NCBI GenBank assembly: GCA_016946835.1
Contig: JACVTC010000068.1
Location: 246,501 to 310,500 of the forward strand
From: Neocallimastix lanati (nom. inval.)
Lineage: Eukaryota; Neocallimastigomycota; Neocallimastigomycetes; Neocallimastigales; Neocallimastigaceae
Reading direction: 5' to 3'
Length of the DNA: 64,000 nt
The notes under the pieces were generated by a model. It was not told the origin of the DNA. It did no database searches and saw only the letters and a list, made by a program, of their open reading frames with translations. Made by a program: the position numbers and the translations under genes. Every line of letters starts with the position of its first letter. Position 1 is the stretch's first letter. Of this stretch, positions 1 through 64,000 are shown in pieces.

Positions 1-1589
1 TTAATTAATTAATTATTTTTTTAATTTCTTTTATTTATTTACTATATTTATTAATTAATTTTCAACAACCACTTAACTGGGTAACGCAGGGTCCTTTCCG
101 AAGTTCCCACTAGCAGTTAAGATTTTACAAACTAAAATAAAATTGTTTTATAAGAAAATAACTATTCTAATAATAGTTACGGAACTAATAATAAAATTTA
201 AATTTACCTATTACTATACGATTTTCCAACTATCGTTCAATAGTTGAAAAATTAACTCATTTTATACTTTTTCAAAATAAAGTTTTAAATCAAAATAAAT
301 TTTAATAAATTACATAAAAATATTATTTTATATTATCAATTACATTATATAATAAATTATATGAAATGTTATGAATTATTTTAATATAAATCCTATTTAA
401 AACTAATTTTTTCTAAAATTTTCTATGAAGAAAATTTAGAGTTTAATTAATTAATTATATGATTAAATATATTCTATCCATATATTTAATTTAAATTTTG
501 CCAAGTTGTGAAAACCAATTTACTAAACCACAACTTGCTATTTTTATTTTTAGAATTTCTATAATTTAAAAGACAAGTAAACAAAACGGCAAGTTTTTGT
601 AAACAAACGGAAAAGGCAATATTTCTTTAATTATTTTAATTTAACTAATTAATGACTAATTATTTTTTTTAATTTACGAAGTTTCATGATTCAAACTGAG
701 TAATTGTTACGTAAATTCTCCAAATAATTATTGATATGAAATGAAAATAAAAACCTTAATTATTAATAAATTATTTTATTAATAATTACATAAAAATAAA
801 TCAATTAATCACTTGATTAATTATCATATGATTTATAAAATGATCCAGAAATAACGTGATATAAGATAAATTTATGTAATATCATAAATTCTCTAAAAAT
901 TCATAAAATTAATGTAAACATAAAATTTATAACATAAATTTTATGTTATGTAAATATGTAAATAATTTATAAATTAAGTTTTATTTTATTTCATTTTAAT
1001 TATTTTTTTTATATTTTTATTATATTTTTATATTTTTTAATTATTTTATTATTTATATTATACTTTTTATAATATTCAACTAAATATTTAATTCTTATTA
1101 TTTTAAAATAGTTTATAATTAAAGAGTATTATATAAAGAATACTTTTTCTTTATATTTATTCTTTGTAATTTTGCAGTTTTGCAAATTGCCATTCATGCA
1201 ATTCAAATAGTTAAAATTATAATAATAAATTGCCAAAATAAATATATTTTATTAGTAAAATTAATTTAGTAATTTTTAATATGAAGTTATAAAAATTATT
1301 AGTTAATTAAATAAATTTTAATTATAAAATAAATAAATAAATATTTAATAAATAAGTAAATAAAATTATATTATATTAATAAATTTCATAAATAAATTAT
1401 ATAACTTCTCCTAGTAAGAGACTGAACCAAAGGTGTACTTTATCATTATGTCATTAATTTTTGAGAAAATTAATTAAAAATAATTTGGAATACATCTAAA
1501 TATATATTAAAAATATGGTACACATTTTTATCCACAGTAATTTACATTACATTACATTGAAATACGTATTCAAATTATTAAATATTTTA
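1..1589. other. AT-rich stretch with LTR remnants, no gene
   Basis: No convincing coding region. The stretch around 700-960 resembles, on the minus strand, the repeat seen at 13920-14046 plus 14748-14880 and again at 30400-30605 (shared words around 'cataaattttatgt' and 'tttatgtaattat'), so it is probably an old LTR fragment (family B here). A 9-bp inverted repeat, CAAGTTGTG at 502-510 and CACAACTTG at 529-537, forms a possible hairpin. A slightly GC-richer patch lies at 63-120. Nothing else is recognisable. Confidence 0.45.
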
Positions 1590-1634
1590 CATTAAATTAT
1601 TACAGATGATGAAGAAGTAAACTAGTATGGTATA

Positions 1635-2154
1635 ATGGAAAATGACGACTTAACTGAAGAAGATGTCACTGTTTTGAACCCTACTATTGACTTAAACATA
1701 ATTAATCAAAATTCAATTATCTAATTGAAATATGAAGACAGTGTCACTGGTTCGAATCCTAAAACTAACGTTGAAATAAATAGTAGTAAAATAAATAAAA
1801 TTATACATAATATTGAAAATTATAGAAATAGCGAAAGTTGTTGGACCTATGATACAGGTGCAAGTGAATATATAACAAATAATAAAAATATTTTAGACAA
1901 TTTTAAGAAAATTAATAACTATGATGTGCCCAAATAAAACTACTTGTAAGTTTGAAGGATATGGAACATATAAAGGATTAATTAATAATAATTTTATAGA
2001 ACTTAAAAAGGTATATTTTTCGAAAGACACAAATAAAAATTTAATTATTGGTATAAAACTGGCCGAAGAAAACAAGATTGAAGGCTTAATAACTAATTTT
2101 AATGCTTTTAAAAATATTAAAAATAAAAAGTATTATTATTTTAATTCTATTTAA
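1635..2154 (+). pseudogene. copia protease fragment
   Basis: Frame-broken remnant of a Ty1/copia pol around the aspartic protease. A protease-like active site, TYDTGAS, is readable at about 1846-1866, followed by TNNKN as in the other copia proteases of this window (compare the DSGA sites near 40975 and 55660). After a frame change near 1920 the usual FEGYGTYKG and LKKVYFSKDTNKNLI segments follow up to a stop at 2154. Two short similar peptides, EDVTVLNP and EDSVTGSNP, just upstream suggest a small internal duplication. No integrase or RT follows, so it is a truncated scrap. Confidence 0.75.
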
Positions 2155-2469
2155 AGTCTTATTTTCTATTTTTAAAATAAGAATTAGTTTTAAGTCTTTA
2201 AAGTAAAATAACTAATTATATCAAATAATAACAAATTTTTATATAATAAAATATATTTTACATATTAAAATTATTTAAATTTAATTTCTATATTAATTAT
2301 TTAAATTTACATTGTTCTTTTATTAATCTTAAAATTTTATTTGAAAATACTAACTTTTTATAATAAGTATTTATGATTTTATAATTTAGTAAATTATTAT
2401 TATGAATTGTTAATTTTAGTTTATTAATTAATTTTAAATTATAAATTTCATCCTTTATCATAAATGATA

Positions 2470-2910
2470 TGTAACAGATACATGGTAACTTCGAGCCTAT
2501 CCAATGATAGTCCTCTGGTTACGTAACGTATCTCTAAACAGTTAGCAATTTCGGCTAATCAAATAAAATCTTTTATTAATTTCGTACATTAAATTTTATT
2601 ATTTTATAGTTAATTATTTAGTTAAATACTTAGTTAAATATATTTTTATTTAGTGATTAGTAAACTAAGTTAAATTATCTACCAATCATAAAATTACTAA
2701 CATGTATAAATAATAATTGAACTTGTAACTGTAACGCGCTAGCGTTATTATTAACGTAAATTGTTATTATAAATATTAATATTAAAATAAAAATATAATT
2801 ATTAAAATAAATATAGTTACCCTGTGTAAGCCCAGTAACTAATAACAGATAGAGTTATAAAGTGCTGCATTCTAGTGTAATAGAAATAAATAATTATAAT
2901 TAATTTTAGT
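2470..2910 (+). mobile_element. solo LTR, family A
   Basis: Begins TGTAACAGATACATGG and is the inverted counterpart of 5488 down to about 5020, the 3' LTR of the minus-strand gypsy element (shared blocks: the TAACTTCGAGCC-like start, the ACGCTAG patch, the CCCTGTGTAAGCCCAG patch and TCTAGTGTAATA). It diverges from the other copy just after 'ttttagtgttt' at about 2912, so its end is truncated or replaced. No retroelement coding sequence adjoins it in the right orientation. Confidence 0.75.
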
Positions 2911-3153
2911 GTTTTTTATGGTTCGGGTTCGGGTTTTATTAGAAATTTTATTTAATTATTTAATTTTTTTTTATTATTTTATTATATATTTCTTTTTTTT
3001 TTTCTATAACATTTATAAAAAAATAAAACATAATTATTTTTTAATAGTAATTATTTATAAAAGAAATTTCAATTTATGTTTATCTATATAGATTAATACA
3101 TAATTTTATTATTATTATTTATTTTATATTAATTTTTTTCAGTAATATTTTTT

Positions 3154-3637
3154 TTAAACAAAAATATGATATATTTTTAATTTTTTAAAAGTTTTACCAG
3201 TACATACCATGTTACAATTTTTACTACAGCAGTCTTCAGTTTTACCAAAATAGCCATGTTTAGAGCAGTAATAATTACTATGACAATTTTTTCCATTATT
3301 TTTACCGCATTTTCCATCAGTAGTAGTTTCTGGGCATTTATTTTTCTCATAATAGCTATCAAAGGTACCGTCCTTAAAATATTTTCTGTAGTATTCATTT
3401 TTATCTGTATGTGTATACTCAGAATCGCAGAAGTAGTGAATAAGCATATTTGTCCATTTTTGTTTTTTACCTTTGCAAATTTCATACTTTTTTTAAATTT
3501 CCTTTTAATCTAGAACATATTGGAGAATTAAGAGGAAAATCATTTTGTTTGCAGTATTTATCGTATTTATCTGCATAAACATTAAATACAAAACTGAGAA
3601 CAATTAGAATAATAAAAATTAATTCTTTAAACTTCAT
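3154..3637 (-). pseudogene. secreted hevein-like (CBM18) cysteine-rich protein, one frame break
   Basis: The ATG at 3635-3637 opens a typical signal peptide (MKFKELIFIILIVLSFVFNV then YA), followed by a short cysteine-containing stretch. The frame breaks in an A-run at about 3505-3511; one base fewer there would join it to the downstream frame ending at 3154. That frame carries GKCGKNNGKNC, then YCSKHGYFGKTEDC and CSKNCNMVC, the spacing of a type-1 chitin-binding (hevein, CBM18) domain, with the usual CC and CG reduced to YC and FG. CBM18 proteins bind chitin or chitooligosaccharides outside the cell, and CBM18 modules are common in fungi. It is the only host-like gene recognised here. The break could be a mutation or a homopolymer sequencing error. 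Confidence 0.65.
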
Positions 3638-3795
3638 TTTTTTCCTTTATCTTAAAATATATAGAATAATATATGTATTAAAAAAGAAGATATCTTTGTT
3701 TTTATTTTTATTTATATTATTTTATTTTTATTATTTTATTTTTTTTATTTATAATCTAATTAAATAAAGTTACTACAAAAATTAAAGTTTTCCCA

Positions 3796-3797
<2 letters not shown>

Positions 3798-3838
<41 letters not shown>
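3798..3838. repeat. poly-T tract
   Basis: Uninterrupted T run of about 41 nt just upstream (on the minus strand) of the CBM18-like gene. It lies 5' of that gene, so it is not its retroposed poly(A) tail. A (TTA)n tract follows at about 3865-3900. Confidence 0.9.
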
Positions 3839-3842
<4 letters not shown>

Positions 3843-3895
3843 ATTTTTTTTTATTATAATTTTTTATTATTATTATTATTATTAAATTAATTATT

Positions 3896-4089
3896 ATTAT
3901 TTAACAAAACTTATGGATAATCTGATAGTATACCCTGTCTGACGTGCAACTTGCCTTTTCACGGCGTCATGCCACGCCGGTACCACGGCTACTGTATTCA
4001 ATATAAAATACAGCAGTCCAGAGCCTACTAGCCCAATTACTATGTAGGTTAAACTTAGCCCTGTATATCCAAGGCTTTGTTAAATAATT
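3896..4089. mobile_element. small structured element with terminal inverted repeats
   Basis: The ends form an imperfect 24-bp inverted repeat: ATTATTTAACAAAACTTATG... at 3896-3919 against the reverse complement of 4066-4089. The interior is much more GC-rich than its surroundings and folds locally: GGCGT/ACGCC at 3963-3978 and CTGTATT/AATACAG around 3991-4012. No ORF. It could be a MITE or a structured non-coding RNA. It sits directly inside a candidate primer-binding site (4125-4141, minus), so it could instead be the leader of an LTR element. Confidence 0.45.
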
Positions 4090-4124
4090 ATATCAATAAT
4101 ATTAATTTTTATTTTTCTAATATT

Positions 4125-4141
4125 CCCCGATATCTCCACCA
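4125..4141 (-). promoter_or_regulatory. candidate gypsy-type primer-binding site
   Basis: Read on the minus strand it is TGGTGGAGATATCGGGG, identical to the site that follows the 5' LTR of gypsy-C at 48575-48591 and close to 18413-18427. The TGG start is the complement of a tRNA CCA end. The sequence to its right on the plus strand (from 4149, tgttatggttcggg) recurs at 2910, as expected if both are LTR ends. Confidence 0.45.
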
Positions 4142-4989
4142 TAATTTATGTTATGGTTCGGGTTTTATTAGAAATTTTAATTAATTATTTAATTTTTTTA
4201 TTTTTTTCTGTCTACATTTTAATTATTGAAAAACTTTACTTATTTATACTTTTTGAAAAAAATAAATATGTAAAGCCTTTCTACATTTTATCATAATATT
4301 TAAAAAAAAATAATTTACTATTACTAATTACTTCAAATTTATATTAATTTAAATTAACTAATTCATAAGTATTTTTATTTTAATAAATTTTGTTTATATA
4401 ATTTTATATTATTTTTCATATACTAAAACTAAATTATTTAATATATACGAAAAGAAACAAACATAATTTAAAAAGATTTTACAAAAAATAAAGTTATTTC
4501 AATCAAGAATATTAATATAATATTCTTATATTTTATATAAAATAAATTTAAAAACTATAATATATTTAATATTTATTATTAATCAATTAAGATTTGATTT
4601 TATTTGTGGGGAATAAAAATATTAAATAATCAATTTAAAAAAATAAAATAAAATACTATAAAGAATACAATTTTAATATTGATACAATATAGTAATAATA
4701 TAATAATATATTTGAAAATAAAAATAAAATATTAATATTGATTATAAACACTTTAATAAAATAATAAAATTTAAGGTTAAATTATAGATATTGATATTAA
4801 TAATAAAAATATAGAATTATTGATAATATTTTAGTAACTTTTAATAAAAATATAAAAAAAATTATTTTTATAAAATATTTTAGTATAGAAAATATAGTAA
4901 AGTAATATTAAGTAAAGAACAATATAATGGATTCTAAAGTAAGTTGAAATTCTAATTAATAATCTATTATATGTTCGTTCTTTACCAGT
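4142..4989. other. AT-rich stretch, possible LTR remnant
   Basis: The first 60-70 nt (from 4149) repeat the sequence from 2910 almost word for word (ggttcgggttttattagaaa, then a TTAATTATTTAATTT block). The rest is AT-rich with no ORF or recognisable element. Confidence 0.4.
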
Positions 4990-5019
4990 TTATTATTAAC
5001 ACCTCTCTATTCGAGTTGT

Positions 5020-5488
5020 TAATAATAAACACTAAAATTAATTATATTTATAATTATCTATTTTATTACACTAGAATATAGCGCAGTACTTTATAACTCT
5101 ATCTGTTATTAGTTACTGGGCTTACACAGGGTAACTATATTTATTTTAATAATTATATTTTTATTTATTAATATTAATATTTATAATAACAATTTACGTT
5201 AATAATAACGCTAGTGCGTTACAGTTACAAGTTCAATTATTATTTATGCATGTCAATAATTTTATGATTGGTAAATAATTTAATTTAACTTAGTTTACTA
5301 ATCACTAAATAAAAATATATTTAACTAAGTATTTAACTATATAATTAACTATAAAATAATAAAATTTAATGTACGAAATTATTAAAAGATTTTATTTGAT
5401 TAGCCCAAATTGCTAACTGTTTAAAGATACGTTACGTAACCAAAGGCCTATCATTGGATAGGCTTGGAGTTACCATGTATCTGTTACA
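5020..5488 (-). mobile_element. 3' LTR of gypsy-1 (family A)
   Basis: On the minus strand the LTR begins TGTAACAGATACATGG at 5488, immediately after a purine-rich tract (gggagaggcct) that follows the pol stop at 5513. It matches the plus-strand solo LTR at 2470-2910. The far boundary is uncertain; similarity to the LTR at 28190-28570 around 'attcgagtt' suggests it may reach about 4990. Confidence 0.7.
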
Positions 5489-5512
5489 AGGCCTCTCCCA
5501 AGGAGTAAGCTA

Positions 5513-6580
5513 CTAATGGTTGACGACATTAGCAATGAACTGGCTGTAGCTAAAATCTTGGTAGTCCTCCAGCAATTCTGCGTAGTGAGGATTGTTGTCG
5601 ATCACGTCGGCGTTAACCCACTCTTGTTTATCATTCTGGTGCGCAACCAGATACTGGTACTGTTCTTGGTGCTTCCTAGATCCAAGGATATGAATTATCT
5701 TTTGGCTTCCTCTGGGAGCTGGTACTAATTTCTTGGGAAGTTTGTAGTATGGTTCCAATTCGCTCACATGGAACACTGGATACATGTTTGGGAATGGCAA
5801 ACGACTAATATCCAGCTTGTAGTTCTTCTTTTCCTCGTAGACGCCAATTACCTTGAATGGTCCAAACTTCCTTGTGGCTAACTTATAGAACGTCAACGCA
5901 TCATAATTTTCTGGCTTTCTTAGCCATACCTTGTCGAGCAGCCTATACCTGGGGTACTTGTCCGTACGAGTCTTGTCCATATTATCCAGGTATCTAGTCT
6001 GTGCGATTTCCAATATGTGCTTAAGGTTTCCCAGGTTGTGAGCAAAGCTATCAATCATTTTAGCTTCTCCTAAAGAATTCACCAAGTCGGCTGTCTTTGG
6101 GGAGTTATGTACCTGGTAGTTATACAAGGTAAGGAAAGGAGATTGTTGGGTGGAAGCGTGGATTGAGTTGTTATAGCAGAACTCTGCTAAGAACAAGTAT
6201 TCCATCCAGCTCTCATCATCATAGGTTCCCACAAAGAACTGTAAATAAGTTTCTACGTAGGCATTGTTCTTTTCGACTTGGCTTATCGTTTCATGGTGAC
6301 TAGTGGTAGCATACTTTATTTCAATTCCGAAGAACTCCAGTAGCTCCTTCCATACTTGGCTTGTAAACTGAACCCCTCGGTCAGTCATAACCACCTTAGG
6401 GAATCCGTGCAACCTGTAAATTTCTCTTAGGAAAGCGTTAGCAGTCTCATTAGCATTGGGCACATGCTTAAATCCTATCAGGTGTATCATCTTGGTTAAT
6501 TTGTCACAGCACACTAAGATACAACCTGCTCTCTTTGTTTCCCAAATGTAACCATCTTCTGTTCTTGTCCTACATTTCAC
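5513..6580 (-). CDS. gypsy-1 integrase, catalytic core and C-terminal domain
   Basis: Uninterrupted stretch of 355 codons. It carries the core of a retroviral-type integrase: the region after the first catalytic Asp (CCDKLTKMIHLIGF), the second Asp in VMTDRGVQF, and an NN[A]YVE-like segment after SHHETISQVEKNN holding the likely catalytic Glu. The C-terminal SH3-like region contains KFGPFKVIGVYEEKKNYKLD and a FHVSELEPY block. Integrase joins the cDNA ends to host DNA in the nucleus. The first Asp (LDFITDLP) and the zinc finger lie just upstream in another frame, so the apparent start is not the true one. An unusual charged insert (CRTRTEDGYIWETKRAG) separates LDFITDLP from CCDKLTK. Confidence 0.85.
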   Translation of the reverse strand: MKCRTRTEDGYIWETKRAGCILVCCDKLTKMIHLIGFKHVPNANETANAFLREIYRLHGFPKVVMTDRGVQFTSQVWKELLEFFGIEIKYATTSHHETISQVEKNNAYVETYLQFFVGTYDDESWMEYLFLAEFCYNNSIHASTQQSPFLTLYNYQVHNSPKTADLVNSLGEAKMIDSFAHNLGNLKHILEIAQTRYLDNMDKTRTDKYPRYRLLDKVWLRKPENYDALTFYKLATRKFGPFKVIGVYEEKKNYKLDISRLPFPNMYPVFHVSELEPYYKLPKKLVPAPRGSQKIIHILGSRKHQEQYQYLVAHQNDKQEWVNADVIDNNPHYAELLEDYQDFSYSQFIANVVNH

Positions 6581-7284
6581 TGGCAGATCTGTTATAAAAT
6601 CTAATTGTACCTCTTGCCAGGGTAATTCTGCAACTGGAACTCTAACTGCAGTACCATATTCTTTGTGTCTATCATCCTTCTTGGTAGCACAGGATTTACA
6701 AGCTTTGACATAGCCTGAAATATCTTTCCTCGTCTTCGGCCTTCGGCCAGTAGAAGTTCCTAGATACTAGGTCCGAAGTCTTGTCAATTCCCAAGTGACC
6801 TGCGTACTCCGAGTCATGGTTCAATTGAATAATCGTTTTCTTTTCTAACCAGAAGGCCATCTACTTCTAGCCAATGCTTCTTGTTGTAGTTGTTTCTGGT
6901 ATCTTCTACTAAATCTTTAATTATCTCTTGGGCCATTTTATCCTGTCTGTAGGCCTGCTTAATATCGTCCATAAATTGGTAGCTAAGGCTAAATAACTAG
7001 CCTCTCCATCTACATCATCGAATCCTACCAATTGTTCGGGTTTTAATAGGCTATCTTTATCGAATTCTTTACCCTCAGTTTTCTCTGTTTCTACTCTTGA
7101 GAGGGCATCAGCTTTACCATTCTTTTTCCCAGGTCTGTATACTATTTCGAACCAGTATGTGGCGAATAGGTTCATGCCATCTAATTTGCATAGGAATTAG
7201 TAGCTGTGGTTTTGTAGAGAACAACAGATTTCTGTGGTCACTATAAACGATAATCTTATGCTTCGCACCTTGAAGCAAGTGTCG
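6581..7284 (-). pseudogene. gypsy-1 RNase H end, integrase zinc finger (frame-broken)
   Basis: At 6921-7175 the frame holds the RNase H tail TYWFEIVYRPGKKNGKADAL with SRVE, typical of gypsy pol. Between about 6600 and 6870, in shifted frames, come a GHLGIDKT patch, NFYWPKAEDE and CKSCATKK (the HHCC zinc-binding module) and WQEVQLDFITDLP with the first catalytic Asp. At least three frame changes occur, and the RNase H centre (7176-7284) is also out of frame. Confidence 0.75.
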
Positions 7285-8217
7285 CTATTCTGTAAACGCA
7301 GTCTTAATGGCTAATAATTCTTTCTCCGTAATCGAATAATTCACTTCAGCCTTGCTGAGTGTCTTTGAATAATAGTATATAGAATAAAGAGTACCATCGT
7401 CTCCTTTTTGTGATAACATACCTCCTATCGCGTAATTACTAGCATCACATTCAACGAAGAACTGTTTTTCATGGTCAGGGTAAGCTAGCACTGGCGGAGA
7501 GGTAAGCATCTCCTTCAACTTGTGAAACGCATCCAACCCTTCTTCATTCCATTCAAAATTCTCTTTCTTAGAAGTCATCTTAAATAGCGGCTTGGCTATT
7601 TCTGAAAAGTTTCTTATAAAATTTCGGTAGTAATTGCAAAAGCCTAGAAAGCTTTGCATCTGCTTAACATTTTCGGGTTGTGGCCATTCTGCCACAGCCT
7701 TTATCTTCTCTTGGTCAGTTTCTACACCATCTTTACTGACCACATGGCCTAAAAATGAAATCTTGAGCTTGTGCAATTCACACTTAGACATTTTTGTTAC
7801 AAGCTTATGCTTAATCAGTTTCTTTAGTATGGTTCGAACATGTTCCTCAAGTGTTTTTGAATACACTACAATGTCATCTAGGTAGACTTGACAGTACTTC
7901 CCGATGTCCTCGCTGAAGACATCATTCACGAAGCTTTGGAACACCGCTGGTGTATTGGTTAAACCAAAAGGCATCACCAAATGCTCGAAGTGTCCATACT
8001 TGGTGTTGAAGGCTGTCTTATATTCGTCACCTTCTCGAATTCGTACCAAGTTGTAGGTAGATTTAAGGTCGAACTTTGAGAACACTACTGCTCCTTTCAT
8101 AGCTTCGAAAACTGCACTAATTCTTGGGATAAGATAGGCATTACGTTTGGTCCATTGGTTCAATATACGATAATCCATGCAAAGTCGCAACTCGCCAGAC
8201 TTTTTGGGCACGAACAA
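7285..8217 (-). CDS. gypsy-1 reverse transcriptase and RNase H
   Basis: Reads from LRLCMDYRILNQWTKR through KFDLKSTYNLVRI, the MPFGLTNTPAVFQ block and the catalytic CQVYLDDIVVYS (YLDD), then the thumb/connection segment FLGHVVSKDGVE and SFLGFCNYYRNFI, into RNase H (FFVECDASNYAIGGMLSQ, then YYSKTLSKAEVNYSITEKEL). It copies the genomic RNA to DNA in the particle. The start is arbitrary: RT N-terminal residues and the protease-RT linker continue upstream in broken frames. TYNLV replaces the usual AYNLI/V, but the key carboxylates are kept. Confidence 0.92.
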   Translation of the reverse strand: MFVPKKSGELRLCMDYRILNQWTKRNAYLIPRISAVFEAMKGAVVFSKFDLKSTYNLVRIREGDEYKTAFNTKYGHFEHLVMPFGLTNTPAVFQSFVNDVFSEDIGKYCQVYLDDIVVYSKTLEEHVRTILKKLIKHKLVTKMSKCELHKLKISFLGHVVSKDGVETDQEKIKAVAEWPQPENVKQMQSFLGFCNYYRNFIRNFSEIAKPLFKMTSKKENFEWNEEGLDAFHKLKEMLTSPPVLAYPDHEKQFFVECDASNYAIGGMLSQKGDDGTLYSIYYYSKTLSKAEVNYSITEKELLAIKTAFTE

Positions 8218-8808
8218 TACAGGGTAACCTGCTGGAGATTCTGAACGTCTTATAAACCCTTTGGTTAAGTTTTCATCAATATATTATTATAGCGCTTTTT
8301 CTTCTCTAGGACTTGTTGGATATATAGCTCCTTTGTACAGTGGTGCGTCAGGCTCTGGCTCGATTTTGCAATCATCTGGTAGCGTTTCAGCGATTTCTTC
8401 ATTGAAGGCTTAGGTTAAGTCTCTATAATACTTGTCTATAATCTTGCCAATAGATAACAGCTTCTCTAGCTCCACTTTCTTAATTGTTTCAGCTACCGAA
8501 TCCTCTTGTATAATCATGGCTAAATTATCTTTTTCCTAGCTACACTTTGTGGCAACATTTTCCGTAGGGTTTTTATCTATTTTATTCTCTTTTAGATTTT
8601 TACTTTTCTGTGCCTTGAACCAATCCGCCCATTTGTCGTAATTTATTAAGTAATCATAATAGTCCGTAGTATATTCAATTCCTCTCTCACGGTAAAATTG
8701 CTTGTTAAATCGTATACCGTGTCCTTTAATCTTTAGTTATCTATAAACTGTTGTATTATCTTGGTATTTCTCGCTGTGGGTTGAATCTCCCTTTGTACAG
8801 CTGGTTCT
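8218..8808 (-). pseudogene. gypsy-1 protease-RT linker, degenerate
   Basis: Connects gag-protease and RT. Several in-frame stops. The N-terminal RT region around PSGLPGLSNP-like codons is interrupted, and an RT N-terminal signature (approximately ASPAG near 8225-8245, followed by YPVLF) is visible. No other domain recognised. Confidence 0.5.
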
Positions 8809-10041
8809 TTATCTTCTAAATTCCTGTACCATGTAGATACTTTCACCTTCACATTCTCCTAGTGAATCTACATCTGGTAACCCCGGCTTTTCGCCATCTA
8901 TCTTGTAAACTTTAGATTGCTTGTCATGGACGTCAATCTTTCTATAAATCAGGTGTCTATCCATGAACCTTGAACTCAGAATAATTGTCCTTGGCATAGC
9001 CTCAGCTAGCCTACATCTTGTGTTAAAGTCATACCATTTGACTTTACCAGTATGCTCCTCGACCAGCTTAATCTTGATCTTGAACTCTTCGGTAACCTGT
9101 GGTATCAACACTTTACCAGCGGCAGTAGTAAACGTTAAGGGACGGTTTTCTGTCTTGAGTCCTATCTCTTTAGCCAACTGCGGATGGATCATGTTGATCT
9201 GTGATCCGGTATCGTACAGCACGTTTAAATCTTGGAGCCCCTCTTTGGTACGAAGATTACTTATTTTGGCTTCTGGCACAAACTCTTCGTACTCAGACCC
9301 ATCTTGCATCAGGAGTACTGTCTTGGGAATCGGATTGTTACTACTGGTACGTGAGTCCTTAAAATAATTTTGTTTCTCGCTTGGTCTCGTACTGAAATCT
9401 TTACCATCGTTGTGGTTATAACCATCTTTCTTATTCTTATCGTAATTATTTTGTTTGGTAGGCTCCTTCCTACTATAATCTCTTTTATCTCCTCGGTGAT
9501 TGTCGCTGTTCCTCCTTCTCTTGGCTTCGATATCCTTGGAGGGTCTTCGCGGATCTATCATTCCTAGTAATGCCATGATGGCTATCTTCTTCTCGCGGTT
9601 ATATTCATATCTCTCTAGGTGGTCATCCTTGTAATCCGCGGGGAATGTATCACATCTCCTTAAACAAGTTACATAATCTTCTAAGGTTTGCTTTTCTGCA
9701 GGCAGGTCGTAAAAGGCCTCTCGAACCGAGGGTCTAACTTGTTGTACTAGCAGCAACCTTTTAGTTTCATCCGATAGCTGAAGAATTCTGCTTAGCCTGT
9801 TAAACTCGGAGAGGTATTCATAGGCTTTAACCCATTCATGCTTGAGTTTTAACATTGCAGTTTTCACCTCTTCTAAGGTTCTTTCGCTTTTGAATTCCTT
9901 TAGCAATCTGTCCATTAACCTTTGAGGTTGTGGGTCATCCCGTTGCTTGAACACTTCATCCATCTGGTACCACTTCTTAGCAGTTCCTTGCAAGTGGACC
10001 TCGATAAAGTACAACATAGCCGTGAGCTCGTATACTATCAC
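8809..10041 (-). CDS. gypsy-1 Gag fused to aspartic protease
   Basis: Uninterrupted 410 codons. The N-terminal half is a retrotransposon capsid-type Gag (LQGTAKKWYQ, LMDRLLKEFKSE, AYEYLSEFNRLSR, QVRPSVREAFYDL), followed by a basic, lysine/arginine-rich nucleocapsid-like region (KRRRNSDNHRGDKRDYSRK) without a CCHC knuckle. The protease follows with VLYDTGSQINMIH (catalytic D-T-G) and a flap/strand segment TAAGKVLIP. Gag packages the RNA; the protease matures the particle. The capsid N-terminus is missing: in-frame stops occur just upstream, and a PTNFPEAPEFE peptide in another frame near 10055-10075 may be its displaced start. Confidence 0.85.
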   Translation of the reverse strand: MIVYELTAMLYFIEVHLQGTAKKWYQMDEVFKQRDDPQPQRLMDRLLKEFKSERTLEEVKTAMLKLKHEWVKAYEYLSEFNRLSRILQLSDETKRLLLVQQVRPSVREAFYDLPAEKQTLEDYVTCLRRCDTFPADYKDDHLERYEYNREKKIAIMALLGMIDPRRPSKDIEAKRRRNSDNHRGDKRDYSRKEPTKQNNYDKNKKDGYNHNDGKDFSTRPSEKQNYFKDSRTSSNNPIPKTVLLMQDGSEYEEFVPEAKISNLRTKEGLQDLNVLYDTGSQINMIHPQLAKEIGLKTENRPLTFTTAAGKVLIPQVTEEFKIKIKLVEEHTGKVKWYDFNTRCRLAEAMPRTIILSSRFMDRHLIYRKIDVHDKQSKVYKIDGEKPGLPDVDSLGECEGESIYMVQEFRR

Positions 10042-10172
10042 TCAAACTCAGGGGCTTCTGGAAAATTGGTCGGAAATACTCATTTTTGTTAAAATATAGG
10101 AAGTGTTCTTCTAGACTCCGAAGTTATAAATTTTTATTATTAATATAAATAATTTATATTTAACAAATATAT

Positions 10173-10262
10173 ACATATTTTAAAGATATTTTAAAGATAT
10201 TTTAAAGATATTTTAAAGATATATCAAGATATATTAAAGATATATTAAAGATATTTAAAAGA
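10173..10262. repeat. tandem repeat, 11-bp unit
   Basis: About eight copies of attttaaagat and close variants (atatcaagat, atattaaagat), lying exactly between the oppositely oriented gypsy-1 and gypsy-2 remnants. Confidence 0.85.
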
Positions 10263-10296
10263 TCTATTATATTAAAAAAGTCTATTTAGTATTTTA

Positions 10297-10905
10297 ATGA
10301 ATTCAATCAGTGTGGAAGCTACTAAGGAAGCTGAAGCGTCAAAATTAATTTCTGCAATTACCGAATTTATTCCCACTTTTTTTTTCACCTAACGGTGTGT
10401 TGGACCGCAATGAAGACAACACAAAGCTTAATCTAAACGAACTAACGGAACAGTGTGAATTGTTCTTTGATGAACATGCCAATTCGTTCCCAAGTGACGA
10501 CTTTAGAAACGCTTTCGCTATCAGCTTATCAGCAAACTTTATGGACCAGCTAAAAAATGGGGATTATCTCTCAAGGCTGATGGAACACTTAATTCTTTCA
10601 CCTATGAGGAATTTAAGAGGTTATTGTTAGAAAATTTTGGAGATACAAAGTAACAAAGGTTTGTTTTAATTTAAGAACTTTTGAACCTTAAACAGCTTCA
10701 CCTCGGAAAGGCAGCTTTCTTTACTATTGAATTCAGAAGATTAGCGTCAAGAATTGGTTGGAACGACGATGTTTTTATTGACCTTATCCGGAGAGGCCTT
10801 CTTGAGGAGGTTCGTCTGGAGTTCGATAAAATCGAAAGACCAAAGACCCTTTTTTAAGAAACAAATTCAATCATCAGCATCGATAAAAAATGTTATATTA
10901 ACAAC
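10297..10905 (+). pseudogene. gypsy-2 gag, frame-broken
   Basis: The ATG at 10297 opens MNSISVEATKEAEASKLISA. After a frame change near 10385 the next frame carries NLNELTEQCELFFDEHANSF and DDFRNAFAISL. A further shift leads to LNSFTYEEFKRLLLENFGD, and another to FRRLASRIGWNDDVFIDLIRRGLL near 10725-10800. This is the usual course of a retrotransposon capsid. A lysine-rich segment (SQKRKRDEYPKQEFKNK) follows at about 10930-11000. At least three frame breaks. Confidence 0.7.
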
Positions 10906-11094
10906 CTAGCAAAAACAAATAAGTCAACCAACAAGTCGCAAAAAAGAAAAAGAGATGAGTATCCAAAACAGGAATTCAAGAACAAAGTACACAAGAAATT
11001 CAGAAAAAATCAAAACAAAGAAAGCATCCTTTCGGATAACTATACACCAAACACCTCAAATTCAATGACCACTACATTAATATTAAATAATAAT

Positions 11095-11570
11095 GGAAAA
11101 AAAATGAAAATAAACATCTTATTGATTCTGGTTCTGTAAGAAGTTACATCTGTAGAGACTTTGTAAACGCCAACAGAATTCAAATATCTACCTTGTCTTC
11201 ACCATTGAACATTCAGTTACCGAACAACAAAAGTATGAATATAAGACAAGTAATGAAGAAATTAGACCTTGCCTTCATGGACCACAAGGAAAGCTATGAA
11301 TTCTACGTAGCTACCTTACAACTTCAGGGAATATCAGCCATCCTTGGAAGAGATTGGTTGAGTATTCATATGCCATACGTAGATTTCAAAAATAACAAGA
11401 TTTACTTTTTAGAGAACCACTGCGGAAATCACTGCCCTTCAGCAAAAGGGAATAAATTCATTTTTCACTCTAAAGATGTTACTGCTGCAATTTTGCCAAA
11501 CAACGAAAACAACAATGTATCAAAAGTTAAAACAGAAACATACTCAATATCTGGTGACGAACTTTTTTGA
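11095..11570 (+). pseudogene. gypsy-2 aspartic protease
   Basis: Contains LIDSGSVRSYICRDF (D-S-G active site, around 11115-11165, in a frame that shifts at its start), the strand SSPLNIQLPNN, and the conserved AILGRDWLS at about 11337-11360 typical of gypsy proteases. The frame 11193-11570 runs uninterrupted through most of the domain and overlaps the start of the next (RT) frame by about 95 nt. Confidence 0.75.
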
Positions 11571-12508
11571 TATAGATATTTGCGCCGCTTTAGTAAATGG
11601 AACTGATAAAGATGAAATTATCAACATATACTATCAAGATTTGAAAATTGTATTTGAAAAGAAAGAGGCAGACAAATTGCCTCCACATCGTGAATATGAT
11701 ATATCAATTGACCTAGTCCCTGGTGGTCAATTATATTATGGACCCGTGTACTCTCTTACCATAGTCGAAATGGAAGCTCTTAAAAACTATATAAAAGAAA
11801 ATTTAGATAAGGGGTTTATAAGGAAGTCAAAATCACCTGTTGGTGCCCCTGTCCTGTTTGTAAAAAAACAAGATGAAAGCTTACGACTCTGCGTTGACTA
11901 TATGAAATTAAATTCTATTACAATTAGGAATAGCTACACTATTCCAAGATTGGTTGACTTGATTGAATCTTTTAAGGGGGCAGTAATATTCACTCGTTTG
12001 GACCTTCGATCTGCGTATAACCTTGTCCGCGTTAAAGAAGGTCATGAATATTTAACTGCTTTTAGAACACCTTTAGGCCAATTTGAATACCTAGTAATGC
12101 CCTTTGGCCTAAGAAATGCCCCCCTCGGTGTTTCAAAGATTCATCCAGGATGTTTTATCTAATGCAATTGGCATATTTGTTCAAGTATACTTGGATGATA
12201 TAATAATTTATTCAAAAAGTTTGGACGAACATATTCAACATGTTCATAAAATATTGTCGCTTCTAATTAAAAATGGCCTTTACGTGAAATTGGAAAAATG
12301 TGATTTTCATGTTAAAGAAACTATTTTTTTAGGGTTTGTGGTGTCTATAAATGGTCTTTCAATGGACAGGAATAAGGTTAAAGCTGTTATAGACTGGCCT
12401 ATCCCAAAAAATATTAAAGAACTCCAAGGGTTTCTAGGACTTTCTAACTTCTATAGGAAGTTTATAAATAATTTGCCGAGATCATTGAACCTCTCCGTCG
12501 GCTTTTGA
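11476..12508 (+). pseudogene. gypsy-2 reverse transcriptase, one frame break
   Basis: The first frame (to about 12120) carries PPHREYDISIDL, VGAPVLFVKKQDESLRLCVDY, TRLDLRSAYNLVRV and VMPFGLRNAP. A frame break at about 12118-12125, in a C-run, leads to SVFQRFIQDVLSN, the catalytic VQVYLDDIIIYSKS (YLDD) and FLGLSNFYRKFI. All RT motifs are present, so a single indel separates it from an intact RT. The shift at 12490-12508 into the RNase H frame is another break. Confidence 0.9.
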
Positions 12509-13621
12509 AGAAGAACTCTTCCTTCATTTGGGATGTTAGGGCAGACAATGCTTTCAACAAACTCAAAGAAGCTTTTACGACGGAAGAAATCCTAGTTTAT
12601 CCAGATCCAGAGAAAGAATTCTTTGTAGAAACGGACACTAGCAATTTCGCTGTTGGTTGTGTTTTATCTCAAATTAGTAACAAAGACAATAAACTCCATC
12701 CGGTTGCTTTCTACTCTAGGTCCTTGTCTTCTGCTGAAATCAATTATACCATTTATGACAAGGAATTACTTGCAATAATCGTAGCTTTTGAAACCTGGCG
12801 CAATCACCCAGAAGGTGCTAAATTTCCAGTACAAGTAGTCACAGACCACAGAAATCTGTTATATTTTAAGCAACCCCAAAAATTAAACCAAAGACAAATT
12901 AGATGGAGTTTCTTTCTCTCAAAGTTCACTTATAGGATTTCATTTAGCTCCGGTATTAAGAGTGGTAAACCTGACTCTTTATCAAGACGCCCTGATTACG
13001 TCAACAAGGATTCGACCAATGAAGGTTATCCTCTGTTAGATGAAGAGATATTTTGTTGTGCACCTTCTGACAACTTAAAAGCCTTAATTGAAGCTCAGAA
13101 GTCTGACACATACTGTAAGGATACACTCAATAAAATTAAAACAAGATCAATTGAAGTAAAAAGTTCCCTTTTTACCATCGTCGAAGGGGTTCTGCATTTT
13201 CAGAACCGAATAATTGTCCCTTCTTCACTCAAGTCCAAGGTATTGAAAATGTATCATGATGGTCCAACTAATGGTCACCAAGGAGTAGATAAAACTTTTG
13301 AAAAATTAAAAAGAAATTATTGGTGGCCAAATATGAAAAAAGATATCAAGAATTACATATCCTCATGCGATGTTTGTGGAAGAAATAAGCTCCGAAAACA
13401 CAAACCATATGGTAAAATACAACCTTTACCGGTTCCCAGTAGACCTTGGGAAATAATTGGCGTTGACTTTATCACTTCACTTCCCAGCTCGCAAGATTGT
13501 ACATGTTTAATGGTTGTAGCTGACCATCTGACCAAAATGATTCACCTTGTCCCTTGTTCTGATGTTTCCTCCGCTGATCTGACGGCCAAAATGCTTCTAT
13601 TCAATGTTTTATATTCGGTAC
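12505..13621 (+). CDS. gypsy-2 RNase H and N-terminal half of integrase
   Basis: RNase H: FFVETDTSNFAVGCVLSQ, FYSRSLSSAEINYTIYDKEL and VVTDHRNLLYF, ending KSGKPDSLSRRPDY. Integrase zinc finger: HDGPTNGHQGVDKT, then SCDVCGRNK (HHCC). The core begins IIGVDFITSLP (first Asp) and VVADHLTKMIHLVP, and ends at LFNVLYSVH just before the expected G-L-P. The remaining residues to a stop at 13656 come from unrelated DNA, so the catalytic core is cut before the second Asp and would be inactive. Confidence 0.9.
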
Positions 13622-13742
13622 ATCTATATACCTTTGATTTATTCTTTTTAGTGTAGGAATAATTATATTTATATTTTTTATTAATAATTATTTGTTCTTT
13701 TCCTCTATTAGTTTCACTAATAACTATTTTTAGCTCTTCCAT
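13622..13742 (-). pseudogene. N-terminal part of a FLYWCH zinc-finger protein (MULE-associated)
   Basis: From the ATG at 13740-13742: MEELKIVISETNRGKEQIII then NKKYKYNYSYTKKNKSKVYRC. The order 'RGK.. hydrophobic strand, Y.Y, lysine-rich turn, VYRC' is that of a FLYWCH zinc finger up to its first zinc cysteine; the rest of the finger is missing because the gypsy-2 integrase begins at about 13621. In fungi FLYWCH fingers often accompany MULE transposases. The repeated GCGAAATGAAAC-type motifs 110-170 bp upstream resemble MULE ends (compare 22161-22608). Short, so moderate confidence. Confidence 0.45.
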
Positions 13743-13847
13743 TTTGTTAAATATTTTTAATTATTTATAATTTATAATTTTTTTTTTATATATTAAAATA
13801 AATTTTTTATTTATTTATTTTATTATTTATTTTTCTATTTATTAAAA

Positions 13848-13918
13848 TTTTGCGAAATGACACTTTTCCGAAATGAAACTTTTGCGAAATGAAATTTTGC
13901 AAAATGCCACACACTCAT
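13848..13918. repeat. array of GCGAAATGAAA motifs, probable MULE terminal repeat
   Basis: Four spaced copies: gcgaaatgacac, ccgaaatgaaac, gcgaaatgaaat and gcaaaatgccac, at roughly 17-nt spacing. The same motif in both orientations makes up the ends of the element at 22161-22608, which has a 9-bp target duplication. Confidence 0.6.
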
Positions 13919-14046
13919 AAATTTTATGTTTACATTAATTTTTATGCTCTTGCATAATTTTATGTCTTTACATAATTTTAGTTTAAATTTTATGTTACAT
14001 TAATTTTTATGCTCTTGCATAATTTTATGTCTTTACATAATTTTAG

Positions 14047-14747
14047 TGATATAAAATAAATATGTGTAGCAACATATTTGAATATTTAATAATAATTATT
14101 AAATATTAAATTTATATCCCTTTTGTCAATAATAATATTTGAAATAATTTCTTATTCATATATTATTCAATATTTATATATATTATTCATTAAAATATGA
14201 AATATATTAAATATATTAAATTAAATAGTTAATTTCTTCTAAATATATATAATAAGTATATTATTATATATATATAACTTAAATATTCATATTTATTTTA
14301 AAGTTTATATTAAAAATACATAATACTTCTATATATTATAATATAATGAAATAGTTTTAGTTATTTTAATTATAATTAAATATATATTTAGTTGATATTA
14401 TTTATTATATTCATATTAATTATATAATTATATTCTTATATATTTAACTTTATTATTCTTATCTTCATTTTAAGAATTATATAGATAATATTTATTATAT
14501 TTATTATTTTTAATATATGTTTATTATATATTATATTATACTCCGATATATTATATTTTAAATGTATATTTATTATTATTAATATTTGTTAAATTATTAT
14601 AAAGATTTCTAATAACTACTCCTCTTTATTGTAATTTAGAGAAGACTCTTAGTTAATTGGGTTTATAAATTAAAATATATTAATAAAGGTTATTTAAAAA
14701 TAACGATACTATTAAAAATTAGTAGCACATAAAAGTCCCGCATATCA
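14047..14747 (+). mobile_element. solo LTR, family C
   Basis: Starts TGATATAAAATAAATATGTG and ends AAAAGTCCCGCATATCA, the same ends as the gypsy-C 5' LTR at 48183-48569. It is flanked by a 4-bp duplication, TTAG (14043-14046 and 14748-14751), and no primer site follows. The flanks are continuous with the family B repeat (compare 30440-30600), so it inserted into an older LTR. At about 700 bp it is longer than the gypsy-C LTR. Confidence 0.8.
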
Positions 14748-16885
14748 TTAGTTTTAACACATTATTTTCAATAATATTTAGTTTATATCACGTATTTCAA
14801 ATGATTTATTAATCTATTTTTATGTAATTATTAATAAAATAATAATTTAATAATTAAAGTTTTTATTTGTGTTTTATATCATCTATTTTTGTTTTTCTTT
14901 GAGTTTATGATCTGGATTAATTCTTTAATTAGATATTTTATGGAGCTTTCTAGAATTAACGAAGTTAATTTGGATTTTAAACTTTAAATTTTATTAACTT
15001 TATATAAAGTCATAAAATTATAAAGTCTGTATAATATGATTTTCTATTAACTTTTACTCATTATAGACGATGAGATTTTTGTTATTATAATGGATTATAA
15101 TAATTTTTATTTATATAATTATTAATTATAATATTTATTTTAAATATAAATTATTTATTTTTCGTAATATATTATAATTATATAATATTTTATAATATAT
15201 TATAATTATTATAATATATAGATATATATAATTTCATTATGTATTTTGGCATTTATATTATTATAATTCTTTTATATATTTTAATTAATTATAATTTATT
15301 ATTTTATATCATTATTAATACATTAAAAAATTTATTTTATAATTATTTTTATATTTAGTTATTGTTTAATATTATAAAATTTAAATTAATTATTATTTGA
15401 AATTTTATTTTATCATAATTATTTTATATATTTATTGATTACAATATTTTAAATATTTATTTTATAAATAATATTGATTGATAATATTTTTTTTTGTATT
15501 ATAATATTTTTATAATTATTATTTTATATTATTTTATACTATTATTATATATTATTTAGTAAATATTTTTATATATTATTATTAATTATTTTAATAATTA
15601 TATGAATTAATTATTGCTTATCTTTTTTTTTTGAAATATTTGATAATTCGATTTTATTAAAGGGAATTATCCTCCTCCGCCTTTAAGAATAGACTCTAAA
15701 GAGGCAATAGAGAATTAAGAGATTTCGTATTCTCCATCAAATGAAAGGTATAGGAATATATCTTAATTCAGAATATAGAGTTCTGAAAGTGATATGTCCT
15801 CGTTTCTTATATATATAATAATTTAGATTTTAATATTTATAATAATAATTACATTATATTATGTATTTAAATATTTTAGTTTATTATATAATTTTATTTA
15901 AGTATTTGTTTTAATACATGTTTAATTATTTATTTTTTTAAATATTTTATTATAATTTAATTTTATGATTACTTAGCTATTAAAACAATAAGTAACGGTT
16001 TCTAAAACTAATTATTTTATTTCTCTTTTCATATCAATTTTCCAATTAATAATTTTTAATAACACATAAACAAAACTTGCTTATAAAATATAATTATATG
16101 TTATTTAAATTAGTATCATGAACAATTATTAAACTATAAATATTGTTCTAGTTATTTCTATTTTTATTTAACTATTTAAATTTTTGATTAATATAATTTT
16201 AATTTTTAATATAATTATTTCTTATTTATCAATTTCATTATTTATTACGTTGATACGGGCTGGGGTTGAAACACTAAGATATTCAAAATAAAAAAAAAAT
16301 ATTAACACATAAAGATAAAATAAATTTGGAAACAAAAATTAATTTTTAAAATATTCTTTATTTAAATTTAAATTTAAAATTATTTGTTCCCAGTATTAAA
16401 AAGAAAGAAATTTATTCTTCATTTTATACTTTTATTTTAATACATTTTATTTATCTTTACTATATTCTTTAAAGAAAAACTATTCTAACTATTTTATTTT
16501 TAACTTTTTACTATTATTTTAAATTAATTTTAATATTATATTGTTAAAAAAATTAACATTTATTAAATTAACTATAAAAATTAAATTTGAAGGTTGTATC
16601 ACGAAGGGCGTTCCCAGCGGTAGCTTCTTCTTGATATTGTCTTTAGAGAAAAAATTATACAGAATTAATGTTTTCTGTACTTTTGTTCATTTTTGTTATT
16701 GAAGAGTTTCTGTATTTTGATTCATTTTTATTTTAATAAGAATTTAATTTAGTTTTGATTTTTGTTTTACTCATAGTTTATTTCTAAGGTTTAGAAAATA
16801 TTATACAGAAACTTATAATTCTGTATTTTATATCAAATATTTATTGAAATAGTTTTTATTATATTTAATAAAAAAAATATGATTT
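14748..16885. other. AT desert with scattered GC-richer islands, no gene
   Basis: 14748-14890 completes the family B repeat interrupted by the solo LTR. A GC-richer patch at 15655-15810 and short ones at 16248-16280 and 16590-16640 have no recognisable reading frame or structure. The rest is low-complexity AT. Confidence 0.5.
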
Positions 16886-16889
16886 AATA

Positions 16890-17860
16890 ATGATTTAAAT
16901 TATATTTAGTTTTTAATAAGAGTATTTAATAATAATTTTTATTATATTTGATATTAATAAAAAGTTTTAATAATAGGATTTAATAATAATTTTTATTATA
17001 TTTAATATTAATAAAAGATTTTAATAGATATATTTAATAATAATTTTTATTATATTTGATATTAATAAAAGGTTTTAATAGATATATTTAATAATAATTT
17101 TTATTATATTTGATATTAATAAAAGGTTTTAATAGATATATTTAATAATAATTTTTATTATATTCGATATTAATAAAAAATTTTAATAGATATATTTAAT
17201 AATAATTTTTATTATATTTGATATTAATAAAAGGTTTTAATAGATATATTTAATAATAGTTTTTATTATATTTGATATTAATAAAAGGTTTTAATAGATA
17301 TATTTAATAACAATTTTTATTATATTCGATATTAATAAAAAATTTTAATAGATATATTTAATAATAATTTTTATTATATTTGATATTAATATATTAATAA
17401 AAGGTTTTAATAATAATAATTTTTATTATATTTAATATTAATAAAAGATTTTAATAAGAATATTTAATAATAAAAGATTTTAATAAGAATATCTAATAAT
17501 AAAAGATTTTAATAAGAATATTTAATAATAAAAGATTTTAATTGGAATATTTAATAATAATTTTTATTATATTTGATATTAATAAAAGATTTTTATTGGA
17601 ATATTTGATAATTTTTATTATACTTAATAACTTAATATTAATAAAAGATTTTAATAAGAATATTTAATAATAATTTTTATTATATTTGATATTAATAAAA
17701 GATTTTAATAAGAATATTTAATAATAATTTTTATTATATTTGATATTAATAAAAGGTTTTAATAAGAATATTTAATAATAATTTTTATAATATTTGATAT
17801 TAATAAAAGATTTTAATAGATATATTTAATAATAATTTTTATTATATTTTGATATAAAAT
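16890..17860. repeat. minisatellite, 54-bp unit
   Basis: Repeats built on 'ttaataataatttttattat' plus 'atttgatattaataaaaggt' plus 'tttaatagatata'. The equivalent point recurs at 17071, 17125, 17179, 17233, 17287 and 17341, exactly 54 bp apart. Around this regular core the units are degenerate, including a shorter ~32-bp form with 'ttttaataagaatatttaat' between 17430 and 17560. Confidence 0.9.
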
Positions 17861-17999
17861 GAAATATTCAAACCTTAATTAATATCAAATTAGTTTTTAT
17901 TATTCAAACATAAATTAATGTCATAAATCAAATTTAAATCTAATGATTTTACAAAAACTTTAATATGTGGCTTGATTTCTATATATTAATTATATTTAT

Positions 18000-18427
18000 A
18001 ATTAATAATAAATTTTATAGCATAAATCAATGTTTTTATTATTCTTATTATTTTATATTTATATTTATATAGTTTTTTAAATATTTCCTTAAATAATAAT
18101 TATAAATAGTTTATTCTAATCACAAGAACAATTAATTAAATAGTTAATTATAACTAAATAACATAAAAATAAAGCATTTCTTAGAATTAAGAGAAGTGTC
18201 GTGAAGTTGTTGCTGTGTTAACTGAAAATAAAAGTTATGTAGTGTTTAGTGATGTTAAGTTACTTTGTAATTAACAGTATAAGAAAGTTGTTAAATAGCC
18301 TTTTTAAATATATGTAGTTTTTAAATAAAATTAAATAAATAAATAAATAAATAATAAATTTAATAAATAAATCCCAACAAAAGTACATCGAACTTTTGAG
18401 TTGTATATCATTTGGTGGAGATATCGG
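18000..18427 (+). mobile_element. probable gypsy LTR and primer-binding site
   Basis: The LTR appears to end GTTGTATATCA at 18410. Two bases later comes TGGTGGAGATATCGG (18413-18427), the primer site shared with gypsy-C. The LTR start is not identified. The gag-like ORF begins 150 bp downstream. Confidence 0.5.
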
Positions 18428-18575
18428 CTCTTGTGGGAGGAAAAATATATTTATTAAATTTTAATATTATTTTTCTTAAATAAAATAAAATAAAATAAAA
18501 TATAAAATAAAAAAAAAATTATTTTCGATTAAAGAATTTTTCAGTCAATTAGAAAATAGAATTAGAGTTAAAAAA

Positions 18576-19470
18576 ATGACTGAAGAATTAATTAAGAACC
18601 AAAATAAACTAACGCAATTCCAATGCATTCAAGTCCTTTCAGATACAAATAAGGATGTTGATGCTTGGTATAATCAAATGAAGGCTTGGATCACTCTTTA
18701 CCAAATTACTGATGAAAAAGAAATTTTTAATAATTGCAAATTTAAAGTGATTGGTAAAAGTATCCATTGTCTTTGCATTAGTAACTAAAGATGTGAATAA
18801 TAGCATTGTTTATCCATCTTTAGAAGAAATACATGATGCTCTTCTAGAATTTCATGACTTATATGGATCCAGAAGATATTATTGACAAACTTAAAATATG
18901 ACAATATCTACTAGAGGAAATATAAAGGAATTTAATAAAGAATATAAAGAATTATATAATAAACTCGATGAAGATGATCGTAGATGCATTTCTGTTTCTG
19001 ATTATTTGAAGTCAATTTTTAACAAGAAAGAAGCGTGGAAAGGGGTTAAACTGGCGGGAAAAAGAATTAGTCTAGCAAAAGCTTTTTCTACAGCTGAATT
19101 AATTGATGAAATTGAAAATGAATGTGGAAAAAGAACTAGTAACTCTAATGGAAATTCTTCTTTTAACCAAAAATTTAACTTGCATAATATCAAAAATTTT
19201 AATAATAAATCAGTCACTCATGAATCAGGTGATAATAATTTCAAAAATAATAATTTGAATAATGATTGAAATAAAGGTAAATAAAGAGTACAAATGTGCT
19301 ATTTTTGTAACGAAGAAGGTCATAAGAAATACAATTGTCCATGTAGATGTATTCTACTAAATAATAATAATAATAATTATAATAATAATAATAATAATAA
19401 TAACAATAATTATAATAATAATAATAATAATAATAATAACATAAATTTAATTATTGGACCTATAGAATGA
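18576..19470 (+). pseudogene. gypsy-type gag, frame-broken
   Basis: Two frames, 18576-18788 and 18898-19269, are colinear with the gypsy-C Gag at 49239: VDAWYNQMKAWITLYQITDE corresponds to the ELWKFRINDWFKREGITTDE region, and IKEFNKEYKELYNKLDEDDR to VYEFNTRYLELYDLLKTEDR. A CCHC zinc knuckle, CYFCNEEGHKKYNC, follows at about 19298-19340, then an (AAT)n-rich asparagine tract (19362-19440). Gag would package the element's RNA. Stops separate the frames. Confidence 0.7.
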
Positions 19471-19689
19471 ATTTACCAAATTTATCAAAAAGCAATAATT
19501 TAAAAATTTTAAATAAAAATAATTAAATTAAAAATAATTATAATGAAAGAACATCATTAAATAATAAAAATAATAATTTTATCAATCATAATTTAAATTT
19601 AAATATTTTAAAAAGAAAAGAAAATCCAGTATTTTTTATAAAATTTAAAAAATATCGTAGAACAGATTTTAACAACAAAATTATTGCTT

Positions 19690-20268
19690 AAATTCAAAAC
19701 ATGGTCCCAAGCAATTATATTCAAGCAATCAATTGCAAAGACCATTTATTATGGGAACAAGCCATGGATGATGAATTGCGCAACTTTTATGATAATAATG
19801 ATATTTGTTAAACATGTCCCAAAAGGCAAAAGAATTTTACCTTTAATTTGGATATGCACAAATAAAATTAATAGTGCTGGTGTTGTTATTAAACACTAAG
19901 CACGTATTGTTGCACAAGGATTCCGACAATTATTTTGTGTGGACTTCTTTCAGACCTCTGCCCCTACTCTAAATATCGATGATCTAAAATTGATGATTGC
20001 CATTGCTTCAAAATTCAAATGGCATATTTTCCAACTTGATGTTAAAGCTGCCTACCTTAATGCTAAAATTGACACAGAAATTTATACAACTATTCCGCCT
20101 GGAGATGCTAACTTTGGGAAGGGATACTGGAAACTTAGAAAGGCACTTTACGGATTAAAACAGTCAGGACGCCAATGGTATCTGACAATATCTGAATTTT
20201 TAATAGAACAATTATTCAATTTCTCAATTATTCAATTTCTCAAAAACATTTTATTAACATCATTTTAA
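19690..20268 (+). pseudogene. copia reverse transcriptase, N-terminal part
   Basis: Around 19700-19790, in shifted frames, SNYIQAINCKDHLLWEQAMD and DELRNFYDNN form the start of a copia RT. From 19939 the frame carries APTLNIDDLKLMIAIASKF, IFQLDVKAAYLNA, YTTIPPGDANFGKGYW and ALYGLKQSGRQWY. The segment with the catalytic YVDD is absent: after the frame ends at 20268 the sequence resumes in the connection domain at 20289. An internal deletion therefore removed the active site. Confidence 0.85.
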
Positions 20269-20288
20269 ATAAATTCAATATTAATAAT

Positions 20289-21011
20289 ATGAAAAAAGTT
20301 ACAACTCCATGCGTTGGAGATAATATTATTTCTGAGAATAATGATCCATATGATAAAACAACATATAAAAGCGCTATTGGTATGCTAATATTCTTATCCA
20401 AAGCAACCAGATCGGATATCTCTTTTGCCGTACACAAAGCCGCCAGAAATTCGGAAAATCCTACAATGACCGATTGGAGAAAAGTAAAAAACATCTTGAA
20501 ATATTTAAACAGCACTATAGATTACAAGATAACTTATGATGGTCAAGGAAACATAGTTGCTTATACTGATTCGAATTTTGCTGGAGACATTAAAGACAGA
20601 AAATCGAATTCTGGACATATTATTCTTTTAGGAAATAATCCAATCTCTTGGATGTCTAAAAAACAGACTATAATTGCTACCTCAACCGCTGAAGCAGAAT
20701 ATATTAATGCTTCACAATGCATCAAGAAATTATTATGGATCAAGAATATTCCTTTTGAATTAATAGGATTTAATAAACCAATAACTATTTTTATTGATAA
20801 TAATGCATGTAAAATTTCTATGGAAAATGGTGATTTAAATCCTAAATTAAAATATATATCAATTAAATATCACTTTAATGTAGACAACATTAAGAAGAAA
20901 ATAGTTGAATTAAAACACATTGAAAGCTCTGAAAACTTAGCAGATATTTTAACAAAAATCACTAATGGAGACAAAATTAAATCCTTCGCAAATATAATTT
21001 TTAATAACTAA
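20289..21011 (+). CDS. copia connection and RNase H domain
   Basis: A 240-codon frame: YKSAIGMLIFLSKATRSDIS, the AYTDSNFAGDIKDRKSNSGH segment with RNase H acidic residues, ISWMSKKQTIIATSTAEAEY, then FIDNNACKISMENG and ILTKI near the end. It matches the C-terminal third of copia pol (compare copia-5 at 61300-62047). A purine-rich tract (ttgagggggag, 21021-21031) follows at once and leads into the presumed 3' LTR. It joins a gypsy-type 5' half, so the whole 18.0-21.3 kb unit is a mosaic. Confidence 0.85.
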   Translation: MKKVTTPCVGDNIISENNDPYDKTTYKSAIGMLIFLSKATRSDISFAVHKAARNSENPTMTDWRKVKNILKYLNSTIDYKITYDGQGNIVAYTDSNFAGDIKDRKSNSGHIILLGNNPISWMSKKQTIIATSTAEAEYINASQCIKKLLWIKNIPFELIGFNKPITIFIDNNACKISMENGDLNPKLKYISIKYHFNVDNIKKKIVELKHIESSENLADILTKITNGDKIKSFANIIFNN

Positions 21012-21031
21012 AAATTACATTTGAGGGGGAG

Positions 21032-21306
21032 TGTTATAATATTAATAAATTTTAATATATTAATTTATATTTCATTTTTTATATAATTATTATTTTATGT
21101 ATGATTAACATTATTTATGTTAATATCATTCTTTCATGTAAATAACTTATTTTTTATTTTTATGTAAATCACGAAATCATTTGATTAAATTTAGTATATA
21201 TATTTCACCTGATTATTTTTATTTTAATCTCAGACTTGTTTATATTAAATATATTAATAAATAAATAAATAAAATTAAATATATACATAACAACAACAAC
21301 AACAAC

Positions 21307-21348
<42 letters not shown>

Positions 21349-21349
21349 T
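21032..21349 (+). mobile_element. presumed copia 3' LTR followed by (AAC)n(AAT)n
   Basis: Starts TGTTATAATATTAATAAAT directly after the polypurine tract. The end is not fixed. (AAC)5 then (AAT)n occupies 21285-21348, and the next base group is TGTTAAC, the start of several LTRs in this window. No matching 5' LTR was found upstream, as expected for a mosaic. Confidence 0.5.
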
Positions 21350-21888
21350 GTTAACTTACATGGATTATTAGTATACATTAGTATATATATTTATATATTA
21401 CATGTCAGGTTACAATAATGTGTCATGTGGTCTAAGTCATATTTATATGTCCATAAATATCATGTAAAGAAAATTTATTGCACATTAGTTCTTATGTGTT
21501 CATTATCTATCTTAAAACAATAATTAATAAAGTTACTTATTATAAAATTTTATTTGATATTAATTAAATCAAATATTATATTATATTAAATTAATTTAAT
21601 TTAATCTTTTATAATAAAAAGAAGGCCTTTTCAATAAATGAAAATTTTATTAAAAAAAAATACATTAATACTGATACAAAAAAGTTCATTTTAATAAATA
21701 AAAAGTAAGCAAAAGAAAAATTTTTATTTTAGTATAATTAAATTTATTATTTTAAATAATAATAAATTTTTTATTAAATTTTATATTAAAGTTTTCATTA
21801 TAATAAGATAAACAAAATCAAAGAAGTGTGTTATTTTATTACAAAACAAAATAGAGAGAATAATTCTTAATGAAAGAAACTATAAAAT
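21350..21888. other. non-coding, contains left arm of the inverted repeat around the Rep segment
   Basis: From TGTTAAC at 21349 the sequence could be another LTR. The part 21525-21650 is inverted relative to 25700-25812 (see the separate entry). No ORF. Confidence 0.5.
21525..21650 (+). repeat. inverted repeat, left arm, flanking the Rep segment
   Basis: Its reverse complement reads ...ATTGAAAAGGCC then TTCTTTTTATTATAAAAGAT and ATTTGATTTAATTAATAT. It aligns with 25700-25812 on the plus strand over more than 100 bp with few changes and one gap of about 16 nt. The shared sequence includes a GGCC core, which is unusual in this AT-rich setting. Confidence 0.7.
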
Positions 21889-22116
21889 ATGGAGGAATTA
21901 TTAGGAAGATTAAAGGATGTTAATCTCGATCATACCATCGTTTTGAATGATAATACTACTGAGAAAACAGGAGGAAATATCTTATATGGTAAAGCTATCT
22001 CTGAAAAAGATGACTCTAGAGCCAGAAAAATCATATACAGATACTTAGGTAAAAAGACTTGGTATATTGAAATTCAATTTACAAAAGTTTTTTTTAATGA
22101 AAACTTTTTAATATAA
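21889..22116 (+). CDS. unknown 75-residue ORF convergent with rep
   Basis: Reads MEELLGRLKDVNLDHTIVLN then DNTTEKTGGNILYGKAISE, DDSRARKIIYRYLGKKTW and YIEIQF. Its codon use is more gene-like than that of the AT shadows around it, but I do not recognise the family. It lies inside the inverted repeat with rep, on the opposite strand and pointing toward the end of rep, the position of a second gene in many CRESS-DNA viruses. It is too short for a capsid protein and lacks a basic N-terminus. It could also be a truncated host or transposon gene. Confidence 0.35.
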   Translation: MEELLGRLKDVNLDHTIVLNDNTTEKTGGNILYGKAISEKDDSRARKIIYRYLGKKTWYIEIQFTKVFFNENFLI

Positions 22117-22160
22117 AATTTAATACAAAATTTATTATTATTTAAAATAATAAATTTAAT

Positions 22161-22608
22161 GGGAGTGGTGTATTTTGGCCATTTTTTTTGAAAGCATGTA
22201 GCGTATTATTAAAAATGTTTCATTTCGCCAAATTGAAAATTATTAAATAAATAAATCAATAAATAAAAAATTAAATATTATTAATGTATTTATAATTTTA
22301 AAGTAAATTCTTAAATATTAAAAAAATTTACAAAATATTAAAATATATCTTTATAATTAAATATATTTTTATAATTTAATAAAATAAATAATTATTTATT
22401 GCTATTTTACAAAATATTAAAAAGTATCTTTAATTAATTATTAAATATAATAAAAACAAGTTTAAAAAAAATTATTTTGAAATTTTATTTATTTATTCAT
22501 TCATTTATTCATATCAACAGCCACTTGTCGAAATGCAACCTGGGGAATTGAAACTTAGAGAAATGCAACATTATAATAATACGCCACTTGGCGAAATGAA
22601 ACTCTCCC
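22161..22608. mobile_element. MULE-type MITE with 9-bp target duplication
   Basis: Flanked by direct copies of AAATTTAAT at 22152-22160 and 22609-22617; 9 bp is characteristic of Mutator-like elements. Ends GGGAGTGG... and ...CTCTCCC. Both ends carry GTTTCATTTCGCCAA (22217-22231; inverted copy 22588-22602) and GCGTATTATT (22201-22210; inverted copy 22575-22584), with further degenerate 'gaaatgcaac' units at 22529-22570. No ORF, so it is non-autonomous. Confidence 0.75.
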
Positions 22609-22617
22609 AAATTTAAT

Positions 22618-22819
22618 AAACACTAAAATAAAGAATTTTTCTTTTGTTTAATTTTTATTTATTAAAATACACTTCATAAATATAACTTCCCTTCGTTATA
22701 TTTACAAAACTAGATATTACAAATTTTATAAAACTTTATTAATTTTATTTAAAAATTACAAGATTAAAAACTTATTAATACATTTATTTAATAAAAATAA
22801 AAAAAAATAAAACTAATTT
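22618..22819. other. AT-rich spacer downstream of rep
   Basis: Non-coding stretch between the MITE and the rep stop codon. No recognisable feature. Confidence 0.5.
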
Positions 22820-24292
22820 TTATAATGTTGAACTATTATCAGGTTCCTTTCCTTTATTATTTCTTTTTTTAATAATTGTATTTAAATTATTCAATCTATA
22901 TTTATTTTTTAAAATTTGTTTTAAATAATCAAAAGTAGGATATTTATCCCTTAAATCCTTTATTGTTGGATCGTTTTGATCTTCGTAATTGGTATTTTCA
23001 TACCATTCTTCAAAGTAGTTTTGTTGTTCTTCTTCAGTAAAAGAGGCCTTTATTAAGAGTTCCTCTTTTTCATCTTCATTGATTTCTTCTTCTTCTGGTT
23101 GAACTGGACTGGTAGCTGATTCTTCGGATTCCGGTTCTTCAGTTGCATTGTTGTTGAATTCAAGAACGTTGGATTGAATTTCTTCGATTTGTGATTCAGA
23201 GAAGCACTCCTGAATAATTTTCTGTTTTTTATTTAACTCATAATTATCAAATTGAATTTTTCTTTTATTGAATGTTTGGATAAAATTATTAAAAATTTTT
23301 TGTTTTTATATATTTTATTGTATCGTAATATAGCGCTAATCTATCTAAATTTGGCCTGTTTATATCATCGTGTATTGAATTAAGGTGTATTGAATAAAGT
23401 CTCCTGTTAATTGGTTCATAATCCTCAAATTAATTGCCCATCTTTATTTGTAAAAAGCTGTTTTAAGTTGTAATTAGATGTTAGAATCCAAAAACGAGGT
23501 CTAATCTTTTCAATATTAGCACCCTTTACTTCACCTGGAAAAACATATTGGTCAGACCAGGTCTTTAAATTCGAAGCAGCTAATTGACACCAATTCTTCG
23601 ATAACTACAATTTCTTGACCCATGTAGTCATCCCACCACTTATTGCGAGATTTTTTATAAACTCTTAAAGATTTATGTTCTCTATCTCTGAGTTTACAGT
23701 AAAGTTTCCAAAATTCGTTTAAAACATAAACAATCTCGTATATTCTGAAACTTTTTTCTGTACCAGTTTTTCCGTGTATAAATAAATTAAATTCTTTGAA
23801 GAAATCACCTTTTTCGTTAGTTAAATAGAGATTATCAGTTTCCAAATTTTCCACATATAGTTTTTAATTATATTATCATATTTCAACATTTTTTCAAGAT
23901 CAATATCAGAAAATCTACCTTTCTTTGCTAATTCCACAGCTTGACGATAAGTTTTGTTTATCATTCCTTAGATTTTCTCTAATAAACTCAGATAGAAACT
24001 GCCATATATCACCACATTTTTTACAATAGTTTAAATTAGCTTCATATACCTTTTTACATGGTTCAATATGAAGTTCTTCAATGTTCAGTAAATTTTTAAT
24101 AGTAGTCGGCCTGCATTTTTTTCTTAAACAAAGGCATCCCTGAAGATGTGGAGTTCCTGTTGTAGGAGCTTTTTCGTGACCGTAAAATAGATGCATGACA
24201 TTCGAATTTTCCATAGCATAATTTTGAATGATTCTTTCTTGTTCATCAGAGTAGTTAGAAAGAGTGAAAGCGAAATAACGAGAAGCGGCCAT
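22820..24292 (-). pseudogene. rep: CRESS-DNA-virus-type replication initiator (Rep), endogenous, frame-broken
   Basis: Rep nicks the viral origin with a HUH endonuclease and unwinds DNA with a superfamily-3 helicase. From the ATG at 24290-24292 the endonuclease domain shows motif I FTLSNY (residues 9-14), motif II HLQG (49-52) and motif III YCKK (89-92, catalytic Tyr). After frame breaks near 23945 and 23860 come Walker A GKTGTEKS (about 23773-23750; the third Gly of the usual motif is Glu), Walker B VVIEEL (about 23608-23591) and motif C ILTSNY (about 23488-23471). A PINRRLYSIHL block follows a third break near 23430. A fourth break near 23300 leads to a long, strongly acidic C-terminal extension ending at 22820. 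The total of about 490 codons is long for a Rep (usually about 300). No capsid gene is recognised. Endogenised Rep genes are known in many eukaryotes. Confidence 0.88.
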
Positions 24293-24496
24293 TTTTTTTT
24301 TGTTTAATAATAAGATTTTATTTATCTTTTAGTTATTTAAAAAAATAAAGATGTGAGTTAAAAATTAAAGATTTTTTTGATCCTTTTATAAAAAAAATAA
24401 CTATTTTTTATAATAAGTAGAGTTGATAAATAGTTCAAAAAGTTTTTACACAAATTAAATTGACAATATATTACAGTATATTCAAATGAATTGATT
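24293..24496. promoter_or_regulatory. rep upstream region
   Basis: About 200 bp of AT-rich sequence between the rep start codon and the origin hairpin, where a Rep promoter would be expected. The only motif seen is a TATTAC at 24469-24474. Confidence 0.4.
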
Positions 24497-24536
24497 CAAA
24501 CTGTTTCCGATACCCTAGTATTACGGAAATAGTTTG
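24497..24536 (-). promoter_or_regulatory. CRESS-DNA-virus replication origin hairpin with nonanucleotide TAGTATTAC
   Basis: The left arm CAAACTGTTTCCG (24497-24509) pairs with the right arm CGGAAATAGTTTG (24524-24536): 13 bp with a single G-T wobble. The 14-nt loop presents CCCTAGTATTA, and the nonanucleotide TAGTATTAC occupies 24516-24524. This is the canonical geometry of circovirus-like origins, in which Rep cuts between the T and A of TAGTATT/AC. The spacing of about 200 bp from the rep start and the divergent side are as in CRESS-DNA viruses. The stem is intact although rep is broken. Confidence 0.9.
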
Positions 24537-24591
24537 ACCCTGCACTATTTCTTTGAAAACACGAAGTCAAAAAATAGAGACATGCAAGGTA

Positions 24592-24610
24592 TTGGTCGAC
24601 ACCAGACCAA
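24592..24610. repeat. short inverted repeat near origin, possible Rep-binding iteron
   Basis: TTGGTC at 24592-24597 and GACCAA at 24605-24610 with a 7-nt loop, 56 bp beyond the origin hairpin. CRESS Rep proteins often bind short repeats close to the origin; that role is inferred only from position. Confidence 0.35.
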
Positions 24611-25050
24611 AGTATAAAGTAATATATGTACAACAAGCATTCCTTCATATATGCGTACATATAATAATATATATTACACGATATATTCCAATGTATTACC
24701 GTATATATTAAACATATATAAACCACGATTAAGTATATATTCTGTATATCCCGTAAATCAACATTATATTGTTCTGAGTCAATATTAATACATGAAACAT
24801 TTAATATAACACCAAATTTAATATAATGACACACCTTTGTGATTAAAACATTTAATATTACACTAAAAATTCTCATATTACACAAATTATAGATCAGTAT
24901 ATGTGTCTAGACTCCTTCCAAATAACTTCTTTTTTTTATTAAAAAAAAATTCTTCCTAAAAAATTTTTTTAAATCTTTTTTTTCTTTTTAAATCTTTATT
25001 TTTTTTCTTTTTATATACAATAATTTTTTTATTATTTCAATATTAGTATT
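24611..25050. other. non-coding sequence beyond the origin
   Basis: Several TATTAC words (24672, 24694, 24856, 24876) but no capsid-like ORF on the plus strand, where a divergent cap gene would start. A minus-strand open frame of 129 codons here overlaps the origin hairpin and has no recognisable domain; I treat it as chance. Confidence 0.5.
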
Positions 25051-25664
25051 TGTAATCAATCTGTCAATAAAAACAGATTATAATAATAAAAAACACTACA
25101 CAATTTAAACAAATAAAAATAAGTAAATTCTTTTATTAATAGATTCTTGTATTAATTATAACTTTCTTTTATGTTATTAACTGTAAAATAGTTAATAACT
25201 AATACATCGATTTAATTGAGAAAAATTACATGTATTTATATTTTTTTATTACATTATTAATATATGATGTTATTTAATATATATAAAGCTATTTATTTAT
25301 AAACAAAAGATTTTTAATAATTTTATTATTTATTAATTTACTAAAACTAAAATTAATTTATTAAATTATTTATTTTATTTATTATTTTAATACTTCTAAT
25401 AATTTTAATTATATATTTAATATTGAAAAACTATTTTTATTAATATTAACTATTTATGATTATTCATAAATTAATATTTAACTATTTAAAATTAAACTAG
25501 GCAAACTAAACTAATTAATTAAATTAAAAAAATATTTTCAATTTAAAAAAATAATTAAATTTTATTTCAATAAATATTATATTTAAAAAAAATATACATT
25601 AAATAAATTAATTATACGAAAAATTAAACTATTTAATGTATTAAAGATTTGTTAAATCTTTACA
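25051..25664 (-). mobile_element. solo LTR, family F (copy 1)
   Basis: Plus-strand ends TGTAATCAATC... and ...AAATCTTTACA, flanked by GTATT at 25046-25050 and 25665-25669. It resembles the 38999-39760 copy, including TTACATGTATTTATA and the TAGTTAATAACTAATACATC block. It inserted between the origin and the right inverted-repeat arm of the Rep segment. Confidence 0.8.
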
Positions 25665-25699
25665 GTATTATTGTATTTTTTTTACCTAATTTAATCCTA

Positions 25700-25812
25700 A
25701 TTTGATTTTATTGGAAAGGCCTCTTTTTTATTATAAAAGATTAAACTAAATTAATAATATTTGATTTAATTAATATTAAATAAAAATTTATAATATATAA
25801 CTATAATTTCAT
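25700..25812 (-). repeat. inverted repeat, right arm, flanking the Rep segment
   Basis: Contains TATTGGAAAGGCC, then CTTTTTTATTATAAAAGATT and ATTTGATTTAATTAATAT; inverted copy of 21525-21650. Just outside it lies the palindrome TTTCGTACGAAA (25817-25828). Confidence 0.7.
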
Positions 25813-25928
25813 CCATTTCGTACGAAAAAATTTATTTTTGTAATTTTGATGAAAGGAATTTAATTTGAAAATCTAACAATTCACTCAAAATAAAATTTCT
25901 TTAATCAAAATATAATTAAGAATAAAAA

Positions 25929-26728
25929 TTAATAATTAGAGGTGTTATCAATAAAGTAATAGAAAAATTTTATACTAATTTTCTTTGTTAAGATATTCTC
26001 AAGTATATCATTAGAATTAATATGCAAAATATTAATAAACTCTTTCTTTAAATAATCCATTACAAATATGGAATCTTCTATTTCCTTTTTTAAATTGTTT
26101 AATTTTATAATTTTTTTTAATAAAGTCAGCGGTTGTATTAAATTCTGTTTCAGTTGTGTTTTTAGCTGTGGATTTTTGTCTTTTTTGGTTTCCAATAAAC
26201 AGGAGCACATCTTATGTATATTTTTTGTCTATTGGTTGATTTTACATTATCATCATTATCCTTTGGTCTAAAACTTGCATCTGAATATCAACAGCAGGTT
26301 CTATTAAACTATTGCTAATTAATAAATTATTTTCGTCTTTGTTTATCATAGTATATTTAGTATTTTCCAAAATAAAAATTGATTAATCATTAGTAGCAAT
26401 GATATCTGCAGTTGTAATATTAGTTTCTTTAGTTGGAACATCTCTATTAATAGTGATTGTTTCATTTTCTTCTTCTTTCTTTTTTTTTCTTCATATTCCT
26501 CTTCATTAGTATCAGTGGCTTTTGTAATAGTAGTAGTAGTTTTTTCAGATGGAATTTCTCTGTTAAGAGTAGTAGTTTCTTCCGATGGAATTGGAATTTC
26601 TCCATTAAGAGTAGTAGATTTTTCAGTTGGAATTTCTCTACTAAGTAGTAATAGTTTCTTCAGTTTCACAGTAATAAGCCTTTAAATAATCCCATAATTC
26701 AAAGGCTGTATTAATGTCTTCCACTTAA
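25929..26728 (-). pseudogene. degenerate ORF with PSE/TTT-rich repeats, possibly gag-like
   Basis: On the minus strand a frame beginning about 26728 reads EDINTAFELWDYLKAYYCET before a stop. The phrase resembles the '..ELWDxLKxxY' motif of copia Gag (UBN2 type). A shifted frame continues with imperfect repeats of EIPTEKSTTLNG / EIPIPSEETTTLNR / EIPSEKTTTT and a lysine/glutamate-rich run, then further breaks. The last open piece (25929-26210) contains KKEIEDSIFVMDYLKKEF. Identity uncertain; it may be a decayed retroelement gag or a repeat-containing host protein. Confidence 0.35.
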
Positions 26729-27090
26729 CTAAAAGTATTATATATTAGTTAAATATTCTTATTTATCTTAAAGTTAAAGTATATACTAAAAATGCATAAT
26801 TCTTATATATATTATGATATAATAAATAGTTATAATTTATTATATTATAATATAATTAAGTATAAAGTTGATATTATTAGATATATTATTTATATACTTT
26901 TATTTTATATTTAGTTTATTATTAAACTATTGGTTTGTATGTAAAATAATCCTAGTAATATGGATCCTTCGCTTAATTATTTGACGGAGGTTAACTTGGT
27001 TAATTTCTAGGATAGAAAATAATAATATTAAATAAAAATAATATAATTATACTAAGTAAAAATAATAACACATAAAGATCCCACATATCG
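26729..27090 (+). mobile_element. LTR, family C, 5' truncated
   Basis: The region around 26770 (tatactaaaaatgcataatt) and the end ACACATAAAGATCCCACATAT correspond to the family C LTR at 14290-14747. A diverged primer site (GAATGGAGATATCCGGG) follows at 27095-27111. Confidence 0.7.
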
Positions 27091-27626
27091 AAATGAATGG
27101 AGATATCCGGGATGTTTACTAGTATAGTTATATTATTTTAGGAAATTTATTTTGAAAATTATAATATAATTAAGAATAAATAAAGCATTTTAAGACATTA
27201 AAAATATATTTTGATTGGTATTAAATTGTATTTATTATAATATTAGTAATAACGCATAAAGTTAAATTTATTTAAATATAATAATTAAAGACAACTGGGA
27301 ATTCAGACCAAAATAAAAACGAATAAGTTTTAAATTTATTAAAATAAATAAAAGTAATTAATATTAATAATATTAAATATAATAATTATACATGAGAGTT
27401 TTATATAAAAATAAAATTTTTTTACTAATATATATTAATAACAGTTAGTTATGATAAACGGAATAGTTGAGGAAAGCTATTAATAAAATTATAAAAAACA
27501 ATTAAAAATAAAAATAAAAATAAAAATAAAAGAAAATAGATAAAATAAAATAATATATATATTAATATTTAGAATCTATAGATTTAATAGATAAGCTTTA
27601 TTATAAATAATATTTAATAATAACAA
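27091..27626. other. gypsy-C-like leader
   Basis: Primer site and untranslated leader. The words 'aaagacaactgggaattcag' and 'aaataaaaacgaataagt' match the gypsy-C leader at 48780-48815. Non-coding. Confidence 0.6.
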
Positions 27627-28175
27627 TGAGTATTAGTAGTAGTAGTACTGAATTTAGTGGTTAGGATGTTGATACCGAAACTCTCCCAAGAATTGGTGGA
27701 TCTTGTAGGGATGCGATTTAGAATTAGTAATTGGTTTCAAAGAGAAGATATTACTACTGATATAATATATACTAATAAATTAGTATATATTATTTCTTCT
27801 GCTGTAGACGATATTGTAAGAGTGTTTAAAGAAAAGGAAGCAGAAATATATAGAGCTCTTTCATTAGATGAATTTGTTGATTTAGTAAAAAGGAAGTATT
27901 GGAGAGAAAATCAAAATTATAATAAATTAAGACAAATATAATGATTAGTTATTGAACCAAATGAGACAATATATGATTTCAATACAAGATACCTCGATTT
28001 ATACGACCAATTGGTAACGGAGGATAGAGTATCTATCTTAGTAATGGACTATGATAATGAGGTGAGATAAAGAAGTAATATTTATGAAAAAATAGTCATG
28101 ACAGAGGAGGATACCTTGATAAAAACTTGAAATCTTGCCCGAGAAGTATACAAATAATTATAACGAAGTCTAAAG
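27627..28175 (+). pseudogene. gypsy-C-like gag, degenerate
   Basis: ATG at 27627 with serine-rich start (MSISSSSTEFSG then a stop), continuing in other frames: SNWFQREDITTDI, DDIVRVFKEKEAEIYRALSL, KRKYWRENQ, then VIEPNETIYDFNTRYLDLYD and TEDRVSILVMDYDN. It is colinear with the intact Gag at 49239-49820, with several in-frame stops and one frameshift. It breaks off before the zinc knuckle at an LTR-A-like sequence. Confidence 0.85.
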
Positions 28176-28189
28176 ATAGTGTAACAGGT

Positions 28190-28570
28190 AAATTTTATAT
28201 AAACTAATATAACGAATAACAAATAACTAAAAGCTAAGAAAATTTAATACCTATTTATTCGAGTTATTATATGAAACACTAATATTAACTTTAAATAATA
28301 ATTTTTTATTTAATTAAAGAATATAACTCAGCGCTATTAATCTCTATTCATTAATAGTTGGCTGGGCTTATACTAAGTTTGTTTATTTATTTTTAAAATA
28401 AGTAATTTTTATTTATTTAATGTTATATTCATGATATAACAAATTACTTTTATAGTAACGCTAGTACGTTAACAATTCAATTACATGGTTTATTTATACA
28501 TGCTAATATATTTTATGATTGGATACATGCTAGCTTATTTAAATTAATAAATTATTTAATTATAAAACTA
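28190..28570 (-). mobile_element. LTR, family A, diverged
   Basis: Shares with 5000-5290 the blocks 'attcgagtt', 'agcgc..t', 'ctgggctta', 'taacgctagt.cgtta' and 'tttatgattgg', in the same order and orientation. Considerably more diverged than the copies at 2.5 and 5 kb. Confidence 0.6.
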
Positions 28571-29095
28571 TCATGGATTATAAACCCTTGTTCGACTTCT
28601 TTACCTCAAAAGAACCAAATAATGCTAGATAGGCATGATGGTGTCTTAAAGTTAGCACCTTTGGTATAGACATTCAATATGGACCGGGTATAAAAAATTT
28701 AATCGCTTATGCCTTATCTAGATTAAAATCAGACGATAATGTTGTTTTGGCTACAACGAAATATTCAAAAATCAATGATGAATTATTGTCTTGAACTATT
28801 AAGGAATATTTAAATGAGAAGATGGTTACCTTCAAAGGGGAATCTTATTTCGTAGACGGTAATCAATATAGAAATAACAAAACTATATGATAAATTGAAA
28901 TTGATCCTTGGAGCCATACTTTGTTGGACCCTTTAAAGTTATCAAGATGCAGTAACTCTCGCAAATCCAGAAAGTGGAATTCAAATGAACAGGAACGTGC
29001 ACTTAAAGAATATTGTAAAATATAACTCGATTCTAGTATAATTTTGAGTTTAAGAGGTGGCATCCTGACAAAGAATGATTATTAAAACATTATTT
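28571..29095 (+). pseudogene. gypsy RNase H tail and integrase C-terminal fragment
   Basis: DYKPLFDFFTSKEPNNAR, a stop, ARWCLKVSTFGIDIQYGPG and KNLIAYALSRLKSDDN form the end of a gypsy RNase H. After roughly 100 residues of linker, frames around 28910-29030 give GPFKVIKMQ and ANPESGIQMNRNVHLKNIVK, the SH3-like integrase C-terminus (compare 54288-54488). The integrase zinc finger and core are missing, so an internal deletion occurred. Confidence 0.8.
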
Positions 29096-30385
29096 ACTTA
29101 ATATTTTGATAATTCTTTACTTATTGGATTTTTAATATTCTTATAATATTAAATATTAATACTGCAATTTCAATATAAAATATAAACTTAAAATTTTATT
29201 TATCAAGGTATCAATAATTATTGTAATTTATGTCTTAAGGTAATTATATTAAAAAAAATAAATATTAATTATCCTTAAAATAGTAATTTTAATTAAATAA
29301 GGAATCACTAATTTTGTAAATTTATGAAAAGTTATCATTATATACATTTATAAAAAAGTTAATAATATATAGTCGCCATTTAATAATAAATTATTAGATT
29401 TATTATTAGTAAAAATAAAAAAAATTAATAGTTAAATACTAATTTAAATAATAATTTTGTTCTATTCCTTTCTATTTAATTTACGGCTACATTAAATTAA
29501 AGTTAAAAAGAAAATATAAAGAGTAAAATGTTATTAAAAAAATAAAATGAAAAATAATATCAATAAAAATATAAAATAAAATAAATAAATAAAATAATAA
29601 TAAATAAATAAATAAATAGATAAATTGATAAATAAATAAATAAATAAATAGATAAACATACAAACAAATAATCAAATATATTAATTAAATATATAAAATT
29701 CATTATTTAGTTATTGAATTTGTGTTTTCTTTTATTTTCTTGTTATTTATAATTATAACCTGAACCATTCCATTTGGGATACAGTATTTAAACAAAAATG
29801 GAAAATTATCAATGATATAATAATATATATCATAATAAATAATTAATTAGGAAAATTATATATATATTATAATAAATAATGATGAATAACTCATGGTTCG
29901 AATATCTCTTGTTGGGAGAAGTTTTATTTATTATTTATTTATTTATAGATTTTATTTATTTATTATTTAAAAGTAATTATAATTTATTTAATACATGTAT
30001 TTAATTATTGTTGAAAATATAATGGAAATTGGTAAATAAATTTGGCATAAAACAGTATAAAACATTGCAAAGAATAATTAATTATAAAGAATTTTATTTT
30101 TATATTTTTAATTCATTAAAAATTATTTAATCAATTAATTTTATGATAACAATTAAGTATTTAAAGTATTTTATATAAAAGTATAAAATAAAATATATAT
30201 TAAAGTAAAATATTAAAATAAAATATTATTCATGAAATATTAATAATAAAAGAAATTTATTATATTAAAATATAAAATATTAATATAAAATAATAATTAT
30301 TTAAATAATTAAAAATATAATAAAATAAATATCAATATAAAATAATATAAAAATAATAAAAATAATTTTTTAAATTATTTTTATT
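29096..30385. other. AT-rich, simple repeats, no gene
   Basis: Holds an (AAAT)n-like tract at about 29570-29660 and otherwise featureless AT sequence. The isolated open frame across the AAAT tract is low-complexity. Confidence 0.5.
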
Positions 30386-30605
30386 TTTAACATAAAATTT
30401 ATATTATAAAATTTATGTTTATATTAATTTTATATTTTTTTATAATTTTATGTCTTTGCATAATTTTATTTTTTATCAAGTCATATTAAATCACTTTTAA
30501 TTTATATCATGTATTTTCAAATGATTTATTAATTTATTTTTATGTAATTATAAATAAATAAAATTTATTAATAATTAAAAGTTTTTATGGTCGTTTTATA
30601 TCATT
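30386..30605 (-). mobile_element. LTR-like repeat, family B
   Basis: Matches the sequence on both sides of the solo LTR at 14047-14747 (words 'cataattttatgtcttt.cat', 'tcatgtattttcaaatgatt', 'ttttatgtaattat'), and 700-960 in reverse. It adjoins the end of the minus-strand gypsy-3 integrase, so it is probably that element's 3' LTR. Confidence 0.55.
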
Positions 30606-30609
30606 TGTT

Positions 30610-32285
30610 CCTTCGTTAGATACAATTATGTTATATCTGTTGTGTTAAATTTTATTACAAATTTAATCCGGTCTTTCTAAAGATAATTTTATATTTGGAT
30701 CTACGAATTTAACAGTGTTAAATTGTTTTCCGGTAACTTCAAAAGTTCCTACAAAATAAGGATCGAATTTATATCAGGAAAAATTTCTAACTTTAACTAA
30801 ATCTCCTATTTAATTTCATTTTGTTTATTTATATTTGTTATTCTTCTCTTTTCGTTTCCCAATATATATTATTCTTTTTGATATTATTGCATGCACAATA
30901 GTTAATTTATAATGATTAATAAAATTTTCAATTAATAATTCTTCTTCACTTCCTTGTATATACGAAGTTGGAAGAAATAAAGTTAATTCAAAAGGTTGTT
31001 GATCTCTTCTATTATAGAGTTATTCGAAATTTGAATATTTAGTTACTGTAAAGATTTAATAAAATCTTTAATAATTAATTATATAATAATTCATTAATGT
31101 AATAAAATTACATAAATTTATAATTTACATATATGAAAATTAATTATAAATTCATGTAAATTTTTCAAAAGGAAAAATTATTATGTTAATAATTTTGGAT
31201 AATAAATTTTATTTAAATAATTTATTTAAGTTAGTTAATTTAGTCTAGTTTATTTAATTTAGTTATTTTATTTAACTTAGTTAATTTAGTTTATTTAGTT
31301 TAAAATACTTTAAAATTAATTTCGGAATAGTTTTAAATAGTTAAAATTTGATTGTAAATATATAAACCCTAGTATTAATAATATTTATATAATAAATAGA
31401 TTATAAATAAATTCTTATTGAATTTAATTATTATTATAAATTAGTTGAAAGTTTATTGAATTAATTATTGTTTAGTTTTAGTTAATTATTATTTAATAAA
31501 ATTATTAATAAATATTTTGTTTATAAATATAGTAATATATGTAAATTAGATAGGAATGATATATTATAATGTAGTCATAGAAAAATATAAATACATGTAA
31601 ATTTCATTATTTAAATCGATGTTTTAGTTATTGACTATCAATAGTTAATAACAATAAGAGATATAATTTTTTCTAATTAATAAAGATTATTTTATTTAAA
31701 AGAGAATTTCTTTTACGTGTTATTTTTTTTTGATTTTAAGTGTTATATTTCGTTATTTGAAATCTATTTCTATTCGAACTCTTTACAGTTACAGAAATTT
31801 TTTTGAAGTTCTTAGAGCCCATAAAGCAAAATGTAGGACAAGATCCCATTCTTATTCTTTACTTGCTCTAAACGTAATAATCTTCCTATTTCTCCATATC
31901 GATTTTCAATTAGACCATTAGATTCAGGATGATACGTTACAGTAAATTTAAAGCATATGTCTTACAGATCTACTAATTTCTTATTTGGGATCACTAAAAT
32001 ATTAGAAATTTTTGAAAATTTCAAATTTTTTGATAATGAAGTGTATTGGGTATTCCTTTCTATCTTTTTCGTCTTTCTGAAGAATACCTCCAATACCTAA
32101 TTCACAAGCGTCCGTTCTAATTAAAAATTGTTCATTAATATCAGGATAACGTAGAATTGGTACAGAAATTAATGTTTCTTTTAATTGATTAAAATTATCT
32201 TGATGTATATTTTCTCATATGTAAGGTACATTCTTTCTTAACAATTTGTAAAGTGGTGCAGCTATCAATCAAATAAGTGATCTCA
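30610..32285 (-). mobile_element. gypsy-3 fragment, split by a solo LTR
   Basis: Minus-strand pol remnant. 31990-32285: APLYKLLRKNVPYI, the FNQLKETLISVPILRYPD segment and FLIRTDACELGIGGILQ (RNase H start). At about 31975 it jumps to integrase, FKFTVTYHPESNGLIENRYG (31850-31960). After the solo LTR (31047-31787) come SNFELLYNRRDQQPFEL and GTFEVTGKQFNTVKFVDPN near 30690-30740. Stops and a deletion between RNase H and the integrase core make it inactive. Confidence 0.8.
31047..31787 (+). mobile_element. solo LTR, family F (copy 2)
   Basis: TGTAAAGATTTAATAAAATC ... ACTCTTTACA, 741 bp, flanked by GTTAC at 31042-31046 and 31788-31792. It interrupts the gypsy-3 integrase. The terminal 8 bp are inverted repeats (TGTAAAGA/TCTTTACA-like). 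Confidence 0.9.
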
Positions 32286-32289
32286 ATTC

Positions 32290-32640
32290 ATTTTGAAATC
32301 ATTTGAAATCACTTTATTAAACCCTCCATTTCAACAATATTAATTCAATAAAATACTCATTTATTTTCCAGTGTCATGTTTCGCATGACAAAATATTTTG
32401 TTCAAATTTTATATATTAAAAAAATATTAAAATTCAATTTAAAAAATTAGTCATAACTTCAAACGGTCAGATTTTGCTAAATGTTTCGTTTTCGTTCTAT
32501 TTTATAGATCAAATGAAAAGTACTCTGTCCGAACTATCTAAAATCGTGAGATCCATTATCCTAGCTCAAATATTGACAGAGTTATGATCGTTTGAATTTG
32601 ATCACCTGCACACCTGATACAGTTAATTAATAAATTTTAT
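32290..32640. repeat. palindromic GC-richer module of unknown nature
   Basis: Contains the perfect hairpin TGTCATG-TTTCG-CATGACA (32372-32390) and a second inverted pair, TTCAAACGGTCA (32458-32469) against TGATCGTTTGAA (32585-32596, one mismatch), overlapped by TCATAACT/AGTTATGA. No ORF. Base composition differs from both neighbours. Possibly part of a non-autonomous DNA transposon. Confidence 0.4.
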
Positions 32641-32747
32641 GGCTTAAAATTAAAATACAATTTTATATCAATTAAAATTGCTAATTCCGGAATATTCAAA
32701 TAGTTATAAACAACTATAAGAATTATAAAATTTATTTTATTATTGAA

Positions 32748-32985
32748 TATAATTAAATATGATTAAATATAATAAATATTATCTTAATTAATATATTTTA
32801 CTAACAATTATATTTTATTAATATTTTTTTTATTTTAGAATATCATTAAATATAATTAAATATGATTAAATATAATTAAATATGATTAAATATAATTAAA
32901 TATTATCTTAATTATTATATTTCACTAACAATTATATTTTATTAATATTTTTTATATTTTAGAATATCATTAAATAGCCTTTAGA
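32748..32985. repeat. tandem duplication, ~123-bp unit
   Basis: The word CTAACAATTATATTTTATTA recurs at 32801 and 32924; the surrounding 'attaaatatgattaaatata' and 'tagaatatcattaaata' blocks repeat with the same offset. Confidence 0.85.
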
Positions 32986-33333
32986 TAGTCTAAGGATATT
33001 TTTTAATAATTTAAACAATACTAAAATAGTTCTAACAATATTAATAATAGTATAAATTAAATAGATCATTAGTTCTTAAAATAGTTATTAGATTAATATT
33101 ATGAAATAAATTATAATATAATTAGAAATAGTTTTTATTTTGAAACAATCAATTAAAATAATATTAAAATAAATAATTAATAGAAATAACTTATAATAAA
33201 ATATTATAATTAATAAAAATTAAATAGTTTAGAATATTTCTAATAATTAAAAATCTTTGTAAGATTATTTTGATAATTTTTATTTGTAATTAATTATAAT
33301 CATTAAAATGATATAAAATATTTTCTAATTATA

Positions 33334-34041
33334 TGTAAAATGTTCCTTATGGAGCAGATTACAATTACAAAAAAAACAAAAAAACAACACTATCAATAAT
33401 AATACTCAAATGAATTTTATTTTATTGAAAAAATTCTTTTATTAATCTCTTTATTATAAAAATTCTTTTTATTAGTTATTAACTGCAAAATAGTTATTAA
33501 TAACTACATTTTTTTTAATAGAATAATTTTACATGTATTTATATTTTTTCTTAATTATATTATAATATACTATTTCTATTTATTTAAACATATATTCAAT
33601 ATAAAATAAACAAAAACTAATTTAAAATTAAATAAAGTTATAAAAAACTAAAACTAATTCAATAAGCTTTTTATTCAATTTGTTTTGACTCAAATTGAAT
33701 AAGTTCTTATTTATTATTTATTTATTATTCTTTTATTATTAATACTATTAATTATATATTACTATTTAATTTTTATGATTATTAAACTAAACTATTAAGC
33801 TAAAATTATTAAAATATTTTATTACTAAAATTTAAGTTATTTAAAAATTAATCTTATATTTTTATATATATTATAAAAAATAAATTTATTATTAATTTTC
33901 ATAAATCAGTTAAATTCATAAATTAATAAATTTTACATAATTTAATGCATTAGCATTATTTATAAATGTGAATTACATTAAATAATTTAATGTACAAAAT
34001 AAATTAATTAATGTACTAAAGACATTGATCATATCTTTATA
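33334..34041 (-). mobile_element. solo LTR, family F (copy 3), diverged
   Basis: Plus-strand start TGTAAAATGTTCC..CAGATTACAAT and end ATATCTTTATA, flanked by TTATA at 33329-33333 and 34042-34046. It carries the TTACATGTATTTATA block at about 33530. The last CA has become TA. Confidence 0.7.
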
Positions 34042-34370
34042 TTATAAAATAAAATTAAATTATTCTTCTTTTGATTAATAAATAAAAGTAGTCTAACAAA
34101 AACTTATTTTATGTATCGTTTAAATAAATTAATTATTAATTATTCGTTTAATTATAATCAAAATTCATTTTAAAAGAATAAGAAGGTATTACCAAATATA
34201 TCTTTATTACTTTCATTTTTTATTTGTTTAACTAACCATAAATTAATATTATAATTGTTACTCCGTTGTGTTTACTTAATGATTATAATTGGAATATTTA
34301 TTTTAGTTACTTTTATAATTAAATTTAGCTATAATAATAACCAAACTTTTGACACTATCATGACAAAATT
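34042..34370. other. AT-rich, nothing recognised
   Basis: No ORF or repeat identified between the solo LTR and the gypsy RT fragment. Confidence 0.5.
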
Positions 34371-34616
34371 ATTAATAAATTTTCTGTAATGACCTACAGA
34401 ACCTAAGATCTAAGTTCTGAGATGTTTTCTGGTTTAATCCATTTAGCTACAACATTAACTTTTGATTTTATAGTTTTGAGGCCGTTATTAGATACTACAT
34501 AGCCGAGTAGTTCTACCTCCTCTTTGACAAAGCAACATTTTTCAATGTTGATTTTCAAACTTACGAAATATTTCAAAAACTTGTTTAAGATTTATTAGAT
34601 GCTCGTCAATAGTCAA
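34371..34616 (-). pseudogene. gypsy reverse transcriptase fragment
   Basis: In shifted minus-strand frames: TIDEHLINLKQVFEIF, IEKCCFVKEEVELLGYVVSN, LKTIKSKVNVVAKW and ENISELRS, then YRKFINNF. This is the segment after the YxDD motif of a gypsy RT. It cuts into the end of the copia-D 3' LTR. Confidence 0.75.
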
Positions 34617-34794
34617 AAATTTAAAGTACAGATAAAATTACATGTTTTTATATTTAATTGTGGCTTGTTCTAGATACATATTAATTTATATTTTAATTTA
34701 TAATTACAATATCTTTAATATAATTTAATTTAATATTTTATTAAACTTAAGCTAGACTATAACTTTATATTAATAAAATTAACATACGTTAACA
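34617..34794 (-). mobile_element. copia-D 3' LTR, truncated
   Basis: On the minus strand it starts TGTTAACGTATGTTAATT at 34794, straight after the polypurine tract (gagggggag). It contains the block AAATATAAAAACATGTAAT shared with the copies at 42330-42370 and 62540-62560. It ends abruptly at 34617 against a gypsy fragment. Confidence 0.8.
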
Positions 34795-34814
34795 CTCCCC
34801 CTCAAATTAGATTT

Positions 34815-35564
34815 TTAAATACTAAAAATCTTATTTGCAAATATACTCATTTTTGTGCCATTAATATCTTTAGTGAGAGCGTCAGCTAACATTTCTTTTG
34901 TATCTTTGTATTCCAATTTTACTTTCCTTTTTACTATGTTATCTCTATTAAAATGAAATATAATATCTATGTATTTTAACTTTATACTGATTTCACCATT
35001 TTCAATAGTTATTTTACTTGCTAAATTATCTGTGAAAATGGTAATTGTTTTATTATAATTTATTAAATCTTTTAAAATATTTCTGATCCATAGAATCTTT
35101 TTAATATTTTCGGATGTGCTAATGAATTCTGCTTCTGCTGTAGACGTAGCTACACATGTTTGTTTTTTAGAAATCCAGCATATTGGACTGTTTCCCATAA
35201 GTATTATTCCACCAGACGTAGATTTCCTGTCATTTAGATCACCTCCAAAATCGGCATCAGTGTATGATATTATTTTCCCTTGTATATCACATTCAATTTT
35301 ATAATCTTTTGTACTATATATATATCTGAATATATTTGGTATTTTATTCCAGTCTGATATTGTGGGTTTTTCTGATTTTCTGGCAGCTTTGTTCACGGAA
35401 AATGCGATATCTGGCCTTGTACATTTTGATAAATATATTAAGGAACCTATTGCACTCTTGTTGATTGTTTTATTGAAAGGTTTATTATTTTCAGAGATAG
35501 TGTTATCTCCTGTGCATGGTGTTTTTCTTTTACTCATTTCTTTTATATTAAATATGTCTAACAT
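34815..35564 (-). CDS. copia-D connection and RNase H domain
   Basis: A 249-codon frame: YLSKCTRPDIAFSVNKAARK, SYTDADFGGDLNDRKSTSGG, ICWISKKQTCVATSTAEAEF, FTDNLASKITIENGE and LADALTKDINGTKMS. RNase H removes the RNA strand of the cDNA hybrid. A stop at 35565 separates it from the RT; the linking residues are readable in a shifted frame (35565-35660). Confidence 0.9.
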   Translation of the reverse strand: MLDIFNIKEMSKRKTPCTGDNTISENNKPFNKTINKSAIGSLIYLSKCTRPDIAFSVNKAARKSEKPTISDWNKIPNIFRYIYSTKDYKIECDIQGKIISYTDADFGGDLNDRKSTSGGIILMGNSPICWISKKQTCVATSTAEAEFISTSENIKKILWIRNILKDLINYNKTITIFTDNLASKITIENGEISIKLKYIDIIFHFNRDNIVKRKVKLEYKDTKEMLADALTKDINGTKMSIFANKIFSI

Positions 35565-36231
35565 TTTATTTATAATACTATTTTGCGATATAATATATTT
35601 ATTCTTTTGTTTTTAAATTTTTATACCAAGTATGAATTCAGCTGGTCCACAATTTAATATTTTAAATTTGTTCTTTAATTTTTGTAATAATATTTTGTAT
35701 TTCTTTGTCTTCACCAGTTATGATCATATCGTCTACATATAAACCTATGATGCATTTGGTTTTATTATTCTTTGAATATTTAAATATACACTTTTCAGAT
35801 TTTATTTGTTTAAATCCATTTTTATTTAAAAATTTTGTGATCGTTTGGTTCCATCGCCTACCGGATTGTTTTAATCCGTATACTGCTTTATTGAGTTTCC
35901 AGAATCCCCGTCCAAAGTTAGTATCTCCTAATGGAATAGTAGTATATATATCAGTATCTAAAGGAGCGTTGAAATACGCAGCTTTAATATCTAATTGGAA
36001 GATATTCCAATTAAACTTACCTGCTAAAACGATAATAAGCTTTAATCCATTAATATTTAAGGTAGGAGAATAAGCGAGTTCATAATTAATACCTCTACGT
36101 TGTTTAAAACCTCTAACAACTAGGCGAGCTTTAAATCTAACAATAATATAATTAGAATCTTTTTTGATAGCAAAAACCAATTTTGTAGAAATAAGATTTT
36201 TGTTTTTAGGAATGTAATTAACAATGGACAT
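35565..36231 (-). CDS. copia-D reverse transcriptase
   Basis: Frame 35662-36231 carries FKARLVVRGFKQRRGINYEL, the YSPTLNINGLKLIIVLAGKF segment, IFQLDIKAAYFNAPLDTDIY, YGLKQSGRRW and the catalytic LYVDDMIITGED (YVDD). All core RT motifs are intact. The upstream part (SYKEAINCPNKNNWYKAIQD) is in another frame near 36240-36320, and the frame ends in KEQI before the connection domain. Confidence 0.9.
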
Positions 36232-37200
36232 AACATTATTATTGTATAAATTATTAAGTTAATCTTGTATGGCTTTATACCAGTTATTTTTATTAGGACA
36301 ATTAATAGCTTCTTTATAACTATTAGGTGTATCAGAATAAATTGTAAAAACCATTTTTTCATTATTGGAAACATCATATATTTAGGTCGAGAGACATCAT
36401 TAGTAACATTAGAGAAAGTTTCAGGACTTAAAGGACGTTTGAGTAGGGACTGATTGTTAATTCCTGTCATATCATCAGCCATATTTACATCTTGGTCAGA
36501 AATGATGGGAATAATATTATTAATAATGTAATTAGTATCAGAACCTAAATCATGGTTAATAGAATAATAACCCTGGGAAGTTTTGCCGCCATTAGGGATA
36601 TAAACATTTTCATATAAATTTGAATAATTAGAATTGTTATTTGATAGATTATTATCTACGACATTACCTTGTATATTTTCATTAGTAGCAATAATATTAT
36701 TATTATAATTATCATCTTTAATATTTTTGGTGACAGAATCTTCATTATTTAAAGATTTATTATGAGAAAGTTTAAATGTTTTATCAAAAGTATCATTTGT
36801 TACTGATGTATTGATTTTATTTTTATCATTAATTATATTTTTATTATTGACATTTTGAAAAAAAATTTTATTTATAAATTTTTGATTAATTTTTGAAAAA
36901 TTTTTAAGTTTCATTGATTTATTACTATTATCATTAATTTTATGTAACTTATTATCTTTATCAATAAATGTTGTAGATTCACGTGATGTATTAAAAGATT
37001 TTAATTTAGTGGAATTATTATTCATAATATTATTATTCTTCGTCATTATTGGGTCTGAATTTAAATTATGAGATTTAATAATTTTACCATTATCCAATGG
37101 TTGTAAATTAAATTTTTCTTCATTTTTTGAATAATTTTTATTATTAAATTTTTTTTTCATTTTTAAATTTTGAAATATCAATATTTTCTTTAAATGTTTT
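36232..37200 (-). pseudogene. copia-D asparagine-rich linker between integrase and RT
   Basis: Open over most of its length (to 37181) but low-complexity: runs of N, K and S, with short ordered parts such as YIPNGGKTSQGYYSINHDLG and DVNMADDMTGINNQSLLKRP. Copia pol normally has a poorly conserved linker here. A frame change near 36360 separates it from the RT start. The linker continues beyond the solo LTR at 38026. Confidence 0.7.
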
Positions 37201-37278
37201 TACAGGAGTACTGGCAGGGGAATTTTTATTTGTCTTTGTATCATTTATATTTGAATTATCAGTATTTATCAAAGTCGG

Positions 37279-38020
37279 TGTAAAGATTTAATAAAATCTT
37301 TAATAATTAATTATGTAATAATTAATTAATGTAATAAAATTACATAAATTTATGATTTACGTATATGAAAATTAATTATAAATTTATGTAAACTTTTCAT
37401 AAAGGATAAATTATTATTTAAATAATTTTGGATAATTTATTTAAGTTAGTTAATTTAGTTTATTTAATTTAGTTATTTTATTTAAGTTAGTTAATATAGT
37501 TTAGTTAGTTTAAAATACTTTAAAATTAATTTCGGAATAGTTTTAAATAGTTAAAATTAGTTTAAATAGTTTACAAAAATAGTTTTGAATTGTAAATATA
37601 TAAATATTAGTATTAATAATATTTATATAATAAATATTATTAATAAATGAGTTTTTATTGAATTTAATTATTATTGTAAATAAGTTGAAAGTTTATTGAA
37701 TAAATTATTGTTTAGTTTTAGTTAATTATTATTTAATAAAATTATTAATAAATATTTTGTTTATAAATAATTAATAATATATGTAAATTAGATAGAAATA
37801 ATATATTAAAATGTAATCATGAAAAAATATAAATACATGTAAAATTCATTATTTAAATCGATGTATTAGTTATTGACTATCAAATAGTTAATAACGAGAA
37901 GAGATTTATTTTTAAATTTAATAAAAGATTATTTATTAAAAAAGGAATTTTTTTATTACGTGTTTTTAAATATTTTGTGTATTTTGTTATTTGTAATCTG
38001 TTTCTTCCAAACTCTTTACA
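37279..38020 (+). mobile_element. solo LTR, family F (copy 4)
   Basis: TGTAAAGATTTAATAAAATC ... ACTCTTTACA, 742 bp, flanked by GTCGG at 37274-37278 and 38021-38025. Inserted in the copia-D linker. It is the inverted partner of the copy at 38999-39760. Confidence 0.93.
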
Positions 38021-38025
38021 GTCGG

Positions 38026-38993
38026 TAAAACAATATCATTTTTACAGGAATTTTTACTATATTCCTTATGGATAATTGAAGGATTTTCAACATCTTTTCC
38101 TTTTTCTGCCCAATTATTTTATTTTTATAAGAAAAATAACTGCATTCACCTTTTTCAATGTAAAAATTATTTACCACGTTTTTTAAAGAAAGATTTAAAT
38201 TATTTTTATTATTTACTGGATATTGGTTAATATAAAATCATTATTATTATTTAAAGAATTGTTATTGACATTTTGAATTATATTTTGTTTTTCCAGTACT
38301 GTGTTAATATTTTATTTATTATAATTTTTATTTATACGAACTATATTATTGTTACTATGTTTTACATTATTTGAAATTTCATTATTTACCTAAGAAATTA
38401 CATTTGAATTAACATTATTTTTTGCGTATAAATTATTTTGTTCTTAAGTAATATCATGTTTTATTGCTATGTGTGTTATTTGTTTTATTAATGTCCAATA
38501 ATTTATTTGTTTTTACTTCCTTTTCTAAGGTTATTGTTTTAATTTTGCTATTTTTATTGTTTAAATTAATTATGTCGTCGTTGTTAATATTATAAACCAT
38601 ATTTTCTTTACTTTTATCTATTTTTTATTATTATACATATTATCTAAAGTATTAATAATTATTTTCGTGTTATTTTCATGTAAATTATTTTCCGCTTCTA
38701 TTTTATTATCCTAGTTATCCATATTCATATTATTTAAATTATCGTTTTAAATAATGTTATTTAAATCAATATTATTATTGTTTTCATTTAAATTATTATT
38801 TTCATTGTTTAAAACATTATTTATGTTTTCTATATTATTAATTACATTTTCATTTATAATGATTATTTTCATTATAATTATTATTATTTACTATATTATT
38901 TCCAATTTTTGTAAAAGAGAAATATGGGTCCACAAATCCTTCTTTCTCATATATATAGTTTGCTGGACATTCCTCTAAACATTCTACTTCTCT
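38026..38993 (-). pseudogene. copia-D linker segment between the two solo LTRs
   Basis: Directly left of the second LTR the minus strand reads NVREVECLEECPANYIYEKE then GFVDPYFSF, the post-integrase segment (compare LHRVREIQCMENEPA at 59838 in copia-5). It continues as an asparagine-rich, stop-interrupted stretch. Confidence 0.65.
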
Positions 38994-38998
38994 GACAT

Positions 38999-39760
38999 TG
39001 TAAAGAGTTTGGAAGAAACAGATTACAAATAACAAAATACACAAAATATTTTAAAACACGTAATAAAAAAAAATTTCCTTTTTTTTTTTAATAAATAATC
39101 TTTTATTAAATTTAAAAATAAATCTCTTCTCGTTTTTAACTATTTGATAGTCAATAACTAATACATCGATTTAAATAATGAATTTTACATGTATTTATAT
39201 TTTTTCATGATTACATTTTAATATATTATTTCTATCTAATTTACATATATTACTATTTATTTATAAACAAAATATTTATTAATAATTTTATTAAATAATA
39301 ATTAATTAAAACTAAACAATAATTAATTCAATAAACTTTCAACTTATTTACAATAATAATTGAATTCAATAAGAACTCATTTATTATTTATTTATTATTT
39401 AAATATTATTAATACTAATGTTTATATATTTACAATTCAAAACTATTTTTATAAACTATTTAAACTAATTTTAACTATTTAAAACTATTCCCAAATTAAT
39501 TTTAAAGTATTTTAAACTAACTAAACTAAGTTAAATAGAATAACTAGTTTAAATAAACTAAATTAAATTAACTAACTTAAATAAATTATTTAAATTAAAT
39601 TTATTATCCAAAATTATCTAAATAATAATTTATCCTTTATGAGAAGTTTACATAAATTTATAATTAATTTTCATATAAGTAAATCATAAATTTATGTAAT
39701 TTTATTACATTAATTAATTATGTAATAATTAATTATTAAAGATTTAATTAAATCTTTACA
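38999..39760 (-). mobile_element. solo LTR, family F (copy 5)
   Basis: Plus-strand ends TGTAAAGAGTTTGG and AAATCTTTACA, 762 bp, flanked by GACAT at 38994-38998 and 39761-39765. Inverted relative to copy 4, 978 bp away, both inside copia-D. Confidence 0.93.
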
Positions 39761-39765
39761 GACAT

Positions 39766-40938
39766 GGTGTATTCTTTTGTTTTTTATGTCCATAATCCTA
39801 TATGAGTAATTTTTCTTGCTGAAACCAAGAAATATTCCTTCCTTTGCTTTTGGAGTGAAATTGGATTTGTTTTCCATATTATCAATATAATAACATATAT
39901 ATATCCAAAAGTTCTTAAGTGTTTTAAAGAAATACTTTTTCCTGATATGACTTCATCAGGTATTAAATTATTATTTCCTTCATGAGAAATCTTATTATAC
40001 TAATAAGCCGCATGTCTGACTGCATATTCCCAGAAATTTTCAGATAATTTTGCCCAAAATAATAAAGTTTTAGCTGTGTTTTTTATTGTTTGATTTATCC
40101 TTTCGGTTTTTCCATTATTTTCTGGACGATATAGTGGAGAGAATGATTTTCCAATTCCATTATCTTTACAGTATCTTCTTATTTTCTTATTTTTATATTC
40201 TTTACCACCATCAGATTTAAATATTTTAACTTTATGGTTTTCATATTGATTGTTAAGATATTTGAGAAAATCAATTATAATGTCTGGCGCTTCAGCTTTA
40301 GATTTTAATGTGAATAGCCATACTTTCCATGAATATTCGTCTAAGAAAGTTATAAAATATTTTTTATCATTAATAGAACTGTTATATGGCCCCGAAATGT
40401 CAGAGTGTATAACTTCAAGTATCTTGTTTGATTTAGGATTGTTCCCATTATGTGGGGAATGCTTCATTTTTACTACTTTACATTCTTTACATTTTGGGAT
40501 CTTGATCTCGTGTAATTCTAAATGTTTAGAAATATTTCTTATATATTGATGGCCCATTCTTCTATACCATATTTCTAGACTGTTTTGTCCTAAATCATCT
40601 AATAATAAAATATTTTGATTATTTATTGTACTTTTTGTGTTTATTTTAAATTGATTGAAATCATTTGATAGAAACGTTCCAATAACATTTTTATCACATT
40701 CAGATATAGTCAATTTTACTTTTTTTTGACTTAATGGCTCAATAACGAATGTTATACCTATTTTTGCGAATTCGATGGCACTTATCAAGTTTTTATGTAT
40801 CTTTTTTGAATATAACACTTTGTTTAATTTTATATGGTAGTTGTTTATGGTAAATTCACAACTACCATATCCTTCAAAGTCTAAAGTAGTATTGTCTGCA
40901 CATCTTAGTTGTACAAAATCTTCTTTATAATCTTTCAA
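39766..40938 (-). pseudogene. copia-D integrase
   Basis: The uninterrupted frame 40000-40938 begins after the protease site and contains the C-terminal protease strands (LDFEGYGSCEF), the HHCC finger (MGHQYIRN.., then CKECKVVKMKHSPHN), and the core with IHSDISG (first Asp), FKSDGGKEYKNK (second Asp) and RPENNGKTERINQT (Glu). It ends FWEYAVRHAAY at a stop; the rest of the integrase (NLIPDEVISGKSISLKHLR.., a TFGY region) is readable in broken frames to 39766. The protease active site YYDSGAYE lies just upstream behind a TGA. Confidence 0.88.
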
Positions 40939-42077
40939 AAGGTTTTTATCATTAGTTACACGTTCGTAAGCTCCACTATCATAATATCATTCAATTGTTT
41001 CGTTACTTTCTATATTTCTTTCAATTATGTTTACAGATTTTTCATTATTATCTATATTAAATGGTTCATTTATTGATTCAATTATCAAAGCATCATTAAT
41101 ATGTGGTTCACATAATGGTTTGATGTCTTCAAAATTATCATCTCTTTCGCTGTCACTTTCTTCATGTTTGGAAGTTATTTTTTCCACTAAACCAAATGAT
41201 TTTAATTTTCTTCATTTTTATGGTTTTTCTGGTAGAGTGATTGTTGCCTCCCTTCCTTTTTGTTTTCTCTTGCTTTCATATTGTATTTACAATCTTTTAT
41301 GAGATGTGCTCTTATCTCACAAATATGACAATTTAAATTTTTGTTAGTTTTGATATTATTTCTGTTTATTTTCTTAATAAAACCTTTTCCTTTATGATAG
41401 TTTTTATTTCTATACCGTTTTTCAATTAGATCTATATCCATTGGATCATCATGATCATCATGTTCATCCATTGTATTTTCCCAATTTTCTAGATATGATC
41501 TAGCTGAAATTCTATCTTTTATATTTCATATAATTGTCTGGCGGTAGTTTCTAAGGTTACATCTATAATGTTTTTTAAAGTCATTCGGTAAAATATTGAA
41601 CATGTACTTTAATTTCTCCCTTTCAGTCAAATTTACTCCGGCATCTTCCATTTCACCGAATATTTCATTTACGCTATCAGCCATCTTCATTACTTGGTTA
41701 AGGTCATTTGCCTTAAGTTTTCGCAATTTCTTGAGCCAGTATTCAGTATCATTATTCATATTACCGAATTTTGAAGTTAGCTTTTCCATAATTGTGAATG
41801 TTTTCTTCATTCTACTAACTTCCCTTAATATTTTGTCTTCAATGTTTTGAATCACCATAAGCATTAACTGAGAGTCTTTCTCTTCTACTTTAGCAATAAT
41901 TCTATTTCGGTTTTGAGTAAACACTTCATTGTAGTTTACATTTTCTCCATGATTTAATTGTAATTCCTCAATAATCTTCAGGATAGCTTTTACCGTCTTA
42001 GATTCTCCAATAGGATTAAACATATAGTTATTATCCTTCAGGTGAGAGATAACATCTTCTTCAATGAATTCTTCCAT
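40939..42077 (-). pseudogene. copia-D gag and protease active site
   Basis: Gag from ATG 42077: MEEFIEEDVISHLKDNNYMF, VKAILKIIEELQLNHGENVN, FTIMEKLTSKFG, then EYWLKKLRKLKANDLNQVMK (UBN2-type Gag). After a frame break near 41540 come DEHDDHDDPMDIDLIEKRY and the zinc knuckle CHICEIRAHLIKDC (41300-41345; the usual Gly-His is Ala-His). A further frame (40987-41187) leads to a TGA and YYDSGA, the protease active site. Three breaks in all. Confidence 0.85.
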
Positions 42078-42238
42078 TCCATATCACCTAGCTGCAGTCA
42101 TGATAAGGAAATACCTTGTGGAAAAATTGGATGCACCACGAAGATGTTGGTCCTTAGCTAAGTTAAACTGATAGGCCATCTTAATACTTTGTTAAAATCG
42201 ATTTTTAAATTTAAAGCTTTGTTATTATTATAGAGGAT
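42078..42238. other. copia-D leader
   Basis: Untranslated region between the primer site and the gag start codon (minus strand); no feature seen. Confidence 0.5.
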
Positions 42239-42252
42239 TGAGACTCTTAATC
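42239..42252 (-). promoter_or_regulatory. copia-D primer-binding site (tRNA-Lys anticodon-arm complement)
   Basis: Minus strand GATTAAGAGTCTCA, complementary to TGAGACTCTTAATC, which fits the anticodon arm of a tRNA-Lys with anticodon CTT. It directly follows the LTR end. Confidence 0.7.
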
Positions 42253-42454
42253 TATTATTGTTTAATATTTATTTATTAATAATTAGATATATAACGCAAA
42301 TGTTATATAAATGGTTAACAAAGATTTAAAGTACAGATAAAATTACATGTTTTTATATTTATTTGTGGCTTGTTCTAGATACATATTAATTTATATTTTA
42401 ATTTGTAATTACAAGATATTTAATATAATTTAATTCAATATTTTATTTAAATAA
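42253..42454 (-). mobile_element. copia-D 5' LTR, truncated
   Basis: Shares the block AAATATAAAAACATGTAAT and 'tctagaacaagccaca' with the 34.7 and 62.5 kb copies; homology stops at about 42454, so the start is missing. 42455-42733 is AT-rich and unassigned. Confidence 0.7.
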
Positions 42455-42751
42455 ACAAATAAAATAAATAAATTTAAATAAATATTTATTAATTAAATAT
42501 TTAAAATATAACTAGTTATATACAAAACATAAAAATATAAATATATTCATAAGTTTATTTAAATGTTACACATTTATGTAATTGTAAATTTATACACGTG
42601 TATATAAGAAATTCATGTAAATCATATTATTATATAATAATATTTTATTATATATATTTTATTATTCATGAATTATTAAATTGAGAATTCTTTATTAATT
42701 AAAAATAAATAAAAATTATTAATTAAAACTAAATTAATAATTGTGCCAGCC

Positions 42752-42752
42752 G

Positions 42753-42790
<38 letters not shown>
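42752..42790. repeat. (ATT)n microsatellite
   Basis: Uninterrupted ATT repeats lying between GCCAGCCG and the end of the copia-E 3' LTR (ttaaccgactatcgg). Confidence 0.9.
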
Positions 42791-42797
<7 letters not shown>

Positions 42798-42908
42798 CGA
42801 CTATCGGTAGAAACTCGCGAATGTTTATAAAAAATTAATATTCTATTTATTTATTTATATTAAAGAACTCCGTACATTAATTTATTAATGTAAAGTTATA
42901 TTTATATG
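42791..42908 (-). mobile_element. copia-E 3' LTR, left part
   Basis: Nearly identical to 56951-57072 (accgactatcggtagaaac, gaactccgtacattaattta). Interrupted at ATATG by copia-3; the sequence resumes at 48146-48182, where gypsy-C has entered. Confidence 0.85.
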
Positions 42909-43135
42909 TGTTAAATATTGTGGCAGTGTTTAGATACAAAATACTAAATATACATTTTAATACATTATCAATTACATTGTAAATATAAATTTATATAACT
43001 ATTAAAAAAAATAATAATCTTAGAAGTAAGAAATAAATAAATAAAAAAGTAAACAAATAAAAACATAAGTTCATCTGAAATTATATTAAGAATTTTTATT
43101 AATATTTATTGTGTATTCCAAACCTAAACTTAATA
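42909..43135 (+). mobile_element. copia-3 5' LTR
   Basis: TGTTAAATATTGTGGCAGTG ... AACCTAAACTTAATA, 227 bp; partner of 47912-48145. Confidence 0.92.
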
Positions 43136-43149
43136 GATTAAGAGTCTCA
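43136..43149 (+). promoter_or_regulatory. copia-3 primer-binding site
   Basis: GATTAAGAGTCTCA directly after the LTR; the same 14-mer occurs in copia-D and copia-5 and, with one change, in copia-E. Confidence 0.75.
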
Positions 43150-43385
43150 ACGACTCTATGTAAGGTATTATTGTATTATTTGGTTATATAATTTAGTTTT
43201 ACAAAAGACTTTACTTTGAAATCACTAAATTAATTTCAAAATTTAAATATTGAAATTTACATTATAAAATTAAAAATTAAAAATTTTGATTAAAATTTAA
43301 ACAAAGGATTTAAAATTTTAAAACAATTAAAATTAATAAATTATTAATCAAAATTTAAATTTTATAAATTAAATAAACATAAAAC

Positions 43386-44234
43386 ATGGATTCTAAAAAT
43401 AATGAGTTCTCTAACTCATCAAACAATATAGCTAGTACCAGTAATAATTCAAGAGAAAAAGAAACCTTGGATAATTCTGAACTGGTAAATAAAGGTTTAC
43501 AAAAACTTTTAGAAGCTATAAACAACAATAATCATAATAATCTTGAACAAATAACAAACGCATTTATAAAAACCATTGAAAATATGAAAATAAGAAGTAA
43601 TAATGAAGACAATAATAGTATCAATGTAAATACTAAAGGTGATGAAGGAACAAATAATGTTCCTTTTCACATTAAAAACTTTCATTTAACTTCTATTAAT
43701 TTTCAACAATGGTATAAACCTTTAGTACATCACCTTATTTCAACGGATTTAATAAATTTCATTGAAGTCCAAAAGGAAACTAAATCAATGAATCAACTGG
43801 AAATTAAAAAGGATAATAAAACCCAGTCAATAATTGAATCTAGTCTTGATGAAGAGGGAAATGATGTACTAAAAGGATGTAAAACAGCGTTTGAAATGAT
43901 GAGTAGATTAAAAGAAAGATATTATCAAACAGGTCAATCCTATATTGATAATATCAATAAACAAATTAAATGCTTAAAAATTGAAGATAATGATTTTTTA
44001 AGCTATATACATAAAATGGACGAATTATATAACCTTAGAAAAACAGAATGTGATAAATTAAATAAAGAATCACTAGATGATATTTATAAAATAACTCACA
44101 TTTTTAAGGAACTTATAAATACCAGAATACATCCTTTATTTGTCTATTTGGTTGATTGCAATTCTTATGACGAATTTAAAGAAAAAAATGTACAAATTAA
44201 ATTCGCTGATGGTAACAATAAAGAATTTAACTGA
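43386..44234 (+). CDS. copia-3 Gag
   Basis: 282 codons from ATG. The asparagine/serine-rich N-terminus is followed by a UBN2-type Gag: NFQQWYKPLVHHLISTDLIN, CKTAFEMMSRLKERYYQTGQ, LSYIHKMDELYNLRK. Gag builds the cytoplasmic particle. It stops at 44232-44234. The zinc knuckle CYICEKYGHITKNC (44361-44402) lies just downstream in the +1 frame together with pol, so a frame change between Gag and Pol occurs in the AATTTAACTGATAA region; I cannot tell a programmed shift from an indel. Confidence 0.88.
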   Translation: MDSKNNEFSNSSNNIASTSNNSREKETLDNSELVNKGLQKLLEAINNNNHNNLEQITNAFIKTIENMKIRSNNEDNNSINVNTKGDEGTNNVPFHIKNFHLTSINFQQWYKPLVHHLISTDLINFIEVQKETKSMNQLEIKKDNKTQSIIESSLDEEGNDVLKGCKTAFEMMSRLKERYYQTGQSYIDNINKQIKCLKIEDNDFLSYIHKMDELYNLRKTECDKLNKESLDDIYKITHIFKELINTRIHPLFVYLVDCNSYDEFKEKNVQIKFADGNNKEFN

Positions 44235-45549
44235 TAATAATAATTTCGATAAATATAATAACAATATAAACAGAGTCCAAATGGGTAAGTTACCATACAA
44301 CTTCAACTTTGATAAAAATAAAAATCAAAGAGAAAAGGTCCATATAGAAGACAACTATTGTTACATATGTGAAAAATATGGACACATAACTAAGAATTGC
44401 TATAAAATTAAAACCAACCAAAGCAATTCAAGTAATAATAAGATAAATAAAGGTAGAAAAAGAAAATTAAAGTTAAAAACTAAAAAATATAATAAAATAC
44501 TTAAATCATGTAATGTTGAAAATAAAATTAAAAAACACACTAATCAACATTCTGATTCTGATTCAGATGTTATAAAATCATTAAATTTTAATTCTAATTA
44601 TGTCTCTTGTTCCCTCGCAAAAAATGATTTCATAAAAGGCCACAACAAGAAGAGAAAATTCGAAGATATAGATACCTCCAAAAATCCGAATATATCCTCT
44701 ACCTCTTGGATTATTGATAGTGGAACTGCTATCAATTTAATAAAAGACTGTAATAAATTAACAAATGTTAAGGAAATTGAAGAAAGAACAATTACTTATG
44801 CTAATGGAACTACTGAAATTATAAAATATGTTGGAATGTACAAAGGGGAATATAAAAATAAGATTTTTTCCATACCAAATGTTTATTTCGCATCGAATAT
44901 AAAAAATAATTTAATTTCGCCAAACCATATATTAAATATGGGTTTTGAACTAAACATTAGAAAAATTAGAAATAAGAAGGTACTAACTATCACAAAGAAT
45001 AATAAATATATTATTAATCTCAACTCAAACAATGAAGGTTTATTTGTAATGAAATCAAAAGATTTACAAACTAACAATGATGTAAATTATGTTGACGGGT
45101 ATAGATTGCTAGTAAATCATATTGAACATAACCTTTGGCATGCCAGACTTGGCCATTTTGTAAATAAGGAATTAGAAAATTATGTTAAGGATCATACCCA
45201 AAATAAGCACATTTGTAAACAATGCAAAATTAGTAAAATGAAAAGGGCAAAGTTCAACACGTCAACAAATAAAACAACAAATCCTTTGGAATTGGTCCAC
45301 ACAGATGTCGTTGGCAAGCTCAAAATATCGAACAGTGGATTCAAATTTTATGTTACCTTTTTAGACGATTATTCGAGAAAATGTTGGGTATATCCCATTA
45401 AAGCTAAAAATGAAGTCTTAGGAAAATTTATGGATTTTTACAAATTAATGAAAAATGTCTATGGATACCATATTAAAATACTGAAGTCTGATAGAGGTCT
45501 CGAATATATAAACAACAATTTTCTAATTTCGTTCATGAAAATGGTATAA
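44235..45549 (+). pseudogene. copia-3 nucleocapsid, protease and integrase core
   Basis: This frame (open from 44140) has the CCHC knuckle, a lysine-rich region, then the protease at about 44706: SWIIDSGTAINLIKDC (D-S-G). Next come the integrase zinc finger, LWHARLGHF and HICKQCKISKMKRAKFN (HHCC), and the core with LVHTDVVGKL (first Asp) and ILKSDRGLEY (second Asp). It ends at a frame break before the catalytic Glu. Confidence 0.9.
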
Positions 45550-46430
45550 AATTTATCCATTCTGAAGCTGGCGCACATGAACAAAATGGTAAAGCAGAAC
45601 GCTTAAACCAAACATTAAATAATTGCTCCAAAACGTTATTAAATTAGGCAAAACTTCCTCTTTGTTTCTGGGATGAGGCTATTGTTGTAGCTGCAAAATT
45701 ATACAACTTAAATCCTCATCAAGGAAATAATAATTTAGTTCCGGACGATGTCTTCTTCAATAAATTGTCAGATATTTCAAACCTAAAAGTTTTCGGATGC
45801 AAAGTAGCGTTCTTCAATAATTATAAAAGGGATAAATACGAAAATAACGCAAAGCAAGGTATTTTTTTGGGTTATTCTAATGATTCAACTGGGTACAAGA
45901 TTTTAGATATAGACACTAACTCTATCATCACTGCTAGGGATGTCTATTTTTTTGAAAATCTACCAGGCACTATTAATACTCCTTTTTTTACTAATAAAAT
46001 TATTAGTTCACTACTGGAAGCATCCACTTCATCAATTGAGGGGGAAAGGTCGTCAAGCATAATTAATATTAATAAAACAGGACAATTGTATAAAGTGGAT
46101 CACAACGAAGATACAAAAAATGATTTACATATTCCAGTTGAAAAGTCGGATGATGGAAAATTATCAATAAATAATAAAGAGAATAATATATTATGTGTTA
46201 AAACAAATGTTCCTCAAACATATAAACAAGCGTTAGAATCAGCTGATCGTGAAAAATGGAAAATAGCGATAGCTAAAGAATTTAAAAATATTTATGATAA
46301 TCATGTCACAACAGTTGTTGACAGTAGTGAAATACCTAAAGATGCAAATATACTTGATGGTACATGTGTATTCACGATTAAAGATGACGGAACAAGAAAA
46401 GCCAGGTTTGTAATTAGAGGCTTCAAATAA
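45550..46430 (+). pseudogene. copia-3 integrase C-terminal part and RT start
   Basis: GAHEQNGKAERLNQT holds the integrase Glu. A TAG follows near 45645, then FWDEAIVVAAKLYN and, from 45765, VFGCKVAFFNNYKRDKYENN and QGIFLGYSNDSTGYKI (copia integrase C-terminal domain). A linker leads to the RT N-terminus: QALESADREKWKIAIAKEF and GTRKARFVIRGFK, ended by TAA (CAA to TAA in K-Q/stop) at about 46428. Confidence 0.88.
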
Positions 46431-47720
46431 ATTAAAGGGAAGGATTTCATTGACACATATGCTCCGACTTTACAATCTGATAGTTTAAGAATTACTATCG
46501 CCATAGCATCTATAATGAATTGGAATATAATTCAAATCGATATAAAAGCAGCATATCTAAATGCTGAATTGAAAGAAAAAATATTTGTAAAAATTCCAGA
46601 AGGAGACAAGAATTTTAATAAAGAGAAATATTGGTTATTAAATAAAGCTTTGTACGGCTTAAAACAAAGCGGAAGAGCTTGGAATAAGGAAATTACAAAA
46701 TTTCTAAAAAGTATAGGATTACATCAATTAGATACTGACGAATGTATATTTTGTAAGTATAATAAGAATCATAAATTATATGCAATTTTAAATTTATACG
46801 TTGATGACATATTATTAACCGGTAATGAAGATGAAATTAAAGAAATTATCAACAAAATTAAAAGAAAATACAAAATATCTAAAGAATCAATTGCTAATAA
46901 AATCATTGGTATTAATATTATGAAAGCTAAAAAGGGCTATAAAATTAATCAAAAGGATTATATTGATAAAATCGTCAAAAAATACATGATGCATAAAACT
47001 AAAAGAATCTATACTCCATGCCATAGGATAACTATGGAACAAAGGGAAAATTCCAGGTTGGTAGATGTAACCAGTTACAAATCACTTTTAAGAGCATTAC
47101 TTTATATTGCTGTTAAAACGAGATTGGATATAGCATTCTCGGTAAATCAACTTGCCAGAAACTGTGAAAAGCCAACGAAAGCTGATTATGATTCTGCTAT
47201 GATGACCTTGCAATACTTAAAATCAACAAAAGAAAAGTCAATTTACTATAATGGTAATGAAACTTTAGTTGGATATTCTGACTCAGACTGGGGAGGTGAT
47301 GAATCAACAAGAAGATCAACAAGTGGTTTTATATTCCTCTTGGGAAATGCTCCAATAGCTTGGAAATCACAAACACAAAAATGTATTACATTATCTTCTG
47401 CCGAAGCAGAATGTGTTAGTCTCATTGAATGCACTAAACATACATTAAAATTAAAAAAAATCATAAAAGAAATTACTAACAAAGAATTAAATATAAAGAT
47501 CTTTGTAAATAATAATGCATGTAAAGCTATGGTTGAAAGTGAAAATGCCAGAGGCAGAATAAAACATATGGACATAAAGTACAAATTCATTTACGAAAAT
47601 ATAACAAAAAACAAAATAAATTTGGAAAAGATCGAGTCCAATAAAATGGCAGCAGATCCACTTACTAAATGTATTTCCGGACCAAAAATGTCCATCTATT
47701 CTAAATACATATTCGATTAA
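46431..47720 (+). CDS. copia-3 reverse transcriptase and RNase H
   Basis: After the TAA the frame continues as IKGKDFIDTYAPTLQSDSLR and, from the ATG at 46515, 401 codons: IQIDIKAAYLNAELKEKIF, ALYGLKQSGRAWN, the catalytic LYVDDILLTGNEDE (YVDD), then RNase H with YSDSDWGGDESTRRSTSGF, WKSQTQKCITLSSAEAE and FVNNNACKAM. The internal ATG is probably not a real start; only the TAA separates it from the RT N-terminus. Confidence 0.92.
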   Translation: MKGKDFIDTYAPTLQSDSLRITIAIASIMNWNIIQIDIKAAYLNAELKEKIFVKIPEGDKNFNKEKYWLLNKALYGLKQSGRAWNKEITKFLKSIGLHQLDTDECIFCKYNKNHKLYAILNLYVDDILLTGNEDEIKEIINKIKRKYKISKESIANKIIGINIMKAKKGYKINQKDYIDKIVKKYMMHKTKRIYTPCHRITMEQRENSRLVDVTSYKSLLRALLYIAVKTRLDIAFSVNQLARNCEKPTKADYDSAMMTLQYLKSTKEKSIYYNGNETLVGYSDSDWGGDESTRRSTSGFIFLLGNAPIAWKSQTQKCITLSSAEAECVSLIECTKHTLKLKKIIKEITNKELNIKIFVNNNACKAMVESENARGRIKHMDIKYKFIYENITKNKINLEKIESNKMAADPLTKCISGPKMSIYSKYIFD

Positions 47721-47839
47721 AAGAAAAATATATATTTATATTCATATATTCTTAAAACTCTATTCGTATCTATATTAATATTACTAATTTTTATATTATA
47801 TCATATAATATTTACTGATGACATTTATTAATATCTTAA

Positions 47840-47887
<48 letters not shown>

Positions 47888-47911
47888 ATGTAATTTCTAA
47901 TGTAGGGGGAA

Positions 47912-48145
47912 TGTTAAATATTGTGGAAGTGTTTAGATACAAAATACTAAATATACATTTTAATACATTATCAATTACATTGTAAATATAAATTTATATA
48001 ACTATAAAAAAAAAAAAAAAATAATAATCTTAGAAGTAAGAAATAAATAAATAAAAAAGTAAACAAATAAAAACATAAGTTCATCTGAAATTATATTAAG
48101 AATTTTTATTAATATTTATTGTGTATTCCAAACCTAAACTTAATA
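47912..48145 (+). mobile_element. copia-3 3' LTR
   Basis: TGTTAAATATTGTGGAAGTG ... CTTAATA, followed by the ATATG target duplication and the continuation of the copia-E LTR (48146-48182). Confidence 0.92.
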
Positions 48146-48182
48146 ATATGAATAGAAATAAATTTATAATTTAATTACATAG

Positions 48183-48569
48183 TGATATAAAACAAATATG
48201 TGTAGTAACATATTTGTATATTTAATAATAATTATTAAATATTAAATTTATATCTTTTTGATAATAAATTATTTTATTTTATTTTATTTCAATATGTATT
48301 ATTATAATAATAATAATTATAATACTTTAATTCATATAAAATTTATATATTTCTATATATTAGAATATATAATTAATATATTACCTATTTCTTATAAATA
48401 GATTAGATTATTTATATTAGAAATAGAGAACTCGCTTGTAAATTTTTAGGAATTAGAATTATTATTTTAATTGTACGAATATTATAATATTATTAATAAA
48501 ATTTACTAAACTACCATTATTTAAAACCCACTGCTTATAAATTATTGCACATAAAAGTCCCGCATATCA
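48183..48569 (+). mobile_element. gypsy-C 5' LTR
   Basis: TGATATAAAACAAATATGTG ... CATAAAAGTCCCGCATATCA. Its first 35 nt contain a perfect hairpin, ACAAATATGT/ACATATTTGT with loop GTAGTA (48192-48217). Family C; other copies at 14047-14747 and 26729-27090. Confidence 0.88.
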
Positions 48570-48574
48570 AAAAT

Positions 48575-48591
48575 TGGTGGAGATATCGGGG
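48575..48591 (+). promoter_or_regulatory. gypsy-C primer-binding site
   Basis: TGGTGGAGATATCGGGG, five bases after the LTR. It is the complement of a tRNA 3' end reading CCCCGATATCTCCACCA; I cannot assign the tRNA. Confidence 0.7.
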
Positions 48592-49238
48592 ATGTGCAAT
48601 AGTGTTGTTATATTGTTTTAAAAAAAAAAAATAAATAAATTTGAGGATTAATTATACATATTAAATATTATATTTTATTTTTTTTTATAATTGGTTATTG
48701 AGCTGGTTATAATTAATAATAATAAATCATTAAATAACACAAAACTCATTTAAATTATTAAAAGGGATATATAATTAGAGACAAATGGGAATTCGGACCA
48801 GAATAAAAACGAACAAGTCTTTAATTTTCCTTTATATTAAAATTATTAAAATAGGATTAGTTATAATTGTTCAGTAATAATATTTTAGTTGAATAGTAAT
48901 AATAATAATTATATAAAAAAAAAAAAAAAAAAAATTATATAATTATTCTATATATAGGATAATAATTATTTGTATATAATATTAATAGAGTTAGCAATAA
49001 CAAAATAAAAGAGTAGAATAATAAATTATTTCACAATAGAATTATAAAAAAAAAAAAAATTTAAATAAAATAAGAGATTAGTTATATATATGAAAAAAAA
49101 AATTTATATTTAATAACTAGGAATAGGATATAAAATAAAATAAATATAGAAAGTGTTATTGGTATTTATTATTAGTTATTTAACCAAAACGCAATAACGA
49201 ATTAAAACGAAAAAAAAAAAAATATTTAACTTTCTTTT
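48592..49238. other. gypsy-C leader
   Basis: Untranslated AT-rich leader of about 650 bp with several A-runs; no ORF. Confidence 0.6.
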
Positions 49239-50288
49239 ATGAGAAGTAGTAGTAGTAGTAGTAGTAGTGAACATATTAGTAGTGATTATAATAGTATCAA
49301 CAGCACTATGTCAGACGTAGATACAAAAACTCTTCCAAGGATTGGTGGATCTCGTAGGGATGCGGAACTTTGGAAATTTAGGATCAATGACTGGTTTAAG
49401 AGAGAAGGCATTACTACTGATGAAAATAAATTTAGTTATATTATTGCCGCTGCTGAAGACGACATTGTAAGAGTGTTGAAAGAAAAAGAAGCAGAAGTAA
49501 ATAGACCTCTTACATTAGATGAATGTGTAAAACTAATAAAGAAAAAGTATTGGAGAGAAAACCAAAAAGATAATAAATTACGTCAATTAAAACGTATTAT
49601 TATCGAACCAAACGAAACCGTATATGAATTCAATACCAGGTATTTAGAATTATACGACCTACTAAAGACAGAGGATAGAGCATCTATTTCGGTTATAGAT
49701 TATGAAAATGCTCTTAGACCTAGGACTCAGATTTATACTAAAATAGCTATGGAGGAATGTGATTCCCTAGAAGACGCTTGTAGTAAAGCAGAAAAATATG
49801 AGAAAATATTACAGGAATCACATTACAATAGGAATAATAGGAGGAATGAAAGAAATAATAATTATAGCATTTATTCCCCTATGAATCAACCTGTTCCTAA
49901 TCTTGTAAATAATTCCAATAATTCATGGAAAAGAAATGGTCTGAATTTTAGAAACAATAGGAATACTTCCACGAACATGCCTACCAATTTCATTCATCGA
50001 AATAATCATAATATGCCAAATAATTTTAATAATAATGGAATCAATAACCCATATAATATAAATAATAATTATTTAAATAATAGAAACAATAATAATTATA
50101 AAATTAACAACAATCAAATACCTAATAATGATGGAATGGATGACTTGGTAAATAGAATGCAGAGTTTACAGATTAAAACATGCTATTTCTGTAACCAACC
50201 TGGTCATCTTGTTAAGGATTGTACTGAATTAGCCAAAATTAAACAAGATCCAAATTTTATAAATTATTTTAATTTACAAAAAAGCTGA
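49239..50288 (+). CDS. gypsy-C Gag
   Basis: 349 codons. A serine-rich N-terminus (MRSSSSSSSSEH), then the capsid DAELWKFRINDWFKREGITT, DDIVRVLKEKEAEVNRPLTL, KKYWRENQKDNKLRQLKR and PNETVYEFNTRYLELYDLLK, then an N-rich basic region and a CCHC zinc knuckle CYFCNQPGHLVKDC (50181-50222). A second ATG at 49310 (MSDVDTKTLPRIGG) is where similarity to the copy at 27.7 kb is strongest. The frame is intact. Pol continues in the -1 frame from about 50285 (KLNDGRRQTSHNQ). Confidence 0.92.
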   Translation: MRSSSSSSSSEHISSDYNSINSTMSDVDTKTLPRIGGSRRDAELWKFRINDWFKREGITTDENKFSYIIAAAEDDIVRVLKEKEAEVNRPLTLDECVKLIKKKYWRENQKDNKLRQLKRIIIEPNETVYEFNTRYLELYDLLKTEDRASISVIDYENALRPRTQIYTKIAMEECDSLEDACSKAEKYEKILQESHYNRNNRRNERNNNYSIYSPMNQPVPNLVNNSNNSWKRNGLNFRNNRNTSTNMPTNFIHRNNHNMPNNFNNNGINNPYNINNNYLNNRNNNNYKINNNQIPNNDGMDDLVNRMQSLQIKTCYFCNQPGHLVKDCTELAKIKQDPNFINYFNLQKS

Positions 50289-51115
50289 ATGATGGAAGAA
50301 GGCAAACTTCCCATAATCAAATTGCCACTTCTCCAGTAATAACTGCAGCAACATGGAACAATAATTATGATGCAATTATTGCTGTAGCAAAACGTAGTAG
50401 AGATGAAAAATATGCATCTCTACCTAAGGCAAAAAGAAATTATAAAAACAATAATAATATTAAAATAAATAATAACAATTACAATAACAATATAAATGAA
50501 AATAACAATAACGATTTAAATATAAGTGATAATGTTAACAATAATATCTTATACAATTTACGAAATCGTAAAATCCTAAAACCAAATTTAAATAATAATA
50601 TTAAGAATAATATTAATAATAAAGGAAGCAATAATAATAATGAAAATAATAACAATAATAATATTAATGAAAATTTAATTAATAATAATTCAAGTAATTA
50701 TAATATCAATAATGATACATCCAACTTGACTACAAATAATAATAATAATAATAATAGTAATAATATAAATAATAATAATAATAATAAAAATAATAAAAAT
50801 AATAAAAATAATAAAAATGACACGTTGGAAAACAAAATTGACATAGATTCAGTGGAATTAAATATACCTGCATCTAATATTGGTAATAAATTTAACGATA
50901 AAAATAATAGTACAAAAATATTGGAACAAAATAATAAAAAAAAAAAAAACTACTAGGGTAGGCCAAATCATTAAATTATTAGAGGGTATTGAACCTTATG
51001 ATATTATAGAAGAATTACAAAATACCCCAGCAAATATTACTTTGGATCAATTAATAGGTATAAATAGTGCCCTACGTTCAGATATCACTAAAAGTTTTAA
51101 AAAGAACTGAGGATG
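50289..51115 (+). pseudogene. gypsy-C gag-protease linker, asparagine-rich
   Basis: In the -1 frame: VITAATWNNNYDAIIAVAKR and YASLPKAKRN, then long asparagine runs encoded by AAT/AAC. A frameshift in the A-run at about 50937-50950 leads to TRVGQIIKLLEGIEPYDIIE and LDQLIGINSALRSDITKSF, which precedes the protease. Low complexity, prone to slippage. Confidence 0.8.
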
Positions 51116-51780
51116 ATGATGCAGTGGTAGGATGTGCAGAATATCATAATGATATAGAAGAATTTGAAATAGTAAATAATCCTACCCACTGCTACGCTAC
51201 AAGAGAAATTCAAGAACACGATATTGCTATTGTCAATGGTACGGTTAATGGTCATTCTGCTGCTGTATTAATTGATGGTGGTAGTAATACAAATTTGGTA
51301 ACCAGAAATTTTCTAAATAAAAATATTAAAAATTATACCATAGTTGGTTCTACTTCTGGTAGAGTGCATCAGGCATTATCTAATACGGAAGAACGTGTTT
51401 ATGAAATGGTAAAATTAGAAGTACAAATTGGTACTCTAAAAATTAATGCAGTCTTTAGAGTATTTGATAATGATGACTCAATATTTGATATAATAATTAA
51501 TTTAAAAACTCAAGCAGATTATAAATTATTAGTAGATGCAGATAGTAAATATTTATACGTAAAAAGTGGTATTAATAATGTTAATGGTGTGTTTACCTTT
51601 AGTGCGGTCCCATTGGTTCCTTTAGAAGATGTACATGAACTTCATACACAGTGTATGTTTTGTTATATATTAGAGAATAATACTAGTATTAATAATGTAA
51701 TTAGTACCAATAAAATTAATACAACTAATAAAAATAAAATTTTGGAAGAATTAATCAGCAATATAGATATCAAAGATTGA
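51067..51780 (+). CDS. gypsy-C aspartic protease
   Basis: The folded part runs from about 51200: IAIVNGTVNGHSAAVLIDGG and SNTNLVTRNFL, with D-G-G in place of the usual D-S/T-G, then a flap region RVYEMVKLEVQIGTLKINAV and DIIINLKT. The frame ends with a TGA at 51778, directly before the RT. Whether DGG is active in this lineage cannot be judged from sequence alone. Confidence 0.8.
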   Translation: MPYVQISLKVLKRTEDDDAVVGCAEYHNDIEEFEIVNNPTHCYATREIQEHDIAIVNGTVNGHSAAVLIDGGSNTNLVTRNFLNKNIKNYTIVGSTSGRVHQALSNTEERVYEMVKLEVQIGTLKINAVFRVFDNDDSIFDIIINLKTQADYKLLVDADSKYLYVKSGINNVNGVFTFSAVPLVPLEDVHELHTQCMFCYILENNTSINNVISTNKINTTNKNKILEELISNIDIKD

Positions 51781-53643
51781 AATTTTAAAAATGAAATTAA
51801 ATCCATATTAACTTCATATTCAGATGTAATAGCTATATCTAGTGATGATTTAGAACCATCCAAATTGCTACCTCATCATATTGAATTACTAGAAGGTAGC
51901 AAGCCAATAAAACAAAAGGCATATAGGATCTCCCAGGTGCAACTTTCAGCACTAAAAGAAGAATTAAAAAAATTAATAGACAAAGGATTAATCTCACCTT
52001 CTCATTCACCTTGGTCTTCACCTATTGTTTTAGTACCAAAGAAAAATGGTAGATGGAGACTGTGCATAGATTATAGGTTATTAAATAAAATAACAAAAAA
52101 AGATGCTTATGCCATCCCTATAATTCAAGAAATTTTTGATGCATTAAAAGATGCAGTAATATTTTCTACTATTGATCTTTTTAGTGGGTATCACCAGATA
52201 CCCATGTATGAAAGCGACCAAGAAATTACTTCTTTTACAACTAAATTTGGAAATTATTACTTTAAGGTAATGCCTTTTGGATTGACTAATGCTCCGGCAA
52301 CCTTCCAACGCGAAATGAATAGGATTTTCTATGACTTAATTAATAAATGTGTTCAAATTTATCTAGACGATATTATTGTTTATTCACCATCCATTGAACA
52401 ACATTTAATCGACCTAGCAAATGTATTTAAAATTCTCAAAAAATTTAAATTAAAAATGAACATTGAGAAATGTCATTTTTGTGTCTTTGAAGTGGAGGCT
52501 TTAGGACATACGATTTCAAACAAAGGATTATTACCACTAGAAAAGAAGATTGATGATATAAAGAAATTAGATAATCCTTCTAATATTACGGAATTACGTT
52601 CTTTTCTTGGAATGGTGGGTTACTATAGGAATTTTATTGAAAATTATGCTACATTAACTTTCCCGTTATGCAAATTACTAAGGAAAAATTCTACTTTTAA
52701 ATGGACTAATGAGCATACTACTAGCATAGAAAAATTAAAGGAAGCTCTTTGTCAAGCACCTATTTTGTGTTATCCAAGTTATGATAAACCATTTATTATA
52801 CGCACTGATGCTAGTTATCAAGGAATTGGTGGTGTTTTATTGCAACTATATAATGATGAAGTAGAACAACCAGTATTTTATATTAGTCGTTCCCTGTATA
52901 AGTCAGAACTTAATTACCCAATAACAGAGTTAGAAGGTACTACGGCATATTTTTGTGTCAATAAATTCAAACAATATATATTAAGTAATCCGTTTCAGAC
53001 AATACTGTATACAGATCATCAACCTTTAGTCCCTATCATTATGAAATGCGAACCTAACACTAGTAAACACGCTCGTTGGTGTGATTTATTCAGTCAACTA
53101 CAAGTAAAAGTTGTCTACCAACCAGGGAAAAGGAATATTATTGCTGATGCATTATCTCGCATTAGAAAAAAAGAAAATATTGTAGTAAATGCTATTGTTA
53201 AAAATAATAATAATTTGGGAAACAATATTGAAAATAATAATAATATTGTTGATGAAAATAACGTAGAAATTATTGGTAATAACAATAATGAAAATGATCA
53301 ATCAAACTTTTTGGATGAAGCCGAAAATGAAAAATATATCTCTGAATTCATGAAAAAGTTTTTAAAAGATAGAATTGTTACTATAGATGATAAAACATAT
53401 ATTAGAGATAAAGATAAACTAAGACGAGTGATAGATGATTATCTGGAAAAGATAAAAATTATCGGAATGGCTCATAGAATCGGCCATGAGGGGTTACAAA
53501 AGACGTATGATAGAATTAAGAAAAATTATTATTGGAAAAATATGATTTTAGATATAAAAAATATATATCTATTTGTAAAATATGTCAACTTAATAGATCT
53601 GAGCCCCTTTCTAATTTGGTTGAAATATTTCGAACTCCTGTAG
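51781..53643 (+). CDS. gypsy-C reverse transcriptase, RNase H, integrase start
   Basis: A 592-codon frame from 51865 (open from 51781): SHSPWSSPIVLVPKKNGRWR, IDLFSGYHQIPM, VMPFGLTNAPATFQ, the catalytic VQIYLDDIIVYS (YLDD), FLGMVGYYRNFI, then RNase H with FIIRTDASYQGIGGVLLQ, LYTDHQPLVPII and YQPGKRNIIADALSRI. After an N-rich spacer the integrase finger begins AHRIGHEGLQKTYDRIKKNY; the frame then shifts near 53570. Confidence 0.95.
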   Translation, partial: NFKNEIKSILTSYSDVIAISSDDLEPSKLLPHHIELLEGSKPIKQKAYRISQVQLSALKEELKKLIDKGLISPSHSPWSSPIVLVPKKNGRWRLCIDYRLLNKITKKDAYAIPIIQEIFDALKDAVIFSTIDLFSGYHQIPMYESDQEITSFTTKFGNYYFKVMPFGLTNAPATFQREMNRIFYDLINKCVQIYLDDIIVYSPSIEQHLIDLANVFKILKKFKLKMNIEKCHFCVFEVEALGHTISNKGLLPLEKKIDDIKKLDNPSNITELRSFLGMVGYYRNFIENYATLTFPLCKLLRKNSTFKWTNEHTTSIEKLKEALCQAPILCYPSYDKPFIIRTDASYQGIGGVLLQLYNDEVEQPVFYISRSLYKSELNYPITELEGTTAYFCVNKFKQYILSNPFQTILYTDHQPLVPIIMKCEPNTSKHARWCDLFSQLQVKVVYQPGKRNIIADALSRIRKKENIVVNAIVKNNNNLGNNIENNNNIVDENNVEIIGNNNNENDQSNFLDEAENEKYISEFMKKFLKDRIVTIDDKTYIRDKDKLRRVIDDYLEKIKIIGMAHRIGHEGLQKTYDRIKKNYYWKNMILDIKNIYLFVKYVNLIDLSPFLIWLKYFELL

Positions 53644-54257
53644 AAGCTCCTTTTGTTAGAATGGGCCTAGATATTATTGGACCTTTAAAAACTACTACTA
53701 AAGGTAATAAATATATAATTGTTTGTGTAGATTATTTCACTTTATGGACTGAAGCAGAAGCTTATCCTTCTGTTACTTCTCAAGATGTGGTTGATTTCTT
53801 AGTGAATGTGTTTAGTAGGCATGGACTACCCCAAATAATTAATATGGATAATGGACCACAATTGAACAGTGATTATACAAAAATTTTCTTAGATTTATAT
53901 GGAGTTTACATTCATTTTGTTACCAATTATCATCCACCTTCTAATGGTTTAGTGGAAAATAGAAACCGAGAAATAGGAAAACAATTAAGGAATTTTGCTG
54001 GTAAGAACGACGAATGGGATACTCTGTTACCGTTGGCTTTATGGGCTATAAGGACGGCAAAATCCTCTGTTAGTGGATACTCTAGTTTTGAACTTTTATA
54101 TGGAAGAGAAGATTTACTTCCTACTGAAATTACCTTATTGAATTCTTTGGAGGAACCTGTTGAATGCTCAATTGACGAAGTATTAATTGAAAGAATTTTG
54201 GAACATACTAAATGGGTAAAGGATGCTGCAAACAAAAAATTAGGTACAATTAATTAA
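53532..54257 (+). CDS. gypsy-C integrase core
   Basis: Opens in the zinc finger (CKICQLNRSEPL). The core has MGLDIIGPLKTTTKGNKYII (first Asp), INMDNGPQLNS (second Asp) and PPSNGLVENRNREIGKQL (Glu), then the C-terminal YSSFELLYGREDLLP. The overlap with the previous frame marks a single indel. A TAA at 54255 separates it from the last domain. Confidence 0.92.
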   Translation: MEKYDFRYKKYISICKICQLNRSEPLSNLVEIFRTPVEAPFVRMGLDIIGPLKTTTKGNKYIIVCVDYFTLWTEAEAYPSVTSQDVVDFLVNVFSRHGLPQIINMDNGPQLNSDYTKIFLDLYGVYIHFVTNYHPPSNGLVENRNREIGKQLRNFAGKNDEWDTLLPLALWAIRTAKSSVSGYSSFELLYGREDLLPTEITLLNSLEEPVECSIDEVLIERILEHTKWVKDAANKKLGTIN

Positions 54258-54488
54258 TGGAAGACTAGAAGAAAAGCGAAAAGAAGTATGGAAAAACTTC
54301 CTGAGTATAAAGTTGGTGATAAGGTAAAGATTAAATTATTTCAAAGACAAAAATTAGACCCATACTACATTGGCCCTAATACGATAAAGGGAATAACTTG
54401 GAATACGGTGAAACTACAAGAAGATAGGTCAGGAGTAATATTAAAAAGAAATATCCATATTAAAAATATCCTACCTTATAGAGAATAA
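54258..54488 (+). pseudogene. gypsy-C integrase C-terminal domain
   Basis: In frame after the TAA: WKTRRKAKRSMEKLPEYKVG then the SH3-like KLDPYYIGPNTIKGITWNTV and RNIHIKNILPYRE. Same fold region as 28910-29030. Confidence 0.85.
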
Positions 54489-55084
54489 GTAAAAATCAAT
54501 TATAAATACAAAAATATAATAAATAATAATAAATTTCAAAATTTTAAATTTAAATTTCAGCAATTCATTTTAATATTTACTGTTAAAATAGCAAAATATT
54601 ATTCATATTTATGCTAATAGGACATTTAACTTATATATATTTCATAATTAATTTTATTTTTAAATTTTCGAAATTGAAATTTCAAAATTTCAAAATAAAT
54701 TTCTAAAATTACATTTCCAAATTAAAATTCAAAATTAATTATTAATAATTGTATATATTATTCAATTATTATAATATCAAAATTATATATAATTATTTTA
54801 AAAAAAAAAATTTTTTTTTTATTAATGAAAAATTTTCAAAAATTGAGTTAAAAATTTTATAAAATTTTCAAATAATACAATTAATCTTCATTAATACATA
54901 TTTTAATAATTATTCACAAAAATATAAAATTTCTTTTAATTTTATATTTTTCCTTATTTGAACTATGATCATTTCAGCTTATTATTGAATTTGTAGCTAA
55001 TTTACAGATTCAATTGAGAATTGTTCTCGTATAGAGATAAATTTCAATTTCACTAGTAATCACCTATTTTAGCGAGGGCATTTC
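54489..55084. other. gypsy-C 3' untranslated region
   Basis: AT-rich, no ORF. Ends in a purine-rich stretch (gcgagggca) before the LTR start at 55085. Confidence 0.6.
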
Positions 55085-55119
55085 TGATATAAAACAAATA
55101 TGTGTAGCAACATATTTGT
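55085..55119 (+). mobile_element. gypsy-C 3' LTR, first 35 nt only
   Basis: TGATATAAAACAAATATGTG and on to ACATATTTGT; the hairpin ACAAATATGT/ACATATTTGT (55094-55119) is complete, and the LTR is lost exactly at its last base. Copia-E coding sequence follows. Confidence 0.75.
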
Positions 55120-56140
55120 TATGAGGACTTCTTTTCATTTTTGATATTTTACAGTCTTCACAAAGTGGTTCCTTTATATTATGTAATTCAAGAAACTTTG
55201 GTAAATCATCTAAGTAATAATGGCCTAAACGTCGATGCCATATTATTCTGCTTTCTTCGTTAATTTTCTTTGCTGTGAAGATATTTTTATTTGTTGAATA
55301 TTCCATTTCATTATCATGATTAGCTGCAATAATAATTTCATTATATTCATTTGAATGAAATGTTCCAATAACATCACCTCCAAGATCCTTAAGAGTCAGT
55401 TTAACCATATCATTATTAGTTGGCTCTGTAATTGCTATAATTCCTAATTTTATTAACTCATTGCCACTAATAATGTTCTTCACCACATCTTTCGAATAGA
55501 GGACGCGCTTTAAGTTAATTTTATGACTGTTAATCTTAAAAGTAAATTCTCCATAACCTTCAAATATGCATATAGTATTGTTTGCACATCTTAATGTTAT
55601 TTTTTCTTCTTTAAAATTCTTTAATAAATTTATATTGTTAGTTAAATGTTCTCCTGCTCCGGAATCAAATAACCAGTATGATTTATTGAAGTTATTAATA
55701 GAACAAGCATTATTATTTAAATTTATGTTATGGATTTCATTTTCTTTTATAGTTTTAGTCAATTCTATGCCATGATTTATTAATCCTACTATACGTTTAA
55801 TATTTTTCTTTTCCTTTAATAATGGACGAATATCTTCAAAGTCTACATTATCGTTATATTGTTCATTAATATTATATTGGTTAATATAACCAGATATTTT
55901 CTTTAATGGTTTATTTTTCATTTTCTTTTGTTTATTGGTGTTATCGTAATTTTCCAATGCATACTTATTTAATGCACTAGATTTATTTAAACCATTGAAC
56001 CAGCATTCTTTAGTGTTGTGATTGATTGTTTTTATTGCAAATATGACAAAACTTATTGATTTTGTTTTTTCCTTTTTTATGATTATGTTTTTTATAATTA
56101 TATTTATTATCCCCATAATTATTGTGGTATTTGTTACCAT
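55120..56140 (-). CDS. copia-E nucleocapsid end, protease, integrase zinc finger
   Basis: One frame: WLFDSGAGEHLTNNINLL (protease D-S-G-A), IFEGYGEFTFKINSHKINLK, RVLYSKDVVKNIISGNEL, then IIWHRRLGHYYLDDLPKFLE and CEDCKISKMKRSPHNK, the integrase HHCC finger. After that the frame reads through the gypsy-C LTR piece to 55064. The catalytic integrase core is lost. Near 56030 a zinc-knuckle remnant is split between two frames. Confidence 0.88.
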
Positions 56141-56801
56141 TATTGTAATTATTGTTATTCTTTTTTAAGTTTCCAGCATAGTCAATATCCATAGGATCAT
56201 CTTTAGTTAAACTATCATTCCAATGGTAGACCATAGCTGTTTTTTCGATGTCTTCCTTCATCTTATCATATAATGAGTTAAAAGTATCCGTTTTATTTAG
56301 AACAAATCTTTTGGTATATTGTTAAGGAATTGCCTGATATAAATATCCAAGTTTTACATCTTCTGAGAATTTTAGAGCTGCTTTTTCCATCCCGTTAAAA
56401 ATATCTTTGATATCTTCTATAACTGGAAGTATTTCAATTTCTTTTGTGGCCTTCAGTTTGTGTGATTGTTCCATCCAATAGGCCACGTCATCATAGGACT
56501 TTCCATATTTACCATTTAATTTCTGGATTATATCATAACTTGTTTGTAATCCAGTAATTTCTTTGTGTATATTAGGTTTTACTGAATTTATGATAATGCT
56601 CCTTACGCATGCATCTTCCTTTACCTCCTTCATTCTCTCATTTGGTAGGTCATTTACATTTACACCGTTTAATATACCTTTATAAATGTATTTTATTATC
56701 CCACTTTTTCTTGTTTCGGTCTGTTCGTAGTCAAACCAAAACGCGTAATTTGTACTACCAGCTAGTATTATACTAGACTGTTGATTTGACGAGGTACTCA
56801 T
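56010..56801 (-). pseudogene. copia-E gag
   Basis: From ATG 56801: MSTSSNQQSSIILAGSTNYA, VKEDACVRSIIINSVKPNIH, TSYDIIQKLNGKYGKSYDDV, EQSHKLKATKEIEILPVIED (UBN2-type Gag), ending in a stop at 56322. After a break, 56010-56261 gives LTKDDPMDIDYAGNLKK, an asparagine/lysine-rich tract and CHICNKNN, the first half of the zinc knuckle. Confidence 0.85.
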
Positions 56802-56936
56802 TTTAGAAGTATTTGTTTTTATTAATATAGTGCTTATTTATTTAATTTAATAATTTAATTTTATTTATTAATTATTAATAATTGTGTAATATTAAATTTA
56901 TTTAAATTAAAATAATGTCTCTATTATTGCGTGTTT

Positions 56937-56950
56937 TGAGACTCTTAATT
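56937..56950 (-). promoter_or_regulatory. copia-E primer-binding site
   Basis: Minus strand AATTAAGAGTCTCA, one base different from the 14-mer in copia-3, copia-D and copia-5, directly next to the LTR end. Confidence 0.65.
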
Positions 56951-57240
56951 TATTAACCGACTATCAGTAGAAACACGCGAATGTTTATAAAAAATTAATA
57001 TTTTATTTATTTATTTATATTAAAGAACTCCGTACATTAATTTATTAATGTAAAGTTATATTTATATGAATAAAAATAAATTTATAATTTAATTACATAG
57101 ATTTATCTTATGACGTCATGCGATTTTACATTGATTTATGTATATACATTTATGTTATTTTATATATACAAATATTGTATATATTTTATTATATAAAAAT
57201 TATATGATTTATTTATTAAATATGTTTACATATGTTAACA
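56951..57240 (-). mobile_element. copia-E 5' LTR
   Basis: Minus strand TGTTAACATATGTAAAC ... CTGATAGTCGGTTAATA, about 290 bp. The palindrome TGACGTCA lies at 57112-57119 (a CRE-like word). It abuts a (TTA)n tract at 57241. Confidence 0.8.

Positions 57241-57305
<65 letters not shown>
57241..57305. repeat. (TTA)n microsatellite
   Basis: Lies between the copia-E 5' LTR start and the copia-5 5' LTR. A matching tract resumes after copia-5 at 62303-62400. Confidence 0.95.
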
Positions 57306-57311
<6 letters not shown>

Positions 57312-57531
57312 AATAATAAATGTCTAGATTTACTTTAATATTAATAAATTAAATAAATATAAATATATTATAAAATAAATAAATGTAATATAACATTAAT
57401 TAAATATTTAATCTAGAATCAAGCCACAAATAATATAAATACATGTAAAATAACTTAGTTAAACACTTGTAATTACCAATTTATAAAATCTTATAAATAA
57501 ATAAATAATTAAATAAATAATTTAAACTTTT
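57306..57531 (+). mobile_element. copia-5 5' LTR
   Basis: TATTAAAATAATAAATGTCT ... ATAATTTAAACTT, with TAATATAAATACATGTAAA inside. It does not start with TG; the boundary is set by comparison with the 3' LTR and the polypurine tract. Confidence 0.85.
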
Positions 57532-57533
57532 TA

Positions 57534-57547
57534 GATTAAGAGTCTCA
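57534..57547 (+). promoter_or_regulatory. copia-5 primer-binding site
   Basis: GATTAAGAGTCTCA, 2-4 nt after the LTR; identical to the copia-3 and copia-D sites. Confidence 0.75.
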
Positions 57548-57572
57548 TTTAAGCTTTTAATTAACTACCGAC

Positions 57573-58440
57573 ATGTCTCAAGAAAAAATTAAGCCTTTTA
57601 ATGGAAAAAATTTCCAAGTTTGGGAATTCAGGGTAACTACAGCTGTTGAAAAATTGGAGAACTTGAAGATTACTTAAAGAAGGATGTGTGTAAAGAAGTT
57701 AAGGAGAAATATCCAGATAATGCTGAGAAATTGGCAGAAGGTAAGAAGGGAAATACTACTGTTAGGGAAGTTTTAATTAATGCCATTGAGGATGAAATTT
57801 TGCGTGACTACATTAATATAAAGTCGTCTTATCAACTCATGCAAAAATTAAAGAAGAAATATGGTGGAAGTGAAACGGACATTAGATATTGGATCAGAAA
57901 ACTAAACAATTTAAAGGTAAAAAATACAGAAGAAATTGTTTTTGTTCTTGACGAAATGTTTAATATTTTTGAAACTCTGAGTAATAACAGTCAAGTTATT
58001 TCTGATAGAGAAAAAATAAAATTCATGTATGAATCAATGCCTAAAAATTTTTGAAATTATTTAGACATTGATGAAGATACAAAACCAACGGATCTGTACA
58101 ATAAAATTAACAAAAAGTTAAATATGATAGCTTATCTGGAAGGAGGAGAAGACTATAACCAATATTATCAAGATGATCCAATGGAAGTAGATATAGTACA
58201 GAGAACAGTGAAGAAAGATAAATATAACAAGGAATTAAAAGAAAAATTACATAAAAATTACATTAAAAACTGCGTAGAAAAAAGATACTGTCACATTTGC
58301 GAAATTTTTGGTCATACTACCCGAAATTGCAGATATAATTCAAAGAACATCAATCATTATACAAAAAATGAGGATAATAAAAAAAATCTTATAATTATAA
58401 CCGCAATCACAGAAAAAATAATTTTAATAATAATAAATTA
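57573..58440 (+). pseudogene. copia-5 gag
   Basis: The ATG at 57573 opens MSQEKIKPFNGKNFQVWEFR. One base change of frame near 57660 leads to KDVCKEVKEKYPDNAEKLAE, YQLMQKLKKKYGGSETDIRY and the IRKLNNLKVKN segment (UBN2 Gag). A TGA at 58052 is followed in frame by NYLDIDEDTKPTDLYNKINK and DDPMEVDIVQRTVKKDKYN, then the zinc knuckle CHICEIFGHTTRNC (58289-58330). Confidence 0.88.
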
Positions 58441-58992
58441 ATTGCTCAGATCGAAAAACCAGAAGAAGAAGATGAAAATTTCATCGACACTTTAGATTAT
58501 GAAGAAATATGCCAACTAACCAAAGGAAGTATAAATTTGATTGAAGAAAATCAAAAAGAATGTTATAAAAATATTGAAAAAAGCATTTTCAATATTAATA
58601 ATAAAGATGAAACAACAGAATGGTTATATGATTGTGGAGCATGTGAACACATCACAAATAATAAAAATTTATTAACAAAGTATATAAAGAGTCCAAGCGA
58701 ACTTTCATGCTCTAATGGTTCAAAGATTACATACGAAGGTTATGGAGAATACGAACTCAAGATAAATAATACTACTATAAAATTAAATCGTGTATTATAT
58801 TCTCCGGATATAACAAGAAATATTATTAGTGCGATAGAACTAGCAAAAATTGGAATCAAAACCATAACTGAACCACTCAACAATAATAAAAACATAGTAA
58901 AATTAACAATATTAGATTCAAATAATAAAATAATACATAATATCTTCTCGACAGAAACAAATCTATTTTTTAATTTATGTAAAGAACGATAA
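58441..58992 (+). CDS. copia-5 aspartic protease
   Basis: WLYDCGACEHITNNKNLLTK: the active site D-S-G reads D-C-G, a change expected to weaken or abolish catalysis. It continues with ITYEGYGEYELKINNTTIKL, RVLYSPDITRNIISAIELAK, and ends NLFFNLCKER. The acidic stretch EKPEEEDENFIDTLDYEEIC precedes it. Confidence 0.85.
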   Translation: MAQIEKPEEEDENFIDTLDYEEICQLTKGSINLIEENQKECYKNIEKSIFNINNKDETTEWLYDCGACEHITNNKNLLTKYIKSPSELSCSNGSKITYEGYGEYELKINNTTIKLNRVLYSPDITRNIISAIELAKIGIKTITEPLNNNKNIVKLTILDSNNKIIHNIFSTETNLFFNLCKER

Positions 58993-59014
58993 AACTTTAA
59001 ATAATAAGGAAATT

Positions 59015-59695
59015 ATGACAATAAATAATAACATAATGACTTGGCACAGGCGCTTAGGTCATTTTTATAACAAAGAAATTGAAAAATATTTAAAAGACCA
59101 TGATATTAGTGAACCCGAATGCTTAGAATGTAAAGTCGCAAAAATTAAGAGAATTCCACATAATCAAGAGACTCCCAAAGCAGCTGAACTATTGGAAGTC
59201 ATTCATTCTGATATTATAGGCTCCATAAATAAATCAATCACTGGCAAAAGATTCATTTTAACTATTATAGATGAATTCTCTAGAAAAAGCTGGATATTCC
59301 TTCTTAAGAGCAAAAGCGAAACAATTGACATTATTATTAACTTTTTCAAATTTTTGAATAATATTTTCAAGGAGAACAAAATTAAATATTTCAAATCAGA
59401 TAACGGTCGAGAGTATAATAATAGAAAAGTTCTAGAATTTTGTAAAAATAATGGTATCAGAAAAATATTTTCCCCACCATACAGTCCTGAAAATAATGGT
59501 TTGACTGAAAGATTTAACCAAACTATTATTTCATGCGCAAAAACCCTACTATTCTGGAGCACATTATCTGAGAATTTTTGGGATTTCGCTATCTCTTATG
59601 CAAATTATTTATATAATAAAGTACCACATAGCGGTATCAATAATAAAATACCTGAAGAAATTTTTTATAACAAAAAGGTTAATTTAAAAAAATAA
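59015..59695 (+). CDS. copia-5 integrase
   Basis: 226 codons: MTWHRRLGHFYNKEIEKYLK and CLECKVAKIKRIPHN (HHCC), then the core with VIHSDIIGSINKSITGKRF (first Asp), KYFKSDNGREYNNRKV (second Asp) and SPENNGLTERFNQTI (Glu), ending LYNKVPHSGINNKIPEEIFY. All catalytic residues are present. The C-terminal domain continues after a stop at 59693 in another frame: FDCIAYYKNYSQEKRKFESN and KGIFLGFDEESYSY. Confidence 0.93.
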   Translation: MTINNNIMTWHRRLGHFYNKEIEKYLKDHDISEPECLECKVAKIKRIPHNQETPKAAELLEVIHSDIIGSINKSITGKRFILTIIDEFSRKSWIFLLKSKSETIDIIINFFKFLNNIFKENKIKYFKSDNGREYNNRKVLEFCKNNGIRKIFSPPYSPENNGLTERFNQTIISCAKTLLFWSTLSENFWDFAISYANYLYNKVPHSGINNKIPEEIFYNKKVNLKK

Positions 59696-60337
59696 CAAAG
59701 TATTCGATTGCATAGCATACTACAAGAATTATTCTCAAGAAAAAAGAAAGTTTGAATCAAATGCTAATAAAGGAATATTTCTAGGATTCGATGAAGAATC
59801 TTATAGTTATCTTATTATGGATTATAAAAATTATAAATTACATCGTGTCAGAGAAATTCAATGTATGGAAAATGAGCCAGCTACTATTTCGCTTTCTGAA
59901 AATGTAACAAATGAGTTATCTGACTGCGATTTTCTTAATTTCAATTTCATTAATAAAAAACTATCAACAAGCAATGATAATTTAATAAATACAATACTTA
60001 ATAATGACGAAGATTTTGATTGTCAATTAAATGATGTCAATAATTTATTTCAAAAATTAAATTTAGACAATAATTATGATGAAGATAAGATGGAAGTTGA
60101 ACATGAATTTTTTAACGAAAATAAATATTACTCCAACTATAAACTTAAAAACCACAAAGAATTATCAAAATATTAACAATAATTATAATTTACACAATAA
60201 TTTAAATAATAATTTCTACAAAAATTACTATGATTATAATGATCACTATGTTTTAAAAAACAATAATTCAAGTTCGATCATAGTAAAAAAATGAGCAAAA
60301 AACGAAAAATAATAATCAAACTTTAATTAATAATAAT
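59696..60337 (+). pseudogene. copia-5 integrase tail and asparagine-rich linker
   Basis: Integrase C-terminal tail (59700-59815), then 59817-60176: KLHRVREIQCMENEPATISL and an N/D/E-rich stretch, and a shifted N-rich frame to a stop at 60294. The linker is low-complexity and broken in at least two places. Confidence 0.75.
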
Positions 60338-62047
60338 TTGAATAAAAATAATTTTGAACAAAATCAAACCTTGTTAAATAATAATTTGAATGAAAATATT
60401 CAAACAAAACATAAAAATAAATTTATTGACTATAATAAATTTCATATAAACAAATATCATAAAAATAATAAAAATTTTACAAAAAATAATGATAATATTA
60501 ATAATAAAAATTTAGTATCCATATCAACCAATATTCCTTTAACTTCTAATGATGCAATTACTTGTAAAAATAAAGAATATTGGAAAAATGCGATAAAGAA
60601 TGAACTAAATAATTTATATGACAACAAAATAATGACTTTTATTAAAAATATTCCAAAGGGACAAAACGTAATCTCTACAAAATGGGTATTCACTACTAAG
60701 ACAGATGAAAACAATAAAATAACAAAATTTAAGGCACGTTTGGTAGCTAGAGGATTCAGCCAAAAAGAAGGAATTGATTTTGATCTAACTTATTCCCCTA
60801 CTTTAAATCTGGATTGTATAAATTTAATTTTATTTTTATCTGCAAAATTTAATTGGAACGTAAAACAATTAGACATTAAAGCCGCTTATCTTAATGCTGA
60901 CTTAGGTAAAAATATTTATGTATCAATACCACCAGGAGACGTAAACTATAATAAAGGTTTTTGGTTATTAAATAAAGCATTATATGGCCTTAAACAATCT
61001 GGCCGTCAATGGAATATTAAAATTACAAATTTTCTTATTAATAATGGATATGTACAACTTAAATCAGAAAAATGTATATTCAAGAAAGTAAAAAATGGAG
61101 ACTTAGTGTCAATCATAAGAATATATGTAGATGATATGATCATTACGGGTTATGACAATGAAATTTTATCCATAATAAATAAAATTAAAAGAAAATTTAA
61201 AATTTCGAAATGTGAACCAATCAAATATATCCTAGGAATTAAAATTGAAAATTTTAAAAATAAATTTATTATATCCCAAAAAGGATTTATTGAAAAATTA
61301 TTAGAAAAATTTAATATTAAATATACAAAAAGAAATAATACGCCATTTACAGGAAAAAATTTAATATCTGAAAATAAAGATCCATTTGATAAAACTGTTT
61401 ATAAGAGTGCTATAGGATCATTAATATTTTTGGCAAAATGCACTAGACCAGATATTACTTACGCTGTTCATAAAGCCGCCAGAAAATCAGAAAACCCATG
61501 CGTTTCTGATTGGAAAGCAGTAACAAATATTATGAAATATTTAAATAATACTATAAATTATAAATTATGTTATGACGGAATAGGAACTATTACAGGATAC
61601 TCTGATGCTGATTATGCAGGTGATTTAGTTGATAGAAAATCAACCTCTGGTTATATTATTATACTTAGAAATTCACCTTTAACCTGGTCTTCTAAAAAGC
61701 AAGCTACCGTTGCAACTTCTACTGCCGAAGCCGAATATGTTAGTACAGCAGAATGTTTAAAAACAATTTTATGATTAAAAAATGTCTTATATGAATTATT
61801 AAAATTTAATAAAACTATTACTATTTTCACGGATAATTTAGCAAGTAAAACAAGTATTGAAAACGGAGAATTAAATACAAAATTAAAACATATAGATATT
61901 AAATATCATTTTAATAAAGATTATATAGAAAAGAAAATTATAAAATTAGAATATATTGATTCCCAAAACACGCTTGCTGATATATTTACCAAAGACTTAA
62001 ATGGAAAGAAAATATTAGAATTTACAAATAAAATTTTTATTTCATAA
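60338..62047 (+). CDS. copia-5 reverse transcriptase and RNase H
   Basis: 478 codons to a TGA at 61772, which replaces a Trp codon, then in-frame coding to a stop at 62047. RT: KEYWKNAIKNELNNLYDNKI, FKARLVARGFSQKEGIDFDL, KQLDIKAAYLNADLGKNIYV, ALYGLKQSGRQWN and the catalytic IYVDDMIITGYDNE (YVDD). RNase H: GYSDADYAGDLVDRKSTSGY, WSSKKQATVATSTAEAEY, and after the TGA FTDNLASKTSIENGE and LADIFTKDLNGKK. Confidence 0.95.
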
Positions 62048-62076
62048 CTATAATAAAAATTATATTTGCGGGGGAG

Positions 62077-62302
62077 TATTAAAATAATAAATGTCTAGAT
62101 TTACTTTAATATTAATAAATTAAATAAATATAAATATATTTATAAAATAAATAAATGTAATATAACATTAATTAAATATTTAATCTAGAATCAAGCCACA
62201 AATAATATAAATACATGTAAAATAACTTAGTTAAACACTTGTAATTACCAATTTATAAAATCTTATAAATAAATAAATAATTAAATAAATAATTTAAACT
62301 TA
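62077..62302 (+). mobile_element. copia-5 3' LTR
   Basis: Copy of 57306-57531 with one extra T; starts directly after the polypurine tract and ends against (TTA)n. Confidence 0.9.
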
Positions 62303-62305
62303 TTA

Positions 62306-62400
<95 letters not shown>
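62303..62400. repeat. (TTA)n microsatellite
   Basis: About 30 TTA units, bounded by the copia-5 3' LTR on the left and by TGTTAACGTATG, the start of a copia-D LTR, on the right. Confidence 0.95.
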
Positions 62401-62401
<1 letters not shown>

Positions 62402-62624
62402 GTTAACGTATGTTAATTTTATTAATATAAAGTTATAGTCTAGCTTAAGTTTAATAAAATATTAAATTAAATTTTTTAAATATATTGTAATTACAAATTA
62501 AAATATAAATTAGTATGTATCTAGAACAAGCCACAATTAAATATAAAAACATGTAATTTTATCTGTACTTTAAATCTTTGTTAACCATTTATATAACACT
62601 TAATCTAAGACGGTAAAAGCTATC

Positions 62625-63420
62625 CTGAAGATTATTGAGGAATTACAATTAAATCATGGAGAAAATGTAAACTACAATGAAGTGTTTACTCAAAATAGAA
62701 ATAGAATCATTGCTAAAGCAGAAGAGAAAGACTCTCAGTTAATGCTTATGGTGATTCAAAACGTTGAAGAAAAAATATTAAGGGAAGTTAGTAGAATGAA
62801 GAAAACATTCACATTTATGGAAAAACTAACTTCAAAATACGGTGATAAGAATAATGACACTGAATACTGGCTCAAGAAATAGCGAAAACTTAAGGCAAAT
62901 GACCGCAGCCAAATAATGAAGATGGCTGATAGCGTAAATGAAATATTCGGTGAAATGGAAGATGCCGGAGTAAATTTGACTGAAAGGGAAAAATTAAAGT
63001 ACATGTTCAATATTTTACCAAATGATTTTAAAAACATTATAGATGTAACTTTAGAAACTACCGCCAGACAATTATATGAAAGTATAAAAGATAGAATTTC
63101 AGCTAGATCATATCTAGAAAATTGGGAAAATACAATGGATGAACATGATGATCATGATGATCCAATGGATATAGATCTAATTGAAAAACGTTATAAAAAT
63201 AAAAACTATCATAAAGGAAAAGGTTTTGTTAAGAAAATAAACAGAAACAATAACAAAACTAACAAAAATTTATATTGTCATATTTGTGAGATAAGAGGAC
63301 ATCTCACAAAAGATTGTAAATACAATATGAAAGCAAGAGAAAACAAAAAGGAAGGGAGGCAACAATCACTCTACCAGAAAAACCATAAAAATGAAGAAAA
63401 AGAATTAAAATCATTTGGTT
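62625..63420 (+). pseudogene. copia-D copy 2 gag
   Basis: Begins internally at TVKAILKIIEELQLNHGENV, then NRNRIIAKAEEKDSQLMLMV and KKTFTFMEKLTSKYG; a TAG at 62879 follows EYWLKK. It continues with RKLKANDRSQIMKMADSVNE, ENTMDEHDDHDDPMDIDLIE and the zinc knuckle CHICEIRGHLTKDC (about 63277-63320), which keeps the Gly-His that the other copy has lost. No N-terminus, so not functional. Confidence 0.88.
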
Positions 63421-64000
63421 TAGTGGAAAAAAAAACTTCTAAATATGAAGAAAGTGACAGCGAAAGAGATGATAATTTTGAAGACATCAGACCATTATGT
63501 GAACCACATATTAATGATGCTTTGCTAATTGAATCAATAAATGAACCATATAATATAGATAATGATGAAAAATCTGTAAACATAATTGAAAGAAATATAG
63601 AAAGTAACGAAACAGTTGAATGGTATTATGATAGTGGAGCTTACGAACATGTAACTAATGATAAAAACCTTTTGAAAGATTATAAAGAAGATTTTGTACA
63701 ACTAAGATGTGCAAACAATACTACTTTAGACTTTGAAGGATATGGTAGTTGTGAATTTACCATAAACAACTACCATATAAAATTAAACAAAGTATTATAT
63801 TCAAAAAAGGCACATAAAAACTTGATAAGTGCCATCGAATTCGCAAAAATAGGTATAACATTCGTTATTGAGCCATTAAGTCAAAAAAAAGTAAAATTGA
63901 CTATATCTGACTGTGATAAAAATGTTATCGGAACGTTTCTATCAACTGATTTTAATCAATTTAAAATAAACACAAAAAGTATAATAAATAATCAAAATAT
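63421..64000 (+). CDS. copia-D copy 2 protease region, partial
   Basis: EESDSERDDNFEDIRPLCEP-like acidic stretch, then VEWYYDSGAYEHVTNDKNLL (D-S-G-A active site; here TGG where the 42-kb copy has TGA), LDFEGYGSCEFTINNYHIKL and HKNLISAIEFAKIGITFVIE. Open to the window edge. The protease looks intact in this copy. Confidence 0.85.

What the first reader, a model, noticed from the sequence alone, without database searches (positions are those of the whole stretch)
22820..24536. Integrated CRESS-DNA-virus replication module: Rep gene plus canonical origin hairpin
Seen: HUH endonuclease motifs I-III, SF3 helicase Walker A/B and motif C in order on one strand, and about 200 bp from the start codon a 13-bp stem with a 14-nt loop presenting TAGTATTAC. 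Known: this is the replication module of CRESS-DNA viruses (circovirus-like, phylum Cressdnaviricota) and related plasmids. Inference: an AT-rich, probably fungal genome has captured a CRESS replicon with its origin, not just a rep cDNA. An intact origin beside a decayed rep would let a related Rep in trans recognise it.
Basis: partly seen in the sequence, partly recalled or inferred. Interest (0 to 1): 0.92.

Follow-up and report, generated by a model that had tools for sequence, protein, structure and literature searches.

The report
Fossil circular-DNA replicon in gut fungus
A broken copy of a tiny circular-DNA virus or plasmid, with its copying gene and the hairpin where copying starts, sits inside the chromosome of an anaerobic gut fungus, and shorter relics of its kind lie at other places in the same genome.

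Summary
The minus strand of 24328-22820 carries a CRESS-type Rep broken by at least five frame changes: an HUH piece (PF02407), an SF3 helicase piece (PF00910) and an acidic C-terminal piece. About 200 bp upstream lies a 14-bp stem with a 14-nt loop; its TAGTATTAC is the only one on either strand of the 64 kb. The host is Neocallimastix lanati, an anaerobic gut fungus.

Added here: (1) The insert is about 2.19 kb and sits in a dispersed AT-rich host repeat whose other copies lack it, so it is a real integration, not an assembly chimera. (2) Five other loci hold decayed or partial pieces of the same replicon family; three include origin sequence, and one breaks 3 nt from the expected nick site. 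(3) The C24 origin differs by one compensatory stem change, and two Rep C-terminal pieces are still open, which suggests separate insertions of related replicons.

No capsid gene was seen, so virus versus capsid-less replicon stays open. Use of this origin by a Rep in trans is untested. Integrated CRESS elements are known from protists, animals, plants and other fungi: a new member of a known kind.

The parts
22730..24926 (.). Integrated replicon, about 2.19 kb; left break within 22730-22737 (AAAACTTT shared by host repeat and replicon), right break within about 24920-24927
   Evidence: host repeat copies without it; locus C5 homology to 22730; GC 26.5% against 17.2% and 16.8% in 2-kb flanks
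22820..24292 (-). Broken rep gene, ATG to last stop, at least five frame changes
   Evidence: (open pieces)
23915..24328 (-). HUH endonuclease piece of Rep (stop-to-stop; ATG at 24292)
   Evidence: PF02407 7e-7; PDB Rep chains; fold
23552..23863 (-). SF3 helicase piece of Rep with Walker A (departing from consensus) and Walker B
   Evidence: PF00910 4e-6; PDB Rep chains over 24 residues
23425..23604 (-). Piece with a motif-C-like stretch
   Evidence: by eye; no database support
22820..23305 (-). Acidic C-terminal piece, 161 open codons
   Evidence: open relative at locus C5, 43% over 157 columns, 5e-35
24496..24537 (+). Origin hairpin, 14-bp stem with one G.T, 14-nt loop
24516..24524 (+). Nonanucleotide TAGTATTAC, opposite strand to rep
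24526..24827 (+). Non-coding origin side, shared with locus C434 (88%) and in part with C24 and C721
22754..22783 (-). Thirty nucleotides after the Rep stop, identical at locus C5
22610..22737 (.). Host repeat, left of the insert
24920..25056 (.). Host repeat, right of the insert

Best explanation
An endogenous, decayed CRESS replicon. A small circular Rep-encoding DNA that multiplied by rolling circle in an ancestor of Neocallimastix lanati was opened in its intergenic DNA and joined into one copy of a dispersed host repeat, carrying rep, the origin hairpin and non-coding DNA on both sides. Rep then decayed by frameshifts; the locus cannot now make a continuous Rep. Relatives of the replicon inserted at other places. 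Shown: Rep pieces, hairpin, empty sites, further loci. Inferred from the family: while free, Rep nicked the plus strand at TAGTATT/AC in the loop and unwound the circle with its SF3 helicase, and breaks made by Rep or by the host were joined into the chromosome.
For: Family and PDB hits; model of the HUH piece with circovirus Rep domains as its 13 best PDB matches; unique stem-loop; flanks adjoining in other copies of the host repeat, 31 of 31 loci by my 80-nt criterion, 12 of them aligned; window within a 997-kb contig; HUH piece and helicase piece also on 30 and 34 other contigs, longest 21,674 bases; homologous loci C24, C434, C721, C5 and one more; higher GC than the flanks, as a paper describes for integrated CRESS elements (PMC7493932, passages read).
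Against: No capsid gene and no free circular relative seen. No Rep tree. PF02407 on the whole genome finds only the window copy and PF00910 finds none, not even the window piece, so the profile searches are weak here and copy numbers rest on DNA and single-sequence searches. Break points are blurred by AT-rich sequence. Read support across the borders was not available.
Confidence: 0.95

Rival explanations
1. A capsid-less circular replicon (fungal CRESS plasmid or satellite-like molecule) rather than a virus; the 2.19-kb insert is nearly all of it. A sub-reading of the best explanation.
For: The insert holds rep and about 0.7 kb without a recognised gene; no capsid-like gene was recognised by eye at the other loci read. 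Gigaspora circovirus A is described as Rep-only (PMC9501391, passages read). The presence of a capsid ORF is used to separate CRESS viruses from satellites and replicons (PMC6186406, passages read).
Against: An insertion that left the capsid gene out looks the same. Capsids are diverse, and I did not search the genome with capsid models. No locus shows sequence joining the two ends of the insert.
Confidence: 0.3
2. A transposon that uses a CRESS-type Rep, like the geminivirus-like transposon of Tuber.
For: Several loci in one genome; a break 3 nt from the nick position at C434.
Against: The loci hold different segments with different ends; few and diverged copies; no inverted-repeat pair with both arms at the insert edges among the 25 of 212 pairs shown. 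The Tuber element has 37-bp terminal inverted repeats (PMC3198968, passages read).
Confidence: 0.05
3. Assembly chimera with a free virus or replicon.
For: None found; reads were not available.
Against: Decayed rep; empty sites in many copies of the same host repeat; other decayed loci on other contigs; the same pieces on other contigs up to 21,674 bases.
Confidence: 0.02

Closest known systems
CRESS elements integrated in Entamoeba and Giardia (Naryaviridae, Nenyaviridae, Vilyaviridae relatives; the last two family names recalled)
   Same: CRESS Rep and untranslated DNA integrated in a gut microbial eukaryote; raised GC (PMC7493932, passages read)
   Different: Some of those keep both Rep and Cap and have free viral relatives; here no Cap and no free relative was seen
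Rep relics and geminivirus-like transposon in fungi
   Same: Rep genes of ssDNA viruses in fungal genomes (PMC3198968, passages read)
   Different: Those fungal Reps are geminivirus-like, and no origin was mentioned in the passages seen; this one is circovirus-like and keeps its hairpin
Gigaspora circovirus A; gemycircularvirus in Pecoramyces
   Same: Circovirus-like Rep without capsid in a fungus; ssDNA virus reads in another gut fungus (PMC9501391, passages read)
   Different: Found in transcriptomes, no integration site; not compared by sequence here
Circoviridae (circovirus and cyclovirus)
   Same: HUH piece closest to circovirus Rep in the PDB by sequence and fold; TAGTATTAC stem-loop
   Different: Identity near 26-29%; acidic Rep tail; no capsid seen; nonanucleotide on the strand opposite to Rep

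Membership tests
CRESS replicon (Cressdnaviricota-type Rep) | HUH endonuclease domain | tested here: met
   PF02407 over cut-off; fold
CRESS replicon (Cressdnaviricota-type Rep) | SF3 helicase domain after it on the same strand | tested here: met
   PF00910 over cut-off; broken, in pieces
CRESS replicon (Cressdnaviricota-type Rep) | NANTATTAC at the apex of a stem-loop | tested here: met
   feature as given in PMC6186406
CRESS replicon (Cressdnaviricota-type Rep) | Circular free form | not testable with these tools
   no scan of metagenome contigs was allowed; viral contigs gave no relative
CRESS DNA virus | Capsid-encoding ORF | tested here: inconclusive
   no family hit for the ORF on the origin side; insert may be partial; genome not searched with capsid models
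Circoviridae | Rep groups with circovirus or cyclovirus in a tree | not tested
   no full-length relatives retrieved; nearest PDB chains are circovirus Rep
Circoviridae, genus Circovirus | Nonanucleotide on the Rep-encoding strand (recalled) | tested here: not met
   plus strand, Rep on minus
Endogenous viral element | Embedded in host DNA with an identifiable empty site | tested here: met
Endogenous viral element | Decay of the coding sequence | tested here: met
   frame changes; stops at C24

The most novel reading that the evidence does not exclude
Anaerobic gut fungi host, or hosted, their own lineage of capsid-less, Rep-only circular replicons of about 2.2 kb, with a long acidic Rep tail, a conserved element after the Rep stop and a nonanucleotide on the strand opposite to Rep. 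These entered the chromosomes repeatedly, at times through an end nicked by Rep at the origin.
Probability: 0.25. Interest if true: 0.7.

Novelty: new member of a known kind. Interest (0 to 1): 0.5.

Why it matters
The hosts of many CRESS DNA elements found in gut and rumen samples are unknown (general knowledge). An integration with a clear empty site ties one circovirus-like Rep lineage to an anaerobic gut fungus. The preserved origin and several break points give material for asking how Rep-encoding circles enter eukaryotic chromosomes, and the relics could be used to assign rumen CRESS circles to fungal hosts.

Tried and rejected
No relatives for a tree: viral-contig scans with the HUH piece (2 stretches matched a pattern, none confirmed), the helicase piece (9, none confirmed) and a degenerate Rep pattern (0), and the HUH piece against 'phages' (no match). 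Protein search with the HUH piece gave 2 proteins of 4 candidates: the window's own and a 59%-identical 99-aa fragment lacking part of motif II. The helicase piece gave only itself. The C-terminal piece gave one protein of 168 candidates, that of C5. The length limit of that tool hides full-length Reps.

PF00910 on the whole genome found nothing, not even the window piece, and PF02407 only the window copy: these profile searches are insensitive here.

The left side of C24 at first looked capsid-like to me; by eye it reads as Ty1/copia reverse transcriptase and RNase H. A 20-30-nt target duplication suggested by the overlaps was dropped when C5 showed that most of the left copy is replicon DNA; a short duplication or a microhomology joint remains possible. 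The 136-aa minus-strand ORF 24906-24496 has no Pfam match and its frame is interrupted in C434 (by eye), so I do not call it a gene. The stretch 25057-25662 is a high-copy host element (40 full-length copies scored, the window's own included, of 3281 candidates).

Rows dropped as AT-rich noise: 23 of 27 (kept: the window, two rows of C5, one further locus; of the nine loci put to tblastn, seven had no Rep match or, in one, only 22% identity at E 0.002); the 42 of 45 rows other than the window, C434 and C24; most low-identity rows. My note says 30 of 31; the output shows 31 of 31.

Full report
What is there. The minus strand of 24328-22820 carries the remains of a CRESS-type replication initiator. 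The HUH piece (24328-23915) passes the Pfam cut-off for Viral_Rep and the helicase piece (23863-23552) that for PF00910. Both find Rep chains in the PDB. A model of the HUH piece of modest confidence (mean pLDDT 62.3; 62 of 125 residues at 70-90, 49 under 50; made from two sequences) has circovirus Rep domains as its 13 best PDB matches, then smacovirus, nanovirus and vientovirus Rep. In the viral library the named rows among the 50 shown are Rep-type proteins. Between the pieces the frame changes at least five times and neighbouring open pieces overlap, so frameshifts explain it better than introns. Walker A departs from the usual P-loop. Motif C and an arginine-finger-like stretch are recognised by eye only (no support). 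The last piece, 161 codons and acidic, has no Pfam match above cut-off, but locus C5 holds an open relative (43% over 157 columns, 5e-35), so it belongs to the unit.

The origin. A 14-bp stem (arms 24496-24509 and 24524-24537, one G.T pair) closes a 14-nt loop, z = -6.15 against 200 shuffles. TAGTATTAC at 24516-24524 is the only occurrence on both strands of 64 kb; of 36 NANTATTAC sites it alone has a strong stem (15.8 against 7.5 for the next), and 0 of 300 simulated 1.2-kb sequences reach that score. The motif is on the plus strand, opposite to Rep. The copy at C24 keeps 12 pairs, one changed on both sides (C-G to G-C) and two changed on one side. Selection on a stem would give this, but it is one pair in two sequences. 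In C24 and C721 the ninth base of the motif differs, and C434 lacks the motif. The block just 3' of the nonanucleotide is well conserved at all four origin loci.

The host. The window is G000:C643:246501-310500, in 199 Mb of 762 contigs. The search for fungal dockerin domains gave 150 matches, the number scored out of 1440 candidates, and rang in 0 of 14 control genomes. A protein identical to the C5 fragment over 151 of 151 residues is named by NCBI as Neocallimastix lanati on a contig of 680,654 bases, which is the length of C5. The lineage is Neocallimastigomycota.

The integration. Sequence left of about 22737 and right of about 24920 belongs to one dispersed AT-rich repeat, whose other copies carry the two parts side by side. 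Of 31 loci examined (29 of the 30, the other being the place of L020, plus L019 and L020), 31 pair the flanks within 80 nt by my criterion. L019 and L043 are one place, so these are 30 places, and at least one pairing (L065) is weak and elsewhere in its locus. An alignment of 12 of them shows the site. The same repeat copy is interrupted again at about 22161-22609 and about 25057-25662, the second time by a high-copy element. The replicon part is thus about 22730/22737 to 24920/24927: 83-90 bp after the Rep stop, rep, the hairpin region and about 0.4 kb beyond. The left edge rests on locus C5, which after its own stop shares 30 of 30 nt (22754-22783) and then a less exact stretch to 22730 with the window. 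Host and replicon share AAAACTTT there, so a microhomology joint or a short duplication is likely. GC is 26.5% in the insert against 17.2% and 16.8% in the 2-kb flanks.

Other copies. C24 has origin plus the N-terminal half of rep, 617 of 911 columns identical, with stops. C434 has only the origin side, 24526-24827, 88%. C721 has a short origin piece, 87% over 69 nt. C5 has the C-terminal piece, open. A sixth place has a decayed C-terminal fragment and was not followed. C434 begins 3 nt from the expected nick position. With about seven break points over 2.2 kb, the chance that one falls within 4 nt of the nick is near 3% (my estimate), so an end made by Rep is suggested, not shown. C434 is also flanked by a 14-of-15 direct repeat (L015 positions 3139 and 3437), one copy of which overlaps replicon homology, so it is ambiguous. 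Different segments, different flanks and divergent but open C-terminal pieces point to several insertions of related replicons (inference).

Distribution. Clusters (90% identity) of the HUH and helicase pieces are on 30 and 34 contigs, the longest 21,674 bases and so not this 997-kb contig; their sources are not shown. The broken pieces therefore recur outside this assembly, and the longest contig is far too long for a free circle of this kind. Full-length Reps could not be seen by that search because of its length limit, so intact relatives are neither shown nor excluded.

Known and new. Nearest reports: whole CRESS genomes integrated in Entamoeba and Giardia (PMC7493932, passages read); Rep relics and a geminivirus-like transposon in fungi (PMC3198968, passages read); Rep-only Gigaspora circovirus A and a gemycircularvirus in Pecoramyces (PMC9501391, passages read; review PMC10224137, passages read). 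An endogenous DNA virus of the chytrid Batrachochytrium is recalled; it was not among the 20 of 313 papers listed. Searches for this phylum or for early fungi with endogenous CRESS or viral elements held no paper; one search listed three papers unrelated by title, four including the review just named, three, two of them read here in passages (PMC7493932, PMC6186406). The library holds open-licence papers only. I therefore call this a new member of a known kind. Proof of a capsid-less replicon lineage in gut fungi would lift it. That this origin could be used by another Rep is untested.

Noticed in passing
window 5513-13656 and 49230-54257: Ty3-type retroelement genes: reverse transcriptase, RNase H and integrase zinc-binding domains in ORFs 8283-7285(-), 12472-13656(+) and 51781-53643(+).
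   Followed up: partly
window 18895-21011, 34815-37199, 40000-42083, 43383-47720, 55064-63998: Ty1/copia-type genes: RVT_2 in 46431-47720 and 60287-61774, integrase core in 40986-40000(-); the ORFs 20196-21011 and 35612-34815(-) had no Pfam hit at 1e-5 and are called copia by eye. The insert lies in a retroelement-rich region.
   Followed up: partly
window about 22161-22609: Second insertion in the same host repeat copy; inverted arms 22217-22245 and 22574-22602 and an 8-nt overlap of the flanks in L019 suggest a small inverted-repeat element with target duplication.
   Followed up: no
window 22754-22783 and L081 about 4175-4205: Thirty nucleotides after the Rep stop are identical between the window and C5 while the DNA around is about 73% identical: perhaps a functional element of the replicon.
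   Followed up: no
L081 3836-4166 (C5): The open Rep C-terminal fragment at C5 is part of a 167-aa NCBI gene model, hypothetical protein H8356DRAFT_1431762; whether it is expressed or kept is unknown.
   Followed up: no
L016 3013-3106 and 3530-3623 (C721): The short origin piece at C721 lies between two direct repeats of 94 nt (77% identical, 517 nt apart), of unknown nature.
   Followed up: no
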